From: Breznakiella homolactica | Lineage (GTDB): Bacteria > Spirochaetota > Spirochaetia > Treponematales > Breznakiellaceae | DNA: 64,000 bases | Assembly: GCF_016616095.2 (NCBI RefSeq) | Contig: NZ_CP067089.2 | Coordinates: 3,162,001 to 3,226,000 of the forward strand | Reading direction: 5' to 3' | Part shown: one piece after another, positions 1 through 64,000 of the stretch | How the letters are laid out: each line of letters opens with the position of its first letter | Position numbering within the stretch: position 1 is the first letter of the stretch | Program-made: the position numbers and the translations under genes | The notes under the pieces: model-generated | Database searches by the model: none | What the model was told of the DNA's origin: nothing | What the model saw: the letters and a program-made list of their open reading frames with translations, nothing else

Positions 1-462
1 AAATCTTTTTTTTAAAATATGTCCAATATTTATTCCTTCAAAAATATAGATTGAATCTTTATCAAAAAGAATATTTTTTATCTGAGATTTTGTTAGATTA
101 TTTGTGTAAGTTTCTCCGGCAATTGAAATACATTCCTCAGTTATTCTAATATTCTGAGTTTCTTGCAATTTTTTATTAGCATAATAATGTCTTCTATAAA
201 TTATTGGTAATATTATAGTTTTTAGTACTATTAAAAATAATATAAAAATGATTATGGGCATAAATGTCCTGATAATAAAAAAAGGGGATTCTCTTAACAC
301 GGCTATTAAAACATTATAATTCTGGTAAAAAGTATACAGTAAAAAAACTACTAATCCTGAGTACAGGACACAGCTGAATACCCTGCCAGTCTTTTTTTGA
401 TATGTTTTATTAAATTGAATATAATCAGCTAAACTTATCTTTCCTTTCAGGTTATATTCCAT
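1..462 (-). CDS. YcxB-like membrane protein, C-terminus cut by window edge
   Basis: An open frame starts at the ATG at 462 and runs off the left edge of the window without a stop (154 codons seen). It opens with MEYNLKGKISLADYIQFN, resembling the start of YcxB-like (PF14317) proteins, followed by two hydrophobic stretches at about residues 27-46 and 62-89. A soluble tail with alternating hydrophobic residues then begins, as in that family. The role of YcxB proteins is unknown. The start lies 11 bp after the stop of the gene at 474-1202 on the same strand, so the two are probably co-transcribed. The DNA is clearly more AT-rich than its neighbours. Family call is from remembered pattern. Confidence 0.6.
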   Translation of the reverse strand, partial: MEYNLKGKISLADYIQFNKTYQKKTGRVFSCVLYSGLVVFLLYTFYQNYNVLIAVLRESPFFIIRTFMPIIIFILFLIVLKTIILPIIYRRHYYANKKLQETQNIRITEECISIAGETYTNNLTKSQIKNILFDKDSIYIFEGINIGHILKKRF

Positions 463-473
463 TGTTCTATCCG

Positions 474-1202
474 CTACCGCGAAACATCCGGTATGGCCGC
501 GGGATGTTCTTTCTGCTTTGACTTCCATTTGAAGGCGTTATACAGGGTGCACCATACGCTTATCCGCAGCGCAATCCAGATTACCATGGTCATGCCGTTT
601 GTTCCCGAAGCTATGCTGCCGGGTACCGCAAGTATATAGTCAAGCATTTCGATTATCGAAACAACCATTCCCGCGATAAGAGCAAACCGCGTCCACTGCG
701 CGTATTTTACAGCCGCGGCTGCTATCAGTAACAATGGAATGAGATAGAGCGTACTGGAAATACCGGCCACTAAATGGGATGAATATTCACTGAAAGTACT
801 GAAGTAAGTAAAAAGCGACTTTACCGCCAGAATGAACAGTAAAGCGTATAACGCTGTCCGGCCGTTTTTGATATGGGTCCCGGGGTCAGTTACCGTATGC
901 TGAACCGGGATGCCGTCAACCTCAATACCGATTCCGTTAACTTTTCCGATAAATACTGAATAGGCGGCATTTTCAATCCACAGAGTAATCTTTACCGGGG
1001 TCGAGCCCTTCTGTATTTCATACGTAAATCTGGTGTTTGGTTTATCCGCGGTCATAACCGGGGTGCCATTATAGAGCAATTCCAGACTGGGATTTTTTCC
1101 TTTGAAATAATGGGCCTCAAAGGTTTCGTTCTGGACCGAAAAGGAATATATTATTTTCTTGGTTTGTTTTTCCTTCGCGGCCGCGGCTTCGATTACGTTC
1201 AT
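474..1202 (-). CDS. Membrane protein of unknown function (242 aa)
   Basis: The frame is open from 1268, but the start at 1202 is preferred because GGAGGAAC sits directly before that ATG; the 22 upstream codons include the parS palindrome, which reads as MFHVKH. The N-terminal ~110 residues are polar and strand-rich with no signal peptide. Four hydrophobic helices follow (beginning near ALYALLFILAV, LYLIPLLLIAAA, FALIAGMVVSII and MVIWIALRISVW). I do not recognise the family. It heads a two-gene minus-strand unit with the YcxB-like gene. The soluble-domain-then-membrane arrangement suggests a cytosolic or regulatory head on a membrane anchor, but this is inference. Confidence 0.6.
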   Translation of the reverse strand: MNVIEAAAAKEKQTKKIIYSFSVQNETFEAHYFKGKNPSLELLYNGTPVMTADKPNTRFTYEIQKGSTPVKITLWIENAAYSVFIGKVNGIGIEVDGIPVQHTVTDPGTHIKNGRTALYALLFILAVKSLFTYFSTFSEYSSHLVAGISSTLYLIPLLLIAAAAVKYAQWTRFALIAGMVVSIIEMLDYILAVPGSIASGTNGMTMVIWIALRISVWCTLYNAFKWKSKQKEHPAAIPDVSR

Positions 1203-1251
1203 TGTTCCTCCGGTGGTTTTGTCTGCAAAATTGGCTGGGTACACCGGGAAA

Positions 1252-1267
1252 TGTTTCACGTGAAACA
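1252..1267. promoter_or_regulatory. parS: parS centromere-like ParB binding site
   Basis: TGTTTCACGTGAAACA is a perfect 16-bp palindrome matching the well-known chromosomal parS consensus (TGTTNCACGTGAAACA). The dyad extends to 26 bp (1247-1272). It lies just upstream of the membrane protein gene at 474-1202 and in the gap before arfB. ParB (Spo0J) binds such sites and loads SMC. In most bacteria they cluster in the origin-proximal part of the chromosome. Confidence 0.93.
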
Positions 1268-1286
1268 TTTCCTCCGGATTTCTTGG

Positions 1287-1703
1287 TTAATCTTCGGCGG
1301 AAAAACGGCGGCCGGCCTTTTTTTGGCTGTGGAGCCGCTTCGATTGGAGCCGCTGTTCCTTGGCCGCTTTGCCCGGCTTGGTGGGTTTCCGGTACTTTGG
1401 AATCCGTACGGCTGAGCTTATTATGGTCTCCATCCGGGAAAAAGCCCGTTCCGTATTGGTCCGCTGGGACCGTTCCTCACTGGAATTGATTACGATTTCG
1501 TCCTCATTGGTGATCCGTGAGGCGAGAACCGTCCTGAGCCGGGCCGTTTCCTGTTCCGTAAGGCCCTCCAGGCGGTCAAGTCTGACCCTCAGGGTTACCT
1601 TGGTATTCAGTTTATTTACGTTCTGTCCGCCGGGGCCGCCTGACCGGGAATGGGTAATTTCCGCGGCGGCCCGGATGGAGTCATGAAGAAGCCGGGGATC
1701 CAT
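1287..1703 (-). CDS. arfB: ArfB-type peptidyl-tRNA hydrolase (class I release factor-like)
   Basis: The protein has 138 residues, the usual size for ArfB (YaeJ), a one-domain relative of release factors that rescues stalled ribosomes by hydrolysing peptidyl-tRNA. The catalytic GGQ motif is at residues 25-27 within SGGPGGQNVNK. The C-terminus is the basic lysine/arginine-rich tail (PGKAAKEQRLQSKRLHSQKK) that enters the mRNA channel of vacant ribosomes. It lacks the codon-recognition domain of RF1/RF2. It starts 29 bp after the metK stop on the same strand and may be co-transcribed with it. No clear ribosome-binding site precedes the ATG. Confidence 0.9.
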   Translation of the reverse strand: MDPRLLHDSIRAAAEITHSRSGGPGGQNVNKLNTKVTLRVRLDRLEGLTEQETARLRTVLASRITNEDEIVINSSEERSQRTNTERAFSRMETIISSAVRIPKYRKPTKPGKAAKEQRLQSKRLHSQKKAGRRFSAED

Positions 1704-1732
1704 GGTTCAATCGGTAAAACACCGGACCGTCA

Positions 1733-2902
1733 TCAGTCCAGCGCCGCCTTGAGGGCGGCTGTTTTATCGGTCTCTTCCCAGGGGAATCCGCTTCTGCCGA
1801 AGTGGCCGTAGGAAGCCGTTTTCCGGTAAATGGGCCTGCGGAGATCCAGGGCCGTGATGATACCCGCGGGGGACAGGTCGAATACCTTGGGAATCGCCCG
1901 GGAAATACTGCCTTCATCCACCGTCGCGGTCCCGAAGGTGTCAACCATGACCGAGACAGGGAAGGGGACGCCGATGGCGTAGGCCAGTTCCAGCTCGCAC
2001 CGTTCCGCGAGTCCCGCCGCAACAATGTTCTTTGCCACGTAGCGGGCCATGTAGGCGGCGGACCGGTCGACCTTGGTCGGGTCTTTGCCGGAGAACGCGC
2101 CGCCGCCGTGGCGGCCCATGCCGCCGTAGGTATCGACAATGATTTTCCGTCCCGTCAGTCCCGTGTCGCCGAAGGGGCCGCCGATTACGAACCGTCCCGT
2201 GGGATTGATGAAGAATTTGGTGTCTTTATCCAGCAGTCCCGTGGGTTCCAGTATGGGTTTAATGATTTCGTTGATTATGGTTTCCCGGATTACCTCATAG
2301 GAAATACCGTCGTCATGCTGATGGGATACCACCACCGCGTCGATCCGGACCGGTTTATGGCCGTCGTATTCGACGGTAACCTGGCTTTTCGCGTCCGGGC
2401 GCAGCCAGGGTATGATTTTTGATTTCCTGAGAACCGTTGCCTTATCGAGAATTTTATGGGCCAGAATGATGGGCATGGGCATGAGTTCCGGGGTTTCATT
2501 GCAGGCGAACCCGAACATCATACCCTGGTCGCCGGCGCCCTGCATGCCCCGGTACTCCTCCAGGCCGGTTCCGGAAACCCCCTGGCTGATATCCGGTGAC
2601 TGGCTGTGGATCATATCCAGAACAGCCATGGAATCGCAGTCGAGGCCGTACGCGGGATTTGTATACCCGACATCCCGCACTACGGATCTGACAATATCCT
2701 GAAAGTCAACAAAGGTATTGGTGGTGATTTCACCGCCCACCAGCACCATGGCGGTTGACGCGAAGGTCTCGCAGGCGACACGGCTCTGGGGATCATCCTT
2801 AAGGCAGGCGTCCAGAATGGCGTCGGATATCTGGTCGCAGAGTTTATCGGGATGGCCTTCTCCAACGGATTCGGAAGTAAAAAAGTAGCGGCGTTTTTCC
2901 AT
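1733..2902 (-). CDS. metK: S-adenosylmethionine synthetase
   Basis: A 389-residue MetK, the normal length for the family. It makes S-adenosylmethionine from methionine and ATP, releasing phosphate and pyrophosphate. The N-terminal ATP/metal loop [19 protein letters not shown] is at residues 11-29, and the signatures [12 protein letters not shown] (ATP site) and [19 protein letters not shown] (P-loop-like) are present. The start is supported by AAAGGAGC before the ATG. A TATAAT -10 element is present on the minus strand at 2937-2932. I looked for a SAM riboswitch in the leader and saw none. Confidence 0.97.
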
Positions 2903-3060
2903 AATACAGCTCCTTTGAAATAATAATAACGATTATACCCCGCGGGAAAGCCTTTTTTGCGCAGAGCAGCGGGGCCTATCCGCGGTAAAAAAAATAATTG
3001 TATATAATATATAGAATTACTGGTTAATTCTGTCCGGGATATTCGACGTTTATTATACCA

Positions 3061-3990
3061 TTATTCATAGCGGTTGTATATACGGCGGACCAGTTCCTGC
3101 AGCCGCTGCCGCATGTGCCGGGGTTCGATGATTTCGCAGGAATCACCGAAACTCAGCAGGTAGCCGTATGCCCACTCATTGTCGGGGAGTTCAATGTCCG
3201 CGGTGTATCCGCCGTATTCATCGGGATATACCGCTTCATCCCCGTATACCGAGGCAATCTCCTCGGCGATCCGTTTATCGATCCTCAGGATAACCCGTTC
3301 CCGGCGCTCGTCACCGCCGGGGGAATGGTCCAGCGCCTCCCATATCCCCTCCCGGTATGAAAAACGCTCCCCGCTGATTTCCAGGTCCCGCATCCGGGAC
3401 AGCTTGAAGGTCCGCGCTTCCTTTCTGGTACGGCAGTAACCCTGCACGAACCAGTCGATCCCTTTGAGCAGGAGCCGGTAGGGCTCGGCTTCCCGCCGGC
3501 TTTTTTGGTACAGCCGGTCCCCGTAGGTAAAGAACAGTACCCGCTGTTCTTCTATGGCCGACCGGGCGGTATCCAGGGCCGGCTGGAGATCCCGCCGGGT
3601 ATGCCATGGGCTGAGATCAATTTTTATACGGCGCACATCGGACTCAATGCGCTGCTGTTCCCCTTCGGGGATCATTCCCCTGATTTTTGCTAGGGTTGTG
3701 ACGATTTCACTGTCATCCATTGATGTACGGATACTGCCCAGCCCCAGGAGCAGGGAAGTGATGTCCGCCGTGTTGAACAGACGTTTTTCGACCTTATAGG
3801 AATCCAGAATGCCCACACCGCCGCCGGGGCCGGTATAACTTACAATGGGAATTCCTGCCATATTTATGGCATCAATATCCCGGTAAATCGTTCTGGTACT
3901 GACTTCAAACATTTCCGCCAGAACCGGGGCGCTTATTTTTTCCCGCTCCAGAAGGATCATTATAATCGCTATGAGCCGGTCGATTTTCAT
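3061..3990 (-). CDS. YafY-type transcriptional regulator (HTH + WYL domain)
   Basis: About 309 residues from the preferred ATG at 3990 (MKIDRLIAII); an earlier ATG at 4014 would overlap the operator-like repeat. The N-terminal helix-turn-helix (LAEMFEVSTRTIYRDIDAIN) is of the HTH_11/DeoR kind. A linker is followed by a WYL ligand-sensing domain and a WCX-like C-terminus ending in LRQRLQELVRRIYNRYE-type helices. Proteins of this architecture usually control a divergent neighbour. Here the neighbour is the PPOX-fold gene at 4071, and the shared gap holds an inverted repeat at 4009-4024. Confidence 0.88.
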   Translation of the reverse strand: MKIDRLIAIIMILLEREKISAPVLAEMFEVSTRTIYRDIDAINMAGIPIVSYTGPGGGVGILDSYKVEKRLFNTADITSLLLGLGSIRTSMDDSEIVTTLAKIRGMIPEGEQQRIESDVRRIKIDLSPWHTRRDLQPALDTARSAIEEQRVLFFTYGDRLYQKSRREAEPYRLLLKGIDWFVQGYCRTRKEARTFKLSRMRDLEISGERFSYREGIWEALDHSPGGDERRERVILRIDKRIAEEIASVYGDEAVYPDEYGGYTADIELPDNEWAYGYLLSFGDSCEIIEPRHMRQRLQELVRRIYNRYE

Positions 3991-4008
3991 ACTTAAAAAA
4001 TATATCCA

Positions 4009-4024
4009 TGACATACAGCTGTCA
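4009..4024. promoter_or_regulatory. Inverted repeat, candidate operator for the WYL regulator
   Basis: TGACA-tacagc-TGTCA is a dyad with five-base arms and a six-base spacer, placed in the gap between the divergent WYL regulator and PPOX-fold genes. Position and symmetry suggest an operator used for autoregulation and for control of the neighbour. The short arms make this a suggestion rather than a proof. Confidence 0.5.
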
Positions 4025-4070
4025 AGGATATGTGATACCCTTCACTATCAAAATTACGAAGGAGTTATTT

Positions 4071-4520
4071 ATGGAAATCATGTTCAGTGAAGCGGCTGAG
4101 GTTCTCTGGGATCAGATCGGCCCGGGAAAAAATATGGTCCTGGCTACCCGGAACGGGAAGGGAGTCAGCGCGCGTACGGTCAGCGCCGCGGCTTCGGAGG
4201 GAACGCTGGTATTCCTCACATTCTCGGATTCCCGGAAATACCGCCAGATGAAGGACCGCCGGGAGGCGGCTTTCTGTATCGACGGAATTCAGCTTACCGG
4301 AGAAGTCACCTTCCGCGGTCTTCCGGGGGATGAGCAAAACCGGGTTTCCGCGGCGGCCATCCAAAAGGCGTTCCCGGAGTGGTTTGCCCTTTATTCAGTT
4401 ATGCCCGGAGCGGAAGTGATCGCCTTTACCCCGGAAACAGCCGCCGTCCCCGCGGATGAAAAACACATTTACACCATTGATTTCGTGAACCAGCGGGCGG
4501 AAAAAAGCGCCATCGGGTAA
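4071..4520 (+). CDS. Pyridoxamine 5'-phosphate oxidase-like flavin-binding protein
   Basis: 149 residues from the ATG at 4071, which follows GAAGGAG at the right distance. The sequence shows a split-barrel PPOX-fold pattern: NMVLATRNGKGVSARTVSA, then TLVFLTFSDSRKYRQMK, then a barrel strand LTGEVTFRG. Such small proteins bind FMN, F420 or haem and are often annotated as general stress or flavin reductase proteins; true PNPOx residues cannot be asserted. It is divergent from the WYL regulator and is likely its target. No signal peptide, so cytoplasmic. Confidence 0.8.
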   Translation: MEIMFSEAAEVLWDQIGPGKNMVLATRNGKGVSARTVSAAASEGTLVFLTFSDSRKYRQMKDRREAAFCIDGIQLTGEVTFRGLPGDEQNRVSAAAIQKAFPEWFALYSVMPGAEVIAFTPETAAVPADEKHIYTIDFVNQRAEKSAIG

Positions 4521-4555
4521 CCCGGCAGGGGCCCCGCATTAGACCTGATTACTCA

Positions 4556-4700
4556 GCAAAGAAGCATGGAGATACCGGGTTCGGGGGTCCTGCCTGGGCA
4601 CAGGAGATATGGCTCCTCGTCGGCCTTTGGCCTCGAAAGTCGCTCATATCCCCTGTGCCCAGGCACCCCGCGTTACCAGTACAACACCATGCTTTTTTGC
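4556..4700. repeat. Nested palindromic element E1 (type A)
   Basis: Outer arms GCAAAGAAGCATGG (4556-4569) and CCATGCTTTTTTGC (4687-4700) pair at 13 of 14 positions. Inside lies the shared core, here on the minus strand (GCGTTACC at 4670-4677, GGGGGTCC on the other side). A 19-bp stem, 4591-4609 with 4647-4665, pairs at 18 of 19 positions. The loop holds the tcggcctttggcctcga hairpin also found in E2, E5 and E9. Weaker outermost arms (GCATTA / TAATGC) flank it. No coding capacity. The stretch from 4701 to 4860 holds only element-like flanking sequence. Confidence 0.85.
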
Positions 4701-4860
4701 TGCTTTCTCTGTACATAATGCCGGTATCCAACCTTAGATGGGGGTTGGGTATGGGAGAGCTTTTCCGGTGTGGTGTGAGAAGCTGGAAAGGAATACCTTT
4801 AGGAAGGGTACATGACCGCAGAACCCACGCTACCTCTGCTGAACCGGTAAGCATACCCAG

Positions 4861-5120
4861 GGACTCGAAGAGGGGGTAGTGTAAGACCCGCGGAGCGGGG
4901 CTGAAACGAGGGGGAGCAGCCCTCTTGACCGGGCAGTACCGAGCCGGTTAAGCCGGAAGGCACCCGGGCGTACTGGCTGCGCCGGGTGTCAGGGAAAAAC
5001 GGTGTTGAGCGGCTTTCGAGGCCGCAGGCCGACGAGGAGCCAACACCGTTTTTCCCTGACGGGCCCCGCGAACCGGTATCTCCGGGTGCCTTCCGGCTTG
5101 TCAGACCCGGTGCTCCCCCC
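4861..5120. repeat. Nested palindromic element E2 (type B)
   Basis: It begins with a GGGGGTAG-type segment and a small hairpin, then GGGGGAGCA at 4910-4918, matched by TGCTCCCCC at 5111-5119. The middle arms AAGCCGGAAGGCACCCGG (4950-4967) and CCGGGTGCCTTCCGGCTT (5082-5099) are perfectly paired over 18 bp. The core GCCGGGTGTC...GACGGGCCCC brackets a perfect 20-bp stem (4988-5007 with 5041-5060). The inner loop repeats the hairpin of E1 in the opposite orientation. The element ends four bases before the TTGACA box at 5124. Confidence 0.88.
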
Positions 5121-5123
5121 ATA

Positions 5124-5154
5124 TTGACAAAATATCTGTATTCTCTGATATTTT
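5124..5154 (+). promoter_or_regulatory. Sigma-70-like promoter for the FMN-binding protein gene
   Basis: TTGACA at 5124-5129 is followed at a 17-19 base spacing by an AT-rich -10 (GATATTTT, 5147-5154). It reads toward the gene at 5220 and directly abuts the right end of element E2. Confidence 0.6.
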
Positions 5155-5219
5155 AATGAGAAAAGGGTTACAAATCATATTCTTTGTTTGTTTGTAATAA
5201 AGCAGGAGGCTTATCGTAT

Positions 5220-6017
5220 ATGATGAGAAAATTTGGATTAATTGCGGTTATTGCGGTTGTTGCAGCCGCTGCGGCTGGTGCCCAGACTTTACAGGACGGT
5301 TTTTTCTTTGCCCAGGATGACCGGTTTTCTTCCGACGGATGGCGGAATCAGGTTGTTCTTGAGGTAAAAGGCGGCAAGATTACTTCCGCCAACTGGAACG
5401 GCACAAACATCATTCCGGGTGTTCAGGACCGGAAAGGCTACGCCGCTTCCAACAGCGCGGCAGCCGATTGGGCTTCCCAGGCGCAGAAGGCCGAACAGTA
5501 TCTGGTGGGCAATCAGAATATCAACTTTAACCAGTATAATGACCAGGGTGTTACCACCGCCATCAGCGGTGTCACTATTCCGGTAAAACCCTTCTTTGAT
5601 CTGGTACGGAAAGCGGCTTCGTCCAACCCCGTGCCCAAGGGCATTTATAACAAGGACGGATGGTACTTCGGAATCGCCCCGGATTTCGATCCCTTCGGGA
5701 CCAAGGATACTGCCCTGATCACCGTGGTGAACGGAACCATTGTGGATGCCATCTGGAACGGCGTTTTCCGGGACGCCAATAAGAGCTCAAAGATTGTCGA
5801 GTCGAATTCCGGCCGCTACAACATGGTACGCCTCGGAAAGGCCCGCTCCGAATGGCACGTCCAGGCGGCGGTGGGCGGAGCGGCTCTGGTACGGGCCCAG
5901 GATCCCACCCGGATTCCCGTCAAGGCCGATAAGAAAACAGACGCGGTCAGCGGTGTTTCCATCATGATGAAGGACTTCCTTGATACCGCGAACCGGGCTC
6001 TCCAGCCTGCCCGCTAA
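5220..6017 (+). CDS. Secreted protein with two FMN-binding-domain-like repeats
   Basis: 265 residues from the ATG at 5220 (AGGAGG at 5204-5209; a second ATG follows directly). The start is a signal peptide (LIAVIAVVAAAAAGAQ). The mature part holds two related units. Each begins with DG[FW]-x-F and a strand ending in an I-x-[SD]-A-x-WNG turn (KITSANWNGTN and TIVDAIWNGVF), and each ends in an SGV[TS] motif (TTAISGVT near residue 115, TDAVSGVS near residue 247) before a helix. These resemble FMN_bind domains, where FMN is attached to Thr/Ser in D-x-x-SGA-[ST]. Likely a periplasmic electron-transfer or flavin-sensing protein. The first unit lacks the usual Asp. Confidence 0.7.
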   Translation: MMRKFGLIAVIAVVAAAAAGAQTLQDGFFFAQDDRFSSDGWRNQVVLEVKGGKITSANWNGTNIIPGVQDRKGYAASNSAAADWASQAQKAEQYLVGNQNINFNQYNDQGVTTAISGVTIPVKPFFDLVRKAASSNPVPKGIYNKDGWYFGIAPDFDPFGTKDTALITVVNGTIVDAIWNGVFRDANKSSKIVESNSGRYNMVRLGKARSEWHVQAAVGGAALVRAQDPTRIPVKADKKTDAVSGVSIMMKDFLDTANRALQPAR

Positions 6018-6035
6018 AGGATCGATCACAGCATA

Positions 6036-6066
6036 AAAAAGGGCTGTCCGGAAGGACAGCCCTTTT
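6036..6066. terminator. Bidirectional intrinsic terminator
   Basis: GGGCTGTCC (6041-6049) pairs perfectly with GGACAGCCC (6054-6062) over a four-base loop. A-tracts precede it and TTTT follows, so it can end transcription from both the plus-strand FMN-binding gene and the convergent LysM gene. Confidence 0.9.
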
Positions 6067-6088
6067 ATTTTGCCTGTCTGGATGCGGC

Positions 6089-6538
6089 TCAGAGAGAATC
6101 CGCGATTTCCAGCAGCTTCTGTTCCATCGCGGTATTTCCTTTTTTGTTATACACTCCCGCGATATCGCTGAAAAAGACCTTCATTTTTCCCCGGGCTTCG
6201 GGGTCGTCAAGGTTTTTCTGCAGATCCGGGATGGACAGTTTCATACCCGGCTCAATCAGGTCCGGATCAAGAACCACATCGCTGGAGGCCAGCATAATCA
6301 GCGGGAAATAGTATCCCTTGTCGGAGCCGTAATATTTTACGGTAATGGCGGAAAGGGTGTCCCCTTTGACCACTTCATAGGATTTTGCTCCATCGAGAAT
6401 AAGGCTCGACCGGTACCGGTTATATACTTTTTTAAATGCGGCGTTCGCGTCATCCTGGCTGAATTCCCCGCTGGTAGCGCAGGAAACCGCAAGAAGAACC
6501 GCGAACACGAGTGTTACAGCAGGTACAATTCTTTTCAT
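6089..6538 (-). CDS. LysM-domain lipoprotein
   Basis: 149 residues with AGGAGG before the ATG. The N-terminus is a lipoprotein signal with lipobox LAVSC at residues 16-20. A LysM domain begins near residue 54 (YEVVKGDTLSAITVKYYG) and ends near PGMKLSIP, which marks peptidoglycan binding. A charged helical tail follows. Probably tethered to the outer membrane or periplasmic face of the inner membrane and touching the cell wall. It stands alone, facing the FMN-binding gene across a shared terminator. Confidence 0.9.
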   Translation of the reverse strand: MKRIVPAVTLVFAVLLAVSCATSGEFSQDDANAAFKKVYNRYRSSLILDGAKSYEVVKGDTLSAITVKYYGSDKGYYFPLIMLASSDVVLDPDLIEPGMKLSIPDLQKNLDDPEARGKMKVFFSDIAGVYNKKGNTAMEQKLLEIADSL

Positions 6539-6614
6539 TCAAATCCTCCTAGAAAAAAGTATATCGCAGTGAAAAAAATTAATCCCGCTGAAAACAGTAC
6601 ATTATTTTAAATAA

Positions 6615-7568
6615 TTGTCATATAAAAATTACACCAACTTATCTACAGTAATAAAAGATGAGGTGCGTGTTTTGTACAGAGAAAGAATACAACAGCTTTT
6701 CGGCGGAGAAGTGGTCAGCTCGATTCGGGATAATGTATACCTTCTGGAACGGAATAACCGGCGGTATGTTGCCAAGGTCAGCAACAATTCATTTAACCAT
6801 TTCGTGTATTCCAGCGAACTCTACCAGAATACTGCCATCAACGACCCCGATTCGCTGCTCAGCAAAAAAATCGGATTCCGCTATGATGGAAAAAACTACT
6901 TTGTCCTTGAAAAGTACGTTGAAGGCGATACGGATCCGGAAACCATCAGGGCAATTATGCCCGGTATTTTTTATAAAATAGGGGTATTCCACAGGGAGAA
7001 CAAGGCCGAAGGGCGGGTCTGGTCCATGTATTCCGACGGCAGGAAGTTTGATTCCATTGAGGATATGGTACGGTATGAATTCTCCTACCATGAAAGTTAC
7101 TGGGAGGATACCAAAACCCTGGATCCCTGCCTCAGCGCGGTGATGAATCTTACCAAAGGCTTCCGGACCGTGCTCCACGGGGACCTGCACTTGGGCAATG
7201 TGATCCTCAGGGACAGCGGACCTGTCCTGATAGATACCGAATGGTCCGCTTTAAGCCTCAATATGTTTGAATTTGAGCACGTTGATTTTTTTGGTATCAG
7301 CAGGGATTACAGCGAAAAAGTGACCGACAATGCCCTGGACTGTTACCGGGCGTATTTTTACGCCCTTGGAATTAACGAAAAAATCTCCAATGAGCTGATC
7401 CGGGGGTACAATGTCCTTAAGGTGATGCGGAAGAATACCTATGACCGGTATTACAAAAACTATGAAGACTTAAAAAAGATTCCCGGCCTGCTCCAGCGGG
7501 TTCTGGCCTGGCCGGCCAGCGGGATGGAACAGATCAGTATGCCTGTCCTTCCGGCAGCCGCTCCCTGA
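6615..7568 (+). CDS. Aminoglycoside phosphotransferase/choline kinase-like protein
   Basis: The APH-type kinase fold is shown by the catalytic loop VLHGDLHLGNVIL and the metal-binding segment LIDTEW, with an N-lobe hinge YFVLEKYVEGD. The substrate is not predictable; such enzymes phosphorylate hydroxyls of sugars, choline, aminoglycosides or Ser/Thr. The start is uncertain because no ATG is usable. The frame opens at a TTG at 6615 without a ribosome-binding site, while GATGAGG at 6657-6663 would serve a TTG at 6672, giving 298 residues. The 3' end overlaps the convergent thioesterase gene by 35 bp. Confidence 0.75.
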   Translation: MSYKNYTNLSTVIKDEVRVLYRERIQQLFGGEVVSSIRDNVYLLERNNRRYVAKVSNNSFNHFVYSSELYQNTAINDPDSLLSKKIGFRYDGKNYFVLEKYVEGDTDPETIRAIMPGIFYKIGVFHRENKAEGRVWSMYSDGRKFDSIEDMVRYEFSYHESYWEDTKTLDPCLSAVMNLTKGFRTVLHGDLHLGNVILRDSGPVLIDTEWSALSLNMFEFEHVDFFGISRDYSEKVTDNALDCYRAYFYALGINEKISNELIRGYNVLKVMRKNTYDRYYKNYEDLKKIPGLLQRVLAWPASGMEQISMPVLPAAAP

Positions 7569-8268
7569 ATTCCATCACGGCATAGGGCGCCCCGGATGTA
7601 TTTGCGAGAATGACCGAAAAGGTTCCTCCGTCATTGCGGTGGGTATGGGGAACCAGGATATCCCCTTCCACCGCGGCCGTTTTGTATTCGGCCCGCATCA
7701 TTCCCGGGGTAAAATCGTCCGGCACGTAATTTGAAGCAATATCCACATACCGGGCGTTATTCATGTGGCCGTATTTATCCAGGTGCTGTTTATGGACAAC
7801 GATGTTCTCTTCCGTTGATTCCATGGTATCGGGCAGCCGGACCCTGCGGGAAAGGACTTCCATGTCCAGCGGTTCATGGATTACCACGGAATGGAGTATT
7901 TCCTTGGGCAGGCGGGTGGGCGTTCTTTTCTGCAGATCGATGAACGGACCGATGGCCGCGGAGCCGATACAGAGGCTGCCGGAGTCCGTGTACACGGCGC
8001 TGCTCCGGTAGCCGAAAAGGCTGTCGCAGCCGCAGACCCATGATTTTACGGTTACTTCTTCGCCGTACGCCGGCAGCCGTAAAATATTCATCTGGCGGTA
8101 GGTCAGGTACATGCCCGTCCCGCGGCTGCTGAAATACCCGGTGAGTTCCGGGTCGTCATCCATCTGGAACCATGACGCGTTCTGCAGAAGGTCCACAGCG
8201 GAACCGAGCTTCAGAAGGCCGTCTTTTCCGATATGGCCCATGCCGATTTTTATTGAATATTCATACAT
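7534..8268 (-). CDS. FatA-type acyl-ACP thioesterase
   Basis: 244 residues from the ATG at 8268 (GGAG nine bases upstream); the open frame begins earlier at 8304. Two hot-dog halves are visible. The first covers roughly residues 1-130 with a DLLQNASWFQ helix. The second includes HLDKYGHMNNARYVD, the conserved N-x-H/GH-x-NN segment of acyl-ACP thioesterases. The enzyme releases fatty acids from acyl carrier protein in the cytoplasm. A second, different copy lies at 37305-38048. It may be read together with the MATE gene upstream on the same strand (62-bp gap). Confidence 0.85.
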   Translation of the reverse strand: MYEYSIKIGMGHIGKDGLLKLGSAVDLLQNASWFQMDDDPELTGYFSSRGTGMYLTYRQMNILRLPAYGEEVTVKSWVCGCDSLFGYRSSAVYTDSGSLCIGSAAIGPFIDLQKRTPTRLPKEILHSVVIHEPLDMEVLSRRVRLPDTMESTEENIVVHKQHLDKYGHMNNARYVDIASNYVPDDFTPGMMRAEYKTAAVEGDILVPHTHRNDGGTFSVILANTSGAPYAVMEFRERLPEGQAY

Positions 8269-8330
8269 GCCGGTTTCTCCGGGGTATATTCTAAAAGAAT
8301 ACACCCCCGTGTGTCACCCTTCGGGGAATA

Positions 8331-9725
8331 TCAGGATTCGTCGGGCACCGCGCTGAGGGAAGCCGGCATTCCGGCTTCCCTGTCCTGGGGAGCTGCCACC
8401 CCGGGGGATTTTCTGAGGTACGCTATGAAGAAAAAAACCGACACCAGGCAGTTGAGGAGCTCCCCGGAGAAAAAGGACAGGTAAATCCCCGTGATCCCCA
8501 TGAACCGGGGCAGCACCGCCAGGCTGATCTGGATAAAACCGATGCACCGGAGCAAAGAAATTATAATTGACGGTCCTTCCTGTTCCGTGGTCTGGAACAG
8601 GAGAATGTTCATAAGAGAAACCGCGATCGGGAAGAATCCCAGGAAATAGAACCGCATCATATCCGAAGCCATCCCGGTGAGTTCCGGATTGTCCCTGCTG
8701 AAAAGCCCCGCCAGGTTATGGCCGAAAAAGAACACCAGTCCGTAAAAGACCACCGTCAGGACAAGTCCGGTTTTGATCCCCAGCTGGTGGATTTTCCGGA
8801 CATTGGATTCGCTGCCCCGCCCATGGTTGAAACTCAGAATCGGCTGGGCTCCCTGGACAACGCCGATCAGGACCATGTTGAATATGGAACAGATATACAT
8901 CACCACACTGTACGCCGCCACCCCCGGGGCGCCGAGCCGGGCGACCATGACAATATTGAAGCTCAGGGCAACCGCTGACTGGCTGAATTCCATGAGAAAC
9001 GATGATGATCCGTTGTAAAATATTTTGAGCAGTTCCCGGGGTTTAAACACCGGCCGCCTCAATCGGAGGGTGCTCTTTGACGACAGGAAATGGGTCGCGA
9101 AGACCCCCACGGAAATCATCTGTCCGATCCCGGTGGCCACCGCGGCGCCGGCGATTCCCCATCCGAACCGCATAATAAAAAGGTAATCCAGCACGATGTT
9201 GACCAGCGCCCCCGCCAGGGTTCCCGCCATCTCAAGCCCCGGATTGCCGTCATTGCGGACGAAAATACTTATCCCCAGGCCGGGCATATATATAATACCG
9301 AAAAGCGCTATCCAGCGCAGATATTCAACGGAAAGGGGGAGCAGTTCCGCGTCGGCGCCCATGAGAGAACACAGCTGGGGCGCGAATAGTATCGACCCCA
9401 GGTTCACGATGACCGAAAGTCCCGCCAGGACGGCAATGCCCTGGCAGAATACATTGTTCGCGGATTCCCGCTCATTCCTGCCGCTGTACAGGGAGAACAG
9501 ATTGGCTCCCCCGATGCCCGCCAGCATGGTTAGGGCAATCTGGAACATAATAAAGGGATATACGATATTTACCGCGGCCAGGCCGGTTCCGCCCACACCC
9601 CGGCCGACGAAGATGCCGTCCACCACGGTGTACAGGGATGACACCACCATCCCGGTGATAGCCGGAAGGGCGTACCGGAAGTATACCGCTCCAATAGACT
9701 GCTTTGCCAGTTTTGTATTCGCCAT
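8331..9725 (-). CDS. MATE-family multidrug/cation exporter
   Basis: 464 residues from the ATG at 9725 preceded by GGGAGAA. About twelve hydrophobic helices are present with MATE signatures such as ALPAITGMVVSSLYTVVDGIFVGRGVG at the start (read in pieces) and QGAQPILSFNHGRG in the second half. MATE proteins export drugs or metabolites in exchange for H+ or Na+. The leader (9726-9920) is highly structured and contains an attenuator-like hairpin, so expression may respond to a ligand or to translation. The open frame extends through the leader to 9812, but that part is better read as RNA structure. Confidence 0.92.
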   Translation of the reverse strand: MANTKLAKQSIGAVYFRYALPAITGMVVSSLYTVVDGIFVGRGVGGTGLAAVNIVYPFIMFQIALTMLAGIGGANLFSLYSGRNERESANNVFCQGIAVLAGLSVIVNLGSILFAPQLCSLMGADAELLPLSVEYLRWIALFGIIYMPGLGISIFVRNDGNPGLEMAGTLAGALVNIVLDYLFIMRFGWGIAGAAVATGIGQMISVGVFATHFLSSKSTLRLRRPVFKPRELLKIFYNGSSSFLMEFSQSAVALSFNIVMVARLGAPGVAAYSVVMYICSIFNMVLIGVVQGAQPILSFNHGRGSESNVRKIHQLGIKTGLVLTVVFYGLVFFFGHNLAGLFSRDNPELTGMASDMMRFYFLGFFPIAVSLMNILLFQTTEQEGPSIIISLLRCIGFIQISLAVLPRFMGITGIYLSFFSGELLNCLVSVFFFIAYLRKSPGVAAPQDREAGMPASLSAVPDES

Positions 9726-9753
9726 ACATTCTCCCGCCGATGGGTCCGAATAC

Positions 9754-9827
9754 AAAAAAACCGGATACGCGAATATCCTCTTTCTGCGATGAAACCCATC
9801 GTATAAAGACAAAATTCGCTTATCCGG
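9754..9827 (-). promoter_or_regulatory. Attenuator-like hairpin in the MATE leader
   Basis: On the minus strand CCGGATAAGCGAAT (9827-9814) pairs with ATTCGCGTATCCGG (9774-9761) at 13 of 14 positions and is followed at once by seven U residues (9760-9754), the form of an intrinsic terminator. It lies between a good promoter and the ATG at 9725. Further stems lie upstream in the leader (ACAGCCG/CGGCTGT and a GACAGG-type stem). This suggests a riboswitch or attenuator; I could not match it to a known class. Confidence 0.6.
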
Positions 9828-9920
9828 TAGCTGGCCGGCACAGCCGGCGGAAACCCGTCAGCGGCTGTACCCGGGGCCGACAGGGTTTATTAATCCTGTC
9901 TACCTCCGCGTACAAAGAAA

Positions 9921-9947
9921 TTTATACAATACCGCAAAAAATGTCAA
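9921..9947 (-). promoter_or_regulatory. Promoter for the MATE gene
   Basis: Reading the minus strand, TTGACA (9947-9942) is followed after 15 bases by TATAAA (9926-9921). Transcription would begin near 9913 and give a leader of about 190 bases. The -35 box lies eight bases from the outer arm of element E3. Confidence 0.65.
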
Positions 9948-9954
9948 TAAATGC

Positions 9955-10133
9955 GGCAGGATACCCGCATTATACTGTGGTACTCGGTACAGAAGCATGG
10001 GGATACCGGATCCAGGGGTCCCGTCGTATGAAAAAAATCCCGCAGAGCGGTATTTCTTTTCATACGACACCCCGTGTTACCTTTTTTCACCATGCTTCTG
10101 TATCGTTTCTGTGTATAATGCGGGTATCCTGCC
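9955..10133. repeat. Nested palindromic element E3 (type A, best preserved)
   Basis: Outermost arms GGCAGGATACCCGCATTATA (9955-9974) and their exact complement (10114-10133) form a perfect 20-bp repeat. Middle arms 9985-10000 and 10090-10105 pair at 15 of 16 positions (CAGAAGCATGG type). The core is on the minus strand, ending in GTGTTACC at 10074-10081. The inner stem starts GTCGTATGAAAA (10023) and returns at 10068, with one bulge. The right flank (tgctgggtgtgggggagcg) is repeated after E4. Noncoding. Confidence 0.9.
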
Positions 10134-10196
10134 TGGTGGGGTGCTGGGTGTGGGGGAGCGCTTCCGGTGGCGGTTGGGCCAGGGTAACTGTATTCT

Positions 10197-10380
10197 ACTG
10201 TGGTACTCGGCACAGAAGCATGGGGATACCGGATTCAGGGGTCCCGTCGTATGAAAAAAATCCCGCAGTGCGGTATTTCTTTTCATACGACACCCCGCGT
10301 TACCTTTTTACACCATGCTTCTGTGCCGTTTCTGTGTATAATGCGGGTATCCTGTCTGGCGGGGGTGCTGGGTGTGGTTT
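10197..10380. repeat. Nested palindromic element E4 (type A), tandem copy of E3
   Basis: It repeats E3 with a period of 223 bp, including its right flank. Middle arms CGGCACAGAAGCATGG (10208-10223) and CCATGCTTCTGTGCCG (10313-10328) are perfectly paired. The inner stem is again GTCGTATGAAAA type. The left outermost arm is missing, while the right one (tataatgcgggtatcctg) is kept. Arm changes relative to E3 (GGTAC to GGCAC, with TATCG to TGCCG on the other side) restore pairing. Confidence 0.88.
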
Positions 10381-10407
10381 GCTGTATCGGGATTTTGTAA
10401 CCGGCGG

Positions 10408-10688
10408 GGATCCGGAGTGGGGGTAGCGGAGAAGCGTTTGTGCCGTGAAGCGGCGCAAACCTTCGGAGCGCAGGGGGAGCAGCCCTCCCGCGAAAGGCAG
10501 CACCGAGCCGGTTAAGCCGGAAAGCACCCGCCGTACTTACTGGTAACGCCGGGTGTCGCATAAAAATGGGGTTGGTTCCGTGTCGGCCTTCGGCCTCGAA
10601 AGTCGCTCAACCCCATTTTTATGCGACGGGCCCCGCAGAACCGGTAAAACACGGGTGCTTTCCGGCTTGAAAGACCCGGTGCTCCCCC
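10408..10688. repeat. Nested palindromic element E5 (type B)
   Basis: It starts with GGAGTGGGGGTAGCG and a hairpin (GTTTGTGCCG / CGGCGCAAAC), then GGGGGAGCA (10473-10481) matched by TGCTCCCCC (10680-10688). Middle arms AAGCCGGAAAGCACCCG (10514-10530) and 10652-10668 are perfectly paired. The core GGTAACGCCGGGTGTC...GACGGGCCCCGC encloses a perfect 20-bp stem (10555-10574 with 10608-10627). The loop carries the tcggccttcggcctcga hairpin. It ends two bases from the stop codon of the PII-like gene. Confidence 0.9.
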
Positions 10689-10690
10689 GC

Positions 10691-11395
10691 TTACTGGAGA
10701 TCCAGGCCGTTGATGTTGTCCACGGGCATGGAGAATACGATGCCCCGGGCTTCGCTGGATATGCCGTAGGACTGGCTGATTGCCTGCATGATAGCCGTTT
10801 TTTTATCCCGGGCCGCAAGGATAGTGATGATTTCCCGTTCATCCTGGACGGAAATACCGAAGAACTTTACCGGTCCCGCGTGGGCGACGCTCCGGGCGTT
10901 GATAACCGTACCTCCGGTGGCTCCCGCTTCCCGGGCGACGGCCATGATTTCATCACTGTAACCCTGGTTTACCACCGCAATTATAAGATCATGCTTGGCT
11001 TCAGTACTCATATGTTCCACTTCCTTCTCAAGTTGGTTTTTTAGTTTTTCCCGGATGCTTTCCTTAAATACCTGAACGATGGGATTGTTTATTCCCGAAA
11101 GGGGAATGGTAAAGGCGATGCCCGCTCCGGGACTGTGGAGGCCGAGTTTTTTGCTGACCTGTTTGAGGAGCTGGGGTACCATGATGTCCTGCTCGAGGCA
11201 GAGGACCACGGCTTTTTCGCTGCTGCCGATACCCAGGAGGTCGAGAATTTCCGAACTCGCGGTTCCCCTGCCTTTGCAGATAAAATGGAACCGTACATCC
11301 TCGGCTTCAAAAACATCGGTGAGTATATTCGTCTTGTTCCAGTCGATGATAAAGACCACCAGCTTAAGTATGGGTATCTTCATATCATTATTCAT
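10691..11395 (-). CDS. PII-like protein with two tandem PII-type domains
   Basis: 234 residues, about twice a normal PII subunit. Both halves share the pattern of a GlnB-like ferredoxin fold. The second half (from residue ~133) is clearer, with DLIIAVVNQGYSDEIMAVAREAGATGG, then VINARSVAHAG and a strand DEREIITILAARDKKTAIMQAI. The gene starts inside the end of the DUF1538 gene (8-bp overlap, GGGGAGGA as ribosome-binding site). The two are surely co-expressed, and the protein probably gates or senses that membrane partner. PII-like proteins beside transporters usually bind nucleotides. The ligand is unknown here. Confidence 0.82.
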   Translation of the reverse strand: MNNDMKIPILKLVVFIIDWNKTNILTDVFEAEDVRFHFICKGRGTASSEILDLLGIGSSEKAVVLCLEQDIMVPQLLKQVSKKLGLHSPGAGIAFTIPLSGINNPIVQVFKESIREKLKNQLEKEVEHMSTEAKHDLIIAVVNQGYSDEIMAVAREAGATGGTVINARSVAHAGPVKFFGISVQDEREIITILAARDKKTAIMQAISQSYGISSEARGIVFSMPVDNINGLDLQ

Positions 11396-12941
11396 TCGGA
11401 TTATCCTCCCCGTATTCGATAATTTCTCCGTTGTCCATACTGAGTATGCTTTCTGCCTGGTCTTCTTCGGCCTGGGCCGCGGCCTGGGCGGCTTTCATCT
11501 TCTTGCCGTACAGGAGACCCATAATCTGTATCGTTATCAGGGGCGTCATGGCGACCATGGCGACGATACCAAACGCGTCGGTCATCATATTTCCCCCAAC
11601 GCCCTGGCAGGTTCCCATGGCCAAAGGCAGCAGGAATGTGGATGTCATGGGCCCGGAACAGACCCCGCCGGAGTCAAAGGCGATACCGGTAAAAATCTTG
11701 GGCACGAAAAACGTAAGGCCCAGGGCTATGGCGTATCCGGGAATAAGTATCCACATGAGCGGAACCCCCGTGAGTATCCGGGCCATGGAAATCCCCAGGG
11801 CCGCGGCCATACCGATGGAAAGGCCCCGGTTCATGGCTTTCTGGGGAATGGCACCCCCGGAAACATCCTCAACCTGTTTGTTGAGGACGTGCACCGCCGG
11901 TTCCGCTTGGACAATGAAATACCCGATAAGCATTCCCAGGGGAACAAGAAGCCATTTATACGATGAAGACGCCAGTTCGGACCCGAAAAGCTGCCCCACC
12001 GGTATAAACCCCACATTGACCCCGGTCAGGAACAGCACCAGGCCAATGAGGGTATATATAAAACCAACCCCGATCCTCGCCATCTGGCGTTTCTGGTACC
12101 GTTTCGATATGAGCTGGAAAATGATAAAGAAGACCACAATTGCCGCCAGGGCAATGGCTACTTCCTTAAGGTACTGGGGAAGATGAATCGCAAACTGGGT
12201 CACCACATCCCGGGATGTTTCCGCCACGGGAATCGTGTGGGTTGCCACCACCGCTTCGGTGGGTTTATAGAAAATCCCCAGCATAAGGACCGCCAGGATC
12301 GGACCGACGCTGCAGAGGGCAACCAGGCCGAAGCTGTCGTCCTGGGAATCCTTATCGGACCGTACCGACGCAATACCAACACCCAGGGCAAGGATAAACG
12401 GTACGGTAATCGGCCCCGTAGTAACCCCGCCGGAGTCAAAAGCCACGGCAATAAAGTTATTGGGGGTAAAAAAGGCAACAATAAAAATGATAATGTAGAA
12501 AATTATCAGCAGGATGGAAAGCCGTATCTTGAAGAGGATCCGCAGGACGGCGATTGCCAGGAAGACCCCGACGCCCACGGCGACCGTCATGATCAGAACC
12601 ATGGACGGAATCGACGGTACCTGGCCCGCCAGGACCTGGAGATCCGGCTCCGCGATGGTAATAATCACCCCCATCACAAAGCTTATGACCATGGTGAGCA
12701 GCAGCTTAGTGGTTTTCGCCAGTTCCACCCCGATGCCTTCACCCATAGGCATCATAGCCATGTCGGCGCCCATGGTAAAGAATCCCATACCTACCACAAG
12801 CAGGGCGGCACCCACCAGGAACATCAGGATTGTACCTGACGGCATGGGGACCAGGAAAATGCTGACCACCAGTACTATTACCGTGATTGGCAGCACCGAA
12901 GAAAAGGCTTCCATTATTTTTTCTTTCAGAATTTTGTTCAC
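11388..12941 (-). CDS. DUF1538 membrane protein (duplicated transporter-like fold)
   Basis: 517 residues from a GTG at 12941 preceded by AAGAAAGGG; an ATG at 12968 would place the ribosome-binding site inside the gene. The protein is strongly hydrophobic and internally repeated. The motif pattern IAVAFDSGGVTTGPITVPF in the first half recurs as TGIAFDSGGVCSGPMTSTF in the second, with matching PxI/FxSGGVxxGP loops that look like paired pore or substrate loops. DUF1538 proteins are commonly found beside PII-like genes, as here. Ion or metabolite transport is likely but the substrate is unknown. Confidence 0.85.
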   Translation of the reverse strand: MNKILKEKIMEAFSSVLPITVIVLVVSIFLVPMPSGTILMFLVGAALLVVGMGFFTMGADMAMMPMGEGIGVELAKTTKLLLTMVISFVMGVIITIAEPDLQVLAGQVPSIPSMVLIMTVAVGVGVFLAIAVLRILFKIRLSILLIIFYIIIFIVAFFTPNNFIAVAFDSGGVTTGPITVPFILALGVGIASVRSDKDSQDDSFGLVALCSVGPILAVLMLGIFYKPTEAVVATHTIPVAETSRDVVTQFAIHLPQYLKEVAIALAAIVVFFIIFQLISKRYQKRQMARIGVGFIYTLIGLVLFLTGVNVGFIPVGQLFGSELASSSYKWLLVPLGMLIGYFIVQAEPAVHVLNKQVEDVSGGAIPQKAMNRGLSIGMAAALGISMARILTGVPLMWILIPGYAIALGLTFFVPKIFTGIAFDSGGVCSGPMTSTFLLPLAMGTCQGVGGNMMTDAFGIVAMVAMTPLITIQIMGLLYGKKMKAAQAAAQAEEDQAESILSMDNGEIIEYGEDNPNE

Positions 12942-12986
12942 ATATTTACCCTTTCTTGAGCCCGGCAAAAACCGGAAGATTTATTA

Positions 12987-13562
12987 TTATCGCTTCTGTC
13001 CGGCAATGTCTATCCATTCCTCCCGGAGGATACCGTACCGAAGTTCGTCGTATAATAGGCCTTCTTTGATCCGTTCCCGGCGGAGACATCCTTCCGGACG
13101 CATGCCGATTTTCCGCATGATCCGTTCGGATGCCGCATTGCCGCTGTGGCAGCTGGCATTAACCTTCTGAACACCGAAACCGGCGAAGCACAGGTCCATA
13201 AGACGTTCCGCGATTTCCGTGGCGTACCCTTGGTTCCAGTGCTCCCGCGCAAGGAAGTATCCGATTTCCGCGGAGACAGGATTATTTTTAATATACTTAA
13301 ATTCGCAATCTCCGAGTCCAATAAAATTACGATTTTTCGTATTATATACCGCAAAAGAAACCCAGGGGCCGGCCGCCGCGGCGCCGGAGAGCATTTTGCT
13401 GAAATACGCCCGCTGGGCGGGCTCATCGGCGAGACATTCCTGGAAGGTGTAGCGCATCACCTCCGGGTCCGAGATGAGGGCGGCTATGGCAGGGAAATCC
13501 TCCTCCTGTACCGCCCGGCAGGTAAGGCGCGGGGATGTGAATTCATTAATCCTGCTGTCCAA
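12987..13562 (-). CDS. GNAT acetyltransferase, RimJ/RimL type
   Basis: 191 residues if translation starts at the TTG at 13562, which has GGAGG nine bases upstream; no ATG lies near. The body shows the RimJ-like pattern RLTCRAVQEEDFPAIAALISDPEVMRY, the strand FIGLGDCEFKYI, the acetyl-CoA loop region YFLAREHWNQGYATEIAERL and the C-terminal NAASERIMRKIGMRPEG. Such enzymes acetylate N-termini or small amines. The gene overlaps the preceding PPOX-fold gene by 17 bp, and forms the end of a MarR-PPOX-GNAT operon. Confidence 0.87.
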   Translation of the reverse strand: MDSRINEFTSPRLTCRAVQEEDFPAIAALISDPEVMRYTFQECLADEPAQRAYFSKMLSGAAAAGPWVSFAVYNTKNRNFIGLGDCEFKYIKNNPVSAEIGYFLAREHWNQGYATEIAERLMDLCFAGFGVQKVNASCHSGNAASERIMRKIGMRPEGCLRRERIKEGLLYDELRYGILREEWIDIAGQKR

Positions 13563-13974
13563 AGCTGAAGTCCTCCGATTTGTAGCTGCAGTAGTACCGG
13601 CCGGTTTGGGCGGTGAATTTGAGAATACAGTAATCCGGGTCCGCAATACCCCGGGGATAATACTGTTCATCTCCTTTCCGCCAGAACCGCTCCCGGGTTT
13701 CCCGGTCTTGCAGGACTTCGAAGCTGCCCCGGAGCAGGACACCCTTGAAGTTGAAGATGCTGAAAAAATACACACAGCCCCGGGGATTCGCCCTGAACTG
13801 CTGCACGTGTTTCGACGATGTATTGGTGCTGAAGTATAGCTCATTCAGGCGTTCCCGGTGTTTCGACGGGAGTACCGCCTTGATATTGGGGAATCCGCCG
13901 CCGTCGACGGAGCCGATAAAAAAGAACCAGGCCCGTTTATGGAGCCTGTCTGCCTTTTCAAAAACACCGCTCAT
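13546..13974 (-). CDS. Pyridoxamine 5'-phosphate oxidase-like protein (general stress type)
   Basis: 142 residues from the ATG at 13974, with AAGGAG upstream. The split-barrel fold pattern is visible: AWFFFIGSVDGGGFPNIKAVLPS, LYFSTNTSSKHVQQFRANPRGCVYFF and FKGVLLRGSFEVLQD (read in order). It probably binds FMN or a related flavin. It lies between a MarR regulator (16-bp gap) and a GNAT gene (overlap), so it is likely part of a regulated detoxification or stress unit. Confidence 0.85.
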   Translation of the reverse strand: MSGVFEKADRLHKRAWFFFIGSVDGGGFPNIKAVLPSKHRERLNELYFSTNTSSKHVQQFRANPRGCVYFFSIFNFKGVLLRGSFEVLQDRETRERFWRKGDEQYYPRGIADPDYCILKFTAQTGRYYCSYKSEDFSFGQQD

Positions 13975-13990
13975 GGAAATCTCCTTGGGA

Positions 13991-14449
13991 TTAATCTTTT
14001 CTGCCTGATTTTTTCCGGGTTTCTTCCCAGCGCCGGAGGTTAAAGAGTATTTTTTCCAGTACATCCTCGAAGCCTGCGATTTCCCGGTCCGAGAACCCCC
14101 AGTAGAATATTTCGTTCATTTTTTGGGAAACCCCTTCGAAGTCCCGCCGCATTTCCCGGGCTTTTTGGGTGAGACAAATCGTTATCTGGCGCCGGTTTTC
14201 CGGGTCGGGCTGCCGTTCGACGATTCCCATAGCGGCCATACGGTCCAGCATACCCGTGAGGCTGGTATTGGCCAGGCTCGTCCGCCTTCCGATCTCCGTC
14301 ACCGTAAGGCGGTCTTTTTCCCAAAGGACAAAGAGTATCCGACCCTGGGGGCCGTTGATATCGAGACCCTGTTCCGCCAGGATTTTTCCGAAGATCCGGT
14401 CCTGGAGCTGTTTTATCCGGGAAATGAGCATTCCGCCTTTGGTTTCCAT
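13991..14449 (-). CDS. MarR-family transcriptional regulator
   Basis: 152 residues. The winged helix-turn-helix is plain: LTVTEIGRRTSLANTSLTGML as helices, then GIVERQPDPENRRQITICLT as the wing with its DxRR motif. Dimerisation helices lie at both ends. It leads the operon with the PPOX-fold and GNAT genes. Two TATATAGTA-type sequences and a TTGCTA/TAGCAA dyad lie just upstream of it, which suggests autoregulation. Confidence 0.92.
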   Translation of the reverse strand: METKGGMLISRIKQLQDRIFGKILAEQGLDINGPQGRILFVLWEKDRLTVTEIGRRTSLANTSLTGMLDRMAAMGIVERQPDPENRRQITICLTQKAREMRRDFEGVSQKMNEIFYWGFSDREIAGFEDVLEKILFNLRRWEETRKKSGRKD

Positions 14450-14494
14450 AGATTGCTGCCTTTAATTCTATATAGTATTATACGTGAAAGTATA

Positions 14495-14511
14495 TTGCTA
14501 TATAGTAGCAA
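14495..14511. promoter_or_regulatory. Candidate MarR operator
   Basis: TTGCTA-tatag-TAGCAA is an inverted repeat of the TTGC...GCAA form typical of MarR sites. A related TCTATATAGTA half lies 30 bp away at 14467-14477. Both sit in the short region upstream of the MarR gene. Confidence 0.5.
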
Positions 14512-14577
14512 GTCAATCAGAATGTGATTTATAGAACGGACGGGATTTGAAAAGCTTCAAAACTTACTATAATAACG

Positions 14578-14979
14578 TTATTGGGTTGATTTCATGGACA
14601 GCTTGTCCAGCTCCAGCTTCAGCGCGCCGATGGAAATGAAAATCTCGTACAGCGAAAACAGGAGTGAAACCATCATAAGCACCAGGCTCACCGCGAAGAG
14701 AATCTCCGCAAGGGTGATGTAGCTGAGCAGCGCCAGGAACATACAGAAAACGCAGAAAAAGAAGCTTAGGACACCGAAGAGCTGGGTATACTTGATTATG
14801 CTGAGCCTGACCCGGAAGTTATTGATCTGCTTAAGGATATGTTCTTCGGGTTTTTCCGTATAAATCGAGATAAACTGGCGGATCAGGCTGGAAATCGCCA
14901 GGAAACGGTTGGTAAAGGCCAGCATGAGCAGGGAAATGGCGGAAAACAAGAGCGCGGGGGTGGTTATATTGAATTCCAT
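14578..14979 (-). CDS. DUF2721 membrane protein
   Basis: 133 residues with AAGGAG before the ATG. The N-terminus TTPALLFSAISLLMLAFTNRF followed by LAISSLIRQF matches the DUF2721 pattern. Two more hydrophobic helices follow (about residues 66-88 and 90-112), and the C-terminus is charged. The function of the family is unknown. It is followed on the minus strand by no close gene, so it may be a single-gene unit. Confidence 0.8.
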   Translation of the reverse strand: MEFNITTPALLFSAISLLMLAFTNRFLAISSLIRQFISIYTEKPEEHILKQINNFRVRLSIIKYTQLFGVLSFFFCVFCMFLALLSYITLAEILFAVSLVLMMVSLLFSLYEIFISIGALKLELDKLSMKSTQ

Positions 14980-15059
14980 GGATACTCCTTAATGCGAACT
15001 GCTGTCACCTTTTAAGTATAGAACATCACGGCGGAACAGGGTATCCGAATCGGGACGAT

Positions 15060-15680
15060 CTACAGGAACAGCGAAATCAAGGCATCAACCACTTTGCCGA
15101 TGGGAAGGATTGTGATGTTTGTTGTGTTCTGAATTACGATAATCACGAAGAGCAGGGGCATACCGATACGCATAATCCGCTGTTCGGTTTCGGGCCTGAG
15201 ATTGAGGCCGGAAAAAAATATATGGCTCCCGTCCAGGGGCGGTATGGGAAGTATATTGAATACAAAGAGCCCGAAGTTGATGGCCGCCCCGTAATACAGA
15301 AGTATTACCCCATGGACAAAAAGCTGTGAACTCCCGTCGTTCCCGATGACATAGACTAAAAAACGCAGGATCAGGCAGAAGAGTATTCCCAGCAGCAGGT
15401 TTGATACCGGACCGGCCAGGGCTATCAGGGCCTTATCCCGTCGGGGTCTGGACAGGTTCTGCGGGTTGAACTGCACCGGTTTTGCCCAGCCGAATCCCGC
15501 GAACACGATAAACAGCAGGCCGATTATATCGATGTGTTTCAGGGGATTGAAGGTAAGCCGTCCCTGGTCTTTCGCGGTGGAATCGCCCAGTTTATACGCC
15601 GCGAATCCATGGCAGAATTCGTGGACCGTAAGGCCGATGAGCACCGCCGGGACGGAATAGAGCAGATATTGCCAGTCCAT
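15060..15680 (-). CDS. Site-2 protease-like M50 metalloprotease
   Basis: 206 residues, the short form of the family. The zinc motif HEFCH is at residues 20-24 in the first membrane helix, and the third ligand motif NILPIPPLDGS is in a later helix. There are about five to six membrane segments and no PDZ domain. These proteases cut membrane-bound substrates inside the bilayer. Its substrate is unknown. It appears to be transcribed separately from its neighbours. Confidence 0.9.
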   Translation of the reverse strand: MDWQYLLYSVPAVLIGLTVHEFCHGFAAYKLGDSTAKDQGRLTFNPLKHIDIIGLLFIVFAGFGWAKPVQFNPQNLSRPRRDKALIALAGPVSNLLLGILFCLILRFLVYVIGNDGSSQLFVHGVILLYYGAAINFGLFVFNILPIPPLDGSHIFFSGLNLRPETEQRIMRIGMPLLFVIIVIQNTTNITILPIGKVVDALISLFL

Positions 15681-15716
15681 GGCTAGTTGTACCGGATATA
15701 CCGGAAATTTACTATA

Positions 15717-15750
15717 GGAACTTCTAAAAATTGAAGTTTTTAGAAGTTCC
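15717..15750 (-). terminator. Hairpin after the DUF2156 gene
   Basis: GGAACTTCTAAAAA (15717-15730) and TTTTTAGAAGTTCC (15737-15750) are perfectly complementary over 14 bp with a six-base loop. The hairpin begins at the stop codon of the minus-strand gene at 15751-16623. The U-rich inner part and position suit a terminator, though no clean U-tract follows. Confidence 0.6.
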
Positions 15751-16623
15751 TTACAGCCGTTTCCCCAGATACTTCCGGACGAATCCCGAAGGCCGGTAGG
15801 TCATTTTCGCCTGCCTGAGGCCTTCTTCCCCGAGATCCTGTTCCCGGTTTATATGGGTGTAGTACCGGGGCAGGGCCGCGGCAAAGGCCTGGTTTATAAA
15901 CTGGTAGATACCTTTGTATTCATCAATGCCTTTTTCGAAATGGATGGCGAACATCCGGCCTTTGGCGAGGCTCTCCCCCAGGCACCAGCCCGCGGGTTTC
16001 CCGTCGACGTAGTACATGGCGCCCCGCATATTGAGGTCTTCAAAGAGTTCCAGCGCTTCTTTAGCGGCCGTGTAATCCCCGTCGGTCCCCTTATCCGCAC
16101 GCCACCGGTCCAGAACCTCCAGCGCCTGAGGGACCAGTTCCCGGGTCAGGGGCCGTTCCTCGTATTTGTAGGAATTGATAAAGGCGTTTACCAGGTTCCG
16201 TTTTTTGTGGTACTTCTTGCCCGACAGCTCCGCCAGGTCGGTCCTGAGGTACAGATAATCGAAATTGTCCCGGTCTTCGGTGACTTCAATACCCCACTGT
16301 TCCAGGTGAATCCGCTGGGGATCCAGGACCGAGTCGGATATTCCCTTCCAGTAATCATGGGTATTGAACAATTCGGTCAGCACACCGTGCCCCGGAACCG
16401 CGCAGGGGGTCATGAAGAATTTTTTGCCCTCCCGCTCGCCGGAAATAATAAAGGTCTTATCCGGTACCCAGGAGACCCGGTAATTATACCGCTCCCGGAA
16501 CAGATACAGGTTTGAGAAGGTATATTCCGAGACTCCGTCGGGGGTCATGGAAAGCCGGGGGTGCATATCGGGTTTAAGCTCGAAGCTCATGGGTGCGAAA
16601 TCCGGGAAATTAGGTACTATCAT
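15751..16623 (-). CDS. DUF2156 protein (GNAT-fold, phosphatidylglycerol lysyltransferase C-domain-like)
   Basis: 290 residues with no membrane segments. The sequence matches the cytoplasmic DUF2156/LPG_synthase_C pattern: SEYTFSNLYLFRERYNYRVSW near the start, GKKYHKKRNLVNAFINSY in the middle, then AMYYVDGKPAGWCLGE and a final INREQDLGEEGLRQAKMTYRPSGFV. Full-length MprF enzymes have a membrane half; this is the short stand-alone form, whose substrate is unknown. No strong ribosome-binding site precedes the ATG at 16623, and an in-frame ATG at 16590 is an alternative. Confidence 0.82.
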   Translation of the reverse strand: MIVPNFPDFAPMSFELKPDMHPRLSMTPDGVSEYTFSNLYLFRERYNYRVSWVPDKTFIISGEREGKKFFMTPCAVPGHGVLTELFNTHDYWKGISDSVLDPQRIHLEQWGIEVTEDRDNFDYLYLRTDLAELSGKKYHKKRNLVNAFINSYKYEERPLTRELVPQALEVLDRWRADKGTDGDYTAAKEALELFEDLNMRGAMYYVDGKPAGWCLGESLAKGRMFAIHFEKGIDEYKGIYQFINQAFAAALPRYYTHINREQDLGEEGLRQAKMTYRPSGFVRKYLGKRL

Positions 16624-16683
16624 TATAGATTAAGTATAAGAAATCCCGCAGGGCGAGACAAGGAGAAAGGGAAGTAGAGACAT

Positions 16684-16858
16684 GGCACCCGCATTATAAC
16701 TGGCACCCTCCACAGAATCATGGTGATACCGGGTCCGGGGGGCCCGTCTGATGGAAAAAATCCCCGTACCGGGGTTTTCTTTCCATCAGACACCCCGCGA
16801 TACCGGGAGGACACCATGATTCTGTGTCGCTGCCCGGATATGCTGCGGATACCCTGCC
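16684..16858. repeat. Nested palindromic element E6 (type A, variant arms)
   Basis: Middle arms CACAGAATCATGGT (16711-16724) and ACCATGATTCTGTG (16813-16826) are perfectly paired but differ from the usual CAGAAGCATGG at one base, changed on both sides. The core is on the minus strand. The inner stem GTCTGATGGAAA (from 16746) returns at 16791. Outer arms are degenerate. It lies upstream of dcd. Confidence 0.85.
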
Positions 16859-16946
16859 TCAAAGGGAGGTGCGCAGTACGGGAGCCTATTTGTTGCGTTT
16901 TGTGGCTTCCAACCGATGATGCTACCCTTCCGAGGGTCTTTCCTTT

Positions 16947-17078
16947 TTATAATGCGGTTGCCCTGAAAGTACAGAGACTTACAAGCCGGAACGCACCCAG
17001 GGAGGATTGGTGCCGCGGAGCTTGTCGTGCCATCACGGCCGGGTGCGTTCCGGCTTAACCGGCTCTGTGCTGCCCATA
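16947..17078. repeat. Nested palindromic element E7 (type B, core lost)
   Basis: AAGCCGGAACGCACCC (16983-16998) and GGGTGCGTTCCGGCTT (17041-17056) are a perfect 16-bp repeat of the type-B middle arms, followed by ACCGGCTCTGTGCTGCCC as in other B copies. The GGTAAC...GTC stem is missing and replaced by a short spacer, so this is an internal deletion form. From 17079 to 17205 I see only the AT-rich upstream region of dcd. Confidence 0.75.
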
Positions 17079-17221
17079 GAGGGGGTGGTTATCTCTGCGG
17101 TGGGGCTTTCTTATTTTTCCTCTTGTGTTTTTTTTGGGTACGGGTATCTTGTATTGCATACCGGCGGAAAATTCCGTATTTTTACGCCAGGATTTTACGT
17201 ATTTACAATAAAGGACACACC

Positions 17222-17740
17222 ATGATTCTGTCGGGACTTCAGATTAAGGAAAAAATCGGCAGGGAGATTTTTATCGAACCCTTTTCAGAAAAACAGCTCA
17301 ACCCCAACAGTTACAACCTGAGGCTCCATAATGAATTGCTGATATACGATGACGGTATCCTCGATATGAAGCGGGCCAATAACTATTCATCCCTGGAAAT
17401 ACCTTCCGAGGGCCTGGTGCTGGAACCCCGGAAACTGTACCTGGGGCGGACGGTGGAATACACAAAAACCGAAGGATATGTCCCCATGCTCGAAGGCCGG
17501 TCCTCTATAGGACGGCTCGGACTTTTTATCCATGTAACCGCTGGATTCGGTGACGTCGGCTTTGCCGGCTACTGGACCTTGGAGATTTTCTGTATTCAGC
17601 CGATCCGGATATACTCCGATGTGGAAATCTGCCAGATTTACTACCATACCATCGACGGCCAATACACCGGATATACCAGCGGAAAATACCAGAACAACAC
17701 CGGCATTCAGCCCAGTTTGCTGTACAAGGATTTTGAATAA
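17222..17740 (+). CDS. dcd: dCTP deaminase
   Basis: 172 residues from the ATG at 17222, with AAAGGA upstream. The family signature is present: the N-terminal LNPNSYNLRLH, the catalytic segment EGRSSIGRLGLFIHVTAGF and GDVGFAGYWTLEI, then QIYYHTIDG and the C-terminal closing segment YTSGKYQNNTGIQPS. The enzyme deaminates dCTP to dUTP as a step to dTTP. Some relatives also hydrolyse the triphosphate, which cannot be decided here. The first bases of the gene share 15 bp with the right arm of element E6 (see findings). Confidence 0.93.
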   Translation: MILSGLQIKEKIGREIFIEPFSEKQLNPNSYNLRLHNELLIYDDGILDMKRANNYSSLEIPSEGLVLEPRKLYLGRTVEYTKTEGYVPMLEGRSSIGRLGLFIHVTAGFGDVGFAGYWTLEIFCIQPIRIYSDVEICQIYYHTIDGQYTGYTSGKYQNNTGIQPSLLYKDFE

Positions 17741-17845
17741 CCCGGCAATTCGCCGAACTGATTCAGAATATCCGCAGTAATCCCCTCCACGCGGGTCCAA
17801 AGACTTTCCCGTAAAAGCCCCCGCCACCCAGCCCTCCCTTCCAAG

Positions 17846-18020
17846 CCAGGGGCCCTGCATTACAACAACCAACGGCAAAGAAGCATGGCGCAGAACGGTA
17901 ACGCGGGGTGTCAGAAGATAAAAATACCGCCCCGCGGATATTTTTATCTTCTGACAGGACCCCCGGCCCCATTCTCACCATGCTTCTTTGTTTTGTAAAA
18001 GTATAATGCATGGACCCTGG
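17846..18020. repeat. Nested palindromic element E8 (type A, inverted orientation)
   Basis: Outermost arms 17846-17862 and 18004-18020 pair at 15 of 17 positions. Middle arms CAAAGAAGCATGG (17876-17888) and CCATGCTTCTTTG (17978-17990) are perfect. Here the core reads on the plus strand, GGTAACGCGGGGTGTC...GACAGGACCCCC, around a 17-bp perfect stem (17910-17926 with 17939-17955). The conserved flank (tgggtggcgggggc type) lies on the left, on the complementary strand, confirming inversion. It separates dcd and pepT. Confidence 0.88.
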
Positions 18021-18061
18021 GCGCCCTTTACGGATGGTGATTTTCACTCCATACTGTACGT

Positions 18062-19330
18062 ATGAGTACATCAATCAGCGCAATCAGCGATACTGAAATG
18101 AACGGATATGTGGTTCCGCGGTTTATAAAATACACGGGCTACTGGACCACCAGTGACCGCCATGTGGAAGATACTCCCTCCACACCGGGCCAGTGGGATC
18201 TCGCAAAAGCCCTGGCGGAGGAACTTAACGGCCTCGGTCTGGCGGATGTGGAACTAACGGACCACTGCTACGTCATTGCCCGGCTCCCGGCGACCTCCGG
18301 AAAGGAAAACAATCCCGTGGTGGGGTTCCTGGCCCATATAGATACCTCCAGCGACGTGTCGGGAAAGGATGTAAAACCGATCCTGGTAAAAAATTACGAC
18401 GGCAGACGGATTGAACTTCAGGGTGGCTTTGCCCTGGACCCGGCGGAGGATCCGGACCTGGCCTCCCAGAAAGGAAGGGATATTATCCATACCGACGGCT
18501 CGACCCTTCTGGGCGCGGACGACAAGGCGGGGATCGCCGAAATCGTGGGAGCCGTGGAATATATTATTAAACACCCGGAAATTGAACACGGTCCGGTGGA
18601 ACTGATCTTTTCACCCGATGAGGAGACCGGCAAGGGGCTGCCGGAGATTCCCCTTAAAACGCTTAAATCCAAGGCGTGCTATACCCTGGACGGCGGCCCC
18701 ATCGGGGAGCTCGAAATCGAATGCTTCAACGCCTACGGGGTGCATGTTGAATTCCAGGGTAAGGTGATCCATCTGGGCCACGCCCGGGGAGAACTGGCCA
18801 ACGCCGTGCTTATGGCCGCGTATTACGCCGCCATGCTGCCGCGGTCGGAGAGTCCCGAAGCCACCGACGGGTATTACGGCTATTACTGTCCCACGGAGAT
18901 CACGGGCAAACTGGAAACCGCCTCCCTGGAGGTGTTTATCCGGGATTTCGACCATGACGGCGCTCTCCGCAGGATTGAGGCCCTCAAGACCTTCGCCAAA
19001 GCCGTGGAGGCCCAGTTCCCCGGCGGAACCGTTACGGTGACCCCGAAACTTCAGTATTATAATATGAAGAAGAAAATAGACGCCCAGCCCCGGGTCCTGG
19101 AAATCCTCAAGACCGCGGCTGACAATCTGGGATTGTCTTTTACCTTAAAACCCATCCGGGGAGGAACCGACGGCGCCCGGCTTACGGAGATGGGAATCCC
19201 CACCCCGAATATTTTTACCGGCGGCCGCAACTTCCACAGCCGGACCGAATGGGCCTCGGTGCCGGATATGCTGGCCGCGTCCCGGCTGGTGATCGAGCTG
19301 ATCCGGCTCTGGGGCGGGGAAACGAGTTAA
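18062..19330 (+). CDS. pepT: Peptidase T (tripeptidase)
   Basis: 422 residues, close to the usual 410. An M20B zinc aminopeptidase that removes the N-terminal residue from tripeptides in the cytoplasm. Visible metal and catalytic segments are GFLAHIDTSSDVSG, LLGADDKAGIAEI, LIFSPDEETGKG, YTLDGGPIGELE and, at the end, PIRGGTDGARLTEMG and NIFTGGRNFHSRTEW. No good ribosome-binding site precedes the ATG at 18062, and a second ATG lies at 18098. Confidence 0.95.
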   Translation: MSTSISAISDTEMNGYVVPRFIKYTGYWTTSDRHVEDTPSTPGQWDLAKALAEELNGLGLADVELTDHCYVIARLPATSGKENNPVVGFLAHIDTSSDVSGKDVKPILVKNYDGRRIELQGGFALDPAEDPDLASQKGRDIIHTDGSTLLGADDKAGIAEIVGAVEYIIKHPEIEHGPVELIFSPDEETGKGLPEIPLKTLKSKACYTLDGGPIGELEIECFNAYGVHVEFQGKVIHLGHARGELANAVLMAAYYAAMLPRSESPEATDGYYGYYCPTEITGKLETASLEVFIRDFDHDGALRRIEALKTFAKAVEAQFPGGTVTVTPKLQYYNMKKKIDAQPRVLEILKTAADNLGLSFTLKPIRGGTDGARLTEMGIPTPNIFTGGRNFHSRTEWASVPDMLAASRLVIELIRLWGGETS

Positions 19331-19350
19331 GAAACGTTAAGGAGTTGATG

Positions 19351-19551
19351 ATGAAATATACCTTCAAAGTACCGGATATGAGCTGCGGCCACTGCAAAGC
19401 TCATATTGAAGAGAGCTTTAAAAACTGGGGAAAGGCGGCATCCTACGCGGTGGACCTGGAAGCCAAGACCATCACCGTGGAAACCGACGAACCCCAGGCT
19501 TCCGTGATCCGGGTAATCCGGGACGAAGGATACACCCCGGAAGCGGTATAA
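19351..19551 (+). CDS. Heavy-metal-associated (CopZ-like) chaperone
   Basis: 66 residues from the ATG at 19351 (AAGGAG six bases upstream; another ATG lies directly before). The HMA fold has its metal motif MSCGHC at residues 9-14. Proteins of this kind carry Cu(I) or another soft metal to a P-type ATPase or regulator. No such partner is in the window. It follows pepT by about 20 bp and is probably read with it. Confidence 0.9.
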   Translation: MKYTFKVPDMSCGHCKAHIEESFKNWGKAASYAVDLEAKTITVETDEPQASVIRVIRDEGYTPEAV

Positions 19552-19596
19552 TTCCGGAAAGAACGACGCCGCCGGCGTTAACCGGCGGACGCCGGA

Positions 19597-20841
19597 TTAT
19601 TCCGAAAGCAGCCTGTTGCAGGTCAGAGTCAGCTGCCTCAGGGCGGCTTCCGCGTCCATTGAGCTGCGGATTATCTCCGTCCGTTTGGTAAGATAGAGAC
19701 TGTTTATTTCCAGGCCCTTGGAGCCGCCGGGCCAGGAAACCCCGGGGACCATATATTCAAGCTGGGCGTAAGCCGCTTCCTGTCCGGGAATTACCGGAAC
19801 CTGGGCTTTGGTGGAACAGAGCCGCCCGGTGGAGCTGGAGGTCACCATGGCTTCGGGGTCGGTGATAAAATCCAGAAACCGCCACACCGCATCGTATTTA
19901 GCCCGGTCTTTGGTAAAGCTTATGATGGTGCCGCCCGCCGCGGGGAGCGCCCTCTGTTTTGTTCCGAAGGAAGGGAATTCCGCGACCTTCAGCGTGAAAT
20001 CAGCGGAATTCCGTATTGATGAAAGCAGGGAACACAATTCCACATACATGGCGACTTCTCCGGCGATAAAATTCGCCATATCCTCATCGGGGGTACTGAC
20101 CGGTTCCAGCCCCAGCCGGTTGATTGTCTGCCAGAGTTTAATAGCTTCCACGGTTTCCGGCGTATCGAATGAAACCCGGGTTCCGTCCGGTGAGAGCAGG
20201 GTTCCGCCATTGGAATACACCAGGCTCATATCGGAACCGAGATCACCCTTCCAGATGGTAATAGCGTATTTTCCGGTCCGTTCCTTGATTATCCCGCCGA
20301 CCCTGATCACGTCATCCCAGGTTCTGGGAACGTCCGCGCCGCTGAGGCCCGCGGCCCTGAAAATATCTTCGTTATAATACAGGACATTGTTGGCCAGACC
20401 GAAGGGAACGGCAATCTGGTCACCCTTTACCGCGCCGAGGTTCAGTACCGGCGGGATAAACTTGTCCGCAAACGCCGCGTACTGTTCCAGGCTGGGAGCC
20501 AGCTCATTGACCGGCGTGGGATCCATTTCGGTATGGATATAATCCAGGAGACTGTACCCGCCCATGAATAAATCCGGAGCGGGGTTTCCCGCGGCTACAT
20601 CTATGATCATATTCTGCAGCAATTCAATAAATTCTCCGGGTTTTGAGGTGACCTCTATCTTTATATCCGGATTCTGCGTCTCAAAGTCACTGATTATCTG
20701 CAGCACCGCGGCTTCGAGTTTTCCCGAGTACCGGTGCCACAGCTGCAGCGTAACGGTATTGTCCATGTCCTTTTTTCCTCCCGCCCATATAATTCCCGGC
20801 AGCAGCGCGATACCCGCCAGAAGTACTATGAATTTTTTCAT
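19597..20841 (-). CDS. Extracellular solute-binding protein, family 1 (sugar type)
   Basis: 414 residues with a cleaved signal peptide ending near IWAGGKK. The family-1 pattern is clear: VTLQLWHRYSGKLEAAVLQI, the central VPFGLANNVLYYNEDIFRAAGL and PRTWDDVIRVGGIIKERTGKY, and a C-terminal FTKDRAKYDAVWRFLDFITDPEAM. It would deliver a sugar or sugar derivative to an ABC permease. No permease or ATPase gene adjoins it, so it is an orphan. GTACCGGTAC (20858-20867), a 10-bp palindrome, sits just before the gene. Confidence 0.9.
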   Translation of the reverse strand: MKKFIVLLAGIALLPGIIWAGGKKDMDNTVTLQLWHRYSGKLEAAVLQIISDFETQNPDIKIEVTSKPGEFIELLQNMIIDVAAGNPAPDLFMGGYSLLDYIHTEMDPTPVNELAPSLEQYAAFADKFIPPVLNLGAVKGDQIAVPFGLANNVLYYNEDIFRAAGLSGADVPRTWDDVIRVGGIIKERTGKYAITIWKGDLGSDMSLVYSNGGTLLSPDGTRVSFDTPETVEAIKLWQTINRLGLEPVSTPDEDMANFIAGEVAMYVELCSLLSSIRNSADFTLKVAEFPSFGTKQRALPAAGGTIISFTKDRAKYDAVWRFLDFITDPEAMVTSSSTGRLCSTKAQVPVIPGQEAAYAQLEYMVPGVSWPGGSKGLEINSLYLTKRTEIIRSSMDAEAALRQLTLTCNRLLSE

Positions 20842-21000
20842 TGTGCCCCCTAAAAATGTACCGGTACTGTACCACAGGTATTTTGTACATTCAATGAGTT
20901 ATCTTATAATTCTGAGGAGTATCTTCCTCTGCGGACAGGAAATCTGCGGCATGTTCCGGGAACAGACGTAAAAACAAGTCCGGAAAGCCCGCCGCCCCCG

Positions 21001-21270
21001 GGAACCCGGAGTGGGGGCAGCGAAAGACTTGCCGCTTGCAGCGGCAAGTCTGCAGCGAGGGGGAGCAGCCCGCGCGGCCGGGCAGCACCGGGCCGGTTAA
21101 GCCGGAAAGTATCCGGCCGTAATGGTAACACCGGGTGTCATATAAAAAGGGGAATGAGTGACTTTCGAGGCCGCAGGCCGCTGAGGAACCATTCCCCTTT
21201 TTATATGACAGGACCCGCGGTACCAGTAATCCCGGATACTTTCCGGCTTGTCAGTCCCGGTGCTCCCCCC
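21001..21270. repeat. Nested palindromic element E9 (type B)
   Basis: It begins GGAACCCGGAGTGGGGGCAG with a perfect 11-bp hairpin (21025-21035 with 21041-21051), then GGGGGAGCA (21059-21067), matched at 21261-21269. Middle arms 21099-21116 and 21232-21249 pair perfectly over 18 bp. The core GGTAACACCGGGTGTC...GACAGGACCC holds a perfect 20-bp stem (21137-21156 with 21190-21209). It ends five bases before a TTGACA box. The stretch 20870-21000 shows a weak promoter for the upstream minus-strand gene and nothing else. Confidence 0.9.
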
Positions 21271-21275
21271 TTTCA

Positions 21276-21304
21276 TTGACACCTCCTTGCCGGCGTGTTT
21301 ATAC
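21276..21304 (+). promoter_or_regulatory. Strong promoter for the acyltransferase gene
   Basis: TTGACA (21276-21281), a 17-base spacer and TTATAC (21299-21304). Transcription would start near 21311, two bases before the ATG at 21313, which predicts a leaderless or nearly leaderless message. Confidence 0.7.
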
Positions 21305-21312
21305 TTATTTTT

Positions 21313-22209
21313 ATGGAAATATTAAGTGAAGTATACCGGGATCTTATAAAGAAAGTTGTGGCTTTATCCAAATCGGAAACGGTAGTTACCGAGCATAATG
21401 TGTACCAGGAAGCCGTGCCGGGGCTTATGCCGCTGATCGATACCATGGTGGGGGATAAAATGCTCCCCGGTTCCGGTATAACCGGCATGGAAAACCTCAG
21501 CGATCTCTACGAAAAAGCCGTTTCGGGCAAATCCTGCCTGCTCCTGCTGGAACATTACAGCAATTTTGACCTTCCCATGTTCATTTATCTCCTCCGGCAG
21601 GAAGGGGAGCTGGGGCTTAAACTCGCGGAACATGTGGTAGCTATCGCGGGACTCAAGCTTAATGAGGACCCGGTGGTGGCGGCCTTCGCGGCGGCCTATT
21701 CCCGGATTGTTATTTTCCCCAGCCGTTCCCTGACGCATCTGGACGCGGAAAAGGACCGGGAAGAGCTTATCCGTATCAACTCTATCAACCGGGCGGCCAT
21801 GAAAAGTCTCAATAAAGTTAAATATGAAGGAAAAATGATCCTTGTGTTTCCCGCCGGAACACGGTACCGCCCCTGGGAACCGTCGACAAAACAGGGTGTC
21901 CGGGAAATCGATTCGTATATCAAATCCTTTGATTATATGTGTCCCGTGGCAATCAACGGGGAGCTTCTCCATATACGGCAGGGAAAAATGATGGATGATT
22001 CCATCAGTCCCGATGTGGTCCGGTATACCGCGGGCCAGGTTATGCCCTGCGCCGAATTCAGGAACAGGATGCGGGATGAGGCGGAAGCCGCCGGGATCGA
22101 GGATAAAAAGCAGGCCGCGGTGGACGGTGTCATGAAAGTTCTGGAGGAACTCCATGAGAAAGCCGAGCCGGACCGGCAGAAGATTATCCGGGAGAATACC
22201 CAGTCATAG
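21313..22209 (+). CDS. Glycerol-3-phosphate/lysophosphatidate acyltransferase-like protein
   Basis: 298 residues from the ATG at 21313; a GTG at 21295 is in frame but would precede the predicted transcript start. The PlsC-family motif I is LLEHYSNFDLP (H-x4-D) near residue 90, and motif III is VFPAGTRYRPW. No membrane helix is obvious, unlike many PlsC proteins. It likely moves an acyl chain to a glycerolipid hydroxyl; the acceptor is uncertain. It is followed by an aldo/keto reductase on the same strand (33-bp gap). Confidence 0.75.
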   Translation: MEILSEVYRDLIKKVVALSKSETVVTEHNVYQEAVPGLMPLIDTMVGDKMLPGSGITGMENLSDLYEKAVSGKSCLLLLEHYSNFDLPMFIYLLRQEGELGLKLAEHVVAIAGLKLNEDPVVAAFAAAYSRIVIFPSRSLTHLDAEKDREELIRINSINRAAMKSLNKVKYEGKMILVFPAGTRYRPWEPSTKQGVREIDSYIKSFDYMCPVAINGELLHIRQGKMMDDSISPDVVRYTAGQVMPCAEFRNRMRDEAEAAGIEDKKQAAVDGVMKVLEELHEKAEPDRQKIIRENTQS

Positions 22210-22242
22210 CACCTTCTTTACAATAAAATAAGAGGAGAAACC

Positions 22243-23073
22243 ATGGCTTTTACGGAAAGTAAAAAACTCAACACCAAAACAGAGATTCCCTATCTCGGGC
22301 TGGGAGTGTTCCGGTCCAAGGAGGGGGATGAGACCTACAATTCGGTCCGGTGGGCCCTTGACGCGGGATACCGGCATATAGATACCGCGGCGTTTTACGG
22401 CAATGAAGGGAGTGTCGGAAAGGCTGTCCGGGACAGCGGTATCCCCCGGGATGAAATTTTCATCACCACCAAGCTGTGGAACGATGATATGCGCCGGGGC
22501 ACCCAGGAAGCGGCCTTTGAAAAAAGCCTTAAAAATCTCATGACCGATTATCTGGATCTGTACCTTATCCACTGGCCCGTACCCGATCACTATGTGGCAT
22601 CCTATAAAATACTCGAAAGACTGTATAAGGATGACCGGTGCCGGGCAGTGGGGGTAAGCAATTTCGAGCCCCACCATCTGGATACGCTTATGAAGGAAAC
22701 ATCCCTGGTCCCCGCGGTAAACCAGGTTGAGCTCCATCCGCTGCTTAACCAGCAGCCCCTGCTGGATTACTGCGCGAGCCATGGTATCGCCCTGACCGCC
22801 TGGTCGCCCCTGGGCGGCACCAAGGTTGATCTGCCCCATGACCCGGTCCTTACGGAAATCGGCAGGCACTATGGGAAATCCGCGGTTCAGGTTATTATCC
22901 GCTGGAATATCCAGCGTGGGGTGGTGGTTATCCCCAAGTCGTCCAACCAGCAGCGTATTATTGAAAACGGGCAGGTCTTTGATTTTGAACTGAACAACGA
23001 GGATATGGCAAAAATCAACAGTATGAACAAAAACGAACGCTTTGGGTCGGATCCGGATAATTTTAATTTTTAA
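22243..23073 (+). CDS. Aldo/keto reductase (2,5-diketogluconate reductase type)
   Basis: 276 residues, with AGAGGAG before the ATG. The catalytic tetrad is in place: D47 and Y52 in YRHIDTAAFYGNE, K77 in ITTKLWN, and H110 in YLIHWPVP. The NADPH-site signature VIPKSSNQQRIIEN is at the C-terminus. It reduces aldehydes or ketones in the cytoplasm; the true substrate is unknown. A nested inverted repeat (23077-23132) follows the stop. Confidence 0.95.
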   Translation: MAFTESKKLNTKTEIPYLGLGVFRSKEGDETYNSVRWALDAGYRHIDTAAFYGNEGSVGKAVRDSGIPRDEIFITTKLWNDDMRRGTQEAAFEKSLKNLMTDYLDLYLIHWPVPDHYVASYKILERLYKDDRCRAVGVSNFEPHHLDTLMKETSLVPAVNQVELHPLLNQQPLLDYCASHGIALTAWSPLGGTKVDLPHDPVLTEIGRHYGKSAVQVIIRWNIQRGVVVIPKSSNQQRIIENGQVFDFELNNEDMAKINSMNKNERFGSDPDNFNF

Positions 23074-23076
23074 GAC

Positions 23077-23132
23077 CAGACTAGTTCAATAACCGCAGGT
23101 ATCTCGGACACATAGTGTCCGAAACTAGTCTG
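23077..23132. repeat. Nested inverted repeat between reductase and HAD genes
   Basis: CAGACTAGTT (23077-23086) pairs with AACTAGTCTG (23123-23132). Inside, TCGGACAC (23104-23111) pairs with GTGTCCGA (23115-23122) around ATA. There is no U-tract. It starts at the reductase stop and ends 22 bases before the HAD start. Its arms are not those of the E-family, but the doubly nested design is similar. Confidence 0.7.
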
Positions 23133-23153
23133 ATGAAACAACGGAGTATTACG

Positions 23154-23804
23154 GTGATCACGGCAATTATTTTCGATATGGACGGGGTGCTGGCGGATTC
23201 TGAGCTGCTCCATGTCCTGGCCAGCCAGCGGCTGCTTGAGCGTTACGGGGTTACCGTGGACGAAGCCTTTCTCCGGCGGTATACCGGCATGGATAACGCC
23301 GTTTTTCTCGGGGATGTGATCCGGGAATTCGGCCTGGACGCGGCTATCCCCGAACTGCACAAGCAGCGGGTGGATATCCTCGTAGGATTGCTCCGGGAAC
23401 AGGTTGAACCCGTTTCGGGTATGGAAGAGATGGTCCGGGGAATCTCGGATCTCCCCGTAAAACGGGGCCTGGCGTCATCGTCGCCCCGGCCGGTGGTGAT
23501 GACGATTCTGAAGAAATTCGACCTCTTCGAATGGTTTGACGCCGTTGTGACCGGGGACGATGTGGAACGGGGCAAACCTGATCCCGGGATTTTTCTTGAA
23601 GCCGCCCGGCAGCTGGGGGTTTCTCCCGCGGACTGCATTGTGGTGGAGGATTCCAAAAACGGTGTCGCCGCCGCTGTTGCCGCGGGCATGGACGTTATTG
23701 GGTTTTTCAATCCCAATTCCGGAGATCAGGATCTGTCCAGGGCCGGCAGAGTGGTGGATTCCCTTGAGGCAATTCCGGGGCTTATCAGGGCATCCGCGGT
23801 ATGA
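23154..23804 (+). CDS. HAD-superfamily hydrolase, beta-phosphoglucomutase-like
   Basis: 216 residues from the GTG at 23154, chosen for CGGAG seven bases upstream; an ATG at 23133 is possible but lies in the inverted repeat. HAD motif I is IIFDMDGVLADS (nucleophile D8, acid D10), motif II is LASSSPRP, motif III is RGKPDPGIF with K, and motif IV is VVEDSKNGVAAA. The alpha-helical cap after motif I marks the phosphoglycolate/phosphoglucomutase group. It acts on a small phosphorylated metabolite that I cannot name. Confidence 0.9.
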   Translation: MITAIIFDMDGVLADSELLHVLASQRLLERYGVTVDEAFLRRYTGMDNAVFLGDVIREFGLDAAIPELHKQRVDILVGLLREQVEPVSGMEEMVRGISDLPVKRGLASSSPRPVVMTILKKFDLFEWFDAVVTGDDVERGKPDPGIFLEAARQLGVSPADCIVVEDSKNGVAAAVAAGMDVIGFFNPNSGDQDLSRAGRVVDSLEAIPGLIRASAV

Positions 23805-23818
23805 CCTATCCAGGCCAG

Positions 23819-24020
23819 ACACAGAAGCGTGGAGATGCTTTTTGAGGGGGCCTGTCGTATGAAAAGAAATCAGCCTGTGGCTGGTTCTTTAAAGTATTGA
23901 TATAAGGCCGTTCCAGCGGCCTGCGAATACCGCTCTGCGGTGTTTTTTCATACAAACCTCTGGGTTGTCAAACCAGAGGTTTGAAGACACCTTGTGCTGC
24001 CGGTTCCGCCATGCTTCTGT
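23819..24020. repeat. Nested palindromic element E10 (type A, enlarged)
   Basis: Arms ACAGAAGCGTGG (23821-23832) and CCATGCTTCTGT (24009-24020) pair with one mismatch. The inner stem begins GTCGTATGAAAA as in E3 and E4 and returns as TTTTTTCATAC. An extra hairpin, AAACCTCTGG / CCAGAGGTTT, sits inside the right half, and other paired segments fill the loop. This looks like a type-A copy that gained further palindromes. It precedes ktrB. Confidence 0.8.
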
Positions 24021-24088
24021 GGCGGTTTTGTTTTAAATACTGCAGACACCCTGCCTTATCAGGGGTCCGGGTATGGATAGTTAAAATT

Positions 24089-25423
24089 GTGAATATTTTT
24101 CAGAGATCCGATGCGTTTTACCTTCTTATTTTCTTTCTTATCCTGATTTCGGCGGGGACAGCCCTGCTTTTGATTCCCGGCGCGTGGAAAGGATACCCCG
24201 ATACTCCCGATTCCCTTACCCTGGTCGACGCCCTGTTTACCGCTACTTCGGCGGTATGCGTTACCGGCCTGAGCACGGTTAATACCGCGGGGTTCAGCCG
24301 GCTGGGGCATATCATCATTATGCTGCTTATCCAGCTCGGCGGCCTGGGCATTATCAGTTTTACTTCGATCCTGCTGAGTATTCCCGGAAACCGGCTCCCC
24401 TTCCGGCGGCTCAATACGATCCGGGCATTTTACATTGACGGCGTCGAATACAATCCCCGGCGGATTGTGCGGAACATAGTTATTATCACTTTTCTGATTG
24501 AATTCCTGGGCGCTGTCCTGCTTTCATTCTTTTTTTATTCCGGCGGAACCGAAGACTGGTTATTCGCGGGAATATTCCACGCGGTTTCCTCGTTCTGCAA
24601 TGCCGGGTTTTCGCCCTTCGCGGCAAACCTCGTTGATTTTGCCTATTACCCGCCGGTTCTTATTGTCGTGATGCTTCTGATTATAACCGGGGGGCTGGGG
24701 TTTATTGTGCTGAATGACATAAGCCGCCGGGTTTCGGGAAAGCGGAAACACCTGAGTTACCACAGCCGGGTAGTGCTGGGTATGACGGGACTGCTCCTCG
24801 CCGGCGGAACCCTCTTTTTCCTGATGTCTGAATGGGACCGGGCGTTCCGGGACATGGAGTTTCCTGTCGCCCTGGTGAACGCCCTGTTCCAGGCGGTTAC
24901 GCCCCGGACCGCGGGTTTTGAGGCCGTACCTCAGGCGGCGCTGAGCCAGCCGTCGCAGATGCTCACCGGCCTGCTTATGCTTATCGGCGGCGCTCCGGGG
25001 TCAATAGCCGGGGGCCTCAAGGTAACCACGGTTTTTGTGGTTCTCATGGTAATGTTCCGGCGGCCCGACAAAAACGGCGATATAAAGGTTTCGCACCACC
25101 GCCTTGCCGCGGGTACCATAAACAACGCGGTGGTGTATTTTCTCAAAGCTCTGGCGCTGCTGCTGATCTGTACCGCGGCGCTCAGTGTTGTCGAAGGCCT
25201 CCAGGGGGACAGTTTCGGGGCGATTGTGTTTGAAGTGCTTTCCGCCTTCGGAACCGTGGGGCTGACCGTGGGAATGACGCCGGATCTGACGGTTCCCGGA
25301 AAACTGGTAATCATCGGCGCCATGTTCGCCGGCAGGGTCGGGCTCATTGCCCTGGCGTTCCCGGCGGCCCGCCACAGATCCTATGACATAACCTATCCTG
25401 AAGGAACGGTATTATTGGGGTAA
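24089..25423 (+). CDS. ktrB: KtrB/TrkH-type potassium channel subunit
   Basis: 444 residues from the GTG at 24089 (the frame is open upstream through element E10, but that part is not protein-like). Four M1-P-M2 repeats are marked by the filter loops SAVCVTGLSTV, VSSFCNAGFSPF, VTPRTAGFEAV and FGTVGLTVG. Each has the single conserved glycine of the K+-uptake family. The final segment is KtrB-like. It pairs with the KtrA gene at 25528, giving a Na+- or H+-linked K+ uptake system of the inner membrane. Confidence 0.95.
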   Translation: MNIFQRSDAFYLLIFFLILISAGTALLLIPGAWKGYPDTPDSLTLVDALFTATSAVCVTGLSTVNTAGFSRLGHIIIMLLIQLGGLGIISFTSILLSIPGNRLPFRRLNTIRAFYIDGVEYNPRRIVRNIVIITFLIEFLGAVLLSFFFYSGGTEDWLFAGIFHAVSSFCNAGFSPFAANLVDFAYYPPVLIVVMLLIITGGLGFIVLNDISRRVSGKRKHLSYHSRVVLGMTGLLLAGGTLFFLMSEWDRAFRDMEFPVALVNALFQAVTPRTAGFEAVPQAALSQPSQMLTGLLMLIGGAPGSIAGGLKVTTVFVVLMVMFRRPDKNGDIKVSHHRLAAGTINNAVVYFLKALALLLICTAALSVVEGLQGDSFGAIVFEVLSAFGTVGLTVGMTPDLTVPGKLVIIGAMFAGRVGLIALAFPAARHRSYDITYPEGTVLLG

Positions 25424-25424
25424 T

Positions 25425-25510
25425 ATATAATCAAATAGTCTGAATTATTTGATTATATCCGATTGTAGGTGTTTCTGATGTAAGTATTGCTAATTCATTG
25501 CATCAGAAAC
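25425..25510. repeat. Two inverted repeats between ktrB and ktrA
   Basis: ATATAATCAAATA (25425-25437) and TATTTGATTATAT (25446-25458) are perfect 13-bp arms with an eight-base loop starting two bases after the ktrB stop. GTTTCTGATG (25471-25480) and CATCAGAAAC (25501-25510) are perfect 10-bp arms with a 20-base loop just before the ktrA ribosome-binding site. They could tune the relative expression or stability of the two halves of the message. Confidence 0.7.
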
Positions 25511-25527
25511 GTACATTAAAGGTGGAT

Positions 25528-26250
25528 ATGAAACAGGTTGCTATTTTAGGGCTGAGCCATTTCGGAAAAAGCGTACTGGATGAACTTCTGGGCCTGAGCG
25601 TTGACGTTTTTATCGTGGACCGGGACCGGGAGGTCGTCGACCTTTACAAGGATACCTCCGCCGGATCGGTGGTACTGGATGTGCTTAACGTGGAAACCCT
25701 CAGGAAGGTGCTTCCCGACGGCGTGGATGCGGTGGTCATCGACATGGGTGACAGTATTGAAGCGTCAATTCTGGCCACCAGCTATTGTTCGAAGCTTGCC
25801 ATACCGACGATCATCGTAAAGGCAGAGACCGAGCCCCACGCGGAGATCCTTGAACTCGTGGGGGCGACAAAAATCGTTTTTCCCAGCAAGGAAGCGGCCA
25901 AACGGATTACCCCGCTGCTCCTGTCTTCGGTGCTCCTGAGCTACCTTCCGGTGAGCGGACAGCTCGCTATTGTGGAAGTCGGGATACCGGAACACATGCT
26001 CGGCAAAACGGTTATGCAGACGGAACTCCGCCGCAAATACAACCTCAACCTCATTTCAGTGCGCCAGCCCATGGATGAATATGAACAGTTCGACCCATCC
26101 TACCGTTTTAAGTCCGGTGATATCGGTCTGTTCTCGGGTACCGATGCCGCCCTGGAAGCTTTTACGGGGAACGTACTCAAGGAGCGGGAGCACAAAGCCG
26201 TGGCGGACCAGATCCGGAAATTCTTTAAAATTCAGCAGAAGAACTCATAA
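25528..26250 (+). CDS. ktrA: KtrA-type RCK regulatory subunit of potassium uptake
   Basis: 240 residues from the ATG at 25528, preceded by AAAGGTGG. The N-terminal RCK_N Rossmann domain has the nucleotide loop ILGLSHFGKSVLDEL and the acidic turn IVDRDREVVD. The C-terminal RCK_C domain begins near LAIVEVGIPEHMLGKTV. It forms a cytoplasmic ring on KtrB that gates K+ flow with ATP/ADP. It is followed after three bases by the Aat-like gene. Confidence 0.95.
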   Translation: MKQVAILGLSHFGKSVLDELLGLSVDVFIVDRDREVVDLYKDTSAGSVVLDVLNVETLRKVLPDGVDAVVIDMGDSIEASILATSYCSKLAIPTIIVKAETEPHAEILELVGATKIVFPSKEAAKRITPLLLSSVLLSYLPVSGQLAIVEVGIPEHMLGKTVMQTELRRKYNLNLISVRQPMDEYEQFDPSYRFKSGDIGLFSGTDAALEAFTGNVLKEREHKAVADQIRKFFKIQQKNS

Positions 26251-26253
26251 GCG

Positions 26254-26988
26254 ATGGCCTGTATTGCCCTGCGTTTTACCGCCTCGGGCCATATCTTTAC
26301 ATCCCCGGAGGACGATCCCGAAATCCTCGCCGCGGCGCTGACCACCATTCCCTATGAAGAAGAATTCTGTATTTCCCTTGATTTCGATCCCGGTTATATC
26401 GCCGCCCTTATGGCTGCGGGTTTTATGGTAATGTCCATGGAGCAGCAAATCCCGGGATACGAACCGGAAACCCTGCTCCTGCCCAAGCTGCACCGGGAGC
26501 GTTCGGTGGTTTTTTTCCCGGAACTCCACGCGGGAAAAACCGCCCGCCGCCTCATCCCCCGATATGAGCTCAATCCCGAAGAGAATTTTGAAACCGTACT
26601 CCGGGGCTGCGCCGAAACCCACGGCGAGGACTGGCTCACTCCGGAACTGCAGCGCAGCTTCGGGGCAGTCGCCCGCCGGGATGACCTTTCCGTACGGATG
26701 CGGACTTTCGGTCTGTACCGGAACGGCCGGCTCGCGGCGGGGGAGTTCGGGGTATCCATAGGCGGGGTCTATACCAGCTATTCCGGGTTTTTCCGGGAAC
26801 CCTCCGCGGGCACGGTGCAGATGGTTATGACCGGCCGTTTCCTGGAACAGGCGGGCTATGCCTTCTGGGATCTCGGCATGCCCCTGGAATATAAATACAG
26901 CCTCGGCGCACGAACCCTGGACCGGGAGCGGTTTATGGAACTTTTCCGGGACGCCAGGGAAGCAGCGCCGCCGATTCATTTACATTGA
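26254..26988 (+). CDS. aat: Leucyl/phenylalanyl-tRNA-protein transferase-like
   Basis: 244 residues. The C-terminal half matches the Aat pattern: RNGRLAAGEFGVSIGGVYTS, then FWDLGMPLEYKYSLGARTLDRERF, comparable to the G-x-YG-x2-x-G and SLGA-x4-R segments of Aat. The N-terminal half has LLLPKLHRERSVVFF but I do not see the GIFPW motif of typical Aat. The enzyme adds Leu or Phe to N-terminal Lys/Arg for N-end-rule degradation. It starts three bases after ktrA, so it is probably translationally coupled with it, an unexpected partner. Confidence 0.72.
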   Translation: MACIALRFTASGHIFTSPEDDPEILAAALTTIPYEEEFCISLDFDPGYIAALMAAGFMVMSMEQQIPGYEPETLLLPKLHRERSVVFFPELHAGKTARRLIPRYELNPEENFETVLRGCAETHGEDWLTPELQRSFGAVARRDDLSVRMRTFGLYRNGRLAAGEFGVSIGGVYTSYSGFFREPSAGTVQMVMTGRFLEQAGYAFWDLGMPLEYKYSLGARTLDRERFMELFRDAREAAPPIHLH

Positions 26989-27176
26989 TATTACCGCATC
27001 CTATGGTAGAATTAGATGAGTTCCGCATTATAATGCCGGGATTGTAATTAAGACAATTATGTTTAGTTCAGTTGATATAATGGACGACGAAAATTACAGC
27101 ATGGATTTTCTGATCTTCAGATATAAATAAACTGATACGTATGCCGTGCATTGTTTATACCCGGGGGGTAGATGGT
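26989..27176. other. Intergenic region with a GCATTATAATGC palindrome and a tiny ORF
   Basis: GCATTATAATGC (27025-27036) is a perfect palindrome equal to the joined outermost arms of type-A elements (GCATTATA/TATAATGC) with everything inside missing. A 23-codon frame (27059-27130, MFSSVDIMDDENYSMDFLIF...) follows but has no ribosome-binding site and is probably a remnant. The base composition turns AT-rich here and stays so to about 28.55 kb. Confidence 0.5.
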
Positions 27177-27740
27177 ATGGCGGAAAGTCGTATGCTGATA
27201 TACAAATATCTTTCAAAATATATTCTTGATAAAATTTCACTGACCGAGTGGGTTGATATCGCATTAGAATTAATCGGCACTGGAACAGAGAATGAAAATC
27301 TGTATATTTTAGCCGGCTTAGACAGTAAATCGGATATCGACGGCATCAGAAAATATCTGGATTTCATTTTAGATGAAATGAAAATTTCTTCACCCTCGGA
27401 AGAAGACGCGGCGGCCTATCTGCTGTACTGGTATTGTTCGGATCTGGTAAACCGCAGGATGGAGCCGGAAGAATTTCTGAGAACGGTTTATGATGAGCTG
27501 TTCAATTATATTGCCGGAACGTATACGGACAAAGACTATACGCCGGCCCAGGAGTTTATTCTTTTTTATTGGCAGCTGGATGACCTGGAAAATGAATTGG
27601 TTCATTTGTCTCCAACGGCCGGCAGAGAGGATGAAAAGAAAAAACTTTTTAAGCGCTGCGCTGAGCTGGCTCTGATGTATGTAAATGAGAATGAAAATAC
27701 AGAACAAATATTTTTACGTAACGGCAAAGAGAAAAAATGA
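27177..27740 (+). CDS. Hypothetical protein, helical (187 aa)
   Basis: Start at the ATG at 27177 following a G-rich ribosome-binding site; the frame is open from 27141. The protein is acidic and helical with no signal or membrane segment. It is rich in aromatic residues in the middle (AAAYLLYWYCSDLV, EFILFYWQLDDLENEL). I do not recognise the family; its size and composition resemble small immunity-type proteins, which is inference only. It lies in the AT-rich islet and is followed 38 bp later by a GNAT-like gene. Confidence 0.6.
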   Translation: MAESRMLIYKYLSKYILDKISLTEWVDIALELIGTGTENENLYILAGLDSKSDIDGIRKYLDFILDEMKISSPSEEDAAAYLLYWYCSDLVNRRMEPEEFLRTVYDELFNYIAGTYTDKDYTPAQEFILFYWQLDDLENELVHLSPTAGREDEKKKLFKRCAELALMYVNENENTEQIFLRNGKEKK

Positions 27741-27777
27741 ATAACCGGAGTTTTAAGTCAATTAACAGGGAGAGAAA

Positions 27778-28350
27778 ATGGTAAAAATAAAGGACCGTAA
27801 CTATTCCATACAATCATCCGATGCCGCGATAGAAGTCAGGTCACTGCGGGATAGTGATCTGCCGTTTTACGCGGAATGGTACAAGGGCCGCTTTACGGAT
27901 GATTTTACTGCCTCCTTATCCGAAAAAGAATTTGAACGGTTTCTGCAGCGGGATTTGAAAGAGAATTTGCTGTTTATCATTTTCAGGAACGCTATTCCCT
28001 GCGGCGAAATTACGGTGTGGAATGATACGACCCTGGTATTTGATAACGGGATTTACGCGAAGCCGGTTTACAGTATTTGGTTTAAATTTTACGGCGCGGG
28101 AGACGATGCCTTTAAAACCGAATCCCTGAAATTATTTATAGAATTGGCGAAGACGGCAAAAGAAAAAATCAATACTCTGTATACGTTAATCAGCAAAGAA
28201 AACGAAAACGACGCTCCGGTGTATAAACAATGCGGATTTGCCGAAATCGGGCCGGCCTTTTACAGATCAAAGACAGAAAAGTTTATGGAAAAAAACGGGC
28301 TGGAGAATGTGTATAAATCATCTCAGATGCTGATTCGGCAAATCGGATGA
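27778..28350 (+). CDS. GNAT-like acetyltransferase (190 aa)
   Basis: The ATG follows AGGGAGAG. The order of motifs fits a GNAT fold: IEVRSLRDSDLPFYAEWYKGRF at the N-terminus, the strand IPCGEITVWND, then LFIELAKTAKEKINTLYTLI and the C-terminal NDAPVYKQCGFAEIGPAFY, which matches the N-x3-Y-x-x-x-GF ending of these enzymes. The acetyl-CoA loop is not typical, so activity is unsure. It belongs to the AT-rich islet, probably acquired. Confidence 0.65.
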   Translation: MVKIKDRNYSIQSSDAAIEVRSLRDSDLPFYAEWYKGRFTDDFTASLSEKEFERFLQRDLKENLLFIIFRNAIPCGEITVWNDTTLVFDNGIYAKPVYSIWFKFYGAGDDAFKTESLKLFIELAKTAKEKINTLYTLISKENENDAPVYKQCGFAEIGPAFYRSKTEKFMEKNGLENVYKSSQMLIRQIG

Positions 28351-28359
28351 ACCGCGGCG

Positions 28360-28506
28360 GTGTCCGGGATTAAGAGGGGGAAGCAGCGTGAAGAGGCTTC
28401 TGTTTTTTGGGTACAGGATAGACCTGTCTTCCTGAAAAAAGAAAACTATGGCGATGTATTTGAATATCTTTTTCCGGAACCGGAAGTATTGGATAAATGC
28501 CAATAA
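28360..28506 (+). pseudogene. C-terminal gene remnant
   Basis: A 48-codon frame beginning at a GTG without a good ribosome-binding site and ending ...ENYGDVFEYLFPEPEVLDKCQ. The later part looks like genuine protein sequence (VFWVQDRPVFLKKENYGDV), but it is too short to be a domain, so it is probably the tail of a truncated gene. It starts nine bases after the GNAT-like stop and marks the right side of the islet. Confidence 0.45.
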
Positions 28507-28572
28507 TTTGTTTAATTTTAATAAAACAATGAACAAAAAGTTACCATAACAATTATATTTAGTATCTTTTAT

Positions 28573-28580
28573 GGTAGAAT
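28573..28580 (+). promoter_or_regulatory. Extended -10 promoter of glgX
   Basis: GGTAGAAT preceded by T (TGGTAGAAT, 28572-28580) is an extended -10 box. Transcription would start near 28586-28588, at the ATG itself (28587), with no ribosome-binding site visible. No good -35 is seen, as expected for extended -10 promoters. The same TATGGTAGAAT string occurs at 27002-27012. Confidence 0.55.
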
Positions 28581-28586
28581 AAAGAT

Positions 28587-30740
28587 ATGGGTTTTAAAGA
28601 TTTTATTGCCGAAGCCGGAAAACCTCTTCCCCTGGGGGCGACCATTACCGATCAGGGGGTGAATTTTTCTCTTTTTTCCAGGAATGCCACCGGCATAACT
28701 TTGGTTCTTTTTGAATCCCCCGAACCTGACAGCGCCTATGAGGAAATTGAATTAAGCCCCCAGAAAAACCGCACCGGTGATATCTGGCATTGCCATATCC
28801 GGGATATCGGGGCGGGAGCGCTGTATCTGTACCGGGCGGACGGCCCGTATATTCCCGAAAAAGGTCTCCGGTTCAATGTGCAAAAAGCCTTGATCGATCC
28901 CTACGCGAAAGCCCTGACGGATCTTTCCGGCTGGGACATAAAATCAGCCATGGGGTTCAATCCTGAGCAGCCCTATGACGATCTTTCTTTTTCATACAAG
29001 GATGACATTCTCAAGAACCCCCGGTGTATTGTCATCGATGATGAATTTGACTGGCAGGGGGATAAGCCTCTCAATTATCCTCTGCGGTTCAGTGTGCTCT
29101 ACGAAACCCACGTCCGGGGGCTTACCGCGGGCCGGGACTCCGGGGCTGAATATCCCGGGACGTACCGCGGGGTGATAGAGAAAATTCCCTACTTAAAAGA
29201 ACTGGGTATTACCAGCCTGGAGCTGCTGCCGATCCAGGAATTCAACGAGCGGGAACTTCCCCTGGTCAATCCCAGGACCGGGGAAGAACTTAAAAATTAC
29301 TGGGGGTATTCCACGGTGGCTTTTTTCGCGCCTAAATCTTCGTACGCGGCGGATAAAACCCCCGGAGCCCAGGTGCGGGAATTCAAAGAGATGGTCCGGG
29401 AACTCCACAAGGCGGGTCTTGAGGTTATCCTGGATATTGTGTTCAACCATACCGCCGAGGGCAATGAACGGGGGCCCACATTTTCCTTTAGAGGGCTGGA
29501 CAACACCATCTATTACATGCTGGATGAAAACAAACGGTATTACAAGAATTATTCCGGCTGCGGCAACACGGTAAACTGCAACCATCCGGTGCTGCGTTCC
29601 CTTATCCTGGACTGTCTCCGGTACTGGGTTGTGGAGATGCATGTGGACGGATTCCGGTTTGACCTCGGTTCGATCCTGGGCCGGGACCAGGACGGCAAAC
29701 TCATGGAGAATCCTCCGGTGCTGGAACGCATCGCCGAGGATCCGGTGCTGCGGCACACCAAGATCATCGCCGAAGCCTGGGACGCCGGCGGCGCCTATCA
29801 GGTCGGCTGGTTTCCCGGGGGCCGCTGGGCCGAATGGAACGACCGTTTCCGGGACGATGTGCGGAAGTTCTGGCGTGGCGACAGCCATGAGGTACAGCAT
29901 CTGGCGACCCGTCTGGCGGGGAGCTCCGACCTGTACCTCCGGGACGGCAGGAAACCCTTTCACTCTATAAATTTTATTACCAGCCACGATGGTTTTACCC
30001 TCCGGGACCTGGTCAGTTACGAGCAGAAACACAATGAGGAAAACGGCGAGGAAAACCGGGACGGCGGAAACGAAAACTACAGCGCCAGCTATGGCTTCGA
30101 GGGGCCGGTTTCCAACCCCGCGATAGAAGCCCTCCGGGAACGGCAGATGAAGAACTTTATCGCCACCCTGATGGTATCCCTGGGCACCCCCATGGTATTG
30201 GGCGGTGATGAGCTGGGCAGAACCCAGAGGGGCAACAACAATGCCTATTGCCAGGACAATGAGGTTTCCTGGTATGACTGGCGGCTTCTGGAAAAAAATG
30301 AGGGACTTTTCCGTTTTGTTAAGGAAATGATTGCCTTCCGGCTCCGGCATCCCGCCTTTATGCGGCCCGAGTTTTATTCCGGCAAGGACGGCAACTACAA
30401 CGCCATTCCCGATATCAGCTGGTTTGATGCCGAAGGTCACACTCCGGACTGGGAAAAAGCGGATATGCTTCTGGCATTCAGAATCGACGGAAGCAAAGCC
30501 GATATAATCGCCGACCGGGACGACAATGATTTCTGCATTATGTTCAACGCGGGCCCGAAACCGGTATCCTTTACCGTCCCTCCGTCCCTGGATGGAAAAA
30601 AATGGTACCGGGTTATTGATACGGGCCTGGAAAGTCCTGATGATATTGTTCCCGTGGGGAAGGGGCGCCTGCTGAATCCTCAGAATACCTATACCGTCAG
30701 GGACCGCAGCATGGTGGTGCTAATTTCCGTAAAGGTATGA
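28587..30740 (+). CDS. glgX: Glycogen debranching enzyme (isoamylase/GlgX type)
   Basis: 717 residues: an N-terminal CBM48 domain (from GATITDQGVNFSLFSRNATG) and a GH13 barrel. Catalytic segments are DGFRFDLGSILG with the Asp nucleophile near residue 357, IIAEAWDAGG with the acid Glu near 397, and NFITSHDGF with the third Asp near 466. The EDQNN-like insert NAYCQDNEVSWYDW is typical of GlgX. It cuts alpha-1,6 links in glycogen-derived limit dextrins. It appears to be expressed from its own extended -10 promoter. Confidence 0.96.
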   Translation: MGFKDFIAEAGKPLPLGATITDQGVNFSLFSRNATGITLVLFESPEPDSAYEEIELSPQKNRTGDIWHCHIRDIGAGALYLYRADGPYIPEKGLRFNVQKALIDPYAKALTDLSGWDIKSAMGFNPEQPYDDLSFSYKDDILKNPRCIVIDDEFDWQGDKPLNYPLRFSVLYETHVRGLTAGRDSGAEYPGTYRGVIEKIPYLKELGITSLELLPIQEFNERELPLVNPRTGEELKNYWGYSTVAFFAPKSSYAADKTPGAQVREFKEMVRELHKAGLEVILDIVFNHTAEGNERGPTFSFRGLDNTIYYMLDENKRYYKNYSGCGNTVNCNHPVLRSLILDCLRYWVVEMHVDGFRFDLGSILGRDQDGKLMENPPVLERIAEDPVLRHTKIIAEAWDAGGAYQVGWFPGGRWAEWNDRFRDDVRKFWRGDSHEVQHLATRLAGSSDLYLRDGRKPFHSINFITSHDGFTLRDLVSYEQKHNEENGEENRDGGNENYSASYGFEGPVSNPAIEALRERQMKNFIATLMVSLGTPMVLGGDELGRTQRGNNNAYCQDNEVSWYDWRLLEKNEGLFRFVKEMIAFRLRHPAFMRPEFYSGKDGNYNAIPDISWFDAEGHTPDWEKADMLLAFRIDGSKADIIADRDDNDFCIMFNAGPKPVSFTVPPSLDGKKWYRVIDTGLESPDDIVPVGKGRLLNPQNTYTVRDRSMVVLISVKV

Positions 30741-30752
30741 TAGTATACATCC

Positions 30753-31565
30753 ATGGCAGAAGAAATTCCCTTTATTGAATTGTCGGATATTACCTTTTCC
30801 TATCCCGAGGCGGAAACCCCTGTTTTTTCCGGGTTTTCCGGAAACCTGCCCGGGGGATTTGTGAGTCTCGCGGGACCAAACGGAATCGGAAAGTCGACCC
30901 TTATGCTCCTGGCCGCCGGCCGGCTGCTGCCCCAGAAAGGGCGGGTCAGGCTTCTCGGAAAGGATACGGCGGATTTTGCCGACGAGGAGGAACGGAACCG
31001 GTTCGCCTCCTTTGTGTACCAGAATATGGAATTTGAAACTCCCGAACCTCTGGAAGCGGTTCTGTCACAGGTATATTCCGGGGGCTTCCACGAAAAAAAA
31101 TCCGACCAATTTTACAAAGATGTACTCAGGACTTTCGGGCTCACGGATCTCGCCGGCCGGTCTCTTTCAAAACTTTCGAAAGGGGAAATGCAGCGCACCC
31201 TTCTGGCGTTTTCGGTCCTCTACGGATCCCGTTCAATTTTTATGGATGAACCCGTTTTTGCCCTGGAGGACAAACAGAAGGAAGAAGCCCTGGAGTTTTT
31301 CCGCGGCTACAGCAGGGAAAACCGCGTTACGGTGTACGTTTCTCTCCATGAGCTGGATCTAACGAAAAAATACGCGGAGACCGTACTGCTTTTCCACAGA
31401 GGACATACCATTGATGTGGGTTCTCCCGCGGAAATACTTACCTCCGAGGCGCTGGAAAAAGCCTACGGCGTTCCGGCGGCCATGCTCAGGCAGAAGGAAT
31501 ATCTGGACCGCAAAAAGCTGGAAGAAGAATCGGATTTATTGAAAAACCGCGGCGATTCGGAATAA
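30753..31565 (+). CDS. ABC transporter ATP-binding protein
   Basis: 270 residues. Walker A is GPNGIGKST, the signature is LSKGEMQR (an atypical LSGGQ), Walker B is SIFMDEPVFALED and the switch His is in SLHELDL. The layout is close to iron/cobalamin-type importers (FepC/BtuD), but no permease or binding protein adjoins it. A TGATAGTAT extended -10 (30738-30746) lies six bases before the ATG, overlapping the glgX stop, so it may be transcribed as a leaderless message. Confidence 0.88.
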   Translation: MAEEIPFIELSDITFSYPEAETPVFSGFSGNLPGGFVSLAGPNGIGKSTLMLLAAGRLLPQKGRVRLLGKDTADFADEEERNRFASFVYQNMEFETPEPLEAVLSQVYSGGFHEKKSDQFYKDVLRTFGLTDLAGRSLSKLSKGEMQRTLLAFSVLYGSRSIFMDEPVFALEDKQKEEALEFFRGYSRENRVTVYVSLHELDLTKKYAETVLLFHRGHTIDVGSPAEILTSEALEKAYGVPAAMLRQKEYLDRKKLEEESDLLKNRGDSE

Positions 31566-31749
31566 CCAATACTGAAAGGTAACGCGGGGTTCTGTGACAA
31601 GGCTGCCGGCAGCGGCGAAGCATCGCATCGTGGAGAAAAGGTCCCATGATCTTGCTCCAACAGGTAATTCATACGCCCCCTAATTCAGCACTACCGCATC
31701 ATTGAAAAAGGTAAAACGAGATGTTGCGGAAAAGCTACCGATAACGGAG
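31566..31749. other. Intergenic region with a partial E-family core
   Basis: It holds GGTAACGCGGGGT (31578-31590), the exact left core of element E8, but the stem that should follow is not formed. No convincing coding sequence is present. The segment probably is a decayed element next to E11. Confidence 0.5.
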
Positions 31750-31863
31750 AAGCACTGCATTAGGGAAGAAAGTAGCATAGGGTGTCATGGGAGAATTGAT
31801 AACCAAGGGTCATCAATTCTCCCATGACAGGACCCTCGGAAAAATTTATATGATGCAGTGCTT
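31750..31863. repeat. Nested palindromic element E11
   Basis: Arms AAGCACTGCAT (31750-31760) and ATGCAGTGCTT (31853-31863) are perfectly paired, with a sequence unrelated to other type-A arms. The core GGGTGTC...GACAGGACCC encloses a perfect 17-bp stem (31784-31800 with 31812-31828). The right arm ends one base before the GGAGG of the next gene. Confidence 0.82.
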
Positions 31864-31874
31864 TGGAGGAAACC

Positions 31875-32504
31875 ATGGATGAAAGCAGCTTTATCTTGGG
31901 TGTCGACCTGGACGGCGTGGTGGGTGACTTTTACGGAGCCATGCGCCGGATCACCGCTGAATGGGTGAACAAACCCGTGGAGGAGCTGACCGAAGAAGTT
32001 TCCTTCGGGCTGGAAGAATGGGGAATCGGCGAATACGGCGGGTACGACCGCCTGCACCGGTTTGCCGTGACCCAGCGGGACCTCTTCCGGGTGATGACCC
32101 CGGTTACCGACGCGCCGGCAATCCTCCGGAAGCTGTCGAACCGCGGCATCAGGATCAGGATCATCACCCACCGGCTGTTCCTCAAATATTCCCACCGTAC
32201 CTCGATCACCCAGACCGTGGACTGGCTCGACAACTACGATATCCCCTACTGGGATCTTTGTTTTATGAACGACAAAGGCGCGGTAGGCGCCCATGTTTAT
32301 ATCGATGATTCCCCGTCCAATATTGTCCGGCTCCGCAGCCAGGGCTGCAGAACCATCGTCTTTACTAACTCAACGAACCGGGCGCTATCCGGCCCCCGGG
32401 CGGATACCTGGCAGGAAGTGGAACGGCTGGTAACCGACGCCATGGCCGAATGGACCACCGGTACCCTGGATCTTTTCGGCGCTACGGGTTTCCGCTCCTG
32501 CTGA
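31875..32504 (+). CDS. 5'(3')-deoxyribonucleotidase-like HAD phosphatase
   Basis: 209 residues from the ATG at 31875 (GGAGG upstream). The HAD nucleophile motif is GVDLDGVVGDFYGA (D11, D13), with THR (motif II) in IRIITHRL and VYIDDSPSNIV as motif IV. The pattern fits the NT5C family that dephosphorylates deoxyribonucleoside monophosphates. The region around the start overlaps the right arm of E11, so hairpin formation could affect translation. It is followed by a radical SAM gene 11 bp later. Confidence 0.85.
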   Translation: MDESSFILGVDLDGVVGDFYGAMRRITAEWVNKPVEELTEEVSFGLEEWGIGEYGGYDRLHRFAVTQRDLFRVMTPVTDAPAILRKLSNRGIRIRIITHRLFLKYSHRTSITQTVDWLDNYDIPYWDLCFMNDKGAVGAHVYIDDSPSNIVRLRSQGCRTIVFTNSTNRALSGPRADTWQEVERLVTDAMAEWTTGTLDLFGATGFRSC

Positions 32505-32515
32505 ACTGACCGGGT

Positions 32516-33952
32516 ATGGCCGATATCGTCCTTGCCGCGATCAACGCCAAGTGGATACATCCCTCCCTGGCGCTGCGGCTGCTAAAAGCCAATCTCCGGG
32601 AACTCGAAGACCGGACGGAAATTCTCGAATTTGCCCTGCGCCAGCCGCTGGATGAAAAGGTCCTTCCCATTCTTTCAGCATCACCGAAAATCCTGGGACT
32701 GTCCGTGTATATTTGGAACCACCGGGCAACCCTGGAACTGCTGGAGGCCCTTGCCGCGGCCTGGGAAGCGGAAGGCCGGGAACGGCCTTTGATTGTTCTG
32801 GGCGGACCCGAAGCCGCGTATCTTTCCGCGGATTCCGGCCTGGCTGCCGCCGCGGACTGGATCTTCCGGGGAGAAGGGGAACACGGATTCCGGGATCTGT
32901 GCCGCTCTTTCCTTGGAGGACCGGAGAAGTCCGGAGCCTCGGGGAAATCCGCCGGCTTCGCGTTATCACCGCATATAAAAGCTATTGACGGAAAGTTTAT
33001 TGAGACCCATCCCGCGGATCCGGCTTCCGCCGATCCCGGATACCGGCTGTACACCGGGGAAGACCTGGCCAGGAAACTTACCTACGTGGAGGCTTCCCGG
33101 GGCTGTCCCTTCGGGTGCGAATTCTGCCTCAGTTCCCTGGACCGGTCGGTCAGGGATTTTCCTCTGGATGGATTCCTCACGGAAATGGATGGACTTATCC
33201 GCCGGGGAGGGCGGTCATTCAAATTTCTTGACCGGACCTTTAACCTCGATACGGACCGGGCCCGGAGGGTTATGGAATTTTTCCTTGACCGCCTTACTCC
33301 CGGTATGTTCGTTCACTTTGAAATGGTCCCGTCCCGGTTCCCCCGGGAACTCCGGGAACTGCTCACCCGTTTTCCGGCGGGCAGCCTCAGACTGGAAGTG
33401 GGCATACAGACTTTTAATCCCGAAACCGCCCGGGCTATCGGACGGCCCAGCAGCCCCGAGCTGGAACTGGAAAATTTTGAATTCCTCAGGAATAATACCG
33501 CCGCCATTGTCCACGCCGACCTTATCGCGGGGCTCCCCGGTGAGGATTTCGTCTCCTTTGCCGAAGGCTTTGACCGGCTCTGGATGGTCCGTCCCACGGA
33601 AATTCAGCTGGGAATCCTCAAGCTGCTGCCGGGGACACCCCTGGCGCGGCATACGGTTCCCTTTGGCATGGTGTATTCTCCCGAACCTCCCTATGAAGTA
33701 ATCGAGACCGCGGCGCTGCCCCGGAAAGACCTTGACCGGATAAAGAACTTTGCCCGGTTCTGGGAACTCATCGTAAACCGGGGCCATTTTGAGGATCTTG
33801 GCAGCCGCCTTTTTCCCGAAGGCCGGCGGATTTTTGGGGATTTCATGAACCTGTCGGACCGGCTTCTGGCGCGGTTCGGCAAAAACTGGGGAATTGACCG
33901 GGCGGCGCTCCGGGCCGCCCTGGAAGAAGAAGCGGCCCTCAGGGCACCGTAG
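32516..33952 (+). CDS. B12-binding-domain radical SAM protein with DUF4080
   Basis: 478 residues. The N-terminal 150 form a cobalamin-binding-like Rossmann domain (IVLAAINAKWIHPSLALRLL, then LIVLGGPEAAYLSADSG). The radical SAM cluster motif CPFGCEFC lies near residues 199-206. The barrel continues with FKFLDRTFNLD and LRLEVGIQTFN. The C-terminal part resembles DUF4080. The substrate is unknown; related proteins often are methylthiolases or tRNA/metabolite modifiers. Its 3' end overlaps the convergent lipoprotein gene by 14 bp. Confidence 0.88.
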   Translation: MADIVLAAINAKWIHPSLALRLLKANLRELEDRTEILEFALRQPLDEKVLPILSASPKILGLSVYIWNHRATLELLEALAAAWEAEGRERPLIVLGGPEAAYLSADSGLAAAADWIFRGEGEHGFRDLCRSFLGGPEKSGASGKSAGFALSPHIKAIDGKFIETHPADPASADPGYRLYTGEDLARKLTYVEASRGCPFGCEFCLSSLDRSVRDFPLDGFLTEMDGLIRRGGRSFKFLDRTFNLDTDRARRVMEFFLDRLTPGMFVHFEMVPSRFPRELRELLTRFPAGSLRLEVGIQTFNPETARAIGRPSSPELELENFEFLRNNTAAIVHADLIAGLPGEDFVSFAEGFDRLWMVRPTEIQLGILKLLPGTPLARHTVPFGMVYSPEPPYEVIETAALPRKDLDRIKNFARFWELIVNRGHFEDLGSRLFPEGRRIFGDFMNLSDRLLARFGKNWGIDRAALRAALEEEAALRAP

Positions 33953-36473
33953 CCATGAAAATGATAGATTCTTTCTTCATGAACTGCTTCTTTTTAATGA
34001 TAAATTCCTCCCCGTCATAGGTGATGGTCACTTCCAGGGGTTTGCCGTCCTTGATTAATGGCGAAACCGTTTTTTCGAAAAGCGCTCTGCTGCTGTCGGA
34101 GGAGCCGACGGAAATCACATGGATCAGGGCCTTGAGGTTGTAATGTTTCTCTTCCGGGGGTTTCCCCTCACGGCCGTAGATCTCCCGGGCAATCTCCAGG
34201 GGTTCGACCAGAACGGAAAAGGCGGGTTCTTCCCCGACCTGCAGGTTCCAGCCCATGAAATCCCCCTCCAGCACTGAATGGTTCAGCATCGCGGAACCAA
34301 CGGTGTTCCCGAACCGGAAGGTGCCATCCAGGTCCATGGGCAGGCCACCCACTTTCCAGTACCCTTCGCTGGTTTCGGCGTAACCCGGAGGCAAGGCGGC
34401 TTCCGGTTCTCCGTCGGCAAGCTGTTCCGCCACTTCGGAATAGCTCCGGATCCGGAGATCCAGAAGCTCCAGCAGTTTTTTATCCATCCAGATCCGGGAA
34501 TCCGAGATATGGGACGCATAGGCGTCATTGGCGGTCATGATGTCACCGCCGAACCGGGTGATGGTATAAATTTTCGGAACATCAATACGGTAGATCAGGG
34601 TGATATGGGTTATAAAATCAATCGCCGAGTAGGCGATGCGGGAACGGGACGCCGACCGCTTGATGCTTTCAAAATTACTGATCCGTTCTTTCAGCTCTTT
34701 CTGCAGGGCCTTGTTCAATTCAATTTTATTCTGAATCTCCGCGTACTGGTTCCGCTGGAATACCGGTCCGCCCTGGACTATCAGATCCTCGGAATTGTAC
34801 CGGGTAACTTCCTCAAATTCTCCCAGAACCCATGAACGGTTGAATTCCGGCAGGTATTCGGAAACATCCCCGGCGGTCAAAAACATGATGCTGCCGGAAT
34901 CACTGGATTTCTGGGACTGCATAAGCAAATAATCGGTTCCCGCTTCCATAATGTAATGGAACAGTTTTTTATCACTGTCACCGATCCGCTGCTCCAGTTC
35001 CTGTTTGAAACTCTCCGAAAGCCCGTCCATCGCGTCCGGGGGAATATCCAGGGTAACAAAAAATATCTTCGGCGGGCCGTTCCTGCCGGGGAGGTAATCC
35101 CGCTTGAGGTAGGTCCACATTTCAACGGGGTGGAGCAGGATCGTGCAGGTTTCGTTGTTCCAGGTTATGCGGAGATCGCATTCACCTTCAAAAAGATTGA
35201 AATTGGGAATTTCATACAACCACTCGGAATCTTTTGTATCACCGTTCCAGAGATATCCCCGCATGGCCGTATCTATGGACGGACCCCGTTCGCCCTTCCC
35301 ATCAGGGTACGATCCGGTATCGAGAAAATCATCGGCGGCAAATTCCAGGGGAGCCTCAACGAAACGCCAGGTATTCTCAAAGATAGGTTTTGACCAATAA
35401 CCGGTTTTTCCCTGGGCATCGATTCCTCCGACCCGGAGTTCCCGGGCGGCATTGCCCTGGCCGTTCTGGAGAATGGTTATGTGCCGGGTAAGCCGGGCCT
35501 GTCCCGGCAGGGTGATAGGAAACTGTTTGAGCCATGTTTCCGAAGGAAGGCCCCAGGCCGTGAGGTTGGACCGGTAATTGGTTCCCGGAAGATTCGATTT
35601 ATAGGGAACATACGTATATTTGAAAAACATGGGATCGCAGCCGATGATGTCAAAATCAGCCAGCCGCGTATACATTTCCCCGGCCTCATTGATGAGAAAA
35701 AGCGTGGATGCGCTCGCGGACATCGCCGCGGCCTTAAAGCTCCCCCGTTCCGGGCCGATATAGTTCCGGCTGAAGTCCGAGGGCAGGCCCGTATCGCCGT
35801 AGCAGATTTCCTGTCCATCCTCCAGCAGTATATATGTGGTGGCGATTTCCTGGGTTCCGTTGTGGTGCTGGTTGCCGAAGGGATCTTCATACCATAAGAC
35901 CTGGGCGTTGCGCTTGCCCATGGCCCAGGCAACATTGCCGGCGGTCCGCTTGTCGATATACAGTGGTTCCACCGCCGGCCAGCCCTGGCCGTCGAACCAT
36001 TCGTTGTTCTTCCGGGAAAAGATCCAGTCGAAACAGATACGGTAGAACTGCCCGTCCGAGGACAGGGCTACCAGCTCATCCGCGTCAGCGGAAATTTCCA
36101 CAATCGCCCGGGGATCGCGGAATTTCTTGTTTGAACTGTTGTTGGGGAGCCCGGTTTTCATGAACAGTATCCAGTCCCGGGGCCCGGATTCCGGGGTGAT
36201 CCCCTTATACCAGATAAGTCCGTCCTTAACCACGTAATAGTGGTAGGTATTAAAGCTCTGGGTCCGTGTTTTTAAATATACCGCATCGGGAAATTCACCG
36301 TTGATATCTTCTTTTTCATAATTATCCCGGGGAAACCCCTGCATATTGGCCATGTGGGGATTGGTCGCTTCACTGGACTTTCCCCCGGATGCGCAGGACC
36401 CGAGCAGCGGGAATAGTGCGATAGTACACAAAAGCAGCAGCAAATTGTGTAATTTTACGGTATTTCTCTTCAT
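33939..36473 (-). CDS. Large lipoprotein of unknown function (844 aa)
   Basis: From the ATG at 36473 the protein has a lipoprotein signal (LLLLLCTIALFPLLGSC). The mature part contains repeated strand-turn-strand units with W/Y/F-rich ends such as VVKDGLIWYKGI, ALSSDGQFYRICFDW, LLEDGQEICYGD and INEAGEMYTRL, suggesting a beta-propeller in the first half. The second half is a mixed domain with a helical stretch (QNKIELNKALQKELKERISNF). I do not recognise a family. Likely outer-membrane or periplasmic. Its promoter gives a near-leaderless transcript. Confidence 0.75.
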   Translation of the reverse strand: MKRNTVKLHNLLLLLCTIALFPLLGSCASGGKSSEATNPHMANMQGFPRDNYEKEDINGEFPDAVYLKTRTQSFNTYHYYVVKDGLIWYKGITPESGPRDWILFMKTGLPNNSSNKKFRDPRAIVEISADADELVALSSDGQFYRICFDWIFSRKNNEWFDGQGWPAVEPLYIDKRTAGNVAWAMGKRNAQVLWYEDPFGNQHHNGTQEIATTYILLEDGQEICYGDTGLPSDFSRNYIGPERGSFKAAAMSASASTLFLINEAGEMYTRLADFDIIGCDPMFFKYTYVPYKSNLPGTNYRSNLTAWGLPSETWLKQFPITLPGQARLTRHITILQNGQGNAARELRVGGIDAQGKTGYWSKPIFENTWRFVEAPLEFAADDFLDTGSYPDGKGERGPSIDTAMRGYLWNGDTKDSEWLYEIPNFNLFEGECDLRITWNNETCTILLHPVEMWTYLKRDYLPGRNGPPKIFFVTLDIPPDAMDGLSESFKQELEQRIGDSDKKLFHYIMEAGTDYLLMQSQKSSDSGSIMFLTAGDVSEYLPEFNRSWVLGEFEEVTRYNSEDLIVQGGPVFQRNQYAEIQNKIELNKALQKELKERISNFESIKRSASRSRIAYSAIDFITHITLIYRIDVPKIYTITRFGGDIMTANDAYASHISDSRIWMDKKLLELLDLRIRSYSEVAEQLADGEPEAALPPGYAETSEGYWKVGGLPMDLDGTFRFGNTVGSAMLNHSVLEGDFMGWNLQVGEEPAFSVLVEPLEIAREIYGREGKPPEEKHYNLKALIHVISVGSSDSSRALFEKTVSPLIKDGKPLEVTITYDGEEFIIKKKQFMKKESIIFMATVP

Positions 36474-36480
36474 ATTAAGA

Positions 36481-36509
36481 AGTATAGTAAAAAAATCCAG
36501 TCCAGCCAA
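36481..36509 (-). promoter_or_regulatory. Promoter of the large lipoprotein gene
   Basis: On the minus strand TTGGCT (36509-36504), 17 bases, then TATACT (36486-36481). The predicted transcript starts about at the ATG (36473). Confidence 0.6.
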
Positions 36510-36546
36510 TTAAGTTACCGCTGTTTGTGCATACCGCAGTTTTGTA

Positions 36547-37305
36547 TTACGTGAACAATCCCGACAGGTACGCTTCCAGATTGACCTTAATCGGCATAAG
36601 ATACAGGTTGAAGTTGTTGGCGGTGCAGTAATTGAGGACCCTCCGGCCGAAATCCACGTTCCAGTAAAGGTCCGGTTTAAAATGCTTCGGAAATACCGCG
36701 CGGTTCCGGGATTCCCAGTAGCCGCGGCTCGATTCGGTGAGCACCGGAGAAATGCCCCAGAAGACATTTTTGCCCTCAAGATATTCAGCGTAAATTTCGA
36801 GAAGCCGGAGATCAAAAAAAGGCTGGCTCATGAAACCCGCGGCCCCGGCGTCTTCCTTTTCCTTAAGATAATCAAGCTCGAACCGTATATTTGATCGGTA
36901 GGGATCAAAGGCGCCGTAAATTTCGATGCCGGGCATTTCCTTTTTAAGTTTTCTGATAAAGGGAACCGTTTCCGTGGGATAGGTCCGGTGCCCCGGATCC
37001 TTGGGAGGATCCCCGGCAATCACCAGAACCTTGGTAATACCTCTGGAGGAGAAGAATTCCCGGTGGGGAAAGGGCTGATCCAGATCAAAGTCAATTGCCC
37101 TGAGGTGGGGAATAAAACCGAATGGGCGGGGCTTATCCGGTCCTGCGCCTGCGTCCAGTATATCGTTGGCTTCCCAGGAACGGATAGAAAAACGGAGCAG
37201 ATCCGGAACATTGATGTGGCTGATCCGGGGAAAAGCCAGCGCGGCGGCGGCGCCGCTTTCCAGGGCTTCCCGGTCCCGGGGGACTATTTCGAGGGAAACA
37301 AGCAT
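36547..37305 (-). CDS. metF: Methylenetetrahydrofolate reductase-like protein
   Basis: 252 residues, shorter than usual MetF (~290). The MTHFR barrel pattern is present: LVSLEIVPRD with the catalytic Glu, RGITKVLVIAGDPPKDPG, EIYGAFDPYR and AGAAGFMSQPFFD with the conserved Gln. It would reduce 5,10-methylene-THF to 5-methyl-THF for methionine synthesis, or act in a related one-carbon route. It overlaps the stop of the thioesterase gene by one base (TGATG), so it is co-translated with it. Confidence 0.82.
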   Translation of the reverse strand: MLVSLEIVPRDREALESGAAAALAFPRISHINVPDLLRFSIRSWEANDILDAGAGPDKPRPFGFIPHLRAIDFDLDQPFPHREFFSSRGITKVLVIAGDPPKDPGHRTYPTETVPFIRKLKKEMPGIEIYGAFDPYRSNIRFELDYLKEKEDAGAAGFMSQPFFDLRLLEIYAEYLEGKNVFWGISPVLTESSRGYWESRNRAVFPKHFKPDLYWNVDFGRRVLNYCTANNFNLYLMPIKVNLEAYLSGLFT

Positions 37306-38048
37306 CAGGCACCGGTCCAGAGTTCCGCCCGGAAGGCAACCAGGCCGCTGTCCTGGTGCCTGCCCTCAACGGCGATGGTATCGGGTTTATCTCCCGCGGG
37401 CCCCGCCCAGATTTCGGAGGTTTCCCCGGGGAGGATTTCGGAAATATAATTGATATCCAGGCGCATCTGCCGGGCGGCGTACAGCAATTCCGGGTCCAGA
37501 ATATCCTGTATCCACTGGACATACCGGGCGTTGTTAACGTGTCCGTTGTAATCTATATCGGAATACGCGGCGTTCCGTTCGGTTTTTTTTGAGAGACCCT
37601 CGATGACGTCAAGGCCGCGGGCGCCGTCGGGCAGGGAATCGATGCCCTCGTTTTTCGGCATGTTTTCCATTACGGACTGCGGCCTGAGGGGGCGTTTTTT
37701 CGCCACATCGAGGACAACCCAGCCGCTGCGGCCCTTAACAACAGGTATATCGGATTCATCCCTGATATCGTAATCCCTCACGGCAAAAAGTTTCTCCGCC
37801 CCCCGGGGCCAGGTTCTGACCTTTATGGGTTCCCCCAGCCTGGGCCGGCGTTCGAGCATGACCGACATTCTCGACAGAATCCATGCCTGTCCGGTCCTTT
37901 CCAGGGCTTCCCTTCCGACACCCAGATGTTCCGCGTGGGCAATGGCAACTTCCTGAAAAAAGTCGAATGTCCCCGAAAGCGTGAGCCGGTCGGTTTTATC
38001 CACATCCCAGAACCGCATAGGAAAAGATTCCTGCCAAATATCAATCAT
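37305..38048 (-). CDS. FatA-type acyl-ACP thioesterase, second copy
   Basis: 247 residues from the ATG at 38048 with TTGGAG upstream. The double hot-dog layout shows FPMRFWDVDKTDRLTLSG at the start and YSDIDYNGHVNNARYVQWI as the conserved D-x-N-x-HVNN segment. It is clearly a member of the same family as 7534-8268 but not a close copy. It releases free fatty acids from acyl-ACP. It is joined to metF in one operon. Confidence 0.88.
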   Translation of the reverse strand: MIDIWQESFPMRFWDVDKTDRLTLSGTFDFFQEVAIAHAEHLGVGREALERTGQAWILSRMSVMLERRPRLGEPIKVRTWPRGAEKLFAVRDYDIRDESDIPVVKGRSGWVVLDVAKKRPLRPQSVMENMPKNEGIDSLPDGARGLDVIEGLSKKTERNAAYSDIDYNGHVNNARYVQWIQDILDPELLYAARQMRLDINYISEILPGETSEIWAGPAGDKPDTIAVEGRHQDSGLVAFRAELWTGA

Positions 38049-38100
38049 TTTTTTACTCCAAGGTTTTATTTTGATTAAAATACTATAAAAATTCAATATT

Positions 38101-38210
38101 GAGGGGGAAGTACAGAGACTGAAAATCCGGAAAACACCCGAGGAGTACCGGTTCTGTTTTTATATGACATCCGGCGTTACCAGTACGGTACGGAGGTTTT
38201 CCGGTATAGA
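38101..38210. repeat. Nested palindromic element E12 (degenerate type B)
   Basis: The arms CCGGAAAAC (38127-38135) and GTTTTCCGG (38196-38204) and the segment TTTTTATATGACATCCGGCGTTACCAGTA correspond to the right half of E9, while the left half of the core is missing. It follows the thioesterase start region and precedes the dsrE promoter (TATAAT near 38286). Confidence 0.6.
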
Positions 38211-38329
38211 TACAACAAATATATAGAAAAGAAACCATTTTTCATGGCAATCGCAGAATTTTGATTGTACCGGGGATTTATTCAGATATAATTGTATAGT
38301 AGATAAAACAATGTAAAAAGAGGAAATTC

Positions 38330-38677
38330 ATGGCGGTAAAAGTTATTTTTCATGTGGATGAAAACCACAAATGGGAGCTTGCGCTGAAAAACGCAGGCAA
38401 TTTGCTCAAAGCTGTCGGCAAAAACGAGGCCCGGGCGGAAATTCTCGCCAATGCCGAGGCGGTCGGGTTTTACCGGAAAAAAGACCACAACAAGGAAACC
38501 GCCGAGTTGATGGATGATCTCCACGAAATGGGAATAATCTTTAAGGCCTGCAACAACGCCCTGGGGAATTTTAAAATCAGCAAGGATGATATTTTTCCCT
38601 TTGTAAAGATCGTTCCCGTGGGGGTGCTTGACCTGGCCCTTAAGCAGGATGAAGGATACGCCTACATAAAGCCGTAA
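38330..38677 (+). CDS. DsrE/DsrF-like protein
   Basis: 115 residues, AGAGGAAA before the ATG. The DsrE fold pattern is seen in VKVIFHVDENHKWELALKNAGNLL, IEILANAEAVGFY-like strand, LHEMGIIFKACNNALGNFKI and the C-terminal IVPVGVLDLALKQDEGYAYIKP. A cysteine in the KACNNAL segment sits where DsrE-type proteins carry their sulfur-relay Cys. Its partner proteins are absent, so it may act as a small sulfur carrier or a ligand-binding protein. Confidence 0.85.
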   Translation: MAVKVIFHVDENHKWELALKNAGNLLKAVGKNEARAEILANAEAVGFYRKKDHNKETAELMDDLHEMGIIFKACNNALGNFKISKDDIFPFVKIVPVGVLDLALKQDEGYAYIKP

Positions 38678-38739
38678 CTCATTACCGGGCAAAGAAATCT
38701 TTGGCAGCCGGGTTGAGGACCTGCCTGCAGGACAACGGT

Positions 38740-39087
38740 TCAGCGCTTTTTGAAAAACAGAAAGTACAGGCCTTCTATGGACATGCGGCCGGTGTCGTTG
38801 ATCCGGTAATCTCCGTAGGAATCACCGTTAAGAAACAGGGTGCTGTCCCGGGTTTCATAGGAATAGTGCCCCGCGAGGCCGGCGTTTTCGAAAACCGAAC
38901 CGCTCAGGACCGCCGATTCGCCGGTAAACAGTATCTGCGCGTTTTCTCCGTGGTACAGTTCCTGCCATACACCCGGCAGGGAAGGGTCGCTGCCTGACAA
39001 ATCCGGGGCTGTCGCGCTGTCGCAGGCCGTTAAAAATACACAGCACAGCACAACAATGAGAATTCCGGCATGCGTCGTCTTTTTCAT
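38740..39087 (-). CDS. Small lipoprotein of unknown function (115 aa)
   Basis: Start at the ATG at 39087 (MKKTTHAGILIV). The lipobox is VFLTAC, giving a mature protein that begins with Cys-Asp. The mature part, about 90 residues, shows alternating strands (VWQELYHGENAQILFTGES, AGHYSYETRDSTLFLNGDS) resembling small beta-barrel lipoproteins. I do not recognise the family. It stands alone between dsrE and the lacI-type gene. Confidence 0.75.
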   Translation of the reverse strand: MKKTTHAGILIVVLCCVFLTACDSATAPDLSGSDPSLPGVWQELYHGENAQILFTGESAVLSGSVFENAGLAGHYSYETRDSTLFLNGDSYGDYRINDTGRMSIEGLYFLFFKKR

Positions 39088-39202
39088 GGGCACCCCGCTG
39101 CAACCGAAAAATCCGGTACGTACATAATAATGCATATACCGCAAAACCGCAATCTGCGCGGCCATGGATATTTTTGAGCTTTAATTCAGCCAAATAATAA
39201 AT

Positions 39203-39253
39203 TTGACAGATGTCATATGCTGTGGTATACTATTTTTAGTAAACTAGTTTACT
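39203..39253 (+). promoter_or_regulatory. Promoter and palindromic operator of the LacI-type operon
   Basis: TTGACA (39203-39208), 17 bases, TATACT (39226-39231) with an extended TGG. The perfect 16-bp palindrome AGTAAACTAGTTTACT (39238-39253) begins at the expected transcript start, the usual place for a LacI-family repressor to block initiation. Confidence 0.8.
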
Positions 39254-39267
39254 AAAAGGAATTATCC

Positions 39268-40284
39268 ATGGGATCAGTGAATATTACCGAAGTCGCCCGC
39301 CAGGCGGGGGTATCAAAGGCGACGGTTTCCAATTTTCTGAACAAAAAATCGGATAAGCTTTCCGACGAAACCCGGGCAAGGATTGAGAAGGTTATCAGCG
39401 ATCTCAACTATATTCCGAGTTTCGGCGCCCGCCGGATGCTGAACAACCGGACCCAAACCATCGGGATAATTCTGGAGAACATGAGTATCCAGTCCATGTT
39501 CTCCATCGCCTTTTACGGCTTGGTCCATGCCGGAATCAGCGAAAGTTTCCAGGACCATAATTACCGTTCCCTGATCATTCCCATCTCGGAGAGTTTTTCC
39601 CGGGAAGGGGTGGATTATCTCAAGGAACTGAGCCGGGGTATGGTTGACGGATTTCTTCTTTTTAATATCCGCGAAAACGACCAGTACATCAAAGCCTTTG
39701 CGGAATTCAAAATTCCCTTTATGTGTTTCGGCCATGTGCAGGCGCAGAATGTGCCGAATTACGTTGGTACGGATTACCGGAACGGCGTTATAAAAGCGGT
39801 GGAGCATCTTTTTTCACACAACCTGAACAATATCGCCGTTTCCGCGGGCATTGAGGAATCCATTGTCGGAAGCCAGATTAAGGAAGGATTTATTGAAGCC
39901 CATAAAAAACACGGACGCAGCTGCAATCCGGCAAATGTGATAACCGGCAAGCGCGACCACGATGAGTCGGTTTACGATGAATGCCTCGCCCTGCTCAGTT
40001 CCGGTGAAAAACCGGACGCGTTTATCCTTTCGGAGAGCCACTACCATGACCTGGAGCGGGCGGCGAAAAAACTGGGACTAAAAATACCCGAGGACATTAA
40101 ATGTATCCTCTTCGCGTATTATCCCCGCACCGCTTCCGGAAAATTTACGTACCTCAAGGCGCCGCTGCACGATATCGGAAAAAGCGGAGCCGAGAATCTC
40201 ATAAAACTGATCAACGGCGAAAAAATAAAACCCTGCCTGTTCCCCCTGGAACTGGTGATGGGCCGTTCCTGCGGCTGCAGCTGA
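39268..40284 (+). CDS. LacI-family transcriptional regulator
   Basis: 338 residues. The helix-turn-helix with hinge is NITEVARQAGVSKATVSNFLN, then DLNYIPSFGARRM. The effector domain is a periplasmic-binding fold with TIGIILENMSIQS, DGFLLFNIREND and VPNYVGTDYRNGVIKAVEHL. AAAGGA precedes the ATG. It heads the operon of a binding protein, two permeases, a dehydratase and an aldolase, which it presumably represses until the sugar acid or its derivative is present. The palindrome at 39238 is its likely site, so it is autoregulated. Confidence 0.93.
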   Translation: MGSVNITEVARQAGVSKATVSNFLNKKSDKLSDETRARIEKVISDLNYIPSFGARRMLNNRTQTIGIILENMSIQSMFSIAFYGLVHAGISESFQDHNYRSLIIPISESFSREGVDYLKELSRGMVDGFLLFNIRENDQYIKAFAEFKIPFMCFGHVQAQNVPNYVGTDYRNGVIKAVEHLFSHNLNNIAVSAGIEESIVGSQIKEGFIEAHKKHGRSCNPANVITGKRDHDESVYDECLALLSSGEKPDAFILSESHYHDLERAAKKLGLKIPEDIKCILFAYYPRTASGKFTYLKAPLHDIGKSGAENLIKLINGEKIKPCLFPLELVMGRSCGCS

Positions 40285-40339
40285 TAAACCCGGCGGATTG
40301 TCCGCCTGTTTATATTAAGCATCAAAACGGAGGTCTTTA

Positions 40340-41599
40340 ATGAAGAGATTTGTATTGTGTTCGGTACTTGCCGCAATGTGCGCGGCTGTTTTTGCCGGCG
40401 GTTCCCAGGATGGGGCAAAGCTGGTGGTTTGGGATAAATCCGAATACGTTGCCGCTTATAATGAACAGTCAAAGGCGCGGCTTGAGGAATTCGGGAGAAA
40501 CAACAACATCGCCATTGAGTACGTCATTGTTCCGCCCAACGATCTCAGGTCAAAACTGTTCGCGGCTATTGAAGCGAAAAATCCCCCGGACATCGTGCTT
40601 ACCGACGACTTCCTGGCAAAGCAGTTCGCCGGGATGAACCAGCTGGCGGATGTTTCGGAAATCCTCAACGCGGTACCGTTCACCAAATCCGGCCGGGACC
40701 TGGCGTTTAACGAGGCGGGCAACTACGTGGTGCCCGTGGCCATGCTCGCCCCCGGGCTGTACCTCCGGAAGGATAAATGGGAAGCCGCGGGGCTGCCCTA
40801 TCCCAAAACCTGGCTGGAGCTGCTGGATCACGCGAGAAAGGTGAACGATCCGGCGAATGATTTTTACGCCCTGGGATACCCCATGGGCGCGTCCGGCGGC
40901 GGCGACGCGGAAGGCATGGTCCGTTCGGTGATACTTTCCTTCGGCGGGATTCCCGTGGACAAGGACGGCAAGGTTACGGTCAATTCGCCCCAGAGCCTGG
41001 AGGCCCTCAAGTATATCGCCCAGCTGTACCAGGAAAACCTCTGTCCGCCTTCGGCCATAACCTGGGATGACATGGGCAACAACACCGCCTACATCGCCGG
41101 TTCCGTCGGGGTCATCCAGAATTCCCCCAGCGTTTTTTCCCAGCTCAAAAGTGAAAACCCCGACCTGTACGGCAAGACCGCTATTCTGAGCTGGCCCTCC
41201 GGACCCGCGGGCAACTTTACCCTCACCGGCGGCAACGCCTATATCATCTTCAAGAACGGCAAGCAGACCGAAATGGCAAAGAAGTATATCACCGAATTCT
41301 TTGAGCTTGAATTCTACAAGAACCTGGTTATCCAGATGGGCGGCATGTGGCAGCCCGTGGTTGAAAAAGCCGACCTCGATCCCTTCTGGGAACTCCCGGA
41401 AAACAAGGGCTGGCTGGAAGCTTCCCGGGGCGGTGTCCCGAACACCCATCCCGCGCCGGCGAATGAGCTGACCACAAAAGCTTTCGCGGAGCAGCTCTGC
41501 GTCAAGGCGGTGCAGAAGATCGTCCTCCGGAATATGGATCCCCAGGCCGCTCTCAACGAACTTGAAGCCGACCTCAAGCGGGTGCTCAACCAGCGGTAA
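40340..41599 (+). CDS. ABC transporter solute-binding protein, family 1
   Basis: 419 residues, with GGAGG before the ATG and a signal peptide (CSVLAAMCAAVFAGG). The family-1 pattern is visible in AKLVVWDKSEYVAAYNEQSKARL, the central PYPKTWLELLDHARKVND and FKNGKQTEMAKKYITEFF. It would capture a carbohydrate or sugar acid in the periplasm. It belongs to the LacI-headed operon and feeds the permeases at 41709 and 42599. No ATPase is encoded here, so a shared MsmK/MsmX-type ATPase elsewhere must power it. Confidence 0.93.
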   Translation: MKRFVLCSVLAAMCAAVFAGGSQDGAKLVVWDKSEYVAAYNEQSKARLEEFGRNNNIAIEYVIVPPNDLRSKLFAAIEAKNPPDIVLTDDFLAKQFAGMNQLADVSEILNAVPFTKSGRDLAFNEAGNYVVPVAMLAPGLYLRKDKWEAAGLPYPKTWLELLDHARKVNDPANDFYALGYPMGASGGGDAEGMVRSVILSFGGIPVDKDGKVTVNSPQSLEALKYIAQLYQENLCPPSAITWDDMGNNTAYIAGSVGVIQNSPSVFSQLKSENPDLYGKTAILSWPSGPAGNFTLTGGNAYIIFKNGKQTEMAKKYITEFFELEFYKNLVIQMGGMWQPVVEKADLDPFWELPENKGWLEASRGGVPNTHPAPANELTTKAFAEQLCVKAVQKIVLRNMDPQAALNELEADLKRVLNQR

Positions 41600-41708
41600 T
41601 CCGTTTTACTGCGGACCGGGCAGCGGCGGCTGCCCGGCATTCGCTGCCTTTTTCCGGCGTCACCGCTGGTACGGAGGGCAGGTATTTTCTAACATCCCGG
41701 AGGTGCCC

Positions 41709-42590
41709 ATGGTCAGATCCCTTAATTCGGAAGAAAAAAGAATAGGCACTTTTTTTACCCTGCCTGTATTCATCCTGATTTTTCTCGTCATGGGTTTTCC
41801 CTTTATATACACGGTGTACTTAAGCTTTACCGACAAGACCGCGGGATACGATCCGCGTTTTATCGGGTTCGCCAATTATATTTCCAATTTCAAGGATCCC
41901 CAGTACTGGCTGGTGATCCGCAACACCGTCATATATACGGTGAGCTGTATCATTTTCAAACTCGTTCTCGGCATGGCCTTCGCGCTGCTGCTGAACGAGA
42001 AATTCCGGGGCCGCAGTATTGTCCGGGTTTCCATGCTCCTGCCCTGGGCAATCCCCGGTATGGTTGCGGCCAACACCTGGAAGTGGATGTACAACGACCA
42101 GTACGGCATCATCAACGCCGTCATGCGGAATATCGGTATTATTTCGAAACCCATCCCCTGGCTTGGGGACATGAAGCTCGCCCTGCTTTCGGTCATCATC
42201 GTCAACATTTGGCGGGGAATTCCTTTCTTTCTTTTCAGTATCCTCGGCGCACTCCAGACCATTGACGACCAGCTCTACGACGCGGGAAAAATCGACGGCG
42301 CCAATATGGTCCAGCGGTTTACGAAAATAACCCTGCCGTCGGTGTTGCCCGTGGTGGCTATTTCGACGTTGCTTTCAACGATCTGGACCTTCAATGATTT
42401 TGACAATATCTGGCTAATAACCGGCGGAGGCCCGCTGAACGCCTCCAGCGTAATCGCGACCTATACCTATGAGGTGGCGTTCCTCTACAACGAAATGGGC
42501 AGGGCTCTCTCCATAGCCGTTTCGGTCATTCCGGTTCTCGTTCTTCTCATGCTTCTGGTGACGAGAAGAATGAACACCAGGGACGCGTAG
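41709..42590 (+). CDS. Sugar-type ABC permease (MalF/UgpA-like)
   Basis: 293 residues from the ATG at 41709, with CGGAGGTG upstream; the earlier open frame has no support. Six membrane helices are visible. The coupling-helix EAA-type motif is DQLYDAGKIDGANMVQRFTKITLP. It forms the first permease subunit of the importer. The start of 42599 follows nine bases after the stop. Confidence 0.93.
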   Translation: MVRSLNSEEKRIGTFFTLPVFILIFLVMGFPFIYTVYLSFTDKTAGYDPRFIGFANYISNFKDPQYWLVIRNTVIYTVSCIIFKLVLGMAFALLLNEKFRGRSIVRVSMLLPWAIPGMVAANTWKWMYNDQYGIINAVMRNIGIISKPIPWLGDMKLALLSVIIVNIWRGIPFFLFSILGALQTIDDQLYDAGKIDGANMVQRFTKITLPSVLPVVAISTLLSTIWTFNDFDNIWLITGGGPLNASSVIATYTYEVAFLYNEMGRALSIAVSVIPVLVLLMLLVTRRMNTRDA

Positions 42591-42598
42591 GAGGAACC

Positions 42599-43444
42599 AT
42601 GAAGAAATCGAATATACGAAACGCGAGAATCAAAACCGCCATGGTTTACATTGTGTCCCTCATCGGAATCGTCTGGTCCCTGTTTCCGATTTACTGGATG
42701 CTTAAATCATCCCTGACACCGAACTCGGAGATGTACGGCATCAACCCGTCGCTGCTGCCTTCAAAGATAACCCTGGAACACTACAAGCAGCTTTTTACCC
42801 AGACGGTTTTTATGCGGTACTTTCTGAACAGCCTCTATGTCGCGGTGTTCTCCACCGTGGTGGCCCTGGTCCTGAGTATTCTGGCGTCCTACGCTATGAC
42901 CCGGCTCAATTTCCGGGGACGGAATTTTATGCGGAAGAGTGTGCTCTTCGCGTACCTGCTTCCCACTGCGGTGCTGTTCATTCCCATGTACATCATGATC
43001 AGCCGCATCGGGCTGGGGGACAACAAGAACAGCCTCATCATCGTATACCAGACCTTCATCATACCTTACTGCTGCTACATGCTGATGAGCTACTTTACGG
43101 CGATTCCGAAATCCATGGAGGAGGCAGCTTTTATCGACGGCTGCTCCCATCTCCAGGCTTTGATGAAAATAGTGCTGCCCATCGCGGCTCCCAGTATCGC
43201 GGTGGTGGCGACCTTCGCCTTCACCCTGTCCTGGAATGAATACCTGTACGCCCTGGTGCTCACCACCAGCGCGAGCCAGCAGACCGTAACCATCGGTATT
43301 TCGGGGTTCCGGTATTCGGACAATTATATCTGGGGACTGATCATGTGTTCTTCGGTGATCGCTTCCATTCCCGCGGTGGTGCTGTATATGATGGCCCAGC
43401 GGTTTATGGTGAGCGGCCTCGCCGCGGGAGGGGTCAAGCAGTAA
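42599..43444 (+). CDS. Sugar-type ABC permease (MalG/UgpE-like)
   Basis: 281 residues, GGAGGAA before the ATG. Six membrane helices; the EAA motif is SMEEAAFIDGCSHLQALMKIVLP. The N-terminal WSLFPIYWMLKSSLTPNSEMY is typical of the MalG-type subunit. It completes the transmembrane pore with the upstream permease. Confidence 0.93.
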   Translation: MKKSNIRNARIKTAMVYIVSLIGIVWSLFPIYWMLKSSLTPNSEMYGINPSLLPSKITLEHYKQLFTQTVFMRYFLNSLYVAVFSTVVALVLSILASYAMTRLNFRGRNFMRKSVLFAYLLPTAVLFIPMYIMISRIGLGDNKNSLIIVYQTFIIPYCCYMLMSYFTAIPKSMEEAAFIDGCSHLQALMKIVLPIAAPSIAVVATFAFTLSWNEYLYALVLTTSASQQTVTIGISGFRYSDNYIWGLIMCSSVIASIPAVVLYMMAQRFMVSGLAAGGVKQ

Positions 43445-43510
43445 GTCTGAAAAATTGAATGTTACGGTTTTACGGGTTGAGATAAAATAACACAGAAAAG
43501 AGGTTCCAAA

Positions 43511-44869
43511 ATGGAAAAAGGGAATGATGGTATCGCCGGAGGGTTCAACAGGAACTCCGCGCCGTCGCAGCTGAGGATCACCGATATCCGGTTCGCGAAG
43601 ATCGCCGGGGCTCCCATGGACTGCATCATGATCAAGATCCTGACCAACAGCGAGCTGGAAGGATACGGCGAGATCCGGGACTGGAGTTCGGAAACCTACG
43701 GCCTGATGCTCAAGAGCAGGCTCATCGGCGAGAACCCCTGCAATATAGATAAAATCTTCCGGCGGATAAAACAGTTCGGCGGCCACTCCCGCCAGGGCGG
43801 GGGCGTCTCCGGGATTGAGCTGGCCCTCTGGGATCTGGCGGGGAAAGCTTACGGTGTCCCGGTGTACCAGATGCTGGGCGGAAAGTTCCGGGACAAGGTC
43901 CGGGTATATTCCGACACCGACTGCGAAGGCAAGCCCGACGGCAAGAAGATGGGAGAAGCCCTGAAAAAACGGATGGGCCTGGGTTTCACTTTTCTCAAAA
44001 TGGACTGGGGGGTTGAACAGCTTCTGGGGGAAAAGGGTGCCCTCTGCGCGCCCCTGGGTTACATCGACGAACTCAAGCAATACCAGGAATACATGAACGA
44101 CTCAGCCCCGGAAAACCGGGATAAATACAAACGGGCCTACGATGTGATCAACATCGCCCATCCTTTTACCCAGCTCCAGATAACGGAAAAGGGCCTGGAT
44201 ATCCTGGAGGATTACCTCGCCACTGTCCGGTCGGTTATCGGCTACGATATTCCCCTGGCGGTGGACCACTGCGGCCACATCGGCGTCACCGAATGTATCA
44301 AGCTCGCGAAGCGTGCGGAGAAGTACAACCTCGCCTGGCTCGAGGATATACTTCCCTGGCAGATGACCGAAGCGTACAAGACCCTGTCCTGTTCATCGGC
44401 GGTGCCGCTCTGTACCGGCGAGGACATTTACCTCAAGGAAAATTTCAGGCCTATTCTGGAGTCGTCGGCCCTGTCGGTGATCCATCCGGACATCCTCACT
44501 TCCGGCGGGATTCTTGAAACGAAGAAAATCGGGGACATGGCCCAGGACCACGGCGCGGCCATGGCGATCCACATGGCGGAGACTCCCATCGCCTGTCTCG
44601 CGGCGGCCCACACCGCGGTGGCTACTGAGAATTTCCTTGCCCTGGAATTCCATTCTGTTGATATTCCCTGGTGGAAGGATCTCGTTAAGACCGGAATGGA
44701 CCCGATCATCAAGGACGGCTTTATTGAAGTTTCCGACGCGCCGGGCCTGGGAATCGAGGCCCTCAACGACGAAGTTATCCGGGAACATATCCACCCGTCT
44801 TCTGACGGTATCTGGGTTTCCACGGATGAATGGAATCACGAATGGTCCCACGACCGGCTCTGGAGCTAA
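43511..44869 (+). CDS. Enolase-superfamily sugar-acid dehydratase (mandelate racemase group)
   Basis: 452 residues. The capping domain and TIM barrel are seen. The metal ligands are in LAVDHCGHIG (Asp), AWLEDILPW (Glu) and PLCTGEDIYL (Glu); the base-side segment is FTFLKMDWGV, and HMAET supplies a later His. The K-x-D at the second strand is not the classic K-x-K of racemases. Enzymes of this group dehydrate aldonic, aldaric or uronic acids to 2-keto-3-deoxy acids. Its place between the importer and an aldolase supports that role. Confidence 0.88.
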   Translation: MEKGNDGIAGGFNRNSAPSQLRITDIRFAKIAGAPMDCIMIKILTNSELEGYGEIRDWSSETYGLMLKSRLIGENPCNIDKIFRRIKQFGGHSRQGGGVSGIELALWDLAGKAYGVPVYQMLGGKFRDKVRVYSDTDCEGKPDGKKMGEALKKRMGLGFTFLKMDWGVEQLLGEKGALCAPLGYIDELKQYQEYMNDSAPENRDKYKRAYDVINIAHPFTQLQITEKGLDILEDYLATVRSVIGYDIPLAVDHCGHIGVTECIKLAKRAEKYNLAWLEDILPWQMTEAYKTLSCSSAVPLCTGEDIYLKENFRPILESSALSVIHPDILTSGGILETKKIGDMAQDHGAAMAIHMAETPIACLAAAHTAVATENFLALEFHSVDIPWWKDLVKTGMDPIIKDGFIEVSDAPGLGIEALNDEVIREHIHPSSDGIWVSTDEWNHEWSHDRLWS

Positions 44870-44908
44870 TTCCGGCGGTCAGAAAAATATCCATGAAAGG
44901 AGCATACC

Positions 44909-45616
44909 ATGGAAGCCAAAGCATACGATGAAATCCTCTCTCTGCAGAAACGCTGGATCCGCATCCGGAGCGCCAATTTATACGATACCATGGATCACAT
45001 GGGTTACGGGGACCAGTGCCTGGACCTTACGATAAAACCGATCGTTCCCGGCGCGCGGATAGCGGGGGTTGCGGTTACGGTCCAGGGCCGGCGGGCGCCG
45101 CTGACGGAGGAGGATCTGAAAAAGAATCCCAAGCTGCAGCCGGACTTCGACGACTTCCAGACAATAGCCCATCCCGGCTGCGTCATTGTGGTGGACGGCG
45201 GCGGTGAAGCTTTTACCGGAAAATTCGGAGAGATGACGAGCTGGGCATTCAAGCAGAATGGGGCAACCGGCATTGTGGTGGACGGGTATATCCGCGATTA
45301 CGAGGGGCTCGTTGAAATTCCGGATTACACGGTCTGCGCCCGGGGGACTTCACCCATCGAGTCGAACCGGCGCTGGATCCAGGCGGATTTCAATTCGATT
45401 ATCGGAATGCCCGGAACGGTAACCTCCAGCGTCCGGGTCGCCCCCGGGGACTGGATCATCGGCGATACCGACGGGGTGATCGTGGTTCCGAAAGAAATCA
45501 GCATGGAAGTTCTTGCGGAGGCGGAAAAAATTGAAGACGCCGAAGAAGGCATGCGCCGGGATATGCAGAAGGGTATGACCTTTTCCGACGCCTTCAAAAA
45601 ATGGGGCCGGGCGTAA
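44909..45616 (+). CDS. RraA-like aldolase (HMG aldolase/2-keto acid cleaving type)
   Basis: 235 residues, AAAGGAGC before the ATG. The RraA fold is shown by RIRSANLYDTMDHMGYGDQ, PGARIAGVAVTVQG, ATGIVVDGYIRDYEGLVE (with the Asp/Arg catalytic pair) and GDWIIGDTDGVIVVPKEI. Members with this catalytic segment are divalent-metal class II pyruvate aldolases rather than RNase E inhibitors. It probably cleaves the 2-keto acid made by the dehydratase upstream. It is the last gene of the LacI-type operon. Confidence 0.87.
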   Translation: MEAKAYDEILSLQKRWIRIRSANLYDTMDHMGYGDQCLDLTIKPIVPGARIAGVAVTVQGRRAPLTEEDLKKNPKLQPDFDDFQTIAHPGCVIVVDGGGEAFTGKFGEMTSWAFKQNGATGIVVDGYIRDYEGLVEIPDYTVCARGTSPIESNRRWIQADFNSIIGMPGTVTSSVRVAPGDWIIGDTDGVIVVPKEISMEVLAEAEKIEDAEEGMRRDMQKGMTFSDAFKKWGRA

Positions 45617-45648
45617 TTTTTTTCAAATAAAATGCTGAAATTACTTGA

Positions 45649-45668
45649 CCCTCCCCCGCGGGGGAGGG
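45649..45668. repeat. GC-rich perfect palindrome
   Basis: CCCTCCCCCGCGGGGGAGGG is a 20-bp palindrome with no loop, between the aldolase stop and the hydrolase gene. It lacks a U-tract, so it is not a classical terminator, but it would slow a polymerase. Confidence 0.6.
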
Positions 45669-45704
45669 CGTACAGTTGACGTATACCACCTGCAAGGAGG
45701 CAGT

Positions 45705-46754
45705 ATGTCACTGTACAAATCAGCGGCCGGGCTCGGACTGGCCATTTTTTCTCTTGGGTTCTGCGGCTGCAACGGCGGGTTTTATAAACCGGGAGACGCC
45801 GGAAAGGAACCGGTTGCAAACGCGGTATCCGGCGCCATTCCCTATGACGGCAGCGGCACGGTCCGGATGGAAGACGGCGTTGATCTCCATGTTTTTTCCC
45901 GGGGGCATGGCCGGAACGTACTGGTTGTCCACGGCGGACCGGGCTATCCCAATGACGGCCCCTGGCCCGCCTTCGAGGAACTGACCGGGTCCTACCGGTT
46001 CGTCTACTACGACCAGCGGGGCTGCGGCGGTTCATCCCGGCCTATCCCGGAGTTCGGGAAAAACTTCTACAAAAACATGCTGGCCCTGGACGCTTCCCTG
46101 GGGCTTAAAAAACACATCGAAGACATTGAACGGTTCCGGCGGCTTCTGGGGGATGAAAAACTCATCCTGGCGGGCCACTCCTACGGCGGATTTATCGCTT
46201 CGCTTTACGCCTGTGAATTCCCGGAGAAGGTGGAAAAACTGATCCTGGTTTCCCCGGCGGATCTCCTGGCCATGCCCACGGAGATTGATCTGTACAGTTC
46301 CGTGGGCAGGCTCCTGGACGGGGACGATAAAAAGAACTTCGATGCCTACATGAAGGGTTACTTTGACTATTCGAAGATATTCGAAAAGTCCGAGGCGGAC
46401 CTGGTCCGGCAGAACTATGAATTTATCCCGTTTTTTGCCAAAGCCTACGAAGCCGCCGGCAACGCTCCGCTGCATACGCTTCCCGCCCCGGATAGCATCG
46501 CCGGCTTCGGCCACCACGCGATGTTCCTGGGAATGCCCCGGAAGTACGACTGGCGGGAATGTTTGAAGTCTGTTCCGGTGCCGGTCCTGGTAGTCCGGGG
46601 CGGCCGGGATCTTACGCCTCCGGCGTCTTCAACATACGAGACCCTCTTCCCCAACACTGATTCCGCTGTAATTCAAAACGCCGGCCATTATATGTTCAAC
46701 GAAACTCCCGGAGAATTCGCCGCGCTGTTTGATGCCTTTGCCGCGGGGAAATAA
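45705..46754 (+). CDS. Proline iminopeptidase-like alpha/beta hydrolase, probable lipoprotein
   Basis: 349 residues from the ATG at 45705 (AAGGAGG upstream). The N-terminus is a signal sequence with a possible lipobox (GFCGC). The S33 family features are the oxyanion motif HGGPG, the cap-lead DQRGCGGSSRP, the nucleophile elbow GHSYGG, the acid in RGGRDLTPP and the base in NAGHYMFNE. It likely releases N-terminal residues, especially proline, from peptides in the periplasm. It is not part of the LacI-type operon by spacing. Confidence 0.87.
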   Translation: MSLYKSAAGLGLAIFSLGFCGCNGGFYKPGDAGKEPVANAVSGAIPYDGSGTVRMEDGVDLHVFSRGHGRNVLVVHGGPGYPNDGPWPAFEELTGSYRFVYYDQRGCGGSSRPIPEFGKNFYKNMLALDASLGLKKHIEDIERFRRLLGDEKLILAGHSYGGFIASLYACEFPEKVEKLILVSPADLLAMPTEIDLYSSVGRLLDGDDKKNFDAYMKGYFDYSKIFEKSEADLVRQNYEFIPFFAKAYEAAGNAPLHTLPAPDSIAGFGHHAMFLGMPRKYDWRECLKSVPVPVLVVRGGRDLTPPASSTYETLFPNTDSAVIQNAGHYMFNETPGEFAALFDAFAAGK

Positions 46755-46801
46755 AAGTACCATTGAGGATTGATGCGGGGCCGTTCCCGCGGCTCCGCAG
46801 G

Positions 46802-47278
46802 CTAACTGTTTCCCGGCTGCCCCGCGGCTTCAATTTCCGCGGCCCGTTTAAGAAAAAGCTCCCGGTGCCATTCAAGATGTCTGAAAAAATCTTCTATTAT
46901 ACTATCGAGGGGTTTTTCACCTTTTTCGCTTATCCATACATTGGAAAGGCTTTTGGGGTCAGCGTTTTTTATGATATGGAGCAGATACAGGTTGTAGGAT
47001 TTCCAGAGTGTGATGAGGCAGGAGTAATCGCAGGACTGGGCGTGGGATATGGTTTTCCAGCTTTCCGCATCGTAGGGCGGAAAACGAAGTTCCTTCTCCG
47101 TCTGCAGCCGGATAAACCGCTGGTGGTTGTTTGAGGCTGAGTCGATCAGGTGGCCGACCATTTCCTTAAGAGACCACGCGTCGGAATTGAGCACCACACC
47201 GGAAACCGGCGCGTATCGTTCCATCATTTCAAAGAAGCTTTCGATCTGTTCTTCATAAACTTTTGGTTCGGAAATCAT
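46802..47278 (-). CDS. DinB-superfamily protein
   Basis: 158 residues. The four-helix DinB fold is suggested by EEQIESFFEMMERYAPVSG, WSLKEMVGHLIDSASNNHQRF with its histidine ligand, CLITLWKSYNLYLLHI and the final FFRHLEWHRELFLKRAAE. The histidines in GHLIDSA and LEWHRELF are at metal-ligand positions. Family members are metal-dependent thiol transferases or of unknown function. Confidence 0.82.
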   Translation of the reverse strand: MISEPKVYEEQIESFFEMMERYAPVSGVVLNSDAWSLKEMVGHLIDSASNNHQRFIRLQTEKELRFPPYDAESWKTISHAQSCDYSCLITLWKSYNLYLLHIIKNADPKSLSNVWISEKGEKPLDSIIEDFFRHLEWHRELFLKRAAEIEAAGQPGNS

Positions 47279-47359
47279 GTCTCGGTGCCTCCTGCTTTAT
47301 GTATATCCCGCATGGACCGGGAAGGCAAGGGGGAAAACTATGTGGTATGATTTTTATTA

Positions 47360-48058
47360 ATGCTGAACCGGAGAGCAAATGTGAAACACAATGTACGGCG
47401 CCTTACTGCCGACGGCTGCCGCCTTGCGAAGGGAAAGAACCATATTTATTTCTTCACCGACCTGGATATTACCTATTATATAGAAAGGATTAAACCATCG
47501 GGAATTTCGGCGTCCGCGTATTTGGCAGAAACCATCGCCAAATTCCTGGCGGATAACTACCTGCATATAACCGGCGCGGATTACCTGAAAAATAAAAACC
47601 AGGAAATTGATATTGAAGTCCAGGTTGAGAAAACCGTTGACGGCTGCCGAATCCCCTACGGGTATATTCTGCGGGACGCGGCGAAGAAATCTTCGGAGGA
47701 ACTCCAGGCGGAGATCGCCGGATTCAGGGAAAAGGAAGAAGACGGGACCCATCCCCTGGGATTTTTCCCGGGATTCCTCCGGCGGTCCGCGCTGAGGATT
47801 ATCATGTCCAGCTTCGGCCTGCGGCAGAAATACCTGGGAACTATTTCACTGACCTCCGTCGGCAGCGTGAGCCGCCATTGCGGGTATGTGCAACCCCTGA
47901 CCCTGGCGGACTTCTGCCTGGCCGCCGGCTCCCGGGAGGAACGCGGTGGCCGGTGGTTTCAGAGATTCACCTTCGTGTTCAACCACGACCTCATCGACGG
48001 CGGCGACTGCGGCCGGTTCATCGACGAATACCAGGAGATTCTCCTGGGGAAAAAGTGA
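47360..48058 (+). CDS. E2/CAT-fold acyltransferase-like protein
   Basis: 232 residues. The C-terminal FNHDLIDGGDCGRFIDEY matches the H-x3-DG catalytic motif of 2-oxoacid dehydrogenase E2 and chloramphenicol acetyltransferase folds. No lipoyl or subunit-binding domain is present, so it is a stand-alone member of unknown substrate. A TGGTATGAT extended -10 (47342-47350) lies just before the ATG at 47360, so the message is probably leaderless. Confidence 0.8.
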   Translation: MLNRRANVKHNVRRLTADGCRLAKGKNHIYFFTDLDITYYIERIKPSGISASAYLAETIAKFLADNYLHITGADYLKNKNQEIDIEVQVEKTVDGCRIPYGYILRDAAKKSSEELQAEIAGFREKEEDGTHPLGFFPGFLRRSALRIIMSSFGLRQKYLGTISLTSVGSVSRHCGYVQPLTLADFCLAAGSREERGGRWFQRFTFVFNHDLIDGGDCGRFIDEYQEILLGKK

Positions 48059-48077
48059 GGCCGTCCCGTCCCGGCTT

Positions 48078-48179
48078 TCAGTCTTTCTGTTTTACGGTCT
48101 TGATCAGCTTTTTGATGCCGGCTTCAATACTGCAGATGTTCCGGTAGAATTTTCCGGGATGATGTCCAATTAAATTCCT
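48078..48179 (-). pseudogene. Possible truncated host gene at the tail-cluster boundary
   Basis: On the minus strand a frame ending in TGA at 48080-48078 reads IGHHPGKFYRNICSIEAG then IKKLIKTVKQKD, a natural-looking C-terminus without a start or ribosome-binding site. Its upstream part runs into the last gene of the phage cluster in another frame. It could be the tail of a host gene cut by integration. Weak evidence. Confidence 0.35.
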
Positions 48180-48640
48180 TAAAACGCGAAACCCCCGATC
48201 CAGCCCGCTGCCGCCAGGACGGTAGCGCCGATGGCCGCGGCCCGCCAGAAGTTACGGGACTTCTCCATATTCCGCAGGCCGTCCCCTAACTGCGTGATAG
48301 AGTTCTTCAAGGTCTTCAACTGATCCGAGGATTGTTCCAAGTCCGTCCTCAGCCCGTTCAATTCCGCCAGTGATGTTTCGAGACTGTTCGATAAGCTCAC
48401 GATTTTCAGATTGGAGTTCTCCAAGTTTTCCGTAAGCTGTACGGAGTTCATCTTCAAGGCTGCCAGCTCGGCGGAGAGCAGCTCCGTGGAGTTCCTCAAG
48501 CCGCTGATGGTCAGCGAGAAGCGCTGCAGTTCGCTCCCGGTAATCAGATACAGTTCTTCCCCATAGGAGCCAGCCGGCGAGCAGGCCAATGCCGAGGCCA
48601 GCAGCAGCACACAGCAGAATGGTTTTGTTTTCCCCCACAT
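48179..48640 (-). CDS. Spanin-like protein, u-spanin or o-spanin type
   Basis: 153 residues. The N-terminus has a signal with possible lipobox ALAC (residues 17-20). It is followed by a long heptad-rich region (about residues 40-120, rich in L, S, E, N) and a C-terminal membrane segment AAAIGATVLAAAGWIGGFAF. A lipoprotein N-terminus, coiled coil and C-terminal helix together are the design of unimolecular spanins, which fuse the two membranes at lysis. AAGGAGG lies four bases before the ATG. A second frame (48252-48638) covers most of the same DNA. Confidence 0.65.
   Translation of the reverse strand: MWGKTKPFCCVLLLASALACSPAGSYGEELYLITGSELQRFSLTISGLRNSTELLSAELAALKMNSVQLTENLENSNLKIVSLSNSLETSLAELNGLRTDLEQSSDQLKTLKNSITQLGDGLRNMEKSRNFWRAAAIGATVLAAAGWIGGFAF
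48252..48638 (-). CDS. i-spanin (Rz)-like protein encoded in an overlapping frame
   Basis: 128 residues if started at the GTG at 48638, which overlaps the ATG of the other frame (ATGTG) and uses the same AAGGAGG. The N-terminus is an anchor helix (ILLCAAAGLGIGLLAGWLLW) followed by charged heptads (ADHQRLEELHGAALRRAGSL, then LGELQSENRELIEQ). This is the layout of an inner-membrane spanin. Nested spanin genes in two frames are known from lambda Rz/Rz1. Either this frame or the other could be the main product, or both. Confidence 0.5.
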   Translation of the reverse strand: MGENKTILLCAAAGLGIGLLAGWLLWGRTVSDYRERTAALLADHQRLEELHGAALRRAGSLEDELRTAYGKLGELQSENRELIEQSRNITGGIERAEDGLGTILGSVEDLEELYHAVRGRPAEYGEVP

Positions 48641-48876
48641 TATTCCTCCTTATGCTCCCGGTTGGTGTGATCCAGTTCTTCCCGGTAGTATTTTCCCTTG
48701 AAGGCGTTGTCCGCCACATTGGTTCCCTGGTACCCGAGCCCCGCGGCGACAATGCCGCCCACGATTATGGGTCCGATAACTTTCGCGACCTCCGGAGAAA
48801 TGAACAGTGTAATAAGATACAGCCCGATGAGGGACCAAAAGGACGCCCAGAAGGCGGTCGATTTTTTTGTGACCAT
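48640..48876 (-). CDS. Holin-like small membrane protein
   Basis: 78 residues with two membrane segments (about residues 8-26 and 33-52) and a charged C-terminus (NREHKEE), the layout of a class II holin. GGAG precedes the ATG. Its stop overlaps the next start (TAATG), which couples it to the spanin-like genes. It would permeabilise the inner membrane and lies at the edge of the tail cluster. No endolysin gene is next to it. Confidence 0.65.
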   Translation of the reverse strand: MVTKKSTAFWASFWSLIGLYLITLFISPEVAKVIGPIIVGGIVAAGLGYQGTNVADNAFKGKYYREELDHTNREHKEE

Positions 48877-49001
48877 GGAATGGCTCCGGCAGCAGTGGGA
48901 TTGGGGAATAATCCCCGATGTAAAAAAGAAATGACGGCGCGGAAGGATGCCACACCGTAACTCAGTCCCTGCCCGGCTGACCCGGAACAGGGAGGATTAG
49001 T

Positions 49002-49730
49002 ATGTATCATTTTGAAATTGAATATGTACTAACAATAGTTAGGAAATGGGTCTTTAGGTACAGACAGCCTCTGGTTCAGATTACTGGAACAGCTTCTATA
49101 GAAGATTTACAATATATACCTTGCCGAGATCCTCCTCCTCCTTCTTTGATGGATAAATTTTTCCCAGGCTTATCTATTCTCCAGTATTCTCCGCTGAAGT
49201 CCCGTATATTTCTTCACAGCTCTTACGGAACCGGGCATTTCGGTTCCCGGAAAAAGGAGCAGGGAGACCCCATGCCTGAAACAAGACGGAACTGGATCAA
49301 TATACTGAACGCCTACAAAGAAAAACTTTCCGACACATGCTCTGTGGAGGTGCTTATCGGAGAACCCGCAGGGCCTTCCCAAAATCTGCAGGTAAATCTA
49401 ATCCCGATTCCCCATCCCGTAATTTCCGGTAACGGCCGGATCCGGCTTCGCCTTCGGGCCCTGCTGCAAAGCGGTATCCCCGGTGATGACACATCAATTT
49501 CACATTTGCTTGATACATCCCTCCTCCTCGCCGGGTGGTTCAGCGAAACCCAGGGAGGTATCCGCATCGCGGACAATCTATTTGCCGTCGCATACCACCA
49601 CCCTCTCCGGAATGATGATGAATCGTATGGTCCGGAGAATATCAATCTGTATAGTTACGACGAACGTTGGCTCGTCGAACTTGAATTTAATTATGAGGCC
49701 GCGGTCAATGCGGTCTCGGAAGGAGTCTAA
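49002..49730 (+). CDS. Tail completion/terminator-like phage protein
   Basis: The frame from 49002 gives 242 residues and has GGGAGGA directly upstream. A second start at 49272 (GGGAG upstream) gives 152 residues, which match better the size of a tail terminator. The domain from 49272 has a mixed pattern, CSVEVLIGEPAGPSQNLQVN, LLDTSLLLAGWFSETQGG and ERWLVELEFNYEAAVN. The N-terminal 90 residues look unusual and AT-rich. The position before the tail tube gene suggests a tail terminator role. Family is inferred from order. Confidence 0.55.
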   Translation: MYHFEIEYVLTIVRKWVFRYRQPLVQITGTASIEDLQYIPCRDPPPPSLMDKFFPGLSILQYSPLKSRIFLHSSYGTGHFGSRKKEQGDPMPETRRNWINILNAYKEKLSDTCSVEVLIGEPAGPSQNLQVNLIPIPHPVISGNGRIRLRLRALLQSGIPGDDTSISHLLDTSLLLAGWFSETQGGIRIADNLFAVAYHHPLRNDDESYGPENINLYSYDERWLVELEFNYEAAVNAVSEGV

Positions 49731-49733
49731 AAA

Positions 49734-50585
49734 ATGGATTTGACGAAAAGTCAGAACCCCAATTCCATGACCCTGGGTTCGGCGAAAATTGAAATCGCCC
49801 AGAAACCTGTGTCGATCATCAATGAGTCCGGTAAAAAGGGCTACCAGCTTGTAGGCCTCGAAGATCTCGGCCTTGCCAGGGGTATCAGCATTACCCCGGC
49901 AAATACCAAGATTGAAGTGGTCGCGGACAATGGAACCGTCCCCATGAAAGGGCAGACCGGCAAGAAGATTACCGTGGCTTTCTCCCTGCTGGAACGGCAC
50001 ATCCCTGTTCTCGCAAAGGTAATGGACGGTGTTGTTTCTGTTGCATACGAAGCCGGCGAACTTACCACGGTTACGGACAAACACCTGCCGGGCAGCGTGG
50101 AAAAGGACAGCCCCATTCCCTTGAGCAAATTCAACTACAACGGGAACGCTCCGGAAAATGTTGAGGTTGAGCAGGATTCCGTCCTGGCGGAAAACACCGA
50201 TTACCGGATCATTGAATATGCCGGTGCGTATTTTATTGTTCTTATTTCCGACAACTTCGACAGCGCAAAGGAACTCAAAATCAGTTACAAAGTTACCCCG
50301 GCGAAGAGCTATACCATGAGCCAGGGCGGTTCCGGTATTGCCAGGAACCTTGCCATGCGCCTGACCAACAAACGCCGGGCCGACGACGGCCGGATGATTT
50401 CCCGGACCTGGGAACTCCCCTACGGGTTCTGCGTATCCGACGATGTTATTACCCTCAAGTCAAACAACGACGCCGACAATGTGGCCGAAGTTCCCCTGAG
50501 CTTCGAATTCTCCCCCCATCCCGACATGGCCGACAATATGGACCTTGAAGCCATGAGCCTCATCCGGGAAATCCAGGAAGTCTAA
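49734..50585 (+). CDS. Phage major tail tube protein-like
   Basis: 283 residues, four bases after the previous stop. It has no membrane or signal segments. A beta-rich pattern (SAKIEIAQKPVSIINESGKKG, KKITVAFSLLERHIPVLAKVM) and the conserved order just before the chaperone pair and tape measure point to the tube subunit, as in siphophages. A central 60-residue insert resembles an Ig-like addition. No sheath gene is next to it, which suggests a non-contractile tail. Confidence 0.6.
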   Translation: MDLTKSQNPNSMTLGSAKIEIAQKPVSIINESGKKGYQLVGLEDLGLARGISITPANTKIEVVADNGTVPMKGQTGKKITVAFSLLERHIPVLAKVMDGVVSVAYEAGELTTVTDKHLPGSVEKDSPIPLSKFNYNGNAPENVEVEQDSVLAENTDYRIIEYAGAYFIVLISDNFDSAKELKISYKVTPAKSYTMSQGGSGIARNLAMRLTNKRRADDGRMISRTWELPYGFCVSDDVITLKSNNDADNVAEVPLSFEFSPHPDMADNMDLEAMSLIREIQEV

Positions 50586-50608
50586 AGAAAAGGAAAAGGA
50601 ACAGAACC

Positions 50609-51043
50609 ATGCAGACAGAAACCATAAATCTTGATGCCCTTAGGGCCCCGTCACGGAAAATCGTCTTTCTCGGCCGCGAATACGAACTTGGATACATTCC
50701 CTCCGGCGCCGCAATCCCCATGATCGAGTCCTACAATGAACTCCTTCAGAAGCAGACAAAAGCAGCGGGAGGTATGGATCTGGATTCATCCCTGCGGTAC
50801 GCCGAGGAAAACGCCAAAGAAGTTGTAGAAGATTCTATTGATTTTATTGCCCGGTTCTGTTCCTTTTTTTATCCTGATGTCACCCGTGACGAAATCTCCA
50901 GGGAAGCATCTAAGGAAATGGTGGACCAGTTCTTTATGGAAATCATTTCTTCCATTGTGCGGAATTCCGCCAGGGGAAACACCGGAGAATCCGGCGGAGA
51001 TTCCGGAGACTCAAAAAAAAACACGACTGGGCCGAGTCAATAG
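50609..51043 (+). CDS. Tail assembly chaperone, short form (gpG-like)
   Basis: 144 residues. A helical protein with EYELGYIPSGAAIPMIESYNELLQKQ, then EVVEDSIDFIARFCSFFYPDVT, and a glycine/serine-rich tail (GESGGDSGDSKKN). It ends just after a run of nine A residues (51013-51021). The next frame continues without a start codon to 51234, so this is the upstream part of a frameshift pair. Such proteins coat the tape measure during tail assembly. Confidence 0.75.
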   Translation: MQTETINLDALRAPSRKIVFLGREYELGYIPSGAAIPMIESYNELLQKQTKAAGGMDLDSSLRYAEENAKEVVEDSIDFIARFCSFFYPDVTRDEISREASKEMVDQFFMEIISSIVRNSARGNTGESGGDSGDSKKNTTGPSQ

Positions 51044-51234
51044 ACCGGCTCTGCATACTCTACGGAGTAACTGAAGACTATGTGCTCCGCCGCTGGGCCA
51101 TCGAAACAATAAACCGGAAACTGAAAAACGGTGTTTCCTTTGATCTTATGCGGCGGGGCATGCTTGCCGGCGGAGAAGAATCCGAAACGCTGACCAAGGA
51201 AAACGAAAAGGATTTGTACGGAGCGTATTTATAA
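50609..51234 (+). CDS. Tail assembly chaperone fusion by -1 frameshift (gpGT-like)
   Basis: The canonical slippery heptamer A-AAA-AAC (51016-51022) lies in phase within the short-form frame. A -1 slip continues as KKHDWAESIDRLCILYG and onward to TAA at 51232-51234, whose last base is the A of the tape measure ATG. The added 71 residues are helical (EDYVLRRWAIETINRKLKNGVS) and have no start of their own. This is the arrangement of lambda G/GT and many siphophages. Confidence 0.75.
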
Positions 51235-54200
51235 TGGCAGTAACAGCATATGAAGGTGTTTACAATATAGCAGGGGATCTCGGTGAATCAAACAAAGCGC
51301 TTGCTGAGTTCAGCACAAAAGCCGAAGCGGCGAACACATTGCTCGAAAATATTAAAACCTCATCATCCCTGGCGGCGACTGCGATTATTTCCCTGGGACT
51401 CGCGTTAGTACAATCAAAAGAAAAGCTGAATGAAATTGATAAAAGCCTCGGCAATGTAGACGACTCCGCCTCGGGCCTGGAAGACACCATCGGTGATCTG
51501 ACGAAGAAACTTGAAGCCCTGAAGAAAGCGGCCGACCAGTCGCAGAAGAGCCTTAGCAAATTAAAAGAAGGGATCGGCGATTCCAAGGACGAAACGAAAA
51601 GCTTTGGCGAAGTGATGGAAAAAGACGCGCTGCCTGCGGTAAAAGATTTTTTAAGTCCCGCCACAGCGCTTAAAGATGTTTTCGAAAAATTCGGCGCGGA
51701 CAGCAATCACCCCATAGTTGCTATGGGAAACATTGCGGAATCAACAATTAAAACAACCACAACAGTGGTAGGTTTTGTTTCAGCGCTTGGCAAAGCACGC
51801 AAAGCATTTCAAGCCCTAAAAGGTTTAGCAATAACAAACCCAGCAGGGCTCGCATTAGTAGCGGTTTCAACAGCGATTTCAGCTTTTATCTCTTTGAAAA
51901 AGACAATGGATGATTCAAAAAAAGCTCAAGAAGAATCAAGAAAAACAGTAATTAAAAATACAAATTCCATTGTTGATCATAAAATTGAAGCCCAAGCATT
52001 AGGCGAGCAATATCTCGTTTTAAATAATTCGGAAGACAATTTTGCCAAAGCGCTAATAGAGCAGCAAATTATCAGAAATAGGTTAAAGGAAATCTATCCT
52101 GAATTAACCACATCAATTATTGAACAAGCTGTAGCAGAAAACCAATTAGGTCAGGTTATAAAAAACGCTTCAGAAAATAAAGATAAAGAACAAGAAAAAA
52201 ATATTTCAGATCAGATAGAGGAATTAAATAAAGAAATAAAGAAAAGCGAGCGCTTAATAGTAACACATAAAAAGGATATAGTAACTATTTTGTCCGGATT
52301 AGGGGTAGAAGAAGAAACATTACTTTCAAATCCCGACCTAGTAGAAGAAATATTTGCATTAAATAATCAGAGTGAATCATTCGTCTTTATAAAAAACCTA
52401 TTACGTGATATTGAGACAGAAAACGCAAATATAATACAAAAAACCAATGATATATTAGATGCAAATAAGTCATTAGAGATATTAAAAGCACCTATAGATA
52501 ATAATTCTTCTGCCACCGATATTTCCCGCAAAGATCAATACGAAGCTTTAAACGCCGAATACGAAAAGAAATACGAATTCGCAAAAAAAGCCGGCGGTGA
52601 TTTGCTCAGTGTTGAACTTGAATGGCACCAGAAAAAACAAGCCCTGTTATTATCCTTTACCCACGAAGATGCCGAAGCGGCGGAAGCCAACGGCAAAAAT
52701 TATGGGGAAGCCCTGACCAATGCCCTTGAATCAAGTATTGCCGAAGGTTATGAAACCACAGAAACACTCCTGAAAGAATCCCAAGCCCGGATCGATATAC
52801 TTACGGGAAATTTTTCTATAAAAGACAATAGAACTCCGGCGGAAAAAGTTAATGCCATCGTAAAGCCTCTCGAAGGAAAAAAAGGCGTAACCACAGAAGA
52901 CGCGCTCCGGGGAATAAACGAAAAAGCCGCGCAGGCGGCGGCATCGGAACTGGACATTATCCAGGAGTTAACCGAAAGCTATAACGCGCTCAATGGAGTT
53001 AAAAAAGCTAATGAAGCAAAAGAAGATAAAGAAGATCTTACTTTAGGAAAAGAACTTCAAAAAATAGAGGAAAAACGAAAAGAAGCGGAGCTTCGGCGCG
53101 AAGAAGCGCTCGCTATGCAAACGGAAAGCGCGGCAAGGCTTTTAATCATTGAAAAAGAAAGGATCGCTCTCATAGCCGAAAACAGCATAGCGGCAATCGA
53201 AAAAGAAATCGCTTTGAAAAAGGAACTGGGAAAATTTGGCGACCGTGAAGAAGGCGCGCAGAATCTTTATGATGAATGGGACGCGATAAAAAAGGAAGAA
53301 GATGATTTAATTAACAGCAATCCGGGAAACCAGGAAGAAAAAAATCAACAGGAGGAGCGCCTATTAGAAATTCGAAAAAGAGAAAGGGAGATTGCCCAGG
53401 AACTTCTCGATTTCGATTCCGAAAGGAAAGCCCTTCAGGAAACCCAGGCGGCCATAATAAACAAGCAAACTTCTTTATTTGGCGAATACAACACGCTCGT
53501 TAATTCTGCGGTAGAAGGGGATAAAGAACGGGCCGAAGTTTTAAAACAAGAACTGGATGAATTTGAAACAAAAATAAATGACATTTCTGAAAAACTGTTT
53601 ATCGCTGAAAAGAAGCAGCTCGGCCAAACCACTGAAAATGCCATAGCGGCAATCGAACAGGAAATAGAAGCGAAAAAAGAATTAGGTTTGTTCGGCGATG
53701 ATAAAAAGGAAGCAGAAAAAAATGCCCTGCTGGAAAAACAGGCGGCCTTAAAAGCAAAGCAAAATGCCCTGCTCTCGGAATATAACTCGCTCATGGCATC
53801 CGGTACGGAAGAAGATGTAGAACGCGCGGAAATATTAAAAGAAGAAATTAAGGAACTTAAAACCGCGATTGATGAGGTCGGGAAAGAATTAGACTCAACA
53901 CCAGAATGGTTAAAAAATATTGAAAAGTTCTTCTCGGAAGTGGCTAAATACGGCGGTTATATTGCTGACGTCTTCAACAACATTAAGGATACCGTTTTTG
54001 CGTTCATGGACAATAACCAGGAACGGGCAGCCCAGGATAATGCGAATAAATTACGGGAAATCGAAGAAAACAAAAACAGAGACCTCGCCGCATTCGATGA
54101 AGAACTGAATACCCTCCGGGAAGAAAACCGCCTTGAAAACGAACGCCTTGAAGAAGAATACAAGGAACGGATGTACCAGGCCCAGATAGCCGAGTACGAC

Positions 54201-55022
54201 CGGAACATCACTGAGCTTGAAGAAGCCTTTGCCTCGGAAACAAATATAGAAAAACTCCGGGAGCTTGAAAAACAGCTGGAAGCGGAAAAAAAGAAAAAGA
54301 AAGAAGCGGAAGATCAGAAGAAAAAGGAAGAAGCGGAAAAGAAAAAGGCTGAAGAAGATTTAAAAAAAGAAAATGAACTTTTGAACGCCAAGAATGAGGC
54401 GGAATATCAATATACGGTTCAGAGGATTAATGTTGAAAATGAAGCAGGCAAGGCCGAAGCTGACGCTGCCATTGTAAAATCCCGATGGGAAAAGGCCTCA
54501 ACCATTTTGACCCTTACGCTAAAAGCGGCGGAATATACAGTAAGGGCTATCGGGGACGCTGCCGGCTTTAACTTTGTAGGTGCTGCCATGCATACCGCAG
54601 CTGCGGTTGCCGCCGGCGTCCAGGCAGGTTTTGCCGCATCCGCCCCAGAGCCTCCTCAGTTTACGCCGCAGCCCATTCCATCACCGCCGAAAAAACTTGC
54701 CGAAGGCGGTATCTTCATGCCCAGTATCGGCGGGACCTCTATCCTTATGTCCTCCGGAGCCAGGGCGGTCGTTGCGGAAGCCGGAGTGCCCGAACTCTAC
54801 CTACCGATCACTCCGGAAAACATCGATTCCTTGTTCAGGAACACCAAACATCAGCAGATAAATCAAGGCGGATTCACCTATGCCCCGGTGTATGAACTCA
54901 ATTTTTCCAGCAATGAAGGTGACACCAAAGAAGACGTATTCTCTTATCTTAAAAATGAAGTATCCAGGGATCTTTTGGAACTGGTTGAAGACGCGAAAAG
55001 ACAATGGTATGTAGGAGCCTGA
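51234..55022 (+). CDS. Tape measure protein
   Basis: 1262 residues. Long helical and coiled-coil tracts dominate (LTKKLEALKKAADQSQKSL near residue 85, a lysine/glutamate-rich run near 1020-1050). A hydrophobic stretch with ALVAVSTAISAFISLKK is near residue 215. Two related units (AENSIAAIEKEIALKKELG at about 53176 and TENAIAAIEQEIEAKKELG at about 53630) show an internal duplication of ~450 bp. The middle (about 51.9-52.5 kb) is AT-rich. Its length sets the tail length; by the usual ratio of 1.5 angstrom per residue it implies a tail near 190 nm. Confidence 0.85.
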   Translation: MAVTAYEGVYNIAGDLGESNKALAEFSTKAEAANTLLENIKTSSSLAATAIISLGLALVQSKEKLNEIDKSLGNVDDSASGLEDTIGDLTKKLEALKKAADQSQKSLSKLKEGIGDSKDETKSFGEVMEKDALPAVKDFLSPATALKDVFEKFGADSNHPIVAMGNIAESTIKTTTTVVGFVSALGKARKAFQALKGLAITNPAGLALVAVSTAISAFISLKKTMDDSKKAQEESRKTVIKNTNSIVDHKIEAQALGEQYLVLNNSEDNFAKALIEQQIIRNRLKEIYPELTTSIIEQAVAENQLGQVIKNASENKDKEQEKNISDQIEELNKEIKKSERLIVTHKKDIVTILSGLGVEEETLLSNPDLVEEIFALNNQSESFVFIKNLLRDIETENANIIQKTNDILDANKSLEILKAPIDNNSSATDISRKDQYEALNAEYEKKYEFAKKAGGDLLSVELEWHQKKQALLLSFTHEDAEAAEANGKNYGEALTNALESSIAEGYETTETLLKESQARIDILTGNFSIKDNRTPAEKVNAIVKPLEGKKGVTTEDALRGINEKAAQAAASELDIIQELTESYNALNGVKKANEAKEDKEDLTLGKELQKIEEKRKEAELRREEALAMQTESAARLLIIEKERIALIAENSIAAIEKEIALKKELGKFGDREEGAQNLYDEWDAIKKEEDDLINSNPGNQEEKNQQEERLLEIRKREREIAQELLDFDSERKALQETQAAIINKQTSLFGEYNTLVNSAVEGDKERAEVLKQELDEFETKINDISEKLFIAEKKQLGQTTENAIAAIEQEIEAKKELGLFGDDKKEAEKNALLEKQAALKAKQNALLSEYNSLMASGTEEDVERAEILKEEIKELKTAIDEVGKELDSTPEWLKNIEKFFSEVAKYGGYIADVFNNIKDTVFAFMDNNQERAAQDNANKLREIEENKNRDLAAFDEELNTLREENRLENERLEEEYKERMYQAQIAEYDRNITELEEAFASETNIEKLRELEKQLEAEKKKKKEAEDQKKKEEAEKKKAEEDLKKENELLNAKNEAEYQYTVQRINVENEAGKAEADAAIVKSRWEKASTILTLTLKAAEYTVRAIGDAAGFNFVGAAMHTAAAVAAGVQAGFAASAPEPPQFTPQPIPSPPKKLAEGGIFMPSIGGTSILMSSGARAVVAEAGVPELYLPITPENIDSLFRNTKHQQINQGGFTYAPVYELNFSSNEGDTKEDVFSYLKNEVSRDLLELVEDAKRQWYVGA

Positions 55023-55026
55023 TCAA

Positions 55027-55434
55027 ATGACATTACAGGAATTTTATGACGAGGGAAAATATACTGATTTTGTATTAATTGACGGGAATGTGTTTGTCCT
55101 GCCCCAGGGATTTAAGCTGAGCAGAAATCCGGCGGAAAAGGTAAATCTGGTAACCATGGCAAACGGCCGCAAGCGAAAGGACATCATGCGCCGCTGGAAC
55201 AAATACAGCTTTGCCTATGAAATACTTCTTGAAACGGATTTTCAGAAACTGATGACCATTGTCGAAAAAGCCGCGGACGCTTCTTCAATTACATTGTATC
55301 TGAAAAAGCAGCACCCCCTTCCCGAAGAACCGTATGAAAAAGCCGACATCGACATCATACAACCCCCGAAAACTTCATACAAAAACCGGGGGCAAATATA
55401 CATTCACAACAGCGTAAATTTTGAAATGGAGTGA
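55027..55434 (+). CDS. Conserved tail protein (135 aa)
   Basis: Starts four bases after the tape measure stop. A soluble mixed alpha/beta protein with no membrane segment. Features are DFVLIDGNVFVLPQGFKLS at the start, a central KRKDIMRRWNKYSFAYEILL and a C-terminal RGQIYIHNSVNFEME. Its place after the tape measure is that of a distal tail or hub-adaptor protein. I do not recognise the family; the role is inferred from order. Confidence 0.55.
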   Translation: MTLQEFYDEGKYTDFVLIDGNVFVLPQGFKLSRNPAEKVNLVTMANGRKRKDIMRRWNKYSFAYEILLETDFQKLMTIVEKAADASSITLYLKKQHPLPEEPYEKADIDIIQPPKTSYKNRGQIYIHNSVNFEME

Positions 55435-55437
55435 GCC

Positions 55438-56082
55438 ATGGAACAACGTTTAATTGAAATGATTAATGGCATAAAGGATTTTGTGCCGGAAAAAATAGGC
55501 GAAGATGAACCCTTTGAAGCAAACCGCTGGAACACTCTGGTTGATTACCTCAAAAGGAACAACGAAATTCTTGAAAAGATGGAAACCGTTGTACCACCGG
55601 TGGGCTTTATTTACATCCGTCTTCCCGGGGCAAAAACCCCATATGAATTGTGGGATATGAAACCGGAACAATGGGATAATATTTCCCGGCATTTCCCCAA
55701 TGTTTTTTTCCGGGTAGAGGATAGCGGGAATGATAAAAATACCACTAGACCTTACGCATCAGTTTTTAAAGAAAGCGTATCCCTTGATAGTGAAACCCCT
55801 CAAACTGATTTGACCTATAACGAAGGTGACGGAGGAACCGGCGGCGGGCAGATGGATGCGATCCGTGATATCACGGGTAATTTTTTTGCCCAGGGAACGG
55901 AAAATGCCGAAGACGGGGGAGGTGCCTTCAAGACTGAATCCACTGGCAGAAATGATAAAGGATATTCATCAGGGCGCCAATATCCCTATGAAAGAAGTTT
56001 TATGGCATCCCGGGTCGTCCCGGTAGCCAATGAAAACCGCCCTAAAAATATCACCGTTCAAATCTGGATGAGGATATCATGA
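55438..56082 (+). CDS. Tail protein with collar/fibre-type C-terminus
   Basis: 214 residues. The N-terminal part is helical (EDEPFEANRWNTLVDYLKRN). The C-terminus carries a recurrent fibre motif: DAIRDITGNFF near residue 140 and ASRVVPVANENRPKNITVQIW at the end, matching the end of the protein at 60410 (DAIRNITGQF, ASRVVPVAHENR). It probably is a structural or host-contact component of the tail tip. Confidence 0.6.
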   Translation: MEQRLIEMINGIKDFVPEKIGEDEPFEANRWNTLVDYLKRNNEILEKMETVVPPVGFIYIRLPGAKTPYELWDMKPEQWDNISRHFPNVFFRVEDSGNDKNTTRPYASVFKESVSLDSETPQTDLTYNEGDGGTGGGQMDAIRDITGNFFAQGTENAEDGGGAFKTESTGRNDKGYSSGRQYPYERSFMASRVVPVANENRPKNITVQIWMRIS

Positions 56083-56134
56083 TTAACCGGCAGGGAGGTA
56101 AATCCCCACTTACCATGTTCCGGGGGATGCAAAT

Positions 56135-58474
56135 ATGATCAGAACCAATGCGGAAATAACCGGGATCATTACCGGGGATAGCCGGATATTCGGTGCGGAC
56201 GCAACTTTCAATTACCTAGCCTTAAAGCATGATCCTTCGGTACAGATTTACGCCAATAACGCGGTTGACGGTTCCATCCCGGACCAGATTATTGAACCTA
56301 TGGTTCCGTATAGCCATGACCGGCTTTTTACCGGCTCGGACATCCGGAACAGGGTATTCCCCTGGTCAATAAACATCCACCGGGGACGCGGCTGGCAGCA
56401 GAAAAGGACTTTTTATAAAAACAGAATTGGTTATATTGGAAATAAAGCTGATGAAGATGGAAATGTGGATGACACCATACAAGTCCGTTTTGCCCCGCGG
56501 AATATTTCTCTGATTACCATACAAACTGACTGTGATAGAATCATCCATGACGCGGTCATTACTAGCTTTAACGGGGATATCAAGACAAATGAATATGAAC
56601 TCAAGGATAACCAGTCGGATACATTGTTAATTCCCTGGAAAGGGAGAAAGGCTTCTATCATTTCTATAACAATAACCAAAGGTACCCCTGGCAAACGGAT
56701 CTGGCTTATTACATTTTCTCCGACTAAGGTTGAACACTATACCGAAGACGATATTATCGAAATAAAACATGAAATAAAAAAAGCCCAAAATAAAGAAGGC
56801 TCCATCGGCAGATTATATATCCAAAGTCTTTCCATGTCGTTGTTCAACAACAAAGAACGCCCCTTCGATTTCATGAACACGAAAAGCGATCTGTACAACT
56901 CCCTCCGGAAGGGTGTGGAGATTTCCGTGGATCTTCCGCTGAAGGGAACTTCATTCAAAAAGGAGCTGGGGGTATTTTATACCACATCCTGGGAAGTCTC
57001 GGAGGATACCGCCACCGCAGCGGTGAAAGCTGTCGATTACCTGGGAACTATAAAAGACAACGAGATCAACGAGCTAATCATTGACAATACCAATGTGATG
57101 GACTGTTTCTTAACGCTGGCAAACCGGCTGGGATTATTTGAAAATAAAATAGACCAGTCTCTCGAGAAGATCGCCCTGGCTAAATATGCTCTCCAGGGAA
57201 AAGCCGGCGATCTGCTGAACAACCTTTGTGAGTTAAGCCAATCCGTCTGTTTCATGAATGCCCGGGGGAACGGCATTACCGTCCGGAAAATTCCCAGCAT
57301 CCGGGGAACTTCACGTTACCCCCTGCGGTATCTCACCTCCGGCGATTACAGCAAGTCCACAAAAAATAAAATGGGGGATGTTAATCCCAATATCATCCGG
57401 ACCGAATATACCATTGAGGAATATCAAACCAATGAAGTGATTGTGGAAAAAGAAGTGTTTATGTACAAGGATTTTTCCGGCACACCATTCCCTGAAGAAT
57501 ACAAAAACAAAGGTATTTTTGAAAGGCCCGTTGGGGCCGGAACAGAACCAAGTGTATTGAAGATATTTAAGATACCGGAACACTATATCCATACAGAAAT
57601 TACTGACCCATTTACCCCCGGTACACTTGAGTATGAAATCACTGAATATGACGGAGAATATCCGGAAGAAGAGAAGCGGAATACCGTAGAAGTGAGAGTT
57701 TGGATTTTTAATAAACCCGAAGAAGAGGATGCCCAGTTTACCATTGCGGTGATTGGAAAATCTTCCTATGAGGATATGTTGTTGGAAAACTTTACTCAGA
57801 AAATAGAAAAACGCCCGAATGATTATGTCGATCCGGACCTTTCCAAAGAGGATCCCTTTGAACGGAATAAAGCAAACAAACCCCAGGAATTTGAAGTAAA
57901 ACTATCTGGTAAATATTCCATATCATATATCATTCCGGGAAACCTCAAGAAGGAATTATTCGATTTTGTTATAACCAAAACCGGAACCGGATGTCTGGTT
58001 AAGGTATGGAATTACAGTGTCCTGGAACAGGAATTCGCCGTCAGTATTTACGGCAAACGGATTATCGAGTCCAAAGACAACCGGGTTATCCTGCTGAAGG
58101 ACGACGATGCCATTGCCCTGGAAGGAGAAATCACTAAATCCATCAACCTGAAAGGGATTGCCTCGGACGAAATTGCCAACCAGTTGGCCCGTTCAACCGC
58201 CAGATATTACAAGACATTCAAAAATTCCTTTTCGGTTGATCCCTGGGCGGATCCTCGATTTGAAATAAATGACCTCATCGCTCTGGAATCTCCCCGGGGA
58301 TACGGTTATACCCAGGGAATAATAGAAGAAGTTAATACCACCTATAAAGGATTTTTAGAGCAGAAAATAAAGCTGCTGGAATCAAATAAACACAACCGGG
58401 ATTGCCGTCTTTTCGGTGAACTCGTTCTCAATGACCGGCCCGTAATGCCGGCAATCCAGGAGGGCTATGTATGA
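56135..58474 (+). CDS. Large baseplate/tail hub-like protein
   Basis: 779 residues. Mostly beta-type sequence with short inserts; segments include EISVDLPLKGTSFKKELGVFY and VKAVDYLGTIKDNEINELII, and the last third contains two repeated turns around KRIIESKDNRVILLKDDDA. Lysine- and aspartate-rich loops suggest an extended surface protein. The place between the hub-adaptor and the fibre genes fits a tail tip or baseplate protein. No family is certain. Confidence 0.55.
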   Translation: MIRTNAEITGIITGDSRIFGADATFNYLALKHDPSVQIYANNAVDGSIPDQIIEPMVPYSHDRLFTGSDIRNRVFPWSINIHRGRGWQQKRTFYKNRIGYIGNKADEDGNVDDTIQVRFAPRNISLITIQTDCDRIIHDAVITSFNGDIKTNEYELKDNQSDTLLIPWKGRKASIISITITKGTPGKRIWLITFSPTKVEHYTEDDIIEIKHEIKKAQNKEGSIGRLYIQSLSMSLFNNKERPFDFMNTKSDLYNSLRKGVEISVDLPLKGTSFKKELGVFYTTSWEVSEDTATAAVKAVDYLGTIKDNEINELIIDNTNVMDCFLTLANRLGLFENKIDQSLEKIALAKYALQGKAGDLLNNLCELSQSVCFMNARGNGITVRKIPSIRGTSRYPLRYLTSGDYSKSTKNKMGDVNPNIIRTEYTIEEYQTNEVIVEKEVFMYKDFSGTPFPEEYKNKGIFERPVGAGTEPSVLKIFKIPEHYIHTEITDPFTPGTLEYEITEYDGEYPEEEKRNTVEVRVWIFNKPEEEDAQFTIAVIGKSSYEDMLLENFTQKIEKRPNDYVDPDLSKEDPFERNKANKPQEFEVKLSGKYSISYIIPGNLKKELFDFVITKTGTGCLVKVWNYSVLEQEFAVSIYGKRIIESKDNRVILLKDDDAIALEGEITKSINLKGIASDEIANQLARSTARYYKTFKNSFSVDPWADPRFEINDLIALESPRGYGYTQGIIEEVNTTYKGFLEQKIKLLESNKHNRDCRLFGELVLNDRPVMPAIQEGYV

Positions 58475-60423
58475 GTACCAGAATTCTTTTCGATGCTGAT
58501 CCGGATAAAAAAAATCCCGAAAATCTTACAAGCGAAGAATTATTCGATATAAAGAAGGATGCGGCAATCTCGTTGACGCATGATATATTTTACGCTGATG
58601 GTTTGACTGTATACGATGTGGAAAAAAAGTCTTTCCTTAAGCCGGAAGTCGATTATGGTTTTGTGTTCCAGGATACCATTGCAACCGAACAGTCTGCCTG
58701 GCCGTGTTACAGAAACCTTGAGTTCTACAATAATTATAATTTGCTCCGGGTTGATTACCGTGTGTACGGAGATATTTTAACCGCGGCGGATTTTAATAAC
58801 ATTCAGAAGACTACCACCGAAACAAATATCCTGGTGACGGAATTGGAAAAAATCCAATCGCACCACATCAGCAGTAAAGCTGCACATCAGGCAACTATTG
58901 ATGCTGAACCCGACCGTATAGTTTTAAGGAACAGCCGGGGAACCTTTAATGTTTCCGAACCCAAGAGTGATTATGAACCGTCAATTAAAAAAGAAATGGA
59001 CCAGGAAACATGGGAAAGGGAAAATACAGACCAGAACCTTCAGGAACAGATTAACACTATCCGGTATTCTGTTTTTGCAAATGTTATTCCCGGTGAAACA
59101 ACCGAAGAGGAATTTAAAATCCTGTATCTGAGTTTTGACGGTAAAGCCTATGTGGCCAGCAACACCGAAAAAAGCCATAAGTCCGTTATCGGAATTACTC
59201 TCGAGCCCATTTCATTCAATGGTAGTACCGATGGCGAAATCGAAGTTATCAAATCCGGTCAGCTCATTGGATTTTCCGGCTTAATTCCCGGCGCGTCCTA
59301 TTACCTGGGGACTAACGGCGGCCTGGCACTGCGGGAACATATTCCATCCACCAGCTTCAAAGTTTTTATTGGCGTAGCCAGTTCGGATGATACGCTGGAA
59401 GTCAATATCGGCAATGTCGAAACGGACCCCATATCAGGGTCGGGCAATGTTGAGTTGGGGCTGGAAAGCCTTGAGGTAACCCAGATCTATTCACGGGATA
59501 AACTGTTTATCACCAATGATACTGTCCAGGGCCGGCGGCAAAAGAAACTCGACATAGGTTTTTCCTATCTTTCGGAGCATTCCCAGGTGGCCCATTTTGA
59601 TACCGACGAATTTGACCAGTACGGCGAACCGATGTTTACTGTCACCGGTGAACGGATTCTGGCAAACGAGCAGCAGGGAATTCCCATTACGCTAAACAAT
59701 TCGGTTCCCTATGTGACCGACGCGAAGGCCTTGTATGGAAAGTTCCGCTTGCAGAAGACTTTCCCCGCATCGGATCTCTTTGCCATTGACTTCTGGATGA
59801 ATTACAAACAGAATGCGGACCAGGTTCTTTTTACATTGTCCATGGGAAGTGATATTTTCCAATTGGAAGTAACCGAAAAAGAACCTCCGTATAATACAGA
59901 AAAACCGGATGGAATTCCGTACAATTCGATCCCCACCGACGGGATTTGGTATAACACCCCGGAACCCGGCAGAACCCGATTAACACGGTTCCACAACAAT
60001 ATCTGGACCAGCCAGGATATTATCCTCGATGGCGGAGACGGCGGATTTGAACAGGATCAATGGTACCATATCGGACTATGCAAAAACAACGATACCCTCT
60101 TTATATATATCAACCAGAATGTGATGCAGTTTCCCGTACAGTCGGGAAATCAGGAAGCTATACACATTGATGTGAATTCCACACTAGGAGATATTGCCAT
60201 TGATGAATTCATGGTGGATCCCGTCACCGCGGAAGACTTTGAGAGATTTAAAACCATAACCGTAAAACGCATTCCCTGGGCAAGCCTGGATTACAAGGAA
60301 AAATGGACTGTGTTTAATGTGGACGACCCTTCTTTCTTTAAAACTAATATTTTCCAAAGTGCGGATTTCAAAAACGCGGTCATGAACATTTTAAGGGAGG
60401 AAAATCTCAATGGCGATCATTGA
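58471..60423 (+). CDS. Tail fibre/tip protein with LamG-like C-terminal domain
   Basis: 650 residues, starting inside the stop of the previous gene (ATGA). The N-terminal part has a helical linker (DILTAADFNNIQKTTTETNI). A central beta-rich region is followed by about 200 residues from ALYGKFRLQKTFPASDLFAI onward that resemble a LamG/concanavalin-type jelly roll, ending in DQWYHIGLCKNNDTLFIYIN. Such domains bind sugars. Its 3' end overlaps the next gene by 14 bp. Confidence 0.55.
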   Translation: MSTRILFDADPDKKNPENLTSEELFDIKKDAAISLTHDIFYADGLTVYDVEKKSFLKPEVDYGFVFQDTIATEQSAWPCYRNLEFYNNYNLLRVDYRVYGDILTAADFNNIQKTTTETNILVTELEKIQSHHISSKAAHQATIDAEPDRIVLRNSRGTFNVSEPKSDYEPSIKKEMDQETWERENTDQNLQEQINTIRYSVFANVIPGETTEEEFKILYLSFDGKAYVASNTEKSHKSVIGITLEPISFNGSTDGEIEVIKSGQLIGFSGLIPGASYYLGTNGGLALREHIPSTSFKVFIGVASSDDTLEVNIGNVETDPISGSGNVELGLESLEVTQIYSRDKLFITNDTVQGRRQKKLDIGFSYLSEHSQVAHFDTDEFDQYGEPMFTVTGERILANEQQGIPITLNNSVPYVTDAKALYGKFRLQKTFPASDLFAIDFWMNYKQNADQVLFTLSMGSDIFQLEVTEKEPPYNTEKPDGIPYNSIPTDGIWYNTPEPGRTRLTRFHNNIWTSQDIILDGGDGGFEQDQWYHIGLCKNNDTLFIYINQNVMQFPVQSGNQEAIHIDVNSTLGDIAIDEFMVDPVTAEDFERFKTITVKRIPWASLDYKEKWTVFNVDDPSFFKTNIFQSADFKNAVMNILREENLNGDH

Positions 60424-61300
60424 TTTATCACTAAATCATTTCATTATCCCGAATCTTCCGACATACCCAACACCGTTTGGGACGAAGCAGTCAGCCGGAG
60501 GAGAGGGCCTTACAACCATGGAAGTGCACCACAACATTGCCATGGTTTTTCAGCGGCAGCGGCCTGCGGTGGTCTCGGAAAACTCCGAAACCACCGTAAT
60601 TGAGGCGGATGCCACCGTTGTCCTGGATGGCCCGGTTTCGGAATTGCGGTTGGGGTCCGGGGCATTCACCGGCTGCAGACTGGTGCTTATCAACAACACA
60701 AACCACAGTGTTTCGCTTCTCGGCAATGACCAGGTTACGGAGATTAAGCCCTATAAAATGCTTGAACTGTTCTGGTTTGGTTCAAGATCAACCTGGGCAT
60801 CGATGTATGATTTTGAAAACCAAGTAACCGTTCCCTTAGGTACCGTAATCACCTGTTCCGACAGAAAAAACAAAAGCGGATACCTCTATGCCAATGGTTC
60901 AGCATTCTTTCCGGAGCTATATCCGGAATTCTACGAACTCTGGAAAACTTACAAATTGGGTTATGACCACTTCGGAATGCCGCGCCTTCCGGATCTGAGA
61001 GGTGTTGTTTTCAGGATGGCTGACGATGGGATTGGATTCTCAACCCAGCAGAAGGTATTCCAGTTTGAACCTGATGCAATCAGGAATATTACCGGACAAT
61101 TTGACGCGCAGGGGTATGATGCCTGGAAGTCGGACTACGGAGCATTTGTGGTTGCAGCATATGGATACGTTGACGGCGGCACATCCGGTTCCGGGAGTTT
61201 TGCCCGGGACAGAAGGTTTGACGCGTCCCGGGTTGTCCCGGTGGCCCATGAAAACCGGGTTAAGAGCAAAGCGGTGTATCCGTTTATCAAAGTTTTATAA
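60410..61300 (+). CDS. Tail fibre with shared N-terminus and phage collar domain (1)
   Basis: 296 residues, AGGGAGG before the ATG. The N-terminal ~120 residues (MAIIDLSLNHFIIPNLP, then HHNIAMVFQRQRPAVVSENS) are shared with the genes at 62465 and 63487. The C-terminal part is a phage tail-collar domain (LPDLRGVVFRMADDG) and ends in DAIRNITGQF and ASRVVPVAHENR. It is likely an adhesin displayed at the tail tip; the shared N-terminus would dock it on the particle. Confidence 0.7.
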   Translation: MAIIDLSLNHFIIPNLPTYPTPFGTKQSAGGEGLTTMEVHHNIAMVFQRQRPAVVSENSETTVIEADATVVLDGPVSELRLGSGAFTGCRLVLINNTNHSVSLLGNDQVTEIKPYKMLELFWFGSRSTWASMYDFENQVTVPLGTVITCSDRKNKSGYLYANGSAFFPELYPEFYELWKTYKLGYDHFGMPRLPDLRGVVFRMADDGIGFSTQQKVFQFEPDAIRNITGQFDAQGYDAWKSDYGAFVVAAYGYVDGGTSGSGSFARDRRFDASRVVPVAHENRVKSKAVYPFIKVL

Positions 61301-61314
61301 TTAAGGAGAACATA

Positions 61315-62454
61315 ATGTATTCAAACGAACAGGTAATCGAGGCGGTTAATAATCTTTCAGAAAAATACAATACCCTTTACGAGGATTTCGTCCGGCTTCA
61401 CACTAAGGCAAATGTGGGACAGCCCCTATATTCAAATGCCTATATTCCCTACGAAGGCCACACGGACCACAGTTTTCCCGAAGGACAAACCATACAGACG
61501 TTTATCAATGATAATATTCAGAAAATCGGTACCGCAGCCGCCGCAAATTACGGGGCCTGGAACAACAGAAATATGATCACCCTGTCCGCCATGACCGCCG
61601 TCCCCAATATTGATACGGCGCCGGTGAATTACGTTGTTCTCAAAATACAGACCGAGTATCTCGATAAAAACAAGGATGGGACGTTTTTCCTGCTCCACGC
61701 TGAGGCGGACAGCCATAGCCATGGACAGGTATGGGTATGGACCGCTGATCCCGTTTCAAAAACCCTAAAAAAATGCCTGGGGTGCAGCTCCGGGGATAAG
61801 GCAAGCGGGGAAGGACAGAGTTTTCAGAAAGGGCCCGACAATGGCCAGGCTTTAATACTGCGGTACCACCATTGGATCTGTTTTAATTTTGAAAAAGAGG
61901 ATTTGATTACCGATGATGAAGGTTTCGCGTATTTCGCCATTGCGTGCACCAATGCGCTGACCTATATCAGCGGCTGGGCAATCGCGAACCGCAATACGGA
62001 GTTCTTCTGGACGCCGGTAATTAATCCTGCTTCAAAGCGTTACAGCAACATCGGCGCAATAACATATGAAAACAGCAACTACGCCGGCGTAGGCTTATCC
62101 CATCAGGCCCCCGCGACAACCCAGCAATATTATATTCCATATAATAAATCCCGGGAGTTGTATCTTGTTTTTATTGATAACACGATAATGCACAAACCAA
62201 CCGCAACAATCGAAAATCCCAATTGGGGAGGAGAAGCGCCGGAAATATTAATCAGGAACAGTGTGGGAAATTTTTCCAGCCTGATCACTTATAATGGGCA
62301 GCCCTATGTTTTCAAATATTTTAAGCTGACACAGGACTTTGTTGAAAATAACACAGTGGTAAAACAGGGATTAAAGTTGCTTGAAATCAATCTGAAAATT
62401 CTCAAATCAGAAAGGGTCTTTCATTTTTCAGGTATTTATACGGAAAATGCATAA
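61315..62454 (+). CDS. Tail tip protein of unknown family (379 aa)
   Basis: Preceded by AAGGAG. No family recognised. It is rich in aromatic and turn residues, with segments such as LLHAEADSHSHGQVWVWTAD, WAIANRNTEFFWTPVINPAS and GVGLSHQAPATTQQYYIPY. A histidine-rich stretch (HAEADSHSHG) might bind a metal. It sits between two fibre paralogues, so it may form part of the host-binding tip or its assembly. Confidence 0.5.
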   Translation: MYSNEQVIEAVNNLSEKYNTLYEDFVRLHTKANVGQPLYSNAYIPYEGHTDHSFPEGQTIQTFINDNIQKIGTAAAANYGAWNNRNMITLSAMTAVPNIDTAPVNYVVLKIQTEYLDKNKDGTFFLLHAEADSHSHGQVWVWTADPVSKTLKKCLGCSSGDKASGEGQSFQKGPDNGQALILRYHHWICFNFEKEDLITDDEGFAYFAIACTNALTYISGWAIANRNTEFFWTPVINPASKRYSNIGAITYENSNYAGVGLSHQAPATTQQYYIPYNKSRELYLVFIDNTIMHKPTATIENPNWGGEAPEILIRNSVGNFSSLITYNGQPYVFKYFKLTQDFVENNTVVKQGLKLLEINLKILKSERVFHFSGIYTENA

Positions 62455-62464
62455 GGAACACACT

Positions 62465-63439
62465 ATGGCAGTAATAGATTTAACGTTACGTAATTTTTCT
62501 ATTCCCAATTTTCCTTCATTAATCCCACCCTTCGGGACAAAAAAACCCGAAGAAGGCGAAGGCCTTTCTTCCATAGAAACCCACCGCAATATTGCCATGG
62601 GGTTCCAGCGGCAGCGGCCGGTGACGATTTCGGAAAACTCCGAAACAACGGCTGTTGAAGCGGACGCGACCATTGTTCTGGCCGGCGCCGTATCGGAACT
62701 GGCTTTAGGTAACGGCGCGTTCATCGGCTGCAGAGTAATCCTCATAAACAAGTCCGGACACAAAGTAAAACTGATTGGCGGTGATTCTGCACAGTATATA
62801 TATGCCAATAAAACCCTGGAATTGTTCTGGATGGAATCATCCTGGGAAAGCCTGATACATAGCATTGTCGGCAGCCATGTGTTCACCGCTATATCCGACC
62901 CGGTGGAATTATCCCGGCGGCGCTGGCTCCTGCTTGACGGCCGGGTCCTTCCCATTCTTCCTGATTACGATGAACTGGTGGATGTGATCTGGCGCGGCGT
63001 GGAGAGCAACGGAACGGTGGAAACCTATTACAGATGCGACGAAGACGGAACACGGAACGCCGGAGGTGGTTATTTTAAATTCCCTGACGGCCGGGGAAGG
63101 GTTATACGCTCCGCCGGCCGGGGTGATCCGGTGCCGGATAAGGACGGATTGCCAATTGATATCGCAAATGTTTTGTATGACGGAAAAGACGTGGGAGATC
63201 GTATTGATGATGGGATACGAAATATAAAGGCAGGGTTCGGCGGATTGCCTACCATGCATGTGTCGGCAGCTTCCCTTGTAAGCGGGTCAGGAACATTTTC
63301 ACTTGGGGGTGGTGTGGGATATTCCGGTGTGGATCCCTTTCTATGGGGATTTTTTGGAATTGATACTTCGTTAACATTACCAACCTCTCCCTGGAACCGT
63401 GACGCCTCCTTATCGGCGAATATGTGTTTGGTGTATTAA
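62465..63439 (+). CDS. Tail fibre with shared N-terminus and phage collar domain (2)
   Basis: 324 residues from the ATG at 62465 (AAGGA upstream); an earlier in-frame ATG at 62447 overlaps the previous gene. The N-terminus matches 60410 and 63487. The central part is a tail-collar domain (YFKFPDGRGRVIRSAGRGD). The last ~70 residues are glycine/serine-rich (SLVSGSGTFSLGGGVGYSG) and unlike the other copies. Confidence 0.7.
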   Translation: MAVIDLTLRNFSIPNFPSLIPPFGTKKPEEGEGLSSIETHRNIAMGFQRQRPVTISENSETTAVEADATIVLAGAVSELALGNGAFIGCRVILINKSGHKVKLIGGDSAQYIYANKTLELFWMESSWESLIHSIVGSHVFTAISDPVELSRRRWLLLDGRVLPILPDYDELVDVIWRGVESNGTVETYYRCDEDGTRNAGGGYFKFPDGRGRVIRSAGRGDPVPDKDGLPIDIANVLYDGKDVGDRIDDGIRNIKAGFGGLPTMHVSAASLVSGSGTFSLGGGVGYSGVDPFLWGFFGIDTSLTLPTSPWNRDASLSANMCLVY

Positions 63440-63486
63440 TCCGGCAGGGATATCCTGATTCTTATTTTTATTTTATCGAGGTATAT

Positions 63487-64000
63487 ATGGCTATTATTGA
63501 CTTAACCCTTAACAATTTTCTCATTCCGAATTTTCCTTCCCTCAGTCCGTCTTTTGGTACGAAAAAAACAAAAAACGATGAAGGGCTGTCCTCGGTTGAA
63601 ATTCACCATAACATCGCCATGGCATTCCAGCGCCAGCGGCCTGTGGTGGTTTCAGAGAATTCAGAAACCACCGAGATCGGCGCTGACGCAACCCTTGTTT
63701 TTAACGGAACCGTATCGGAAGTATCCCTAGGCTCAGGGACGTTTATGGGCTGCAGGCTGATATTGATTAACAACACCGGACACAAAGTAACAGTACACAG
63801 CAGCGATGAAATAAAATACATCTACCGGGATACAATGACGGAACTCTTCTGGTATGGATCATGGGTATCCCTGGTAAAAACAAATGTCGGCAATATTGTC
63901 CATACCTCGATTTCCGATGAGGCCGAGCTTGCCCGGCGGCGGTATTTGAAGCTGGATGGAAAATGTATTCCTGTTTCCGATTATGAAGAACTGGTGGACA
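63487..64000 (+). CDS. Tail fibre with shared N-terminus (3), cut by window edge
   Basis: The frame is open to the end of the window (171 codons). It follows GAGG six bases before the ATG. It repeats the shared N-terminus (MAIIDLTLNNFLIPNFP, then QRQRPVVVSENSETTEIG). The collar-domain start (LARRRYLKLDGKCIPVSDY) is just beginning at the edge. It is a third member of the fibre array. Confidence 0.7.
   Translation, partial: MAIIDLTLNNFLIPNFPSLSPSFGTKKTKNDEGLSSVEIHHNIAMAFQRQRPVVVSENSETTEIGADATLVFNGTVSEVSLGSGTFMGCRLILINNTGHKVTVHSSDEIKYIYRDTMTELFWYGSWVSLVKTNVGNIVHTSISDEAELARRRYLKLDGKCIPVSDYEELVD

Follow-up and report, generated by a model that had tools for sequence, protein, structure and literature searches.

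A headless siphophage-type tail operon in Breznakiella homolactica, a candidate non-contractile tailocin of Mu-like ancestry

The F-type pyocins of Pseudomonas aeruginosa are encoded by a headless non-contractile tail operon with lysis genes, and host genes lie on both sides. Listeria monocins are flexible, TP901-1-derived tailocins that consist of a complete siphophage tail module without head genes, and their loci keep an endolysin and regulators. A locus in the spirochaete Breznakiella homolactica resembles both systems in part: as in the F-type pyocins, a headless non-contractile tail operon stands by lysis-like genes with host genes on both sides (a likeness of layout only), and as in the monocins a complete siphophage tail module is kept without head genes. 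It differs from the F-type pyocins in having neither a PrtN/PrtR-type regulator nor an endolysin and in its Mu-like rather than lambda-like ancestry, and from the monocins in ancestry and host. Text searches of a library of open-access papers for tailocins together with spirochetes or Treponema yielded passing mentions only.

The window analysed here is a stretch of 64,000 nucleotides (positions 3162001–3226000) of the B. homolactica genome, a single contig of 4.65 Mb. An unbroken tail operon on its plus strand runs from 49,272 to 64,431 and crosses the window end, the last gene stopping at contig position 3226431, 431 bases beyond the window. It begins with the terminator and tube genes, continues through the chaperone pair, the tape measure and two small tip proteins to the hub, and ends with the fibre base and four genes of the fibre region. 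All of these genes are open reading frames, most of them preceded by a ribosome-binding site, and codon-use analysis finds the coding signal intact in each tail gene; across ~15 kb no gene is broken, and none is cut off at an edge. The features are listed below, with identities given, unless stated otherwise, to the corresponding genes of a Mu-like prophage at 2.27–2.30 Mb of the related genome G037.

48182..48640, minus strand, 153-aa unimolecular-spanin-like protein (topology; positive codon use, GC3 0.76; weak PHROG match to Rz-like spanin, E 0.01)
48255..48638, minus strand, alternative frame fully within the spanin-like gene, of Rz-like layout (open frame; neutral codon score; weak PHROG match to Rz-like spanin, E 0.03)
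48643..48876, minus strand, small holin-like protein, 78 aa, with two hydrophobic stretches (hydropathy, host-like codon use; no family match)
49272..49730, plus strand, putative tail terminator, 152 aa (39% to the G037 gene in the same place, E 5e-27; function assigned by position)
49734..50585, plus strand, major tail tube protein with Ig-like insert, 283 aa (PHROG 807 'major tail protein with Ig-like domain', E 2e-7; 46%, E 7e-83)
50609..51043, plus strand, tail assembly chaperone, short form, 144 aa (35%, E 3e-31; sub-threshold Pfam match to Phage_TAC_19)
51010..51234, plus strand, second chaperone frame via a -1 frameshift at an A-run (38–42% to the second frame of G037)
51234..55022, plus strand, tape measure, 1262 aa (41% across the last 460 residues to the 1238-aa G037 protein, E 4e-62; PHROG tape measure, E 2e-4)
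55027..55434, plus strand, small distal-tail protein, 135 aa, Dit-like by position (32%, E 3e-16)
55438..56082, plus strand, tip/fibre protein, 214 aa, with collar-type C-terminus (28%, E 9e-20; PHROG 523 tail collar fibre, E 6e-7)
56135..58474, plus strand, tail hub, 779 aa (39% over its full length, E 5e-177; 36–39% to all relatives; weak PHROG match to minor tail protein)
58471..60423, plus strand, chimeric fibre base, 650 aa (N-terminus 30%; C-terminus 38% to genomes G576 and G592, E 2e-69)
60410..61300, plus strand, fibre 1, 296 aa, with collar domain (PHROG 1858 tail fibre, E 6e-18)
61315..62454, plus strand, putative accessory protein between fibres, 379 aa (position; weak similarity, 26% over 146 aa, to a protein downstream of the G519 fibre base)
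62465..63439, plus strand, fibre 2, 324 aa, a paralogue of fibre 1 (59% to fibre 1 across the first 133 residues)
63487..64000, continuing to 64,431 past the window, plus strand, fibre 3, 314 aa (52% to fibre 2)

The terminator start is placed at 49,272 rather than at the longer-ORF start of 49,002. Pfam and PHROG searches gave no sheath or contractile-baseplate match among the proteins of the unit, and the tube belongs to PHROG 807; the tail is of the siphophage type and non-contractile. PDB profile searches returned chance matches only, and AlphaFold2 models of the tube and hub are of low confidence (pLDDT 48 and 44). The slip site of the chaperone pair, an A-run followed by ACGACTGGG, is common to the window and G037, and the downstream -1 frame is conserved, as sequence and translation at the two loci show.

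The tube matches one of 59 related genomes, G037, and a profile search across 393 genomes of the phylum brings in G320 as a strong match, together with some weak ones. Both G037 and G320 are Treponema-type genomes and belong to the host's order. One IMG/VR contig, L011 (IMGVR_UViG_2529292987_000001), carries the same phage as G037. Neither tube nor hub has a relative among 50,697 phage records, and hub scans of GTDB contigs found none. The G037, L011 and G320 elements are complete or near-complete Mu-like prophages with genes for MuA (Mu-transpos_C, DDE_2), MuB, a LexA-like repressor, protease, capsid E, Mu Gp27, Terminase_6C, portal and amidase (domains tested in G037), none of which was found at the B. 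homolactica locus. Genome G320 holds four related prophage copies at 97–99% identity, and the two with matchable ends terminate in TGT...ACA and are flanked by 5-bp target duplications (GTCCA and AACGG), which mark this as a transposing phage of ~34 kb. The window has counterparts of all eight tail genes of the complete relatives, in unchanged order and of similar length, without any stop or frameshift except the conserved chaperone slip; the tail module is syntenic one to one from the terminator to the hub and the N-terminus of the fibre base, at 28–46% identity, and the locus also shares the frameshift site and the divergent lysis side. A preliminary description made from the sequence had judged the tail order from terminator to fibres to be intact, and the synteny with the complete G037 prophage bears this out, with similarity well above what chance would give (tube E 7e-83, hub E 5e-177, tape measure C-terminal half E 4e-62). 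That description did not name the ancestor, which is a Mu-like transposable siphophage.

On a contig from genome G406 (L081, 118–15815), the genes for a Mu-like repressor, MuA and MuB lead straight into those for tape measure, hub and fibre, and the contig carries no head genes. This may be another head-deleted Mu-like derivative, or a misassembly.

Homology to the relatives begins at the terminator, the first tail gene, and ends inside the fibre base, and the left edge is without broken fragments. The PF05069 gene that adjoins the terminator in the relatives is gone. As had been noted from the letters, the unit contains no recognisable gene for an integrase, repressor, capsid, portal, terminase or sheath. 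It had been suggested that the right boundary lay outside the window, where head genes would have spoken against a headless unit; the boundary is at 64,431, a LacI-type regulator starts 66 bases after the last tail gene and is followed by genes for a sugar-binding protein, two permeases, a class II aldolase and a PfkB kinase (a sugar ABC transporter region), and a 40 kb extension to the right holds host genes only, with no head, packaging or integrase genes. The left flank carries enolase-superfamily, RraA-like and hydrolase genes. No significant match to, or remnant of, the relatives' head, packaging, transposase, repressor and lysis proteins was found in the 104 kb of the window plus 40 kb, and no TGT..ACA pair with a 5-bp duplication is present at the locus edges. 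The flanking LacI gene did not lead to an empty site in relatives: it has too many paralogues and no orthologue above 34%.

Head genes could in principle lie elsewhere in the chromosome, either in a split prophage or as parts of a gene transfer agent, and spirochaetes are known to have such agents, for example VSH-1 of Brachyspira. Against this, neither capsid E nor Terminase_6C was found anywhere in the single-contig genome, while both family searches were positive in control genomes, and no relative of the G037-type terminase or of MuA was found genome-wide; the capsid and terminase searches covered only the types that the relatives use. The Mu portal search gave no match in any genome, controls included, and is uninformative. 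We consider a gene transfer agent or split prophage unlikely, as the capsid and terminase it calls for were not found in the relatives' families.

The two minus-strand genes that diverge from the operon had been described as a holin/spanin cassette. Their topology agrees with this and the codon use of both is host-like, but in databases they gave only weak PHROG hits (E 0.01–0.03) and no sequence relatives, and they are not similar to the relatives' lysis genes; both assignments are predictions from topology. The 153-aa protein has an N-terminal signal or lipoprotein-like segment, a coiled coil and a C-terminal hydrophobic segment, and its gene starts behind an AAGGAGG site in an overlap with the holin-like stop (TAATG). 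The frame inside it has an Rz-like layout, with an N-terminal hydrophobic segment and a charged helical region; codon use favours the outer frame, and the inner one is perhaps not used. The starts of these two spanin-like frames lie two bases apart, and if both were translated this would be an unusually complete spanin-pair overlap. The 78-aa holin-like gene may or may not belong to the tail unit.

The unit encodes no endolysin, and nothing in the 104 kb around the locus significantly matches the amidase of the relatives. No regulator or SOS-type control was found at the locus, the nearest regulator being the LacI of the sugar operon. Promoter and terminator scans of the locus gave nothing above shuffled sequence, and Rfam and tRNA searches there found none. 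A short palindrome, CTAACaataGTTAG, lies at 49031–49044, where the lysis-like genes and the tail operon diverge, and is a possible operator.

The fibre base is a chimera, residues 6–196 being like the Mu-like relatives and residues 327–650 like other treponeme tails. The latter segment matches the C-termini of other hub and fibre-base proteins in the Treponematales, where it is accompanied by a fibre gene that shares the 133-residue N-terminus of the fibres in the window. Tails with this cassette include Mu-like siphophages having capsid and MuA genes (G262 and G587, with partial contigs in G592 and G665) as well as clusters in G514 that carry Baseplate_J, and its occurrence on several tail types shows that the receptor-binding cassette is exchangeable and moves between tail machines in the Treponematales. 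The single fibre of the Mu-like siphoprophages lacks the cassette found here. In the window the fibre gene is present in three copies with divergent C-termini, and in the common N-terminus dN is ~0.3 with dS saturated, which marks the paralogues as old copies kept under long constraint; the duplication may be older than the loss of the head.

A self-contained tail module whose receptor-binding cassette is mobile between tails might also serve as a satellite or moron cassette that completes the heads of another phage. The locus keeps no connector or tail-completion gene, however, the PF05069 gene having gone, and it has no integrase, repressor or replication gene; we regard such a role as highly improbable.

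Two nearly identical prophages (L009, 4775–5353; L011, 15653–16234) have tip proteins whose last 60 residues are wholly different between conserved borders, apparently a cassette-swapped receptor tip. Reverse transcriptases adjoin the same fibre family in L087 of G514 (3778–6587, RVT_1 E 1e-21), together with an FGE-sulfatase-type protein, and in L075 (5435–6484), and similar putative genes lie beside it in L084 (G392), L088 and L077. They resemble diversity-generating retroelements that target the tail adhesins of treponemes. L087 and L084, from the host's own family, have tail clusters with tail tube initiator proteins, plus Baseplate_J in the former and an amidase in the latter; no heads are seen on these short contigs, and the clusters are possible contractile tailocins.

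A tailocin or a partial prophage had been proposed for this locus at the outset. The headless state on both sides and the non-contractile siphophage tail hold, but the choice between the two only leans to a tailocin. The lean comes from the intact genes, the clean edge of the module, and the fibres that have been kept and multiplied. A complete tail set is present, with no head, packaging or transposition genes nearby and no sheath, while a cell-wall hydrolase among the lysis genes and a dedicated regulator are missing; of a Mu-like transposable phage, the locus has neither MuA/MuB nor TGT..ACA ends with a 5-bp duplication. Alternatively, a Mu-like siphoprophage could have lost its left and middle parts by a recent deletion, leaving a cryptic remnant without function whose tail genes have so far escaped decay. 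The endolysin, the regulators and both phage ends are missing, whereas relatives have TGT..ACA ends; none of the other sampled genomes has the headless form, and none of those from the host's family has the tail type; and the G406 contig indicates that such deletions occur. The G+C of the tail genes (0.43–0.53, against ~0.54 for the host) is not yet host-like and is consistent with a fairly recent arrival. A remnant is harder to reconcile with ~15 kb free of broken genes or partial edge genes and with the constraint on the fibre paralogues. With no endolysin, no regulator and no second headless genome, we give the remnant a substantial chance, though below even. That the locus is a non-contractile siphophage-type tailocin derived from a Mu-like phage seems to us slightly more likely than not. 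The fuller proposal, a functional, domesticated tailocin of this origin in a spirochaete, with a receptor-binding cassette that has multiplied and is exchanged among quite different tail machines of the same order, is plausible at slightly less than an even chance.

If the locus does encode a tailocin, the tail module would have been retained in the chromosome after loss of the head, packaging, replication and transposition genes. The operon would be switched on in part of the population, and tubes would polymerise around the 1262-residue tape measure to a length of ~190–220 nm and be capped by the terminator. Release would need the divergent holin/spanin-like genes and a cell-wall hydrolase encoded elsewhere, since the phage endolysin is missing. 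The fibres would then attach to the envelope of related bacteria, and the cell would be injured by the tail tip.

Such a tailocin would join the known non-contractile tailocins with a new ancestry and would not be a new class; a Mu-like siphophage origin, if true, adds an independent route to these particles. The headless tails could then serve as a weapon against related bacteria and offer agents made of protein alone for spirochaetes, a group difficult to grow and manipulate, and the shared fibre cassette would give a handle on the envelope structures that these bacteria use for mutual recognition.
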